A stretch of DNA of 32,280 nt from Coprothermobacterota bacterium (GTDB lineage Bacteria; Caldisericota; JANLFM01). The translations under genes and the position numbers were made by a program. The stretch is from assembly GCA_026389455.1 (NCBI GenBank), contig JAPLHV010000092.1, forward strand, positions 1 through 32,280. The letters are read 5' to 3'. The notes under the pieces are model-generated. The model made no database searches. It was not told where the DNA came from and saw only the letters and a program-made list of their open reading frames with translations. Shown here in pieces: positions 1-32,280 of this stretch. Numbering within the stretch: position 1 is the first letter of the stretch; each line of letters opens with the position of its first letter.

Positions 1-1062
1 AGGGACGAAGAAGAGCGCCTTGCCGCCTTCGGCCACTTTTATCCCAAAGCTGTAGACCCGTTCTGCCCGGAAATCGCGCAGGTCGGGGAGGGCTGCCAGG
101 TTGGCGCGGTAGCCCGGCGCCACCGCCCCCAGGCCCTCGAGACGGTAGTGACGGGCCGGGTAGAGAGTGGCCATGCGGACAGCGGTGATCGGATCCAATC
201 CCAAGCGAACCGCTTTCCGCAAGGCCAGATCAATGTGCCCCTCGTCTCGCAGGTCGAGGGGGTTGCGATCGTCGCTGCAAAAGCTGGTGAAGGGGGCGGT
301 CGAAGCCGTGACCAACGGCAGCAGGTCGGCCAAGTTATGGGCCGCTGACCCCTCGCGCAGGAAGATGTGGATCCCCAAGCGCAACTTTTCCTGGGCTTCA
401 GCTAGGGTGGTGCATTCGTGCTCGGAGGAGATCCCAGCAGCGGCATAGGCTTCCAGGTCGCGGCCACTCAACCCCGGCGCGTGTCCGTCCACTGGCCGAC
501 TCCCCACTGCCTCCAGTTTAGCCAGCAAGGAGAGGTCGCGATGGATCACGCCGGCGAAGTTCATCACCTCGGCCAGCCCGATCACCTTCGGGTAGGCCAG
601 CAGTGGCGGGAAGTCGGCAGCCTCCAAGCGTGCGCCGGCCGTCCCCATCTCCGTCGCCGGGACGCAGGAGGGGACCATAAAAAAGACCTGAAGGGGCAAC
701 CCCTCGGTCATTGCCAGCATCGCCCGGATCCCCTTCGCCCCCAGCACGTTGGCGATCTCGTGGGGATCGGCCACCACCGTTGTGGTGCCGCGCGGCATCA
801 CCGCCCTGGCGAATTCCGAGGGTGTCACCAGGCTGCTCTCCAGGTGGAAGTGGGGGTCGATGAAGCCAGGGCAGAGGATGAGGCCGTCCATGTCTTCCAC
901 TGCCGCGGCCTCCCCGCCGCGCAAGCTGGCCACCCTTCCATCGCGGATCAACACGTCGGCTGGTTCTATCTGTCCAGAGAAGACATTGACCACCCTCGCG
1001 TGGGTCAAGAGCAGATCCCCCGGCTCGTCGCCGCGGGCGGCGGCAATTAGCCGGCTCTGCAT
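1..1062 (-). CDS. ade: Adenine deaminase, N-terminal part (runs off the left edge)
   Basis: Hydrolyses adenine to hypoxanthine and ammonia in purine salvage (EC 3.5.4.2). The reverse strand is open for 354 codons from ATG at 1062 to the window edge, preceded by a GGGGGAGAG ribosome-binding site about 6 nt upstream. Motifs typical of the family are visible: the metal-binding PGFIDPHFHLESSL, then ADPHEIANVLG, then GHAPGLSG with a following SEHE, and CSDDRNPLDL near the end of the visible part. The family is usually 550-600 residues, so roughly the last 40 percent lies outside. It lies downstream of and in the same direction as the helicase gene, but 182 bp apart, so it is probably transcribed separately. 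It fits the nucleobase theme of the rest of the window. Identity is near certain; only the C-terminus cannot be judged. Confidence 0.93.
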   Translation of the reverse strand, partial: MQSRLIAAARGDEPGDLLLTHARVVNVFSGQIEPADVLIRDGRVASLRGGEAAAVEDMDGLILCPGFIDPHFHLESSLVTPSEFARAVMPRGTTTVVADPHEIANVLGAKGIRAMLAMTEGLPLQVFFMVPSCVPATEMGTAGARLEAADFPPLLAYPKVIGLAEVMNFAGVIHRDLSLLAKLEAVGSRPVDGHAPGLSGRDLEAYAAAGISSEHECTTLAEAQEKLRLGIHIFLREGSAAHNLADLLPLVTASTAPFTSFCSDDRNPLDLRDEGHIDLALRKAVRLGLDPITAVRMATLYPARHYRLEGLGAVAPGYRANLAALPDLRDFRAERVYSFGIKVAEGGKALFFVP

Positions 1063-1173
1063 CAGATGCTCTCTCCCCCGCGGGTTGAACTCAGTCTGGG
1101 GATGACCAGGCTGTGCTCTTCACGACTCTTTTCACCGGAAGATCCGGAAACAAAAGGATGCATTTTCCCTGAC

Positions 1174-1202
1174 ATTGTAGGGGAGAGGCGGGGACTTGGC
1201 CA
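1174..1202 (-). promoter_or_regulatory. Possible promoter of the adenine deaminase gene
   Basis: On the reverse strand a TACAAT -10 element (1174-1179) lies 17 nt below TGGCCA (1197-1202), which matches the -35 consensus at four of six positions. The predicted start would leave a leader of about 100 nt before the ATG at 1062. A short inverted repeat (CTGACG, 2-nt loop, CGTCAG, 1218-1231) sits just upstream, near the end of the helicase gene, and may be a weak terminator. Visual call only. Confidence 0.3.
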
Positions 1203-1244
1203 GGAGGACCCGAGAGCCTGACGTTCGTCAGCGGGCTGCTGCGC

Positions 1245-3389
1245 TCACCACAGGTTTCGTTGCAGCGCCATTCCGCTCAGCTCGCCCAGGAAGCGGGAGG
1301 CCTGGTTCCGGCAGGTCACCAGGTAGAGCATCTCGGCGGCGCGGGTCATAGCCACGTAGAGCAGGATGCGGTCCTGCTCCAGGGCGATGGCTGCCTCCTC
1401 CTCATCAAGCTCCCCGCGGTGGGAACGGGGGAGGCGCCCCTCGGTGAGGCCCACCACGAAGACCACCGGGAACTCCAATCCCTTGGCCGAGTGGATAGTG
1501 AGGATCTTCACCCGCGCCTCCAGAATATCGAAGTCAGCGTCGGTATGCACCGCGCTCTGCAGGTCGCGCGCGTTCAAGTACTGCTGGAACTGCTTGCTCA
1601 TCTCGTTGGTGGGGCAGATCACAGCGCAGTCGCCTACCTGGAAGAGCCCCTCCTCGCTGAGGCGGAGGATCTCCTCATAGACCGCCCCCTTGCAGGCGTC
1701 CTCATCCGAACAGGAAAGCACCAATGGCGGGTTGCCCTGGCGGGCGGAGAATTCCGGCTCTACATACTCGCCGGAATCCCTCAGGATCAGGTTGCACTCC
1801 CCCAGTTGCTTGGCGGCTTGGGCAATCTGCACCGTATTTCGGTAGTTGCGTCTCAGGCTGCGGCTGCGCCCCTTCACTTCCAGCCCCGCCTGCCGCCAAG
1901 TGAAACCGCGCGAGTAGATGGTCTGACCAAGATCGCCGACCAGGAAGAGGGAACGATTCCCCCCCTCCCGGGCCAGTCGCTGTACAACTTTCAGCGCCAA
2001 GAGGGTGAAGTCCTGGGCCTCGTCCACCAATACCGCATCGAAGCGGGGCGATTGGGGGTGCTGGTCCAGGTAACGCAACGCCAGCAGCGAAAGGTCCGGC
2101 CAATCCAACAGGTCCTCACCGGCCAAGATCTTTTGGTAAGCCAGGTAGACCGACCAGATGGAGCGGCGCAACCCTTCCCGCAGAGGCCGTTTCCGTCCGA
2201 AGCGGGGGAAGGCCAGGTATTCTTCCCAGCTCTCTAGGCCGTTGCTCTTGATCACGCGCACGATCTCGTTTTGCAGATTGGCCTCGCTCAGACCTTTAAA
2301 AGCGGCTCCCGCGCCTTGAGTGCCTCCTGAGGAAGGTAGAGCCATCCACTCGAAGCGCTGCTGGCCGTCCGCTTCCGCTCGCGCGCGCTCCAAGGCAGAC
2401 CTGATGAAATCGCGATGCTGTCCGGACTGGACCATCCGCCGGTGTAAGTTCGGGACGACATCTCCCAACAATCGCATCAGGTAAGCGTCTAGATTTTGGA
2501 TCACAAGATTCGGCGGCAAGGGGCCAACCTGGCTCTCTACCAGCGTGCGCATGGCCTGGGCAAGGGTGCGGTTATAGGTCAGCAACAACACCTGGTCGCC
2601 GCGCTCGGCAAGGCGAATGGCCCGGTAAACGAGGATGGTGGTCTTGCCGGAGCCGGCTGCTCCCCGCAGCAACGTGTCGCCTCGTGCTTCCATCTCTACG
2701 ATGCGGCGCTGTTCCTCGGAAAGGTTTAGCATCAGGTCTTTGATGTGGCCTTGCACATACCCTTCCAATCGTTCCAGGGTGGTGCGGTAGAAGAGCTCAT
2801 CCGGGTTGCGCAGGATCGGCGCCAACCGGCTGCTGGTGGCGATGTCCAGCAGAGTTTGCTGGGCGCTGGGGGGCAGCGGCAGTTCTTCCAGAAGTTCCAG
2901 CGAAGGGAGGTGGCGGACGGCCTTGGCCATGCTCTCCGGCACTCCAAGGATGCGCAGGTGGGTGGTGCGGAATTGAGCGAAGGGGTAGTCCTTCTCCACC
3001 CCATCCTGCGGGCTGTACCAGGAGGAAGGGATTTGGAATCCTTCATCCTCCGACTTCTCTTCGCCTTGGGGGAAGAGCAACTGGAAGACTGCCGGCGGAG
3101 CCAACTCACCCCGGAAGCGGTCGACAATGGAGTGCGGGCCCAAATCCCATAGGCGAATGTCCCGGCCGATCGGCTGGTAGATCAAGCGGTAGTTGTCGCT
3201 GATGTAGCATTCCCATAGACCGTCGCCGCTGCGGTGCAGAGAGTGGGCATTCAACGAGGGGTGTCGGGGATTGCCGGCTAACAGCTCAATCTTCCGCAGG
3301 AAGGTCCGACCCAGGTCTCTCGGCAGACCCTCCAACTTTACTTTGCACCCTGGGCTGACCAAGATCTCAGTTGGTATCATCGCTTCCAT
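1245..3389 (-). CDS. UvrD/Rep-type superfamily-I helicase with N-terminal RelE-like domain
   Basis: A 714-residue fusion. Residues about 1-95 resemble the small RelE/ParE toxin fold: early Leu-rich helices, then the strand-rich stretch with GDGLWECYISDNYRLIYQP, which is how RelE-like toxins end. The rest is a superfamily-I DNA helicase ATPase. Seen are Walker A GAAGSGKTT at about 243, Walker B LVDEAQD at 454-460, VGDLGQTIY at 484, RNYRNT at 514, TIHSAKGLEF at 631 and LYVAMTRA at 677. This motif set marks a UvrD-like 3'-5' helicase of the DNA repair or defence kind. A second ATG lies three codons in (3380) and has better spacing to the AGGGG ribosome-binding site, so the start is ambiguous. 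No antitoxin gene is adjacent. Whether the RelE-like part keeps ribonuclease activity cannot be told; it may only bind nucleic acid. Confidence 0.88.
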   Translation of the reverse strand: MEAMIPTEILVSPGCKVKLEGLPRDLGRTFLRKIELLAGNPRHPSLNAHSLHRSGDGLWECYISDNYRLIYQPIGRDIRLWDLGPHSIVDRFRGELAPPAVFQLLFPQGEEKSEDEGFQIPSSWYSPQDGVEKDYPFAQFRTTHLRILGVPESMAKAVRHLPSLELLEELPLPPSAQQTLLDIATSSRLAPILRNPDELFYRTTLERLEGYVQGHIKDLMLNLSEEQRRIVEMEARGDTLLRGAAGSGKTTILVYRAIRLAERGDQVLLLTYNRTLAQAMRTLVESQVGPLPPNLVIQNLDAYLMRLLGDVVPNLHRRMVQSGQHRDFIRSALERARAEADGQQRFEWMALPSSGGTQGAGAAFKGLSEANLQNEIVRVIKSNGLESWEEYLAFPRFGRKRPLREGLRRSIWSVYLAYQKILAGEDLLDWPDLSLLALRYLDQHPQSPRFDAVLVDEAQDFTLLALKVVQRLAREGGNRSLFLVGDLGQTIYSRGFTWRQAGLEVKGRSRSLRRNYRNTVQIAQAAKQLGECNLILRDSGEYVEPEFSARQGNPPLVLSCSDEDACKGAVYEEILRLSEEGLFQVGDCAVICPTNEMSKQFQQYLNARDLQSAVHTDADFDILEARVKILTIHSAKGLEFPVVFVVGLTEGRLPRSHRGELDEEEAAIALEQDRILLYVAMTRAAEMLYLVTCRNQASRFLGELSGMALQRNLW

Positions 3390-3422
3390 TCACCCCTGCG
3401 CAGATTCCACCATCTATTAGCT

Positions 3423-3428
3423 AGTATA
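3423..3428 (-). promoter_or_regulatory. Possible -10 element of the helicase gene
   Basis: A TATACT hexamer on the reverse strand ends 34 nt upstream of the helicase ATG. No good -35 hexamer stands 16-18 nt further upstream. The remainder of 3390-3679, between this gene and the cytochrome b5-like gene, has no convincing gene or hairpin. Confidence 0.3.
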
Positions 3429-3679
3429 GCACGGTTCCCCCATCGCACCGCCGGTTCTGATCGCCGCGATCGTTTCCGTTTGTCGAATGGGCTTCTGCAG
3501 TTTAAGGACAGCAGCGCCCGGTTTGGGGACAGTGATTGAGGGCTTAACTTGGTGCTAATCACCACTATTGGAGAGGAAGCCAAACCGCGCGATTTGTTTC
3601 CCTGATCGGTACGAGCCTCCCGAAAGCAGCTACCGAGGCAAAGACAATCTGTGCCAGGGCTGGCGCCTTCCATTCTTCA

Positions 3680-4429
3680 CTAGGGAAGGTAGATTCCCAC
3701 TACCGGGTACTTGGCAATGGCACGAACGGCGTGGCGCAGATAGAAAGCGTTCGTCAGTTCTTGGCCGGCCTGGTGGGAGAAATGGCCGCCGCTGAGGAAG
3801 ACACGACTTAGGTCGTAGACCAAGCCGTCAACTGCCAAATAGGCCGGGTTGCCGTTGCGGCCGTTGTACTGGGCTAGCTCGGCTTGGGTGAAGGTGCGCT
3901 CCGCTGCTGTGTTTTCTGAGGCCGGTTGGGAGGTAGGCGCTTCGACCTGAGTGGCCGGTTGGAAGGTTCCCGCCTCGGCCAGCGTAACCGGTTCCGAGGA
4001 GGGGCTGGGGTTGGGAGCCGAAATCGGCAGGGTAGGGGATACCGCCGTTGTCTCCACCACTGCCGTTGGACTTGTGCTGAAAGCTGGGATGCGGTAGATG
4101 CGATCTAGAAAGAGCGAGGCAAAGAGAAAGAGGATCAGGAAGGCCGCCCATGCGATCTGACCCGGCCATCGCCATGCTTTCCAGCGCATCAAGGCCAAGC
4201 GGGTGGCATACCCCACATGAATCAGGAAGGCCAGGACAATCGGCAGAGGGAGGATATCGGTGTGCAGACGAGTGGCGAAGTTGGCGTCGATGATCCCCTT
4301 GCTCATCCCGTACCCGCTCAGGAAATAAAGGGCCATCCCTGCCAACAGCACCCAGGCGGCAAGTCGGTCCAGGGTGCGCCAGAACTTCATCCTTCGTATC
4401 GCCCTCTCACGGCGGTTAATCGTTGTCAT
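3680..4429 (-). CDS. Membrane protein with C-terminal cytochrome b5-like heme/steroid-binding domain
   Basis: A 249-residue protein. The ATG at 4429 is preferred over one 20 codons upstream because a GGAGG lies 10 nt before it and the upstream part is not protein-like. After a basic N-terminus (MTTINRRERAIRR) come three hydrophobic segments at about 22-40, 57-77 and 90-108. The second has two histidines 13 residues apart (LHTDILP and FLIHVG), a possible heme b site. Then follows a low-complexity Ser/Thr/Pro/Ala linker of about 65 residues, and a C-terminal domain starting FTQAELAQYNG with NPAYLAVDGLVYDLS and GGHFSHQAGQ. That is the pattern of the small predicted heme/steroid-binding family related to cytochrome b5. 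The domain is probably on the outer face of the membrane. A role in electron transfer is inference; no partner gene is adjacent. Confidence 0.8.
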   Translation of the reverse strand: MTTINRRERAIRRMKFWRTLDRLAAWVLLAGMALYFLSGYGMSKGIIDANFATRLHTDILPLPIVLAFLIHVGYATRLALMRWKAWRWPGQIAWAAFLILFLFASLFLDRIYRIPAFSTSPTAVVETTAVSPTLPISAPNPSPSSEPVTLAEAGTFQPATQVEAPTSQPASENTAAERTFTQAELAQYNGRNGNPAYLAVDGLVYDLSRVFLSGGHFSHQAGQELTNAFYLRHAVRAIAKYPVVGIYLP

Positions 4430-4465
4430 CAAAACAAAACCTCCATCACGATCTTTCCTCTGATG

Positions 4466-4517
4466 GAAACACAGCCGCGTGAAAGCCAAGTCAACTTCCG
4501 ATGAAGTTCAGATGAAG
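4466..4517 (-). promoter_or_regulatory. Direct-repeat operator and promoter of the cytochrome b5-like gene
   Basis: On the reverse strand two perfect CTTCATC heptamers separated by TGAA (4500-4517) are followed six nucleotides later by TTGACT (4489-4494), a good -35 element. The matching -10 position (TGTTTC, 4466-4471) is poor. Two 7-bp direct repeats with 11-bp periodicity just upstream of -35 are the classic site for a tandem OmpR/PhoB-family response regulator, and a weak -10 fits an activator-dependent promoter. No regulator gene is in the window. Confidence 0.5.
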
Positions 4518-4522
4518 TTGTA

Positions 4523-4545
4523 GGGGCGGGTTTCAAACCCGCCCC
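4523..4545. repeat. Dispersed palindromic repeat, copy 1
   Basis: A perfect palindrome with 11-bp arms around one central base (GGGGCGGGTTT, C, AAACCCGCCCC), preceded by TA. Nearly the same element recurs at 31513-31533, and a related but different core at 10108-10137. It lies in the divergent region between the cytochrome b5-like and aldehyde dehydrogenase genes, so a terminator role is unlikely here. It looks like a REP-type dispersed element. Confidence 0.7.
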
Positions 4546-4731
4546 ATACAAAAGGTTAGGCAGAAGAAATCCTCTACGGTACCGAGATTGAAGGAGACGG
4601 GCAATAAATAGAGCATCCTCTTTTCCTTCTTTTTCTAAAAGAATGACATATGAAGATGTGACCCCATGGTGAGCGGGTTAGGGCGGCTGTCTGCTAGAAT
4701 GGTGGTCAATACGAGCGGTCAGGAGGAAGAG

Positions 4732-6168
4732 ATGGAGATAGAGAGCAAGCGCTTCGATGTAGAGGAGGTGATGGAACGCGCGGCATTGGCTGCTGCCGTT
4801 TTCAGCCAACTCGATCAGGAGCACACTGATCGGATTGTGCGGGCCGCTTATCTGGCGGGCTTCAACGCACGGGTGCGGCTGGCCAAGATGGCTTGCGAGG
4901 AGACCGGGTTGGGAATATGGCAAGACAAGGTGATCAAGAATGTGCTGGCCACCCAATTGGTCTACGAGGACATCAAAGACGAGAAGACGGTAGGGGTGAT
5001 CGGGGAAGATCGGGAGCGGGGGATCGTGGAGATCGCCCAACCGCTGGGACCCATCCTAGCCGTGGCGCCGGTTACCAATCCGACCTCGACGGTGATGTTT
5101 AAGATCCTGATTGCGCTCAAGACGCGCAACCCGATTCTGATCCGGCCTCACAACCGGGCCATCCGCTGCTCCAGCGAAGCGGCCCGCATCATGTACGAAG
5201 CAGCCCTCAGCGAGGACGCGCCGGAAGACTGCGTGCAGTGGCTGGGAAACACCAGCCGCGAGGAAACACACGCCCTGATGTCGCACAAGAGACTGGCCTT
5301 GATCCTGGCCACGGGAGGCGCCGGGCTGGTCAAATCGGCCTACAGTTCCGGCACGCCGGCGATCGGTGTGGGCGCCGGGAATGTCCCCGTCTACATCGAG
5401 CGCTCGGCCGACATCCCTTTCGCCGTAGAACAAATCCTCATCTCCAAGACCTTCGACAACGGCACGGTCTGCGCCAGCGAGCAGGCAGTCGTCACCGAAA
5501 GAGCGCTCACCGGGCAAGTGATGGCGGAATTCCAACGCCGTGGAGCCTATTTCCTGAACGAAGAGGAAACCCACAAGGTGGAGGCGGTGGCTTTTGACCA
5601 GGAGCAGGGCGTGATGAGCATGGACGTGGTGGGGCAGCCGGCTGCCCACATTGCCCGGCTGGCCGGGATTGAGGCGCCGTCCGATGTCACCCTGTTGATT
5701 GCGCCACAAAAGAAGGTAGGGAAGGGTTATCCTCTCTCCTCTGAGATCCTGGCGCCGATCCTTGCCTACTATGTAGTAGAGAGTTTGCCGGAAGCGATCA
5801 ACCTGTGCATCGAGCTAAACTACCACGGCGGCATCGGTCATACCGTGTCGATCTTCTCCAACGATGAGGAAGTCATCCGCCAGTTCGCCGCTGCCATGAA
5901 CGCCGGACGGATCCTGGTCAACACACCCTCCTCGCAGGGGGCGGTGGGGGCGATCTACAACCGATTGGCGCCCTCCTTAACGCTGGGTTGCGGCACGGGA
6001 GGGAAGAATATCACCACCGACAACATTACTGCCCATCATCTGCTGAACATCCAACGGATCGCCCGGCGGCGAGTGAACGAAGAGCTGGAGCTTTTCGACA
6101 AGAGCCTCTATTTGGACGAGAGCATGGACGCCGCTGCGGTGGAGAAGCTGTACCACCGGAACCGATAA
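4732..6168 (+). CDS. CoA-acylating aldehyde dehydrogenase (AdhE N-domain/EutE-like)
   Basis: Interconverts an aldehyde and its acyl-CoA with NAD(H); acetaldehyde/acetyl-CoA is the usual case (EC 1.2.1.10). The ATG at 4732 is chosen because AGGAGG lies 5 nt upstream; the frame is open 22 codons further up without family similarity. The 478-residue product matches the stand-alone aldehyde dehydrogenase half of AdhE: VAPVTNPTSTVMFK and KTRNPILIRPH in the first third, the nucleotide-binding ILATGGAGLVKSAYSSGTPA region with GVGAGNVP, the catalytic cysteine in FDNGTVCASEQ, and NITAHHLLNIQRIA near the end. No iron alcohol dehydrogenase half is attached. The specific aldehyde is unknown; sulfoacetaldehyde or another short aldehyde is possible. 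A STAS-domain gene follows after 9 bp. Confidence 0.88.
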   Translation: MEIESKRFDVEEVMERAALAAAVFSQLDQEHTDRIVRAAYLAGFNARVRLAKMACEETGLGIWQDKVIKNVLATQLVYEDIKDEKTVGVIGEDRERGIVEIAQPLGPILAVAPVTNPTSTVMFKILIALKTRNPILIRPHNRAIRCSSEAARIMYEAALSEDAPEDCVQWLGNTSREETHALMSHKRLALILATGGAGLVKSAYSSGTPAIGVGAGNVPVYIERSADIPFAVEQILISKTFDNGTVCASEQAVVTERALTGQVMAEFQRRGAYFLNEEETHKVEAVAFDQEQGVMSMDVVGQPAAHIARLAGIEAPSDVTLLIAPQKKVGKGYPLSSEILAPILAYYVVESLPEAINLCIELNYHGGIGHTVSIFSNDEEVIRQFAAAMNAGRILVNTPSSQGAVGAIYNRLAPSLTLGCGTGGKNITTDNITAHHLLNIQRIARRRVNEELELFDKSLYLDESMDAAAVEKLYHRNR

Positions 6169-6177
6169 GGAGAGAGC

Positions 6178-6471
6178 ATGGTTCGTTTTGAAGAAACCCA
6201 ATCAAAGTTGCTGGTTATATTTTCCGGTAAACTGGATACTCTGGCTTGCCAGGCAACCGACGAGCAGGTGTTGGAGCGGGTGCGCGCCGCCAGGGGGACG
6301 GTGGAGTTCGACCTGGCCGAGGTGGAGTATGTGGCCTCGGTCTTTCTGCGGATCTGCCTGCAAACGGCCAAGGCCGCCGGTCCTGGCCGTTTTTCGGTGG
6401 TGCGCGTGAACCCGGTCGTCAAGAAAGTCTTCATGATCGCTGGACTCGGTTCGTTGCTGGCCGAGGAGTAG
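6178..6471 (+). CDS. STAS-domain protein (anti-sigma-factor-antagonist-like)
   Basis: A 97-residue single-domain protein with the STAS pattern: FSGKLDTLACQ early, then VEFDLAEVEYVASVFLRICL, then a final helix FMIAGLGSLL. In SpoIIAA-type antagonists the loop after the second strand carries DSSG, with a phosphorylated serine. Here the loop reads YVASVFLR, so one serine remains and the following SG is gone, leaving phospho-regulation uncertain. The start ATG has AGGAGAG just before it and lies 9 bp after the aldehyde dehydrogenase stop, so the two are probably co-transcribed. No anti-sigma kinase or phosphatase is nearby. What it regulates is unknown. Confidence 0.75.
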   Translation: MVRFEETQSKLLVIFSGKLDTLACQATDEQVLERVRAARGTVEFDLAEVEYVASVFLRICLQTAKAAGPGRFSVVRVNPVVKKVFMIAGLGSLLAEE

Positions 6472-6544
6472 CCATCCTTGGAGCCTGGCCTGGCGGTTGG
6501 ATCGCTTGTTTTTCACACAGATGCCAGGCGCTATCATATTAGCG

Positions 6545-6550
6545 TACAAT
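6545..6550 (+). promoter_or_regulatory. Possible -10 element before the MFS transporter gene
   Basis: TACAAT lies 75 bp upstream of the transporter ATG in the 154-bp gap after the STAS gene. No clear -35 hexamer is present at the right distance, so this is weak. Confidence 0.25.
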
Positions 6551-6625
6551 GCATAATAGGTAGGTAAAGTATCGCGGCACTTGATCGGACCGTGTTTGCG
6601 GGGAAACCCGGGAAAGGGAAAAGGA

Positions 6626-8305
6626 ATGGAGAAGACCAACCAAGCGTCAGTGCGGAAGGAAGCGCCCATTAGCAAGCAGGCCATGTCGGCGGGATTCATC
6701 CTGCTTGTACTGGGGCTGGCTCAGATCATCAACGCCTACGACACCACCGCCATGAACGTGGCTGTCTCCCGCATCGTGCAAGATTTGCACACCACCGTTA
6801 CCGGTGTCCAAGCCGCTCTGACCACCTATTCACTGGTGATGGCGGCGTTCATGATCATCGGCAGCAAGTTGGGCGACATCTGGGGGTGGAAACGGACCTT
6901 CACCCTGGGCATCATCCTCTACGGCATCGGCGCCTTGACCACCGCTCTAAGCCCCGACCTGGGTTTGATGATCACCGGCTGGTCATTGCTGGAGGGCATC
7001 GGCTCGGCCCTGATGATCCCGGCTATCTTCTCTATGATCGCCATCTTCTTCCCCGAGAGTAAAGCCCGGGTGCGCGGCTACGCCATGATCGGCATGGCAG
7101 CGGCGGCCGGAGCGGCTCTTGGGCCTCTAATTTGCGGCTTCCTGACCACCTTCGTCAGTTGGCGAGCTTCTTTCGCCATGGAGGTTCTGGTTGTTCTTAT
7201 CGTGGTATTTCTTTCGCGCAAACTGGTTGTTCCGAAGGAAGAAGGCGCGCGTCCCAGGCTGGACCTCCTGGGCGCCGTTCTGTCGGCCCTGGGACTCGCC
7301 TTCGTAGTCATGGGGATCCTGCAGGCCAGCGTCTATGGCTGGCTGACGGCGCGCAAAGCATTCCTCATCGGGAACACGCAACTGATCCCCCAAGGGGGGA
7401 TTTCGCCGGTGATCGTTTTCGTCCTGATTGGACTGGTGATCCTGGCCTTGTTCGTGCTGTGGCAACGTCAGCGGGTACGGGCAAAAAAGCAACCATTGAT
7501 CGATCTCGCCATCTTCAAATTGCGGGCGGCCAGTATCGGCTTGCCGGTTATCATCGTGCAGATGTTCATGCAAGCGGGTTTGCTGTTCGTGGTGCCGCTC
7601 TTCCTCCAGATCGGCCTGGGTTTTAACGCCTTCCAGGCGGGTCTCACTCTTTTGCCGCTGACGATCGCTTTGATCCTAGTGGCCACACAAGTCAGCAAGG
7701 TGATGGCCAGATTCACACCCAAGCTGGCGGTGTCGGCTGGTCTGCTGTTCACCTCAATCGGGATCCTGGTCGTCGGCCTGACGATGAGTTCTTCTTCCAC
7801 CAGCATAAGCGTGATGCCAGGGTTGATCATCGTCGGGATTGGCCTGGGGCTAACCACGGCTCCACTGTTGAACCTGGTTCAATCCTCCGTACCGATCAGC
7901 GAGCAAGGAGATATCTCCGGGCTGAATCGCGCTTTCTCCAACCTAGGCGGCGCCTTGGGCACGGCGGTGGCCGGCGCAGTGTTGATTGCAGCCCTGATCT
8001 CCGGTCTTTCCTTCGGGATCAACCAGAGCGCTGTCTTGCCGGCGGCGGACAAGCCCACGTTGGAGCAGGCGGCTGAAAAAGACGCCCAGACGGTAAGCGA
8101 TGCTGAGCTGACCGCCTATTTGAAGACCAAGGACGAGCCCCAACCCATCGAAAACGAAATGGTGCGGATCAACGCTCAAGCTCGGGATAAGTCGCTGCGC
8201 GACGCGGTGGCGGCGATCGGGGTGTTGGGCCTGCTCGGTTTTCTCCTCAGCTTCTTCCTGCCAGGCCGGATGCTGCCGGATCGCAAGCCTCGGGGAAGTA
8301 CGTAA
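6626..8305 (+). CDS. MFS transporter, DHA2 (14-TM drug:H+ antiporter) type
   Basis: A 559-residue integral membrane protein, probably a proton-driven exporter. The ATG at 6626 follows a purine-rich AAAGGG site 7 nt away. The first segment carries NAYDTTAMNVAVSRI, the usual membrane-1 signature of the DHA2 family. Motif A is GSKLGDIWGWKRTF between segments 2 and 3, and motif C is GAALGPLICG in segment 5. About fourteen hydrophobic segments can be counted, and the length fits 14-TM rather than 12-TM members. A hydrophilic loop of about 60 residues (near 480-540) precedes the last segment, normal for this family. The substrate cannot be read from sequence. It is in line with the STAS gene but 154 bp away, so it may have its own promoter. 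Confidence 0.85.
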   Translation: MEKTNQASVRKEAPISKQAMSAGFILLVLGLAQIINAYDTTAMNVAVSRIVQDLHTTVTGVQAALTTYSLVMAAFMIIGSKLGDIWGWKRTFTLGIILYGIGALTTALSPDLGLMITGWSLLEGIGSALMIPAIFSMIAIFFPESKARVRGYAMIGMAAAAGAALGPLICGFLTTFVSWRASFAMEVLVVLIVVFLSRKLVVPKEEGARPRLDLLGAVLSALGLAFVVMGILQASVYGWLTARKAFLIGNTQLIPQGGISPVIVFVLIGLVILALFVLWQRQRVRAKKQPLIDLAIFKLRAASIGLPVIIVQMFMQAGLLFVVPLFLQIGLGFNAFQAGLTLLPLTIALILVATQVSKVMARFTPKLAVSAGLLFTSIGILVVGLTMSSSSTSISVMPGLIIVGIGLGLTTAPLLNLVQSSVPISEQGDISGLNRAFSNLGGALGTAVAGAVLIAALISGLSFGINQSAVLPAADKPTLEQAAEKDAQTVSDAELTAYLKTKDEPQPIENEMVRINAQARDKSLRDAVAAIGVLGLLGFLLSFFLPGRMLPDRKPRGST

Positions 8306-8329
8306 GGGCGGAGAACGCGGCAGTAGTCG

Positions 8330-9229
8330 CTAAGGTTCATTGTCGTTCCCAGAGTCAGGACAAGCTATGGCTTGTCCTGACTCTGCTTGCAGGGAGGCGC
8401 CGGCAGCGCAGACAAACTCTTCATCCTCCAGCAATCGATCCAGACGATCCAACAAGCGGGCGATGGATGCCGAAAAACCAGACAGGTTGCCGGAAGCGCT
8501 TCGCAGGATGGCAGTGATATCCGCCTCCATGTGCGCTGGAAGCCTGGCGCAGTGGGCAAGCGCCAGCTCGACCAAACGCTTTTCGCCGGGATGCAACTGC
8601 CGGTTCAGGGCGAATAGGATATCGAAATAGGACGCAAACAAAGCCGCCAGGCGATGGTTGACGCTGACCAGGTCGTGGCGTTTCACCGCTTTGTCGAGTT
8701 GGTTGGAGTAGGACGGAATGATTCTTCGCAACACCGGATAGTTGAGAGCGATGATGTTCTGCCGCAGCGCTTCCGGGTATTCGCTTTGACAAAGGGTTTG
8801 TAATGCTGAAAACCACCCCCGGGGATCTCTCAAGGCAATGGATCGGCTGATGGTGTGCCAAAAACAGGTCGTATAGCCGAGGTTGGCCTGGCGCCGGTTG
8901 ATGACCCGATCCAGCCGATCTTCCATCCAGTGCGCCTCGAAGTAGGAGATATCGATCTCGGCGCCGGTGGGAGCATGAATCCACTCATCGCACAGACCCC
9001 AGTAATCCATGTTCAGGCTGGTCTCCGTTGCGCCGCCGGATCGCTCGACGATTTCCTGGCGGTTTTCGAGGGGGATCTCGGCGCGTGTGTAGACGTACAA
9101 GTCGATGTCGGAAGATTCGTCCGAGGCGCCGCTAGCGCGCGACCCGCCCAGAGCGACGGCTTCGACCTCTTGCAGCGAGGCGAAGAGCTCGGCAATTTGT
9201 CCGGATAGATGAAGATGATCCTGCTGCAT
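8330..9229 (-). CDS. Nucleotidyltransferase-domain protein (DUF4037-like)
   Basis: A 299-residue protein of the polymerase-beta nucleotidyltransferase fold. The active-site signature is complete: GGSRASGASDESSDIDLYVY at about 28-47 has the GGS motif and the paired DxD aspartates, and a later EIDISYFE supplies the third acidic residue. The C-terminal part is helical (LRRIIPSYSNQLDKAVKRHD onward) and resembles the helical half that follows this domain in DUF4037 and aminoglycoside-adenylyltransferase-like proteins. The substrate is unknown; transfer of a nucleotide to a small molecule or a macromolecule are both possible. It converges on the MFS gene with 24 bp between. Its last 18 codons overlap a long perfect hairpin (8350-8385), so the natural C-terminus may be near residue 280. 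Confidence 0.75.
   Translation of the reverse strand: MQQDHLHLSGQIAELFASLQEVEAVALGGSRASGASDESSDIDLYVYTRAEIPLENRQEIVERSGGATETSLNMDYWGLCDEWIHAPTGAEIDISYFEAHWMEDRLDRVINRRQANLGYTTCFWHTISRSIALRDPRGWFSALQTLCQSEYPEALRQNIIALNYPVLRRIIPSYSNQLDKAVKRHDLVSVNHRLAALFASYFDILFALNRQLHPGEKRLVELALAHCARLPAHMEADITAILRSASGNLSGFSASIARLLDRLDRLLEDEEFVCAAGASLQAESGQAIACPDSGNDNEP
8350..8385. repeat. 16-bp inverted repeat inside the 3' end of the nucleotidyltransferase gene
   Basis: Perfect 16-bp arms (8350-8365 and 8370-8385) around a 4-base TATG loop. It is coding on the reverse strand, giving the odd tail AESGQAIACPDSGNDNEP. It lies between convergent genes and could work as a bidirectional terminator, but no T-run follows on either side. 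It may instead be a small palindromic insertion that extended the reading frame. Confidence 0.65.
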
Positions 9230-9438
9230 TTCATCCTATTGTACGGCGTACCAGCATCTTTGCACTGCCCTTGGGATGGGCAGGGAACCGCGGGCCTTGC
9301 GCTGGAGCTTGCAGGATTTTGCCCGCCAGGTTGACTCCTTTTACCGGGAGCGGGAAGGGGAAGGAAGGGATAAGGGAAGGACTTACCACCTTGGAAGGGT
9401 AGTAAGTACGCCATTGGATGGAGTGTGGAAGAAGGTGG

Positions 9439-9466
9439 TAGACAACGGCGTTTATACGGGTAGAAT
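9439..9466 (+). promoter_or_regulatory. Promoter of the VapB-like antitoxin gene
   Basis: TAGACA (9439-9444, five of six to the -35 consensus) and TAGAAT (9461-9466, close to TATAAT) stand 16 bp apart, ending 29 bp upstream of the antitoxin ATG. The rest of 9230-9438 has no recognisable gene. Confidence 0.5.
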
Positions 9467-9495
9467 GCGATTACGCTTAGCAAAAAGGAGAAGTG

Positions 9496-9753
9496 ATGGC
9501 AGAACAAGTGACTGTGAAGGTAAGCAAGCGCTTCCAGATCGCTGTTCCCCGTGAAGCCCGCGAACGGTTGCGGATTCACGGTGGGGATCGCTTGTTAGTG
9601 GAAGTGCAAGAAGGGATGATCGTATTGCTGCCAGAGCCATCCAGTTATACGGACACTTTATGTGGCCTGCATAAGGAGATTTGGGAGGGAGTGGAGACTG
9701 ATCAATACATCAGTCGGGAACGAGACGCATGGGACGACTTCAGCAAGCCCTGA
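9496..9753 (+). CDS. AbrB/MazE-fold antitoxin (VapB-like)
   Basis: An 85-residue swapped-hairpin DNA-binding protein of the SpoVT/AbrB type. The N-terminal half (VTVKVSKRFQIAVPREARER, then RLRIHGGDRLLVEVQEG) is the family signature. The C-terminal half, rich in Trp and acidic residues (HKEIWEGVETDQYI, DAWDDF), would wrap the toxin. AAAGGAG lies 5 nt before the ATG at 9496; a GTG one codon earlier is also possible. It overlaps by 25 bp the start of a PIN-domain toxin gene, the normal order for such pairs. Here the toxin is broken, so the protein may remain only as a repressor of its own promoter or as a guard against related toxins elsewhere. Confidence 0.82.
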   Translation: MAEQVTVKVSKRFQIAVPREARERLRIHGGDRLLVEVQEGMIVLLPEPSSYTDTLCGLHKEIWEGVETDQYISRERDAWDDFSKP

Positions 9754-10083
9754 TCGCCTATCCCCTGATTGGTGTGGACACGTCCATATTTATCTGCCAC
9801 TTGGAAGGAAATCCTCGCTATCGCGACCTGGTACAAGAAGTGTTGGCCGGCGTGGAGGAGGGGAAATGGGCAGCAGTGATTGCGGGATGTGGATCGTGAT
9901 GTGGCCGGAAAAGCGTCTCAACTTCGCGCGCGCTTTGGCTTGAGGCCGGCGGACGCCATCCAGGCGGCAACTTGTTTGGTCGAGAAGGCGAAAGCATTGG
10001 TGACCAACGACAGGCAATTGGCGCGCTTGAAGCCGGTTCTTGATGTGTTCATCCTGGAAGATTACCTCCTCCCTCCCGCTTGA
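9729..10083 (+). pseudogene. PIN-domain toxin (VapC-like), broken by internal deletion and frameshift
   Basis: The first part (ATG 9729 to stop 9897-9899, 56 codons) encodes a PIN-domain start: LIGVDTSIFICHLEGNPRYR carries the first catalytic aspartate, then DLVQEVLAGVEEGKWAAV. The last part, in another frame from about 9880, encodes the PIN end: DVDRDVAGKASQLRARFG, RPADAIQAATCLVEKAKA and LVTNDRQL, with two more catalytic acidic residues. Between WAAV and DVDRDV an intact PIN protein of this type would have about 35-45 more residues, including the TSxLTLxE motif with the second acidic residue. A deletion at about 9880 therefore removed the middle and shifted the frame. The product would be an inactive fragment. 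Confidence 0.82.
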
Positions 10084-10107
10084 ACCCGTCACTCAGCGAG
10101 CCTCACG

Positions 10108-10137
10108 CGTAGGGGCGCGGCATGCCGCGCCCCTACG
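10108..10137. repeat. Perfect 30-bp palindrome between the vapC remnant and the ferredoxin gene
   Basis: Two 15-bp arms with no loop (CGTAGGGGCGCGGCA and its complement). It shares the GTAGGGGCG edge with the dispersed palindromes at 4523 and 31513 but has a different core. It sits 60 bp downstream of the ten-gene operon's last stop and just after the vapC remnant, so it could also act as a terminator for both strands. The rest of 10084-10197 shows nothing else. Confidence 0.65.
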
Positions 10138-10197
10138 TTGATAAATAAGGATGATAGCGCCGGTCAGTTTGGCGCCGATTCCACTATCTTTTCTGAG

Positions 10198-10602
10198 CTA
10201 CTCGAATTTCAAGGCATCGTGCAGGCAATAGCCGACGCATTCCGGTTTTCCGCCGCAGAGGTCGCACTTGAAGGCTTTTTCCGTCTTCGCATCCATCCAG
10301 ATGGCATGGAAGGGACAGGCCTCGACGCAGTTTCCACAGCCGATGCACATCTCCGGATCGAGATGAACAATCCCCTCTGCATCCTCAACCAGGGCGCCGA
10401 CAGCGCAGGCCGCAATGCATTCGGCGTTGGCGCAATTTTGGCAGAAGGCGGCCTTAAACAGTGGGTCCATCAAGGACGGGTAGTTGCGGACGATCTTGAT
10501 CCTGGCCTGCTCCAGCCCGGTGACTCCTTCGTGGGTCAACGTGCAAACGAGAGAGCACATTTCACATCCAACACATTCCTTCTGATTAAATTGCAGTTTC
10601 AC
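10198..10602 (-). CDS. Four-cluster ferredoxin, electron acceptor of the adjacent AOR
   Basis: A 134-residue iron-sulfur protein of the kind found beside aldehyde:ferredoxin oxidoreductases. Four cysteine groups are visible: CVGCEMCSLVC at 10-20, CQNCANAECIAAC at about 54-66, CIGCGNCVEACP at about 86-97 and CDLCGGKPECVGYC at about 113-126, enough for four 4Fe-4S clusters. The GTG start at 10602 overlaps the TGA stop of the AOR gene by four bases, with GAGGG six bases upstream inside the AOR end, so translation is likely coupled. It would take the two electrons released per aldehyde and pass them to a soluble ferredoxin or a membrane complex. It is the last gene of the operon. Confidence 0.88.
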   Translation of the reverse strand: MKLQFNQKECVGCEMCSLVCTLTHEGVTGLEQARIKIVRNYPSLMDPLFKAAFCQNCANAECIAACAVGALVEDAEGIVHLDPEMCIGCGNCVEACPFHAIWMDAKTEKAFKCDLCGGKPECVGYCLHDALKFE

Positions 10603-12422
10603 CGCAGTCCCTCTTCAATCTCGTATTTGGCCAAAGTTTCCTTGGTTGGAATGCCGTTGCTGTCCCAACCGCGGCTCCGGTAGTAGTCATCCAGCATGCG
10701 ATCCAGGCCGGCTTGGGTGATGTGTTGTCCCGCAGCGGGTCCGTCCGGCATGGGATCGTCCAAGACGCGGCTGGGAAGGGTATCGTCTTTGCGGGACATT
10801 CCTTCCCGCACGTTGAACATTCGGATCGTCGTTTCCACGCGGTCGGCGATGTGCGCAAGCTCCTCGTCCGAGTAATCCAGATCAGTGACCAAACGCAGGT
10901 ATTTGGCGAATTCTGCCAGCGAGACGGGTACAGCGAAACCCTGGAAGTCGCAGGCGATGAGGGAATGGAGGATATTCCGTTCGTCGTAGAGCCCCTTGAT
11001 GGCCACTCCTTTGCCCTCGGCGGTATAGGGAGGCACATCCCCAAAGACCTCCAGTGCGGGAGGCCAAGCGCGTCGATGGCAGGCGCCCCGAGGAGAGACG
11101 GCATAGGCCAGACCGGCGCCGAAGGCTCGCCTGGGGTCGTAAGCGGGGAAAGCCAGGCCCTTCGAGTGCATGGCAAAGCGATCGGAACCTTGGCCGATCT
11201 TCGAGGCCAAAAAGGCGACCCCTTCCGCCGCCCATTCTCCGATGCCCTGGCGGTAGACGATATCTTTCACCAATCGCAGGGTTCCGTCGATGTCTCCAAA
11301 GGCGATGCCGGCCTGTTCCGCGAACTCAGCCGGGATCATCCCTTTCTCGTTGGCTTCCATCAGAAAGCTGATGGCCGCTCCGACGGCGATCGTGTCCATC
11401 CCCAGCGTGTCGCAGAGCATGTTGGCTTCCGCCACCGCATCCATGCTGCTGATGCCCAGGTTGGCGCCCAACAGTCCGGTGGTCTCATACTCGGGGCCTT
11501 CCAAGCGGAAGATCTTCCCCGCGGAATCGGTACACTCCAGGATCATGCCGCAAGGAACAGGGCAGCCGAGGCAAGCCACCGAGGCCTTCGCTTTATTGAT
11601 CACCCCAGCTGAATCAAGATTGTCGGCTGCCGGTGGGAAGGTTCCGAACTGGAAGTTCTTGGTGGGGAGCATGCCCGCCGCCTGCGTTGCATCGAAGGTG
11701 ATGGCAGTGCCGGCTCTCTTGTGCGCCGCGGCGCCGCCACTGATCTTGGCGTCCGCCAGTTTCTGCTTGTTGAAGGCGAGGAAGCCGGGGATGTCGCGGC
11801 AGGGCACGCCGCCCGTTCCCTTCACCACCAAGGCTTTCAGATTCTTGGAGCCCATCACGGCGCCCACCCCGCCTCGGGCTGACTGGCGGTAGAAATCGTT
11901 GTTAATGCAGGCGAACTTCACCAGGTTCTCACCGGCGGGTCCGATCGCGGCATGCCCGAAGCCTTCTTCACCTAATTCCTTCAATAGGCGGGAGGAAGCT
12001 TCATAGGAATCAAGTCCCCACAAGTGGGAGGCGTCGCGGATCTCCACCCGGTCGTCGCGGATATAGAGATAGCAGGGGGATTGCGCTTTTCCACGCACGA
12101 TCAACCCGTTGTATCCGGCATAGACCATCTGGAAACCGACTCCGCCACTGGAGTAGCTGTCGACGAAGCCGTTCGTTTGCGGTGATTTGGTGAACACGGC
12201 ATGTTTTGTGCAGCCCGGGACCAGGGAACCGGTCATCGGCCCAGCCAGCCAAATCATCACGTTCTCCGGCCCCAGGGGATCGACTTTCCCCGGCAGCAGA
12301 TCGAGCAGGAGCCTTCCTCCCAACCCCCGCCCCCCGATGTATTTGCGGATCGTCTCGGCAGGGATTTCCATCGTACCGACCGTCTTCTCCGTCAAGTTGA
12401 TGTCCAGCAACTTAAACTTCAT
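10599..12422 (-). CDS. aor: Tungsten-dependent aldehyde:ferredoxin oxidoreductase
   Basis: Oxidises an aldehyde to the carboxylic acid and reduces ferredoxin, using a bis-pterin tungsten (or molybdenum) site and one 4Fe-4S cluster. The ATG at 12422 is preferred to one two codons upstream because GGAGG is then 7 nt away; this gives 607 residues, the normal family size. Seen are the N-terminal KYIGGRGLGGRLL pterin region, GPMTGSLVPG, the cluster ligands CLGCPVPC at about 284-291, a distant cysteine in SLIACDFQGF as the probable fourth ligand, and FNVREGMSRKDD near the end. The substrate cannot be read from sequence. The upstream alcohol dehydrogenase and MoaD-like gene suggest that an alcohol is oxidised to an aldehyde and then to an acid, with locally supplied pterin sulfur carrier. 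Confidence 0.92.
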   Translation of the reverse strand: MKFKLLDINLTEKTVGTMEIPAETIRKYIGGRGLGGRLLLDLLPGKVDPLGPENVMIWLAGPMTGSLVPGCTKHAVFTKSPQTNGFVDSYSSGGVGFQMVYAGYNGLIVRGKAQSPCYLYIRDDRVEIRDASHLWGLDSYEASSRLLKELGEEGFGHAAIGPAGENLVKFACINNDFYRQSARGGVGAVMGSKNLKALVVKGTGGVPCRDIPGFLAFNKQKLADAKISGGAAAHKRAGTAITFDATQAAGMLPTKNFQFGTFPPAADNLDSAGVINKAKASVACLGCPVPCGMILECTDSAGKIFRLEGPEYETTGLLGANLGISSMDAVAEANMLCDTLGMDTIAVGAAISFLMEANEKGMIPAEFAEQAGIAFGDIDGTLRLVKDIVYRQGIGEWAAEGVAFLASKIGQGSDRFAMHSKGLAFPAYDPRRAFGAGLAYAVSPRGACHRRAWPPALEVFGDVPPYTAEGKGVAIKGLYDERNILHSLIACDFQGFAVPVSLAEFAKYLRLVTDLDYSDEELAHIADRVETTIRMFNVREGMSRKDDTLPSRVLDDPMPDGPAAGQHITQAGLDRMLDDYYRSRGWDSNGIPTKETLAKYEIEEGLR

Positions 12423-12474
12423 ATTCATTCCTCCAAGAGATAGACTTCATTTTCACGCACGCCATCCTTTCGGG

Positions 12475-12750
12475 TCATCCACCGCCCATGATGGTGGTGA
12501 TCAATACCCGATCCTGGTCGTGTAACTGATTTCCGGGATCCCGGGTCAGGGTTCCATTGAGAATGATCAGGTAATCCTTCTTCCATTGGCCGGAAGCCAG
12601 CAAGTCGGCAATGGGCGCACGGCTCCCCTCGACCAGCCGGCGGAAGATGGATTCCACCGTCGGGGGGGATGGGGCGTCATCCTCCACCACCATCTCCTGG
12701 TAGCGGCCTTTGGTCACGCCGGGAATGTTGAAGAATACGGTGATCGGCAA
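12475..12750 (-). CDS. MoaD/ThiS-like ubiquitin-fold sulfur carrier
   Basis: A 91-residue protein ending in MGGG; the exposed Gly-Gly end is the site that MoaD-type carriers thiocarboxylate for dithiolene formation in molybdopterin or tungstopterin. DYLIILNGTLTRD followed by LHDQDRVLITTIMGG is the usual late part of the beta-grasp fold. The start is a TTG (12750) with a poor ribosome-binding site, 6 bp after the alcohol dehydrogenase stop, so it probably relies on translational coupling. MoaD-like genes often accompany AOR genes. An alternative role in thiazole formation or protein conjugation is possible, given the TenA-like gene nearby, but the immediate AOR neighbour favours cofactor supply. 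Confidence 0.8.
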   Translation of the reverse strand: MPITVFFNIPGVTKGRYQEMVVEDDAPSPPTVESIFRRLVEGSRAPIADLLASGQWKKDYLIILNGTLTRDPGNQLHDQDRVLITTIMGGG

Positions 12751-12756
12751 GGTCGC

Positions 12757-13782
12757 TCAGTCCATCACAATGACGCTGCGGCCCTTGACCTTGCGGTCGA
12801 TGATCCGTTGGAGGGCGTCATTGATCCGTTCCAACGGGTAGCGGTTCTCGATGATCGGGTTGGCCCGCTTCTCGCTGGCAAAGCGGAGGGCCAGCTCGAG
12901 GTCGCGCTTGCAGCCGGCGACGGAGGTGACTACTTTCCCTTCTTTGATCAGGAGATCCACCGGGTAGAAATCCAGGTTTTGCTCTTTCTGGTAGCCAATG
13001 ATCAACAGACGTCCGCCGATTCCCAGGCACTCGATTCCTGCCTTCAGGCTACCCTTGGTCCCGACCAGCTCATAATAGACGTCCACGCCGCGGCCCCCAG
13101 TCAGCTTCCGCACTTCCTCGTCAAGCTTGCCGTAGTCGCTAACCACCAGGGTTTCATTGGCGCCGACCCGCTTAGCTAGTTCAGCTTTCTCCTCCGAATC
13201 AGCCACTGCAATGACATGAGCGCCGAAGATCCTGGCCACCTGGATGCACATCAATCCCACCCCGCCGACACCGTTCACCAGCACAGTGTCGCCGGCTGTC
13301 GTTCCGGCCACGCGCGAGGAATGAACGGCGGTCATCCCGCTGCACGATAGCACGGCGCCCTCTTCGAAGGAGACTTCCTGCGGGAGAGCTACCAGCGAGG
13401 CGACAGGCGCCTGGACGTACTCCTCGAAGCCCCCGTTGTGGGTAAAGCCGATCTGTCCCTTGCGCGTGGGGCAGGTGTTCTCCATTCCGTTGCGGCAATA
13501 GAAACACTTGCCGCAATTCATCACGTTGTAGACGACGACTCGGTCTCCCTTGCGGAAGCCGGCGCCCTCGGGATCGATCTCGTCGATCACGCCAGCGATC
13601 TCATGTCCCAGGACGAGGGGCTCGGGACCAAAGGGGAAGATCCCTTCCAGGAAATCCAGCTCGGTGGCGCATACTCCGGCCGCTCTCACCTTGACGATGG
13701 CTGTGCCCTTTTCCAGCTTGGGCTTTTCGATTTCCTCGATTCGCAGCATTTCCTCTGGTTTGTGTATTCGTGCGGCTTTCAT
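12757..13782 (-). CDS. Zinc-dependent medium-chain alcohol dehydrogenase
   Basis: A 341-residue MDR-superfamily NAD(P)-dependent dehydrogenase. The ATG at 13782 is preferred over a GTG four codons upstream, which would touch the AAGGAG. Catalytic zinc ligands are the cysteine in RAAGVCATELD and the histidine-glutamate pair in LVLGHEIAG. The structural zinc lobe is complete, with NCGKCFYCRNGMENTC. The nucleotide-binding motif is VNGVGGVGLMCIQVA, and the strand ending HVIAVADSEEKAELAKR has an Asp after the fold, favouring NAD over NADP. It lies between the TenA-like and MoaD-like genes with gaps of 15-27 and 6 bp. It would feed an aldehyde to the AOR; the alcohol is unknown. Confidence 0.88.
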   Translation of the reverse strand: MKAARIHKPEEMLRIEEIEKPKLEKGTAIVKVRAAGVCATELDFLEGIFPFGPEPLVLGHEIAGVIDEIDPEGAGFRKGDRVVVYNVMNCGKCFYCRNGMENTCPTRKGQIGFTHNGGFEEYVQAPVASLVALPQEVSFEEGAVLSCSGMTAVHSSRVAGTTAGDTVLVNGVGGVGLMCIQVARIFGAHVIAVADSEEKAELAKRVGANETLVVSDYGKLDEEVRKLTGGRGVDVYYELVGTKGSLKAGIECLGIGGRLLIIGYQKEQNLDFYPVDLLIKEGKVVTSVAGCKRDLELALRFASEKRANPIIENRYPLERINDALQRIIDRKVKGRSVIVMD

Positions 13783-13809
13783 TTCGGCAATCACTCCTTA
13801 TTCTAGGGT

Positions 13810-14523
13810 CTATTCCTGGATGGTGGTGAACTTGGGGGGGAAGATCTCCTCAAGCGGCCAAGTCTCCATGGCATAGTAGCTGTGCCAGGTAAGGTATTCA
13901 TAGTTGCAGCCGACAGCGAAGATCTCCTCAATCTTGGCCAGCTCCCTCGGGGTCTTGTGTGCAACCAGCTTGTCGATCAACGCTACCAGCTTCTGGGTGG
14001 CTTCAGTGAACCACCCCCGCGTGTAGAACTCGATCCAATCGCGATAGAGATGGCCTACCGGCAACTCGCATCGTGCCGCCAGGTATTTGCCCATCTCCCA
14101 GTAGACCACGTCGCAGGGAAGCAAGGAGGTCACCTGCTCAGCCAGATCCCCTTCCCAGCTTCGGGCCAGCTCGTGGGAGGTGTAGGACCGTTTGGTGTTG
14201 TTCATCACCGTCCCATCCATCTCCTCAAAGGAGATGCCTAGTTTATTCTTCCAATAATCCCGGTAGAAGGGGATCTCGTGTTCCACTGTTTCCTTGACGA
14301 TCTCGTACCAGAAACTCATCGTCTCGAAATCGCTGCATTTGGCCATGCCGATTGCCCAGGCCTTGGCATACTCGATCAAATAGTTGTAGTTCTGCTTTAC
14401 CTGGAACTTGAACTTCTCCAGCGGCAGGGTCCCATCGACGATCCCCCGCAGGTGCGGGGTCTCCGCCTCCAGCTCCACCGTTTTCTTGGCCATCGGAAGT
14501 AGACGTTCTGCAAAAAAGCCCAA
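13810..14523 (-). CDS. tenA: TenA/PqqC-superfamily protein (thiaminase II-like)
   Basis: TenA proteins are all-helical hydrolases that cleave thiamine or release HMP from aminopyrimidines. The helical bundle is evident: LRGIVDGTLPLEKFKFQVKQ with the NYLIEYAKAWAIG that follows, then VEHEIPFYRDYW, then SLLPCDVVYWEMGKYLA, whose cysteine is at the position of the TenA nucleophile, and finally FAVGCNYEYLTWHSYYA, the usual YExxFW region in altered form (YEYLTWH). Starts are not ATG: TTG at 14523 has AGGAGG 8 nt upstream and is preferred to TTG at 14529; an ATG lies ten codons further in. It lies in the importer/AOR operon. The altered active-site end means the substrate may not be thiamine; another pyrimidine is plausible. 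Confidence 0.8.
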   Translation of the reverse strand: MGFFAERLLPMAKKTVELEAETPHLRGIVDGTLPLEKFKFQVKQNYNYLIEYAKAWAIGMAKCSDFETMSFWYEIVKETVEHEIPFYRDYWKNKLGISFEEMDGTVMNNTKRSYTSHELARSWEGDLAEQVTSLLPCDVVYWEMGKYLAARCELPVGHLYRDWIEFYTRGWFTEATQKLVALIDKLVAHKTPRELAKIEEIFAVGCNYEYLTWHSYYAMETWPLEEIFPPKFTTIQE

Positions 14524-14551
14524 GATCAATTCCTCCTTCGATTGATTTCCT

Positions 14552-15209
14552 TCATGTGCTTGCTGGCTTGGCCTGTCCTTGCCCTTCCGATGCAGCGGAA
14601 TATTTTACCAGAAAGGCTTCCAGGACGGTGAGGTCAAGGATTGTCTTCTCGGTATCCAGGGCCAGGCCAATAGCGGGCAGTTCCGGCAAGTCGCGCGACC
14701 GCGCTTGTCTTCGGATACGTTGGATGAAAACGCCCGGTCCGTCTACAAAGATGTCATTCTGCCCAGCCAGATCCAAGGATGGGCATCCCAACCAGATCCA
14801 AGGATGGGCATCCCAACCAGATACCCTTGGCGTCCCGATCGGTGATGTCGACGCCGCAGGAAGGGCTGCCGTCGATTCCCACCAGGACCACCGTGAAACC
14901 GTGGCTGAGATAATCCTCCACTGAATCCAGCAAGAGGTCGGCCAGGCGATCATAGCTGCGCCGGAAACCAGCGCAGCGGTATTGGTCGCTGACCTGCCAC
15001 CAGCGGCGGAGCCCCGCCGTCTCCATCTCCGGGCAGGGCATTTGCACCAGCCCGAAGCGGTATCGCTCCAGTAAAGCCGCTACCCCGGGGACGGCGGCCG
15101 GGAATCGCGCCAACCCGGCTACCTTGGCGTTTTGATTGAGGATGCAGTGGGCCACCAAGGCCACTTTGCCGCTTCTCTGATCTCGAAATGGGTTCACACC
15201 GTTTCTCAT
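14552..15209 (-). pseudogene. TudS-related (CD3072-type) putative desulfidase, frameshifted by a 25-bp duplication
   Basis: Related to DUF523/TudS enzymes, which remove sulfur from thiouracil with a 4Fe-4S cluster. The first frame (ATG 15209) encodes VALVAHCILNQNAKV, FGLVQMPCPEMETAG and VGIDGSPSCGVDIT, holding the three cysteines (about 22, 59 and 118) that match the cluster ligands of the family. It then reads WLGCPSLDL and shifts to a stop at 14754. The correct end is in another frame, IFVDGPGVFIQRIRRQ to the stop at 14552. Removing one copy of the tandem 25-bp unit (14771-14820) restores a single frame of about 210 codons reading WLGCPSLDLAGQNDIFVDG. The break lies after all three cysteines, so a truncated product might keep some activity. 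Gaps of 22-28 bp to tenA and about 80 bp to the lipoprotein gene place it in the operon. Confidence 0.85.
14771..14820. repeat. 25-bp tandem duplication causing the desulfidase frameshift
   Basis: Two perfect copies of a 25-bp unit (14771-14795 and 14796-14820), with four further matching bases (CCAG) before the first. The unit length is not a multiple of three. Replication slippage could gain or lose a copy, so this is either a recent loss, a reversible switch or an assembly error. Confidence 0.95.
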
Positions 15210-15225
15210 CACCGATTCATTCCCG

Positions 15226-15266
15226 GGAAGGCTTGCCCGTTCCTCCTTGAGCCAGGCAAGCCTTCC
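15226..15266 (-). promoter_or_regulatory. Intercistronic hairpin after the lipoprotein gene
   Basis: Perfect 12-bp GC-rich arms (15226-15237 and 15255-15266) with a 17-nt loop, 22 bp after the stop of the substrate-binding protein gene and before the desulfidase gene. There is no T-run, so it is more likely an RNA-stabilising or partial-attenuation hairpin that raises binding-protein mRNA over the downstream enzymes, as is common in ABC operons. Confidence 0.5.
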
Positions 15267-15288
15267 ACGATCGAAATTGTCGATTTCG

Positions 15289-16470
15289 CTACGGGTTGCT
15301 CTTCATCGAGGTCACGACGCCCTGAACCCACCAGTCCATCGACAACAACTGTTCCTGGGTGAGCTGCTTCCCTGCTTCCACGCGGACCGTACCGTTGACG
15401 TCCTTGATTGGCCCTTTCCAGAAGAACTCGGGGTCTGTTTTCATCTTTTCTTTCGATGCCGCCACCAGCGCCTTCATCTCGTCGGTGACCATCGGGCCGA
15501 ACTCCGCTGTTCCGGCCACGCCGGAGAAGATGTCCGGCCAGAAGGAACGAGCTTTCCAGCTACCGTCATGGATCGCTTGCAGGGTGGGGATGTAGTACTT
15601 CTCCCAGAAGAAGACATCACCGGAGACATACGCATTGGGGCCGAATTGGCGCATGTCCTCGAACTGGCTCATAGCGTAGACGCCCTTCTCTTCTGCAGCT
15701 TGCACGTGAGCTGGGTCGTTGGTAGCCTGGGCGATCACATCGGCGCCGGCATCGATCAAAGCCAAGGCGGCATCCCGCTCAGCAGCGGGGTCATAGTAGG
15801 TGTTGATGTAGATGATCCGTTCCGTCACGGCCGGGTTGACGCTTTGTGCGCCCAACAACCAGGCATTCTGGATTTGCAGGTCAACCGGAAAAACCACGGC
15901 GCCGACCATGCCAATGACGTTGGTCTTGGTTATCTTGCCGGCAATCTGGCCCAGCATGTACCAAATCTGCGTGGTCAGGGGGTAGCAAGTCTCCACGTTG
16001 GATGTGACAGTGACGCCGCAAATATTGATGAACTTCACATTGGGGAACTTCTCGGCCACCTTCAAACTATCCGCCTCGTAGCCGGAGGTTGCCGCGACGA
16101 TCACGGAATATCCGCTGTTGCACAGCTCGGTCATCACACGTTCCGCCTGCGCGCCAGGCGTTACGTTCTCCAGATAGGAGGTCTCCACGAAATCGAGTGC
16201 TGCCTGGGTCAGCTTCCTGGCTTTCTCGTGCCCGTAGTACCAGCCGAAATCTCCGACTGTGGTGTCATAAAGAAAGGCCACTTTCATCTTTGCTTCCGGA
16301 CTGGCGGTGGGACTGGGAGAGCTAGCGGTTGGGCTGGGGGAACTAGCCGTGGGACTGGGAGAGCTTACCGTCGCCGTAGGACTAGGGGAACTGGTAGGGC
16401 TTGAGGCGCATCCCACCAATAAGCTGGCACACACTGTCAGTGCCAGGAAAAAAACGGTCAACTTCTTCAT
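15289..16470 (-). CDS. BMP-family ABC transporter substrate-binding lipoprotein
   Basis: The solute-binding part of a nucleoside/nucleobase-type importer (Bmp/PnrA/NupN family). The 393-residue product starts at ATG 16470 with AAGGAGG 8 nt upstream. A short lipoprotein signal ends in the lipobox LLVGC, with cysteine 21 lipidated. Residues 22-60 are a Ser/Pro/Thr tether. The mature domain begins KMKVAFLYDTTVGDFGWYYG, the BMP-family opening, and continues with VAATSGYEADSLKVAEKFPN, GKITKTNVIGMVGA, and NTYYDPAAERDAALALIDAGAD, all family signatures. It lies 88 bp downstream of its permease gene. Known members bind purine or pyrimidine nucleosides, but relatives with other ligands exist; the neighbourhood favours a nucleobase or a related heterocycle. 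Confidence 0.9.
   Translation of the reverse strand: MKKLTVFFLALTVCASLLVGCASSPTSSPSPTATVSSPSPTASSPSPTASSPSPTASPEAKMKVAFLYDTTVGDFGWYYGHEKARKLTQAALDFVETSYLENVTPGAQAERVMTELCNSGYSVIVAATSGYEADSLKVAEKFPNVKFINICGVTVTSNVETCYPLTTQIWYMLGQIAGKITKTNVIGMVGAVVFPVDLQIQNAWLLGAQSVNPAVTERIIYINTYYDPAAERDAALALIDAGADVIAQATNDPAHVQAAEEKGVYAMSQFEDMRQFGPNAYVSGDVFFWEKYYIPTLQAIHDGSWKARSFWPDIFSGVAGTAEFGPMVTDEMKALVAASKEKMKTDPEFFWKGPIKDVNGTVRVEAGKQLTQEQLLSMDWWVQGVVTSMKSNP
16303..16392 (-). repeat. Coding 21-bp repeats in the lipoprotein tether
   Basis: Residues 27-56 are built of a seven-residue unit (SSPSPTA) repeated about four times with one variant. The DNA copies differ at several third positions, so the repeat is not fresh. 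It forms a flexible tether between lipid anchor and binding domain and could vary in length between strains. Confidence 0.8.
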
Positions 16471-16558
16471 TGCTTTGCCTCCTTGTTTTTTCGCACTTTG
16501 TGACTGTCTTGAATCCTATCCGTGTTCTTTAACACCTCCTATTTTATCGATTGCTCGG

Positions 16559-17488
16559 TCATTTCGAACCTCTTAAGTAAGGAACGGCCAGCGTCTTCGG
16601 TGCGATGCTGCCCTTCTGTTTGGCTCTCCAACTGACCAGGATCAGGATCACCAGCGGCAGCACGTAGGGGAACATGCGCAGGAAGTAGGAGGGGACGGCA
16701 ATCCCCATCGCTTCCAGGCGATAGCTGAGGGCATAGAAGATGCCGAAGAGGTAGGCGCCGGTGATAGTGTTTTGCGGTTTCCATAAGGCGAAGTTGACCA
16801 AGGCGATGGTTAACCATCCGCGCCCGGCGGCCATCCCTTCGATCCAACTGGGGCTGTAGGCCAGGGACAGGTACGCTCCAGCGATTCCGGCCAGGATGCT
16901 CCCCACGATCGTGTAGATGTAGCGGACTTTGTAGACGCTGACCCCAAGGGAATCCAAGGTGGCTGGATTGTCCCCAGCCGCGCGCAGGTGCAAGCCGGCC
17001 TTCGTCTTATAAACGAAGAACCAGGCGGCGATACAGAGAATCACAGCGATGTAGACCAAGATGTCCTGTTCGAAGATCGGTTTTAGCATCGGCACTCCGT
17101 CCAAGAAGGGCATCCGGATCTTCTTGAAAGTATCGGTGGCTACCACGCCGATGTAGGGTTTCCCGATCAAGGCGCTCAGGCCGGTGCAGAAGATGGTGAA
17201 GGCGATTCCGGTGGCCACTTGGTTGGTTCGGTAGGTGACCATCAAGAGAGCTAGGATGGCTCCTAATAAGGCACTGATCACGATCACTGCCAGGATGCCG
17301 ATCCACTTGTCTCCCGTCAGGCTGGCGAACATATACCCGGTGATGGCGCCCATCAGCATCAGGCCTTCCAACCCCAGATTCAAAACGCCGCATCGCTCGG
17401 CCAGCACTTCCCCGATGGCGGCGTAGAGCAAAGGGGTGCCAGCGGTGATTCCCATCCCGATGATCCAGAGTATCGTTCGCAGATCCAT
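16559..17488 (-). CDS. ABC transporter permease, BMP/branched-chain type (second)
   Basis: A 309-residue integral membrane subunit with about nine hydrophobic segments. ITAGTPLLYAAIGEVLAER and GVLNLGLEGLMLMGAITGY near the start are the characteristic opening of the YufQ/NupQ-like permease, and AAGDNPATLDSLGVSVYKVR is the cytoplasmic coupling loop that contacts the ATPase. The ATG follows the first permease's stop by one base, with GAGGAG inside the upstream gene, so translation is coupled. It would pair with the first permease in a heterodimeric channel. The gap to the lipoprotein gene holds no hairpin. Confidence 0.9.
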   Translation of the reverse strand: MDLRTILWIIGMGITAGTPLLYAAIGEVLAERCGVLNLGLEGLMLMGAITGYMFASLTGDKWIGILAVIVISALLGAILALLMVTYRTNQVATGIAFTIFCTGLSALIGKPYIGVVATDTFKKIRMPFLDGVPMLKPIFEQDILVYIAVILCIAAWFFVYKTKAGLHLRAAGDNPATLDSLGVSVYKVRYIYTIVGSILAGIAGAYLSLAYSPSWIEGMAAGRGWLTIALVNFALWKPQNTITGAYLFGIFYALSYRLEAMGIAVPSYFLRMFPYVLPLVILILVSWRAKQKGSIAPKTLAVPYLRGSK

Positions 17489-17489
17489 C

Positions 17490-18638
17490 TCAGCGCTCCT
17501 CCCCGGCGGCCTGGGGGATCTCGCATGAATCCTTCAGCACGCTTCCGGCTGCGCTTGTGTCCGCCGCCAAGCGGCTCTTTTGGGGCTGTTCGCGAGTCCA
17601 GGTGAACTTGTAAACCGTCAGGATCTCGCCGGCTAAAACCAGCAGCAGGATCAACCCTTTAAGCATGGAGATCACCATCGAGGGGATCCCCATCATCTGC
17701 ATGGTGAAACCGGCCACCAACAAGCCGGCAAAGAGGTAGCTGACGATCAGGATGGCGCCGGTGCCCAGACGAGCTACCCAGGCGATGACGAAGGCGGAAA
17801 AGCCATAATCCGCAGAGATGGTGGGCTGCAATCGGTGCACCACGCCTGACACCTCCATCATCCCCGCCACCCCGGCTACGGCGCCGCTCAAGAACATGGC
17901 GATGAAGAAGTACTTCCGGATGTTGATCCCAGCGTATTTTGCGCCGCGGATGTTTTCTCCTACAGCGCGCATCTCGTAGCCATAGACGGTGCGGTTGACG
18001 AAGTAATGGACCAGGATGATGACCCCAATGACGACCAGAAATCCGATGTGAACCCGTGAATCAGCAATCAGGATGGGCAGCCTGGCAGCTTCCGCGAAGG
18101 GAGCCGTCTGGGGCGCCACCGTCGCCGGGTCATCCCAGGCGTCGAAGACCAGATAGCGGATGAAGTAGATCACCACGCTGTTCATCAAGATGGTGGTCAG
18201 AATCTCGCTGATCCCCAGGTAAATTCTGGGCAGCACGGAGATGTAGGCGAGCAAACCTGCCACGATCGCCCCGGCGAAGAACATCAGGATCAAGAGGATC
18301 GGCGCCGGCAGGTTGGGAAAAGCCAATGCCACCCCAGTTGCTGCTGCTGCACCAGCGAAGAATTGTCCTTCCACGCCGATGTTCCACAACCCTGCCTTGG
18401 CGGCTACGGCGACAGCCAGCGCACAGAGGGAGAGGGGAATCAGCATGAGGAGGTTTTCCAGGATCCCCGGGATGGTGAGATAGGTTTGGCCGAACGCCTT
18501 GGCGAAGATCTCGATCGGCTTGTATCCCATGATGCTGAGCACGAGTGTGCTGATCGCCAAAGCCAGGATGATGGCGGCGATCCCTACCAGGATGCTGGTC
18601 GAGGTTTGGGAAGTTTGACGTTTTTCAATTCGTAACAT
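17490..18638 (-). CDS. ABC transporter permease, BMP/branched-chain type (first)
   Basis: A 382-residue membrane subunit, YufP/NupP-like. About nine or ten hydrophobic segments follow a short basic N-terminus. KAGLWNIGVEGQFFAGAAAA is the hallmark of this permease, and ISEILTTILMNSVVIYFIRY and RAVGENIRGAKYAGINIRKY (coupling loop) are also typical. It starts 14 bp inside the end of the ATPase gene. The C-terminal tail after the last segment (about 40 residues, polar, with Lys/Arg) is longer than usual and not conserved by eye. Part of the same importer as its neighbours. Confidence 0.9.
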   Translation of the reverse strand: MLRIEKRQTSQTSTSILVGIAAIILALAISTLVLSIMGYKPIEIFAKAFGQTYLTIPGILENLLMLIPLSLCALAVAVAAKAGLWNIGVEGQFFAGAAAATGVALAFPNLPAPILLILMFFAGAIVAGLLAYISVLPRIYLGISEILTTILMNSVVIYFIRYLVFDAWDDPATVAPQTAPFAEAARLPILIADSRVHIGFLVVIGVIILVHYFVNRTVYGYEMRAVGENIRGAKYAGINIRKYFFIAMFLSGAVAGVAGMMEVSGVVHRLQPTISADYGFSAFVIAWVARLGTGAILIVSYLFAGLLVAGFTMQMMGIPSMVISMLKGLILLLVLAGEILTVYKFTWTREQPQKSRLAADTSAAGSVLKDSCEIPQAAGEER

Positions 18639-20190
18639 CGGCTGATTCCTCGGTCTGGTAGGGGATACCCATCATGGCGCAGCCCAGGGTTTCTATGGTC
18701 CAATCGTTGCGGTGCTTCTTGGAGGTCATTTCACCCTTGTAGATCACGGCGATGCTGTCCGAGAGAGTCAAGATCTCGTCAAGGTCCTCGGAGATAAGCA
18801 GGATGGCACACCCTCTTTTCTGTTCTTGGATCAGGTAGTTGTGCACCATCTCGACAGCGCAGATATCCAGACCGTAGGTAGGATGTACGGCCACGATCAG
18901 TTTCGGTCCGCAGGAGATCTCACGGGCCAGGATCAGCTTTTGCATGTTGCCCCCAGAGAGCAGCTTGATTGGCGTATTGGGGGAGGACATGCGCACATCG
19001 TATTCCTTAAGTAGCCGGCCACCGATCTCCTCCGCCTTGCGGTGGTTCAAGGTCCAACCCCGACGGATCGGAGGCTTCCTGTAACTCTTTAAGATGACAT
19101 TGTCGATGCAACTGAATGAGGGGATCGAACCGGTCCCGATGCGGTCCTCGGGAATGTGGCTGATCCCGGCCTGAATGAAGTGGAGGGTAGCTCCCTTGAT
19201 CTCCTTCTGGTTCAGCGAGACCGTCCCCGCTTCCAGAGGTCGCATTCCCGTCAATGCTTCCGCCAGTTCGGATTGACCATTGCCGGAGACCCCCGCAAGG
19301 CCCAGGATTTCGCCCTTCTCAATGGTAAAGGAAACTCCCTTCAAGGCGACCTGGCCCTCGTCTCCCTTGGCCGTCAGCCCTTCCGCGACCAGGACCGGCT
19401 CCCGCCGGACCTCCTTGTCGATAGCGATCTTGGCGATCGTCTCCATCTCCCGACCGATCATCATCCGGGCCAGCTCCTTGGGACTGGTTTGGTCCTTGTC
19501 CATGGTCCGGATCAAACGGCCCTCCCGGAGGACGGTGACGCGGTCGGCTATCTCCATCACTTCGTTCAGCTTGTGGCTGATGAAGATGACCGTCTTGCCC
19601 TGAGTCTTCATCTCCCGCAAATAGACGAACAATTTCTCCGTCTCTTGGGGGGTTAGCACCGAGGTGGGCTCATCAAGGATCAGGAACTCCATATTGCGGT
19701 AAAGCATCTTGATGATCTCCACCCGTTGTTTCTGCCCGGCGGACAAATCCCGTACGGTGATGTTGGGATCCACCGGCAGGTTATAGCGGGCGGAGAGATC
19801 GGCGATATGTTTCACCAGGACCGGTTGGTTTAGCAGCCAACCTTGTTCCTTCCAGCCGATGATAATGTTTTCGTATACTTTCAGCTCTTCGACCAACTTG
19901 AAGTGCTGGTGAACCATCCCGATCCCAGAGGCGATAGCGTCCTTGGGGTTGCGAATGTGGACTTCCTTGCCGTGAATGAAGATTTTCCCTGCATCTGGCG
20001 TATACAAGCCGGTGAGAATGTTCATCAGGGTACTCTTCCCGGCGCCGTTTTCACCCAGCAGGGCGTGGATTTCGCCCTTGCGGATGGTCAAATCCACGGA
20101 CTGGTTGGCCAACACGCCGGGGAAAGTTTTCGTGATTCCCCGCAATTCGAGGGCGTTCTCAGCTACGACGAGGTCGGCTGTAGGGCTCAA
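18625..20190 (-). CDS. ABC transporter ATP-binding protein with two cassettes (BMP-type importer)
   Basis: The energy subunit (521 residues) of the importer, organised like YufO/NupO and RbsA. The first cassette is complete: Walker A LLGENGAGKSTLM, signature LSAGQKQRVEI and Walker B LILDEPTSVL. The second has the expected degenerate form: SGNGQSE in place of Walker A, signature LSGGNMQKLIL, and VAVHPTYGLD without the catalytic glutamate. The start is a TTG at 20190 with GAGG six bases upstream; an in-frame TAG lies a few codons above, so no longer start exists. It is the first gene of the ten-gene operon that runs to the ferredoxin. The promoter should be in the divergent gap to 20654. Confidence 0.92.
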   Translation of the reverse strand: MSPTADLVVAENALELRGITKTFPGVLANQSVDLTIRKGEIHALLGENGAGKSTLMNILTGLYTPDAGKIFIHGKEVHIRNPKDAIASGIGMVHQHFKLVEELKVYENIIIGWKEQGWLLNQPVLVKHIADLSARYNLPVDPNITVRDLSAGQKQRVEIIKMLYRNMEFLILDEPTSVLTPQETEKLFVYLREMKTQGKTVIFISHKLNEVMEIADRVTVLREGRLIRTMDKDQTSPKELARMMIGREMETIAKIAIDKEVRREPVLVAEGLTAKGDEGQVALKGVSFTIEKGEILGLAGVSGNGQSELAEALTGMRPLEAGTVSLNQKEIKGATLHFIQAGISHIPEDRIGTGSIPSFSCIDNVILKSYRKPPIRRGWTLNHRKAEEIGGRLLKEYDVRMSSPNTPIKLLSGGNMQKLILAREISCGPKLIVAVHPTYGLDICAVEMVHNYLIQEQKRGCAILLISEDLDEILTLSDSIAVIYKGEMTSKKHRNDWTIETLGCAMMGIPYQTEESADVTN

Positions 20191-20653
20191 CCTTCGCCTC
20201 TGTTTCTACCCGCGATCACAAGCTTGAACCGTTCTCTGTGGATAGTAGGTGGGTACGCGACGAGACCGTATGGGGGAGAACATGGAGACGCGCTTCCTTT
20301 TCAACCTTTGCATCCGGAAGGAAACTCCTTTACCTAGGTTAAGATCGTTGCCTGGATGGTACAAGAAGCCTTATGATAAAAATACAATATACATCATGCA
20401 TAGTATGGTGGTTTCCTTGCCGCGTCAATGGGGTGTTTTTCGTCTCCGCCAGCGAGGACTCACCGCTCCATGATTGCCGCTCCAGTGCCGTAATGACGAT
20501 TTTTGACCGCATCACTTGGAAATCGATAGCCTCGATCCTGCCGATAAGGTGCGCTGATCGGTGGAGTTGCCTGCTGCTGGTTTGGCTCCTTTTTCGGTTA
20601 AAATGAGGCGAAATGTACGCGTTGGGCAATTAAGACAAGAACGGGAGGAGCCA
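20191..20653. other. Divergent intergenic region between the importer operon and the deaminase
   Basis: 463 bp without a plausible gene. An AT-rich stretch at about 20370-20405 is the best place for a promoter of the importer operon, but no hexamer pair is convincing. On the reverse strand the leader would be about 170 nt, long enough for a regulatory RNA. I looked for purine, TPP, THF and preQ1 riboswitch cores and did not recognise one. The deaminase ribosome-binding site is GGGAGGAG at 20643-20650. Confidence 0.4.
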
Positions 20654-22036
20654 ATGAAGAGAACCTTGATCCGTGAGATCGCCGAGCTTTATCCATTCGA
20701 CCAAGCGGACAGCCATCTTCAGGATGGTTACATCTTCATCGAGGACGGCCTCATCACCGCCCTGGGGTGCGGAGAGCCTCCGCCAGCCTTGCGGATGGCG
20801 GCGGACCAGGTGATCACGGCTCGCGATCGTCTGGTGCTTCCGGGATTCGTCAACACCCATCACCATTTCTACCAGACGCTCACCCGTAATGTCAGAGCGG
20901 TGCAGAACAGCAAGTTGGAGGATTGGATCCTTCACCTCTATCAGCTTTGGCAAGGCCTCGACGAGGAAATGGTCTACCGTTCCAGCCTGGTCGCTCTTTT
21001 GGAAATGCTGAAGAGCGGTGTCACCACCACGGCTGACCACCATTACGTCTTCCCGCAGGGGTGTCCGAAAATGATCGATGCCGAGATCGAAGCCGCTCGC
21101 GCCGTCGGCGTTCGCTTTCATCCGACTCGCGGAAGCATGTCCCTCTCCGTTGAGGAGGGGGGGTTGCCGCCGCGGAGCTTGGTGCAGAGCGAGGAGCAAA
21201 TCCTGGACGACTGCTTGCGACTGGTGCGGAGATATCACGACAGGGGACCGCGCTCGATGGTTCGCATCGGCCTGGCGCCCTGCTCCCTCTACGAGGTGAC
21301 GCCCTCGTTGATGAGAGAGACCCTGCGTCTGGCGGAGGAAGAGGATCTCCTGCTGCATACGCACCTCTGTGAGACTCGAGACGAGGTGCTCTTCTGCCGG
21401 GAACGATTCGGTCGCAACCCGGTAGATCTGATGGATGATCTTGGATGGTTGACACCCCGCACTTGGTTCGCTCATTTCATCCATTTGACCGAGGACGAGT
21501 TGACCAAGGCAGGCCGCGCCGGCGTGGGGATGTCCTATTGCTCTTCCTCCAACATGAGGCTCGCTTCCGGCATCGCGCCGATTGGACCCTTGCAGGCCGC
21601 GGGAGTTCGAACCAGCATCGGCATTGATGGCAGCGCCAGTAACGATATGAACAACATGGTGTTGGAGATGCGCACCGGCCTCCTTCTGCAGCGACTGCGC
21701 GACGGAGCGGGTTCCATGACGCCGCTTCAGATCCTTTCCATGGCCACCCGGGAAGGGGCCGCCGTGCTCGGTCGAGGGCAAGAGATCGGCTCGCTGGAGA
21801 TCGGAAAAGCGGCGGATTTGGTGGGCTTTCGTCTGGACACTTTGGAACTGGCGGGCGGGCTGGACGATCCCTTGGGCGCTCTCTTGTTTTGCGATGTGAA
21901 AGGGGCCGACCTCTGTTTGGTAAATGGCGAGGTTCTGATCCGTAACGGGGAGCTGCAACGATGGGACGCCGAGGAGCTGGAGGCGATCATTCGCTGTCAG
22001 AATCGCAATTCTCGAAAATTAATCCGGGGAGAATGA
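20654..22036 (+). CDS. Amidohydrolase of the 8-oxoguanine/isocytosine deaminase type
   Basis: A 460-residue metal-dependent deaminase (cog0402, related to AtzB/SsnA). The ATG at 20654 follows GGGAGGAG by 3 nt; the open frame above it has no family similarity. Metal site: GFVNTHHHFYQTLTR (HxH), the histidine in LLHTHLCET, AHFIHLTEDE, and the aspartate of GIDGSASND. The markers that separate 8-oxoguanine deaminase from its relatives are present: TTTADHHYVFPQG, FHPTRGSMSLS, GLAPCSLYEVT and SSNMRLASGIAP. Known enzymes convert 8-oxoguanine to urate (EC 3.5.4.32), and members have been reported to act on isocytosine, giving uracil. That product would feed the PreTA/hydantoinase operon, which converges on this gene from the other side. 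It is divergent from the importer operon. Confidence 0.85.
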   Translation: MKRTLIREIAELYPFDQADSHLQDGYIFIEDGLITALGCGEPPPALRMAADQVITARDRLVLPGFVNTHHHFYQTLTRNVRAVQNSKLEDWILHLYQLWQGLDEEMVYRSSLVALLEMLKSGVTTTADHHYVFPQGCPKMIDAEIEAARAVGVRFHPTRGSMSLSVEEGGLPPRSLVQSEEQILDDCLRLVRRYHDRGPRSMVRIGLAPCSLYEVTPSLMRETLRLAEEEDLLLHTHLCETRDEVLFCRERFGRNPVDLMDDLGWLTPRTWFAHFIHLTEDELTKAGRAGVGMSYCSSSNMRLASGIAPIGPLQAAGVRTSIGIDGSASNDMNNMVLEMRTGLLLQRLRDGAGSMTPLQILSMATREGAAVLGRGQEIGSLEIGKAADLVGFRLDTLELAGGLDDPLGALLFCDVKGADLCLVNGEVLIRNGELQRWDAEELEAIIRCQNRNSRKLIRGE

Positions 22037-22091
22037 GCGGAAGCGCGGTTGCACCATAGCGATGGTGGGTCGTTTACTTCCGTCCCCCAGC

Positions 22092-23348
22092 CTATGCCGA
22101 TCCTTCCGTATGCTCTTCCTTTGCTGTGAAACGAATGGCTGCGGGAACCGGACAGGTGATCCTGCAGAGTCCGCACCCGGCGCACTTCTCGGAATCCACC
22201 CGGACGGTCCGATCGGGGTGGAATTCGATGGCCTGATAGGCGCCGTCCCGGCAAGCCAGGTAGCAGCGACCACAGCCGATGCACAGATCCGCATCGATCT
22301 GGGCGATCAACTGCTGTCGCCGGCTGAGCTCCTTGCTGGAGCGGGCCAGCTTGGGCCGAATGGCGCCGACCAGTTCCTCCACCGTCCTGAAGCGATGTTT
22401 CTCCATGAAGGCTGCCAGACCGTCTCTCAAATCCTCGATCAGTCCATACCCCTCCAGCATAATCTGCGTCGTAACCTGCACAGTCCGCGCTCCCAGCAGG
22501 AGGAACTCGATGGCATCCTGGGCGCAGGTCACGCCACCGGCTGCGGAGAGCTGAAGTTGGAGCGACGGTTCGCCGGCCAGCTCATCGAGGCAGAACTGAG
22601 CAATGGGTTTTATAGCGGCGCCGGAAAGGCCGGCTGCTGCCGACATCCCTTCGATGGTGGGGAAGGGGGAGAGGGTGGCGAGGTCGATTCCGGAGATCGA
22701 TTTCAAAGTATTAATGGCCGTCAGCGCGGCTGCTCCGCCCTCCTGCGCGGCCAGTCCGATGGCGGCGAGATTGGCCACATGGGCGCTCAGCTTCACCATC
22801 ACCGGCAGGTAGGTTGCACTCTGCACCCAAGTGACCACCTCCTTCACCGACTGCGGGTTCTGCCCGATCGACCCACCCGCACAACTGCCGCCTTCCCCGC
22901 AAGGATCTGGGCAGGAGAGGCATAGCTCGATGGCGTCGGCGCCGGCCGCAGTGGCCAATCCTGCTAAATGCTGCCACTGCTTTTGATCGAATTCCGCCTT
23001 GAGGCTGATGGCCAGAAATTTGTCAGGGTAGCGGCTCTTGAGGAGGGCGTAATCAGCCATCGTCTTCTCCACCGACTGGTCAATGCGGAAGTCGATGTTG
23101 GCGAGCCCCCCCTTATAGGGAGCGGTGAGGCCGCTGCCGCCCAGGCCGATCCCAGCGAAACGGGGGGAAAGGCTGTGATCGGGCAGATCCTGGGCCAAGG
23201 AGACGCTCTTGGTGACCGCCCCTGCCCACCCCATGCGAAAAGCCCGTTCGATCATCTCCCCGAAGCGGGAGACGGGGGAGGCCGCCAGGAGGAAAGGGTT
23301 CTCGCACTGGAAGCCGCAGAAGGATACCTTCAGGTCCGGTCTACTCAC
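22092..23348 (-). CDS. preA: Dihydropyrimidine dehydrogenase-like subunit PreA (divergent)
   Basis: The FMN subunit that reduces uracil or thymine to the dihydro form. The 418 residues start with a dihydroorotate-dehydrogenase-like barrel and end with two 4Fe-4S motifs, CIGCGRCYLAC (about 357) and CAGCGLCRITCP (about 389). Ring-binding features are present: AINTLKSISGIDL with the Asn-Thr pair, and GLSGAAIKPIAQF. The catalytic loop is unusual: LSCPDPCGEGGSCAGGSIGQ replaces the usual SCPHGMxERGMGxxxGQ pattern, so the proton donor cannot be assigned and the substrate may differ. The GTG start overlaps the end of preT by eight bases with GGGAGAGG upstream. It is the last gene of its operon, 55 bp from the convergent deaminase. 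Confidence 0.83.
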   Translation of the reverse strand: MSRPDLKVSFCGFQCENPFLLAASPVSRFGEMIERAFRMGWAGAVTKSVSLAQDLPDHSLSPRFAGIGLGGSGLTAPYKGGLANIDFRIDQSVEKTMADYALLKSRYPDKFLAISLKAEFDQKQWQHLAGLATAAGADAIELCLSCPDPCGEGGSCAGGSIGQNPQSVKEVVTWVQSATYLPVMVKLSAHVANLAAIGLAAQEGGAAALTAINTLKSISGIDLATLSPFPTIEGMSAAAGLSGAAIKPIAQFCLDELAGEPSLQLQLSAAGGVTCAQDAIEFLLLGARTVQVTTQIMLEGYGLIEDLRDGLAAFMEKHRFRTVEELVGAIRPKLARSSKELSRRQQLIAQIDADLCIGCGRCYLACRDGAYQAIEFHPDRTVRVDSEKCAGCGLCRITCPVPAAIRFTAKEEHTEGSA

Positions 23349-24726
23349 CTTGGCGCCTCTCCCGGGATAGGTACTGATGGATACTCAGGGCTGCCCGCTT
23401 TCCATCTGCCACTGCCTGCACCACTGTTCCCCGTCCCTTTCCGATCAAATCCCCACCGGCGAACACCCCATCCACGTTTGTCGCCAGGTCTTCGTTGACG
23501 CGGACGAACCCCTCTTCGTCAACCCAGATCCCTTGAGACTCCAGGGAGGCACAATCAGTCCCGTAGCCGAGGGCGTAGACCACCATCTCCACCGGAAGCT
23601 CGAAGCTGTACCCCTCTACGGCTCGAAACGATCTGCGGCCGGAACTGTCCAATGGGCCGGGCGCCGTCCGGGCGCAGACAATCGAGCGCACCCGCCCGGC
23701 AGAGTCTCCTTCCAAGGCGACGGGAAGGCAAAGCAGGTGGAAGATGACCCCCGCCTGCCAGGCCTCCTCCCGTTCCTCGTCCCAGGAGGTCAATTCCTTC
23801 GGTGTTCTTCGGTAGAGGACATGGACCATCTCCACCCCCTCGGCCAACAAGCTGCGGGCCACGTCCATTGCCGCGTTACCGGCGCCAACCACGGCAGCGG
23901 ACTTGACCCCAGCGCTCTTCCAGTCCTCCTGTGTCAGGATTTGATCGGCTGTCGAGACCCCGATCAACTGATTCCCGGGAATTTCCGGAATGTTCTCCCT
24001 CCATTTCCCGGTGGCAAGGAAGACCGCCTGGCAGCCTTGACGGCGCAGATCATCCAGACCAAGTTCCATGCCGAAAGCTCTGCTGCGGTGAATAATGAGG
24101 GGCGAGGCAAGGATCTCCAGCTCACTGCGCAGGACGGCAGAGTCCAGGCGGAAGGAGGGGATGCCGTGGGAAAGCCTCCCACCAATGGTGTCTGTTTTCT
24201 CCCATAGCTCCACCCTGTAACCGAGCCTGACCAGAATGAGGCCGCAGGTTAGACCAGCCGGACCCGAACCAATGACGGCGACTAGACCACTGCTGGCGGC
24301 GACATTGGTCGGAGCCTCCCGCTTGACCTGACCCTCCACTACGATCCGTTGCTCGGCTAGTTGCGGGCGGGTGAGGAAGCGGTTGGAGGATCCCGCCCGG
24401 CGATTCTCCTCGATGGCGAAGCGCTGCAGCGAGCGGATGTCGATGGCCCGGCCGAGCTTGCGGGCGGTGCAGTCCTTCTGGCAGAGCACCTCGCTGGGAC
24501 AGATCCAGCCACAGATCAAGCCGAAGGGGTTGTCCCTCTCGATGGTGTCAGCCGCGCCGGAGACATCCCCTTTGCTGAGCTGCCGGATGAAACGAGCGAC
24601 GTCGATGCCCGCCGGACACCCCTGATTGCAGGGCGGATCGCAGCACCGCAGGCACCGTGCGGCCTCCCAATAGGCGCCCTTGAGGCGGGGAGGCATCGAG
24701 TTCGGCATGCTCACCGTTGGCGGCAT
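23341..24726 (-). CDS. preT: NAD(P)H:FAD/iron-sulfur subunit PreT
   Basis: The electron-input partner of PreA, homologous to the small subunit of glutamate synthase. The N-terminal domain carries the cysteines for two iron-sulfur clusters: CLRCCDPPCNQGCPAGID at 25-42 and CGWICPSEVLCQKDC at about 72-86. FAD binding is at GSGPAGLTCGLILVRLGYRV (about 151-170), NAD(P)H binding at VVGAGNAAMDVARSL, and the C-terminal flavin motif is VFAGGDLIGKGRGTVVQAVADGK. Several ATG codons crowd the start (24726, 24708, 24696) and none has a good ribosome-binding site; the first overlaps the hydantoinase end by 16 bases and is kept. The 461-residue length is normal. Confidence 0.88.
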   Translation of the reverse strand: MPPTVSMPNSMPPRLKGAYWEAARCLRCCDPPCNQGCPAGIDVARFIRQLSKGDVSGAADTIERDNPFGLICGWICPSEVLCQKDCTARKLGRAIDIRSLQRFAIEENRRAGSSNRFLTRPQLAEQRIVVEGQVKREAPTNVAASSGLVAVIGSGPAGLTCGLILVRLGYRVELWEKTDTIGGRLSHGIPSFRLDSAVLRSELEILASPLIIHRSRAFGMELGLDDLRRQGCQAVFLATGKWRENIPEIPGNQLIGVSTADQILTQEDWKSAGVKSAAVVGAGNAAMDVARSLLAEGVEMVHVLYRRTPKELTSWDEEREEAWQAGVIFHLLCLPVALEGDSAGRVRSIVCARTAPGPLDSSGRRSFRAVEGYSFELPVEMVVYALGYGTDCASLESQGIWVDEEGFVRVNEDLATNVDGVFAGGDLIGKGRGTVVQAVADGKRAALSIHQYLSRERRQGE

Positions 24727-26093
24727 CCCGGCAGGAAGCGACCCATCCCCGCACGTCCGAGGAATTGTCCCTCCTGGTAGATGGCTTCCCCGCGCAGCCA
24801 GGTCATTCGCACCGATCCCTGCACCTCCATCCCCTCGAAGGCGTTGAAGTCGGTGGACATGTGCAGCTCTTCTGCTCTGATGGGATAGCTTCCCCGCGGG
24901 TCATAAAGGACCAGGTCAGCGTCGGCTCCGGGCTGAATGAGGCCCTTTTGCGGAGCGAGACCGAAGATGCGGGCTGGATTGAAGCTGAGGATCTCAGTCA
25001 GCTTTTCCAGGGTGATGCGACCTGCACAAACGCCGTAGCTGTAGACGAGGGATAGAAGAGTTTCCAATCCCGGCACGCCGGCCGGGACGGCATCGAAACG
25101 ATCCTGGTGCTGATCCTTCTGGGCGATCGTGTAAGAGCAATGGTCCGTTCCCACTGTGTGCAAGACCCCGTCGGCCAAAGCCTTCCAGAGGATCTCCTTG
25201 CTGCCCTCGCCGCGGATCGGCGGGTTCATGATGAAGCGGGCGCCATCCTCCCTCTGGTAGACCCGGTCATCGAGCACCAGATATTGCGGGCAAGTTTCGC
25301 CTAAAACGTGTCCCCCCCGGGCTTGCGTTGCGCGGAGCAGCTCTTCCGTCCGGCTGGAGCTGACGTGGTGAATATAGAGGTCGCAGTTGGCTGACTGGGC
25401 AAGGAGGATCGCCGTGGAGACGGCCACCTCTTCGGCCAGATCGGTCCGGCTTTGGGGGAAGTCGCGGCTGGAGGTTCGGCCCTGGGCGAGGAGGTTGTCG
25501 GTCATGCTCTCCACCAGGTTGTTGTTCTCGGCATGCACCTCCACGATTCCCCCTTGCCTTCCGACCTCCTTCATCGTTCGCAGCAGGCCAGGCTCCTCCA
25601 TCAGGCGTCCCCGGTGGCGGTAGGTCATATAACACTTGAAGCTTGTCACGCCAGCTTCCATGATCGGCCCGATTTCACGCATCGTCTCTTCACTGGGGTC
25701 GGTGATGCCGACATGAAGGGCGTAGTCAACGCAGACCTTGGGATCTGCTTGTGCTCGCCTTGATTTCAGCGTTTGCAGAGCGGAATGCCCGCCCTGGGGT
25801 TGCACGGCGAAGTCGATGATGGTGGTGATCCCTCCGCAAGCTGCGGCGCGGGTGCCGGAGAAGAAGTCGTCGGTCATCACCGTCTCTTTGTACTTCCCCT
25901 CCAACTGCACGTGGGCGTCGATCACCCCGGGCAGCAGCAGACAGCCGGAGGCGTCGAGGTCATCGACGCCTTTGGGGCAAAGGAGCCTCAGGTTTTTCCC
26001 CACCGCCTGAATGATCCCGTCCTCTACAAAGACATCAGCGACCTGGCGACCCCACGGGGTCACCACGGTCCCGCCAGAGATGATCCAGCTCAT
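24711..26093 (-). CDS. Dihydropyrimidinase/hydantoinase-like cyclic amidohydrolase with an altered metal ligand
   Basis: Opens a saturated cyclic imide such as dihydrouracil to an N-carbamoyl beta-amino acid. The 460 residues show the family order: PGVIDAHVQLE at 56-65, GITTIIDF at 88-95, the carboxylated lysine in SFKCYMTYRHRG (Lys153), EVHAEN (His187), YIHHVSS (His243), GETCPQYLVLDD and VGTDHCSY (Asp317). All metal ligands are present except one: the usual HxH reads His61-Val-Gln63, with CAG where a histidine codon is expected. One metal site may be weakened, or Gln may serve as ligand. The ATG has GGAAGG upstream and lies 3 bp after the CoA-transferase stop. No beta-ureidopropionase gene is in the window. 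Confidence 0.85.
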   Translation of the reverse strand: MSWIISGGTVVTPWGRQVADVFVEDGIIQAVGKNLRLLCPKGVDDLDASGCLLLPGVIDAHVQLEGKYKETVMTDDFFSGTRAAACGGITTIIDFAVQPQGGHSALQTLKSRRAQADPKVCVDYALHVGITDPSEETMREIGPIMEAGVTSFKCYMTYRHRGRLMEEPGLLRTMKEVGRQGGIVEVHAENNNLVESMTDNLLAQGRTSSRDFPQSRTDLAEEVAVSTAILLAQSANCDLYIHHVSSSRTEELLRATQARGGHVLGETCPQYLVLDDRVYQREDGARFIMNPPIRGEGSKEILWKALADGVLHTVGTDHCSYTIAQKDQHQDRFDAVPAGVPGLETLLSLVYSYGVCAGRITLEKLTEILSFNPARIFGLAPQKGLIQPGADADLVLYDPRGSYPIRAEELHMSTDFNAFEGMEVQGSVRMTWLRGEAIYQEGQFLGRAGMGRFLPGCRQR

Positions 26094-26096
26094 TTT

Positions 26097-27293
26097 TTAG
26101 CCTTCCTTCCCGATCACGCCGTCTTCCGCCCAGCGGGATATATCGGCCGCGCAAAAGCCCAGCTCCAGCAGGATTTCCTCGCTATGCTCACCCAAGAGGG
26201 GCGGGGCGCTGCGCACCCGCGCCGGTGTCTGGGAGAGCTGCACCGGGAAGGCCAGGTTGAGGATGGGGCCGGCCTTGGGGTGGTCGATCCTCAAGACCAA
26301 CCCCCTTGCACGCACCTGGGGATCCTCTAGCACTTCATCAATAGAATAAATGGGTCCGTTGGGGATCCCCGCCTCCTCCAGGCGGCGGATGCACTCCGCC
26401 AGCGACAACTCCTTGACCGCCTCTTCAATGTCGCGGGAGAGGCTGTTCTGGTGGGCGACGCGGCCGGCGTTGTCCCGGTAGCGGGGATCCTGCAGCAGGG
26501 CTTCCAAATTGAATGCCTGGCAGAACTTGATCCACAGCGCTTCATTGCCGGTGCCCACGTTGAAGACGCCGTCTTTCGCCCGAAAGGCCTGGTAGGGGGC
26601 GTTCTGCGGGCTGGCGGAACCCATTCGTCCCTGTACAGAGCCGTCAGCATAATAATTGAGCGCGGCCATCATTCCCCAGGCCACTCCTGATTCGAACAAG
26701 GAAGTGTCCACCCATTGTCCCCTGCCGATCTTTCCCCTGGCCGCCAACGCAGCCAGGATGCCGATGGCGGCGTACATTCCGGCGCCGATGTCGGTGATTG
26801 GATACCCCACCTTCAGGGGAGGCCCGTCCTTCTCCCCGGTGACTGCCATCAGGCCGGACATCCCCTGGGCGACCAGGTCGAAGCCGCCTCGCTCGGCGTA
26901 AGGGCCGGTCTGGCCGAAGCCGGAGATCGAGCAGTAGATCAAGCGAGGGTTGGACTCACAGAGGGTGGGGTAGTCGAGGCCAAAGGCCTTCAGCTTGCCC
27001 GGGCGAAAGTTCTCCACCAGCACATCGGCCGACTCTACGAGGAGCCTCATCAGCGGTCGGGAGCGCGGATCCTTGAGGTTGACGGCCAGACTTCGTTTGT
27101 TCCGGTTCAAGCTGAGGAAGCTGGTGCTTTCCCCACCGATGAACTTGGGCCCGTAATGGCGGTACACCTCTCCCTGGCCCGGCGGTTCCACCTTGATCAC
27201 ATCGGCGCCGAGGTCGCCAAGGATCTGGGTGGTGTAGGAAGCGGAAAGGAATTGAGTTAGATCAAGGACGCGAATCCCATCCAGGCTGTCCAT
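26097..27293 (-). CDS. Class III (CaiB/BaiF) CoA-transferase
   Basis: Moves CoA between carboxylic acids. The 398-residue length and motifs are those of formyl-CoA-transferase relatives: the opening DGIRVLDLTQFLSASYTTQI, LGADVIKVEPPGQGE, SLNRNKRSLAVNLKDP, ADVLVENFRPGK, SISGFGQTGPYAERGGFDL and the catalytic aspartate at 168 in YPITDIGAGMYAA. AAGGAG is seven bases before the ATG, and the gene follows the mutase after 11 bases. Because the neighbour is a mutase whose active site fits methylmalonyl-CoA, a succinyl-CoA:methylmalonate (or similar dicarboxylate) transfer is a reasonable guess; specificity cannot be read from this family by eye. Confidence 0.88.
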   Translation of the reverse strand: MDSLDGIRVLDLTQFLSASYTTQILGDLGADVIKVEPPGQGEVYRHYGPKFIGGESTSFLSLNRNKRSLAVNLKDPRSRPLMRLLVESADVLVENFRPGKLKAFGLDYPTLCESNPRLIYCSISGFGQTGPYAERGGFDLVAQGMSGLMAVTGEKDGPPLKVGYPITDIGAGMYAAIGILAALAARGKIGRGQWVDTSLFESGVAWGMMAALNYYADGSVQGRMGSASPQNAPYQAFRAKDGVFNVGTGNEALWIKFCQAFNLEALLQDPRYRDNAGRVAHQNSLSRDIEEAVKELSLAECIRRLEEAGIPNGPIYSIDEVLEDPQVRARGLVLRIDHPKAGPILNLAFPVQLSQTPARVRSAPPLLGEHSEEILLELGFCAADISRWAEDGVIGKEG

Positions 27294-27304
27294 CTCGATG
27301 CTCC

Positions 27305-29326
27305 TTATGAAGCCGGTTTTTCCCGGTACACGCCGAAGACCCGTTTCATCGTCTCCACCATCTCGCCGAGGGTGGCGCGAACGCGTACGGCTTCCATCAC
27401 TGCCGGGAAGAGGTTCTCCGAAGTAGCTGCAGCGCGTTCCAGTTCGGCCAGCGCTGCGCGCACCCGCTCCGCATCCCGATTTTCCTTCAGGTGGCGGAGG
27501 TGTTGAACCTGCTCCTCCACCACGCCGGACGGCGATTCCTCTATCTTAACCCCTGTCCCTTCACTGAACTGGGAGGGGAAGCGGTTGACGCCGACGATCG
27601 CTTTGCGTCCGGAATCGATAGCTTGTTGGGTGCGATAGGCGGAATTGATCACTTCTCGTTGAATCCAGGCGCTCTTGATGCCCTCTACCAGTCCGCCGCG
27701 TTCTTCGATTCGCTCCATCAATGCATAGGCGCGTCTTTCCAGCTCGTTGGTGAGCGTCTCCAGGTAGTAGGAGCCGGCCAGGGGATCGGCAGTTCGGGTG
27801 ATGCCCGTCTCGTAGGCGGCGATCTGCTGCGTGCGTAGGCAGAGGAGGGCTGATTCCTGGGTAGGGATGGCGAAGGCTTCATCGTAAGCGGGGACGTGGA
27901 TGGCCTGCGCTCCCCCGAGGGCCGCCGCCAGGCATTGGTAAGCGCCGCGGACGATGTTGTTGAGGGGCTCCTTGGCTGTCAGGCTGATGCCGTTGCCGCC
28001 GGAGAAGACGCGGAACTTGCAGGAGTCTTCATTTCGCGCCTGGAACCGTTCCCGCATGATCCGCGCCCACATCCGTCGCGCTGCCCGGAACTTGGCGATC
28101 TCCTCGAAGAAGTCCTGACCGCAGGCCAGTTGAAAAGACAAGCGGGGAGCGAAGCGATCCACCTCGATGCCGCGCCTGCAGATCTCCTCGGTCAAGGTGA
28201 CGGCCGCCTGCAGGGTGAGGGCCAGTTCTTGCACGGCGTCGGCTCCTAACTCGCGGATGTGGTAGCCGGAACAACTGATCGGGTTGAAACGGGGGAAATG
28301 AGCTGCGGAATGGACGATGATGTCAGCGGCGATGCGCAGCGAGGCCTCCAGAGGGAAGATGTAGGTGTTGCGGGAGAGGTACTCCTTGATCATGTCGTTC
28401 TGCACCGTTCCGCTCAAATCGCCGAGGCGGAAGCCCCGCTCCTCGGCCATCACCGCGAACATAGCCAGGATCAGGATGGCGGTTGAGTTGATGGTGAAGT
28501 TTACGCTGACCTGGTCAAGCGGGATCCCCTCGAACAAGGTGGCCATGTCCTCGACCGAATCGATAGCTACCCCGACTCGCCCTACTTCCTCGGCGATGGC
28601 AGGGTCATCCGAATCAAAGCCGAGCTGGGTGGGCAGGTCGAAAGCCACGCTGAGCCCAGTCTGTCCTTGAGAGAGGAGGTACTTGTAGCGGCGGTTGGAA
28701 TCAGCGGCAGTGCCGAAGCCGGCGTACTGCCGCATGGTCCACACTCGGCCGCGGTACATGCTGCGATAGGGTCCGCGGGTGAAGGGGAAATCACCGGGCT
28801 GGCCGAGCGCGCCGGCCTCATCGAAAGCAACGAGATCCTCTTTGGTGTAAACCGGCAGAACAGGGATTCCCGAGTCGGTAGTGACCTCCTCGGGGGGTGA
28901 AGGATGTGTATGGTCTTGATTCACTGGAACCCGTGGAGGATGTTCCCCAATGTCGGACGGCTCCTGGAAGGCTTGCAGGATCTCCTCCAGGCTTGTCTCC
29001 ACTGGGAATACCCGATCAACGCCGATTGCTTGCAGGATGGGAATCTCCTCCGGGGGGATGGTCCCGCCCAGGATGATCCGCGGAGTGGCGCCGAGAGAGC
29101 GCAGCTCGTGGACCAACTGCTCGGCCGCTGTCCGGTGCACGCCGGAGAGGACGCTGACGCCGACCGTATCGGCATCCTCCTGCAAGGCAGCGGCGGCGAT
29201 CTGGGCGGCGGTATTGCGCAGTCCCAGGTAGATGACCTCGTGTCCCGCTTCGCTGAGAGCGCGGGCGACGATTTTTAACCCCTTGTCGTGTCCGTCTAAA
29301 CCAATCTTGGCGAGGATGATTCGCAT
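27305..29326 (-). CDS. B12-dependent acyl-CoA mutase, N-terminal cobalamin domain fused to mutase domain
   Basis: A 673-residue carbon-skeleton mutase. Residues 1-125 form the cobalamin domain: DGHDKG (11-16, with the cobalt-binding histidine), VSVLSG (57-62) and LGGTIP (86-91). A Pro/Glu-rich linker (121-155) leads to the barrel. Substrate-contact residues compared with human methylmalonyl-CoA mutase are Tyr201 in RQYAGFGTA (Tyr89 there), Arg319 in SRNTYIFP (Arg207) and His356 in SGYHIRE (His244). Isobutyryl-CoA mutases have Phe and Gln at the first two, so a dicarboxylyl substrate such as methylmalonyl-CoA is favoured. The domain order is opposite to ordinary methylmalonyl-CoA mutase and like IcmF, but with no GTPase between. 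AAAGGA lies nine bases before the ATG. It is the first gene of the PreTA operon. Confidence 0.9.
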   Translation of the reverse strand: MRIILAKIGLDGHDKGLKIVARALSEAGHEVIYLGLRNTAAQIAAAALQEDADTVGVSVLSGVHRTAAEQLVHELRSLGATPRIILGGTIPPEEIPILQAIGVDRVFPVETSLEEILQAFQEPSDIGEHPPRVPVNQDHTHPSPPEEVTTDSGIPVLPVYTKEDLVAFDEAGALGQPGDFPFTRGPYRSMYRGRVWTMRQYAGFGTAADSNRRYKYLLSQGQTGLSVAFDLPTQLGFDSDDPAIAEEVGRVGVAIDSVEDMATLFEGIPLDQVSVNFTINSTAILILAMFAVMAEERGFRLGDLSGTVQNDMIKEYLSRNTYIFPLEASLRIAADIIVHSAAHFPRFNPISCSGYHIRELGADAVQELALTLQAAVTLTEEICRRGIEVDRFAPRLSFQLACGQDFFEEIAKFRAARRMWARIMRERFQARNEDSCKFRVFSGGNGISLTAKEPLNNIVRGAYQCLAAALGGAQAIHVPAYDEAFAIPTQESALLCLRTQQIAAYETGITRTADPLAGSYYLETLTNELERRAYALMERIEERGGLVEGIKSAWIQREVINSAYRTQQAIDSGRKAIVGVNRFPSQFSEGTGVKIEESPSGVVEEQVQHLRHLKENRDAERVRAALAELERAAATSENLFPAVMEAVRVRATLGEMVETMKRVFGVYREKPAS

Positions 29327-29397
29327 CCGCTGAGTTCCTTTCGAGGCGCTGTTCTACCAATTGAAAACGTGTTTCTTTTAAAGGAAGATACGGGGAA

Positions 29398-29427
29398 TTA
29401 TTACATCCAGTCTGGCTAAAGTGTCAA
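29398..29427 (-). promoter_or_regulatory. Promoter of the mutase-PreA operon
   Basis: On the reverse strand a perfect TTGACA (29422-29427) and TAATAA (29398-29403) are separated by 18 bp. Transcription would start about 65 nt upstream of the mutase ATG. This is the best sigma-70-like promoter in the window and supports 29326-22092 as one transcript. Confidence 0.6.
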
Positions 29428-29568
29428 ACTGAGGAATGTGGTCGTCTATCTAACGTCTAAGAAATCCGGGGATCGGGACCGTACCAAGCGCAGGTCAAGC
29501 GGAGCATCCAGGGGCTTGACCGCATGAGGTTTGGGGTGCCACAGTGGGTAAAAACGGAAAGGAACACG

Positions 29569-30039
29569 ATGAACGAGGATGCAATGATCCCAACTGATGC
29601 AGTGGTTAGCTTGCGCGAGATCAGCAAGGACACGCTTGATGAGATCCTTGCCTTGGAGGTGACCGAGAATCAGCGGCAGTTCGTCGCCACCAATGCCAAG
29701 TCGATCGCGCAGGCGCACTTCGCTGGCGATATGGCCTGGTTTCGGGCGATCTACGCCGATGAGACTCCGGTAGGTTTCCTAATGCTCAGCGACGGCCGGG
29801 AGAAGCAGGAGTATTTCCTCTGGCGTTTCATGATCGACCGGCGGTTCCAGCGTCGGAGTTTCGGCTGGAAGGCGCTGGCGCTGCTGGTGGAACACGTGAA
29901 ACCTCTCCCCGGGGCGAAGGAACTGCTCACCAGCTACGCGCCCGGCGAGGGGTCGCCCGGTCCTTTCTATCATGCCTTCGGCTTCGTCGACGATGGCCGG
30001 GTGGAGGAGGGTGAGAACGTCTCCGTTCTGAAGCTTTAG
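29569..30039 (+). CDS. GNAT-family N-acetyltransferase (BltD/polyamine-acetyltransferase-like)
   Basis: A 156-residue acetyl-CoA-dependent transferase. The ATG at 29569 has AAAGGA five bases upstream; the frame above has no family similarity. The order VVSLREIS, ENQRQFVATNAKSIAQAHF, TPVGFLMLSDG, FLWRFMIDRRFQRRSFGWKA (the acetyl-CoA loop, normally QxxGxG, here QRRSFG) and FYHAFGFVDDGRVEEGE matches the Blt/PaiA-like diamine N-acetyltransferases. The altered loop QRRSFG lacks the first glycine of the common motif but this is also seen in active members. Divergent from the mutase operon. Substrate assignment to polyamines is tentative. Confidence 0.75.
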   Translation: MNEDAMIPTDAVVSLREISKDTLDEILALEVTENQRQFVATNAKSIAQAHFAGDMAWFRAIYADETPVGFLMLSDGREKQEYFLWRFMIDRRFQRRSFGWKALALLVEHVKPLPGAKELLTSYAPGEGSPGPFYHAFGFVDDGRVEEGENVSVLKL

Positions 30040-30042
30040 TTC

Positions 30043-30060
30043 AGGGACGTTGTTCAATTG
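30043..30060. repeat. 18-bp direct repeat, left copy
   Basis: AGGGACGTTGTTCAATTG directly after the acetyltransferase stop, repeated exactly at 30773-30790. The pair flanks the hairpin and the DUF1269 gene and may mark insertion or recombination of that block. Confidence 0.85.
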
Positions 30061-30091
30061 TTGACTGGAACGCAAAAGAGCTCCAAGTGAA

Positions 30092-30134
30092 GAAGGGCGC
30101 AGCCATCTTTTCTTTAAGGATGGCTGCGCCCTTC
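30092..30134. terminator. Hairpin between convergent genes, probable bidirectional terminator
   Basis: Perfect 16-bp arms (30092-30107 and 30119-30134) with an 11-nt loop, 52 bp after the acetyltransferase stop and 61 bp from the stop of the opposing DUF1269 gene. The U-run on either side is poor, so efficiency is uncertain. Confidence 0.6.
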
Positions 30135-30195
30135 GGTTCATGCACCAGGCTAACGAGCCGGCGCGGTGAGTTCGCGCTACCCTCGGTCCGCTCTC

Positions 30196-30684
30196 TTAAT
30201 CGCCGAAGGCGTCTCGCAATTTCTGTTCTTCTTCTTTGGAAAGGCTGGTAGAAAGGAGCTCGAATTTCGGCAACTTCTTGAAGGCATCAATCACTCTGTC
30301 TTCAACGGCGTTGCTGGTGAGAAGGAAAAGGGCAGAGCTTCCTTCCGTGACCTTAGCGCGGACGTCCTTGACGAAGCTTTCACTGATGCCAAAATCCCTA
30401 AAACCGGAGAACATGGCTCCTATCGCTGCACCTACCGCCATGCCAAGGAACGGCACGAAGAAAATCATCCCGAAGAGCATTCCCCAGAAGGCTCCGCTTA
30501 GGGCGCCGGCGCCTGACGTGTTGACCAACTGGTGGGTCTTCGGCCGCCTGGTTCCGACCGGCCAGGTGACGATAGCCGCATCATGCAGTTGGATGAGATT
30601 CTCTTTCTGCAGCTCCTTCACCGTCTCCAACCCTTTTTCCGCACCATCCGCCGTCTCAAATCGAAGAACCGACAATGTTGCCAT
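30196..30684 (-). CDS. DUF1269-family membrane protein
   Basis: A 162-residue protein of unknown function. The ATG at 30684 is chosen because AAGGAGG then lies nine bases away; an ATG three codons earlier abuts it. The N-terminal half is a small alpha-beta domain (LSVLRFETADGAEKGLETVK, then IQLHDAAIVTW), followed by the Gly-rich double hydrophobic hairpin SGAGALSGAFWGMLFGMIFF and VPFLGMAVGAAIGAMFSGF, then FGISESFVKDVRAKVTEGSSAL, a clear DUF1269 signature. Such proteins are often stress-related, but no mechanism is established. It converges with the acetyltransferase gene and lies between two exact 18-bp direct repeats. Confidence 0.82.
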   Translation of the reverse strand: MATLSVLRFETADGAEKGLETVKELQKENLIQLHDAAIVTWPVGTRRPKTHQLVNTSGAGALSGAFWGMLFGMIFFVPFLGMAVGAAIGAMFSGFRDFGISESFVKDVRAKVTEGSSALFLLTSNAVEDRVIDAFKKLPKFELLSTSLSKEEEQKLRDAFGD

Positions 30685-30772
30685 GCTGTACATCCTCCTT
30701 GATCAAGTATTGTTCAAACAAAAATCTGCCGAAGAGTCTAGCACAGAACTCTGCCGATGCGGGAGATTGGTA

Positions 30773-30790
30773 AGGGACGTTGTTCAATTG
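30773..30790. repeat. 18-bp direct repeat, right copy
   Basis: Exact second copy of the 30043-30060 sequence, 713 bp from the first copy's end, in the same orientation, upstream of the DUF1269 gene. Confidence 0.85.
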
Positions 30791-31063
30791 TCAACTTAAC
30801 CTCTACGACTCCCGACTCGCTGCCTGGGAGAACGAACTGGGAGGCTCTCCCGCTCCTCACGACCGCGCACGATCCGTTGCAGGAAATGCTAGAGAACACC
30901 CCGCGATGTTGATTCAGATAACCCGGAGGATGGGGGGACGGATCCGCTACCCCCGTTTGCGTCAACAATTTAGGTTTCTTCTCATTTCAAGTGAGTAATC
31001 CTACCTTAGCGTAGTCCAACTACCCTGCAATAATGGCGATGATGGTCTAAAGAGTCTTGTCGG

Positions 31064-31140
31064 CCCTGGGATCGCAGCGCCCCAGTGCGGCATTCTTGGG
31101 CGTCTCGTTTCTCCTGGGACCGCCGCGCCCCAGTGCGACA
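31064..31140 (+). repeat. Two direct copies of a GC-rich dispersed element, 48 bp apart
   Basis: Copy A (31064-31092) and copy B (31112-31140) share CCTGGGA, then a variable CGCNGCG, then CCCCAGTGCG. A third copy is inverted at 31415-31443. Differences of a few bases per copy show that the family is old. They look like fragments of a dispersed intergenic repeat. Confidence 0.7.
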
Positions 31141-31255
31141 TCCTTTTCTCATGGATCCACCGCGCCGTATCTGAACGGCCTGCGGCAGCATGGTTCTTCC
31201 ACGACCATGCGATCTTCCCCAAAGAGAACCTTCTTCAAGCGGTTCGACGAGACCC

Positions 31256-31330
31256 CCCGGCAGGGTGTTCTGTGACATGCTGCCGCAGCCTGTTCCGAGC
31301 TGAAAAGTTCCCGGCAGGGTATTCTGTGTC
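31256..31330 (+). repeat. Two direct copies of a CCCGGCAGGG element
   Basis: 31256-31276 and 31310-31330 agree at 19 of 21 bases (CCCGGCAGGGTGTTCTGTGAC versus TATTCTGTGTC at the end). A third, inverted copy is at 31572-31590. A 13-bp inverted repeat (31180-31192 with 31276-31288) brackets the first copy and could form a large hairpin. Confidence 0.7.
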
Positions 31331-31414
31331 GAAGTGAGGCAGATAGCCGCGAGAGTGCCACCCTCGGGGTGGTTGCTCTCTAGAGCGATTGACTTTCGTC
31401 ACTTCACTACTGTT

Positions 31415-31443
31415 GCCGCACTGGGGTGCGGCGGTCCCAGGGA
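31415..31443 (-). repeat. Inverted third copy of the CCTGGGAC/CCAGTGCGG element
   Basis: On the reverse strand it reads TCCCTGGGACCGCCGCACCC and then CAGTGCGGC, nearly identical to copies A and B on the other strand. Confidence 0.7.
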
Positions 31444-31512
31444 TAGTCAAACCCTGGTACTCTTGAGGTCTCATCGACCCCGATATGGTTTACGACGGAG
31501 TGGCCCTCGTAG

Positions 31513-31533
31513 GGGCGGGTTTCAAACCCGCCC
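31513..31533. repeat. Dispersed palindromic repeat, copy 2 of the GGGCGGGTTT type
   Basis: Same palindrome as at 4523-4545 (arms of 10 bp around a central C), again preceded by GTAGG. The flanking bases differ, so the repeated unit is about 25 bp. Confidence 0.7.
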
Positions 31534-31571
31534 ACGCACGGGCTGTCTCAGCAAAGTGCGACCTCACTCTC

Positions 31572-31590
31572 CAGAACACCCTGCCGGGGG
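31572..31590 (-). repeat. Inverted third copy of the CCCGGCAGGG element
   Basis: Reverse complement of the 31256-31276 element over its first 17 bases. Confidence 0.65.
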
Positions 31591-31881
31591 CTATCGAGCT
31601 GCCGCAAGTTGACTTGTTGTCGTCAGCCTTGATGATCCAGAGATCTTGTTTACCCTCAGACTGTCTAACCCCACTCAGTTTGAGAAAGAACCGTTTTTTA
31701 GAACCCGGCAGGTCGGCCGAACGCTGAGGCCATAACCGCACATCCTCCGCCTGCTCAACCACCCCGTTCAGGTTTGGCTTATTTTTGAAGGAGTAGAGAT
31801 TGTGGTCCTCGCTGCGATCCCATTTCGATTTCCCTGAGAGATCTGCTTGTAGGCAATCTTCTTTCTATCCTTCTTGGACAG

Positions 31882-32280
31882 TCAAGTTTGGCGAACCAAT
31901 GGGATCTCGCAGCCTAGGCGGAGGGCTTCCAAGGGGATCGCCTCACCGCCGGCGAAAGGATCCAGCACCTTGGGGGGCGCGCCACCGTTGGCAGCGAGGA
32001 TTTCCTGACGAGCCTGCTGGAGCAAGCCCTGGTTCATGGAGTTCTCCCACTTGGACAGACGGGCGATGAAGGCCGACTTGGCGATCCGCTCCTCCTCGGT
32101 CTTGGGAGCCGGGGTGAGGGCGGCGTAGATCGTGGCCCGGGACGCGGCCAGTGGCTTTCTCGCCCACCAGATGTGCAGGGTGGAGATGTGCCCGTGGCGG
32201 ATGCTCTTCTCCCGCGTGGACTCTGCACTGACCTCCTTGACCGGGAAATCCACCTCGATTAAACGCTTTTCGTCAGTCAT
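31882..32280 (-). pseudogene. DUF1156 DNA methylase, truncated N-terminal fragment
   Basis: The 132-codon frame starts at the ATG formed by the last three bases of the window. It has the DUF1156 opening: KRLIEVDFPVKEVSAESTRE, then RHGHISTLHIWWARKPLAAS and RATIYAALTPAP, then the methyltransferase S-adenosylmethionine motif VLDPFAGGEAIPLEALRLGC. Intact members are commonly several hundred residues longer. The similarity ends abruptly at GCEI, where a residue pattern such as ASDLNPVA is expected, and the frame stops seven codons later. A breakpoint at about 31900 therefore removed the catalytic body, and the repeat-rich DNA follows. The motif also reads FAGGE where FAGGG is usual. Such genes are often part of anti-phage islands; the flank beyond 32280 is not visible. 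Not functional as a methylase. Confidence 0.8.

Follow-up and report, generated by a model that had tools for sequence, protein, structure and literature searches.

A ten-gene array on the minus strand of the window (the whole stretch of DNA analysed, 32,280 nucleotides, from an uncultured anaerobe) joins a nucleobase-type importer to a TudS-related desulfidase gene, a TenA-like protein, an alcohol dehydrogenase (ADH) and an aldehyde:ferredoxin oxidoreductase (AOR) with its own MoaD-like protein and ferredoxin. As our best, still tentative, explanation, we propose that the array takes up a nucleobase-derived alcohol or aldehyde and oxidizes it anaerobically, with TenA repurposed to a substrate other than HMP, probably an oxo-pyrimidine. 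All the parts come from known families, and the two ligand-reading parts, the importer lipoprotein and TenA, have each lost the residues that recognize their usual ligands while keeping scaffold and catalytic residues; together these losses suggest that the substrate is probably an unusual pyrimidine-like compound and not part of vitamin B1. The array and its neighbours are as follows.

18625..20190, minus: ABC transporter ATPase of a Bmp/B6-type importer, 521 aa (PF00005; best NCBIfam model NF047930, below its cut-off)
17490..18638, minus: importer permease, 382 aa (PF02653; best NCBIfam model NF047929, below cut-off)
16559..17488, minus: importer permease, 309 aa (PF02653; best NCBIfam model NF047928, below cut-off)
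15289..16470, minus: AtzT-like lipoprotein of the Bmp/PnrA family, ligand pocket altered (PF02608; matches to 3s99 and AtzT 6pi5; pocket mapping)
14754..15212, minus: 5′ portion of a desulfidase gene related to TudS (CD3072 family), frame broken (NF045597, E 1.7e-31)
14762..14822, no strand: 25-bp tandem duplication shifting the TudS frame (Tandem Repeats Finder, 2.4 copies, 97% matches)
13810..14529, minus: TenA-like protein (TIGR04306, thiaminase II, above cut-off)
12757..13794, minus: zinc-dependent MDR alcohol dehydrogenase (PF08240, PF00107)
12475..12750, minus: MoaD/ThiS-like sulfur carrier with a C-terminal GGG (ThiS family 20.7 bits, just below the cut-off of 22.5)
10599..12428, minus: AOR-family aldehyde:ferredoxin oxidoreductase (PF02730, AFOR_N, and PF01314, AFOR_C; 1aor E 1.5e-120)
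10198..10602, minus: 4Fe-4S ferredoxin, overlapping the AOR gene by 4 bp (PF13247 and other Fer4 models)
20561..22036, plus: divergent neighbour, 8-oxoguanine deaminase family (NF006055 555.5 bits, above the cut-off of 532)
22092..29326, minus: reductive pyrimidine cluster of PreA, PreT-like, dihydropyrimidinase, CoA-transferase III and methylmalonyl-CoA mutase genes

An earlier note on this DNA had described ten same-strand genes separated by tiny gaps. Its genes, their order and their strand (20190..10198) hold, but TudS is frameshifted and three or four of the gaps (5′ to 3′: −14, 1, 88, 76, 224, 15, 6, 46 and −4 bp) are not tiny, the 224-bp gap lying behind the broken TudS frame. Short gaps and overlaps nonetheless make the array operon-like, and GC3 is even across the genes (0.70–0.78). 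Both permeases are of the BPD_transp_2 family. Promoter and terminator scans did no better than on shuffled sequence.

The nearest solved structures to the lipoprotein are 3s99 from Brucella, an adenine binder (E 2e-69), and the guanine binder AtzT 6pi5 (E 5e-66; fold match TMt 0.93, 38% identity), which place it by fold and homology in cluster B-I and bear out the earlier proposal of a nucleobase-type importer linked to ADH and a tungsten-type AOR that has MoaD and ferredoxin genes beside it. Pocket mapping assigned W77, T128, S129, V196, Y225, A249 and N251 to its ligand site. The aromatic sandwich (Y45 to W77, W194 to Y225) and Asn220 are shared with the nucleobase-binding Bmp proteins of this group, whereas the purine-reading residues are lost: E165 is V196, F98 is S129, N/H218 is A249 and Trp194 is Tyr, with position 97 changed too. 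W45, S97, F98, E165, W194, H218 and D220 are all present in four purine-cluster paralogues (L137–L139 and L142, one of them from the genome analysed here), just as in 3s99. Because the purine-reading Glu is lost here while the paralogues keep it, we rejected a plain purine importer for this lipoprotein.

The TenA-like protein shows the same pattern. It scored 142.4 bits against the thiaminase II equivalog TIGR04306 (cut-off 130), and its structural model (pLDDT 91) has the HO-like TenA fold, with best fold matches to 2qcx and 1yaf (TM 0.85 to 1yaf). The catalytic residues C139, Y116, Y143 and E211 are kept, equivalent to Bacillus subtilis Cys135, Tyr112, Tyr139 and Glu205 and present in all 14 comparators. 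Eight of the nine positions invariant among those comparators are retained; the sole change is N47, which replaces B. subtilis Asp44. This Asp hydrogen-bonds to amino groups of HMP-P, and a D44A change impairs the B. subtilis enzyme (PMC5623701). Unlike thiaminase II, the protein also has His for Phe25 (1tyh chain numbering) and Thr for Phe208. The Asn might simply mean a weak or dead enzyme. The partners of thiaminase II in thiamine biosynthesis and salvage were not found either: in profile searches of the MAG, which is 89% complete, neither ThiE (PF02581) nor ThiC (PF01964) had a match, and the single PF08543 match for ThiD, at 22.4 bits, fell below the cut-off of 27. Plasmid-borne TenA relatives were all less than 60% identical.

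The TudS gene is interrupted by the 25-bp duplication, so that the open reading frame (15212–14754) matches positions 2–122 of the 148-position model only and the remainder lies in another frame. Searched as separate pieces with the frame left unrepaired, it scored 108.9 bits against NF045597 (branch cut-off 130), with no single-frame match to the whole model. The part carrying the three-Cys motif precedes the break, and over positions 2–122 it strongly matches TudS thiouracil desulfidases (DUF523; NF045597 branch), from which it otherwise differs in the interruption and the low score. A genuine lesion and an assembly error could both account for the duplication.

The AOR carries AFOR_N and AFOR_C domains, its CxxC...C and distal Cys align with those of 1aor, which we take to be the [4Fe-4S] ligands, and the MoaD gene lies 46 bp upstream, as in a tungsten AOR. 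AOR–MoaD–ferredoxin is a known tungsten-enzyme module, and AOR–MoaD clusters have been called sporadic and possibly mobile (PMC1779556). The AOR domains, adjacent MoaD-like protein with C-terminal GG and adjacent 4Fe-4S ferredoxin are shared with such clusters, including aorABCDE of Aromatoleum (PMC6365974), but here they share an array with TudS, TenA, ADH and an importer of nucleobase type, and there is no FAD subunit gene. In a tree, the AOR falls into a subclade of six members (support 100) with the motif RG(A/G)CHRRAWPP. Partner genes in this subclade differ, so the subclade does not fix the substrate: a TRAP transporter and PucR regulator accompany one member (L050), an ACMSD-type decarboxylase (PF04909) adjoins two others (L047 and L051), and ADH and a Bmp lipoprotein accompany a fourth, in genome G003.

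Relatives of the AOR were sought in 291 genomes plus one scan of genome contigs. Among the matches listed, G003 held the one close relative (80% identical, same family), on a contig with MoaD–AOR–ferredoxin, ADH and a Bmp lipoprotein; neither TenA nor TudS was found in G003. Its ADH (63%), with a paralogue in the window's own genome (C259, 61%), is among the nearest relatives of the window's ADH, and the MoaD-like protein is 59% identical to the homologue adjoining the G003 AOR. No second copy of the complete ten-gene operon was found among the AOR matches listed, or in searches with TenA (148 and 346 genomes), the lipoprotein or ADH (386 genomes each). With the full operon seen once only, conservation offers no sign that its parts act together. 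The earlier note had held that homologous operons without tenA and the importer would undo a joint pathway; G003 goes halfway, without TenA or TudS yet with the Bmp-family lipoprotein, and TenA was near none of the 80 AOR loci among the matches listed.

From these features we infer a substrate, an order of reactions and a direction. The AtzT-type lipoprotein and its ABC transporter would import a planar nucleobase-like heterocycle that is not guanine, adenine or thiamine. TudS, when intact, would first desulfurize a thio-base. The TenA-like enzyme would then use a different pyrimidine as substrate, plausibly bearing a carbonyl where HMP has its 4-amino group, and release a hydroxymethyl group; the zinc ADH would convert the alcohol to the aldehyde, passing electrons to NAD(P), and the AOR would take the aldehyde to the acid without oxygen, passing electrons to the co-encoded ferredoxin, while the MoaD-like protein would provide the pterin sulfur of the tungsten cofactor. 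Nucleobase genes around the array also speak for this proposal: the 8-oxoguanine deaminase, PreA/PreT, dihydropyrimidinase and an adenine deaminase are its neighbours, and the host genome carries many genes for nucleobase degradation; elsewhere in the phylum a TudS gene of the CD3072 family lies 44 bp behind a cytosine/uracil/purine permease gene. We count against it the single occurrence, the absence of TenA and TudS from G003, the broken TudS gene, the chance that the Asn of TenA makes a weak or dead enzyme, the fact that sequence does not reveal what ADH and AOR act on, and the ability of ADH plus AOR to run towards acid reduction as well (PMC6365974). The lost recognition residues point to a TenA-family enzyme outside thiamine metabolism and to a tungsten AOR whose substrate is an aldehyde derived from a nucleobase; to our knowledge, neither has been described. 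If the proposal is correct, an N47D mutation in TenA should restore HMP chemistry, and it yields a short list of candidate substrates.

The main rival, which we judge somewhat unlikely, is that the substrates of ADH and AOR are (methyl)malonate semialdehyde and the corresponding hydroxy acids from reductive uracil or thymine breakdown, with TenA and TudS as side genes trimming unusual pyrimidines into that pathway. The reductive pyrimidine cluster next door speaks for it, as do the contig of the 80% identical AOR in G003, where ADH is found together with a complete set of genes for a Na+-pumping methylmalonyl-CoA decarboxylase, and the ADH paralogue C259, whose neighbours are an aminotransferase III, an XDH-like subunit, a Bmp importer and that decarboxylase too. 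An oppositely oriented gene, however, separates the two transcription units, the assignment of mutase and CoA-transferase to methylmalonate is presumed, the decarboxylase could use another acyl-CoA, and TenA, TudS and the altered binding pocket are left unexplained. An unlikely alternative is a patchwork with no joint pathway, in which a mobile MoaD–AOR–ferredoxin set and a broad ADH behind the importer oxidize or reduce miscellaneous aldehydes and acids, with TenA and TudS as passengers. The sporadic AOR–MoaD clusters, the varied partners within the AOR subclade, the singleton operon and its broken TudS all fit, and AORs take many aldehydes (PMC6365974). Yet the genes are co-linear, closely spaced and even in composition, several AOR-subclade partners are tied to transport or nucleobase-type genes, and it is at the very residues reading the usual ligands that both lipoprotein and TenA are substituted.

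The pathway first suggested for this array, import of thiamine, HMP or a precursor, release of HMP by TenA and oxidation by ADH and AOR to a pyrimidine acid with ferredoxin reduction, now appears very improbable. HMP does bear a hydroxymethyl group, and TenA passes the thiaminase II cut-off with its catalytic Cys, Tyr, Tyr and Glu in place, but Asn has taken the place of the Asp binding the HMP amino group, the lipoprotein is homologous to nucleobase binders, the close AOR relative comes without TenA, and an Rfam scan of the window returned no riboswitch, TPP included, or other match. ThiC and ThiE were not found and ThiD was below cut-off, though catabolism alone could do without them. On the Asp44Asn change and these thiamine genes we rejected HMP or thiamine oxidation as the leading reading.

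A more specific form of nucleobase-alcohol oxidation, which we hold to be decidedly unlikely, is anaerobic salvage of tRNA-wobble-type modified uracils such as 5-(methyl)aminomethyl-2-thiouracil: TudS would remove the 2-thio group, TenA with Asn at position 44 would hydrolyse C5-CH2-NHR to give 5-hydroxymethyluracil, ADH would yield 5-formyluracil, and AOR 5-carboxyuracil with reduced ferredoxin. The gene order TudS–TenA–ADH–AOR matches the order of this chemistry, and a reductive uracil pathway lies alongside. A limited literature search found no described pathway of this kind. Fungal thymidine salvage (thymine-7-hydroxylase then isoorotate decarboxylase; PMC4787775) offers an analogy only: it oxidizes the uracil 5-methyl group stepwise to alcohol, aldehyde and acid but uses an oxygenase, and the MAG has no match to isoorotate decarboxylase (PF04909).

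All ten genes listed in the earlier note could be identified, as a minus-strand operon with even GC3, the frame of the TudS-related gene being broken by a 25-bp duplication. Intergenic gaps are −14, 1, 88, 76, 224, 15, 6, 46 and −4 bp, that of 224 bp lying behind the broken frame. The duplicated unit stands in tandem at 14762–14822, the frame is lost past model position 122 of 148, and the duplication is either a lesion or an assembly error.

Features of the window and of a second importer cluster
20190 to 10198, minus strand: ABC ATPase, two BPD_transp_2 permeases, Bmp lipoprotein, TudS-related frame, TenA, zinc ADH, ThiS/MoaD-like protein, AOR, 4Fe-4S ferredoxin
20561–22036, divergent from the operon: 8-oxoguanine deaminase, profile score above cut-off
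Beyond this deaminase, minus strand: PreA, PreT-like subunit, dihydropyrimidinase, family III CoA-transferase, methylmalonyl-CoA mutase
Truncated by the contig start: adenine deaminase
9493–10083, plus strand: AbrB/MazE-type antitoxin, then a PIN-domain piece whose match is confined to the end of the domain model; the two may be a decayed toxin–antitoxin pair
L162 (locus on contig C259 of the same genome), 65–15462: aminotransferase III, nitroreductase, XDH-like subunit, ATPase–permease–permease–Bmp, ADH, methylmalonyl-CoA decarboxylase subunits

The methylmalonyl-CoA mutase family protein (27305–29326) carries its B12-binding domain N-terminally (residues 2–107), with the mutase domain after it; IcmF has this domain order too, with a GTPase part that is lacking here. 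Purine clusters of same-family genomes comprise molybdenum hydroxylase subunits, PreT, PreA, an amidohydrolase, in some an adenine deaminase, then a Bmp importer; one such cluster lies on contig C77 of the window's own genome.

The closest solved structures to the importer lipoprotein are 3s99, with adenine modelled, and AtzT, which binds guanine (Kd 0.11 µM) and adenine (2.5 µM) far more tightly than uracil (1600 µM). Its AlphaFold model matches AtzT with a TMt of 0.93, and a single numbering offset located each of the nine AtzT pocket residues given in PMC6834077. Relative to AtzT the pocket has Tyr45→W, Ser97→T, Phe98→S, Glu165→V, Trp194→Y and Asn218→A, with Asn220 kept, whereas four purine-cluster paralogues (L137, L138, L139 and L142) have W, S, F, E, W, H and D at positions 45, 97, 98, 165, 194, 218 and 220, identical to 3s99. 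The ring sandwich is thus retained and the purine-reading residues are lost; the ligand would be a planar ring that is neither guanine nor adenine. Three 21-bp repeats (16304–16365) encode an SPSPTAS linker after the lipobox.

The TenA-like protein scores above the thiaminase II cut-off and has the TenA fold (model pLDDT 91; top structural match 2qcx). Fourteen comparators, 12 of them homologues from genomes and the other two the B. subtilis and H. pylori proteins, share nine invariant positions, and the window protein deviates from these only at Asp44, which is Asn; Phe25→His (1tyh chain numbering) and Phe208→Thr are further substitutions. Asp44 hydrogen-bonds the HMP-P amino groups, and D44A impairs B. 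subtilis TenA (PMC5623701); from Asn at this position, the window protein may act on an oxo-pyrimidine. In the source MAG (2.63 Mb, 263 contigs, 89% complete; the window is the whole of contig C110), ThiC and ThiE had no match and ThiD none above cut-off, so liberated HMP would not be convertible back to thiamine by the usual route and a role of this TenA in thiamine salvage is improbable. Both results speak against the HMP form of the earlier proposal, in which TenA would release HMP from an imported compound for oxidation by ADH and AOR; we now regard it as the weakest reading of all and very improbable.

By inspection, ADH has the expected zinc-ligand motifs. Aligned to 1aor, AOR retains the cysteines of the cluster as well as the Glu and His of the active site. 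It falls in a six-member subclade (support 100, 75-row tree) whose other loci include L050, with a TRAP transporter, MoaD, ferredoxin and a PucR regulator. Two more, L047 and L051, share ferredoxin and a PF04909 gene close to AOR (13269–14261 and 568–1551 respectively), and L047 has MoaD in addition. Both PF04909 proteins are nearest to ACMSD decarboxylases, possibly an aldehyde-to-acid-to-decarboxylation pairing. AOR with adjacent MoaD and ferredoxin is a described module (PMC1779556), aorD/aorE giving a further example of its partners (PMC6365974); with such varied partners in the subclade, the module is real and general, and subclade membership leaves its substrate unfixed.

Among the matches listed in the AOR contig scan, the only close relative (80% identity) is in G003, a genome of the same family, on a 13-kb contig with a Bmp-family lipoprotein (22% to the window's), ADH (63%), a methylmalonyl-CoA decarboxylase set, MoaD (59%) and ferredoxin. 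TenA and TudS are absent from that contig and were undetected in the whole G003 genome; TenA lay near AOR in none of 80 fetched AOR loci among the matches listed. The ADH paralogue on C259 (61% to the window ADH, 85% to that of G003) likewise sits with importer and decarboxylase, a layout repeated in G003 (L046), and no AOR was found beside it in the stretch read. The MmdA-like carboxyltransferase has an extra N-terminal region of ~230 residues in G003 (L046, 2613–4844) and is split over two frames in the window's genome (L162, 11209–13590).

On the likeliest reading, which we favour tentatively, the importer would bring in a nucleobase-type compound and an alcohol derived from it would be oxidised anaerobically, with TenA repurposed to a non-HMP substrate; we infer these steps from residues and neighbourhoods. 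Less probably, ADH and AOR serve the adjacent reductive pyrimidine pathway by handling a semialdehyde, as the decarboxylase and aminotransferase linked to ADH paralogues suggest. Somewhat more doubtful is a patchwork of genes without joint function, a reading kept alive because the complete operon was met in one genome only, among the matches listed for AOR.

Within the preferred reading of nucleobase-alcohol oxidation, salvage of tRNA-wobble-type modified uracil bases is an unlikely special case; it would explain TudS, the TenA Asn and the gene order, and the failure to find any known type of isoorotate decarboxylase in the window's genome counts against it. At a locus from the same phylum (L191, 7135–9256), 44 bp separate a CD3072-branch TudS gene from the cytosine/purine/uracil permease gene immediately upstream of it, an arrangement that supports a link of TudS with nucleobase uptake. 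Characterised TudS enzymes favour 4-thio over 2-thio substrates (PMC10611767), which argues against a 2-thio base.

Short tandem arrays are numerous in the MAG, showing up for example as QLDSPR and AAAGYC repeats in open frames (L142, 9447–10099; L143, 2501–2932; L144, 2227–4422; L162, 17210–17810).
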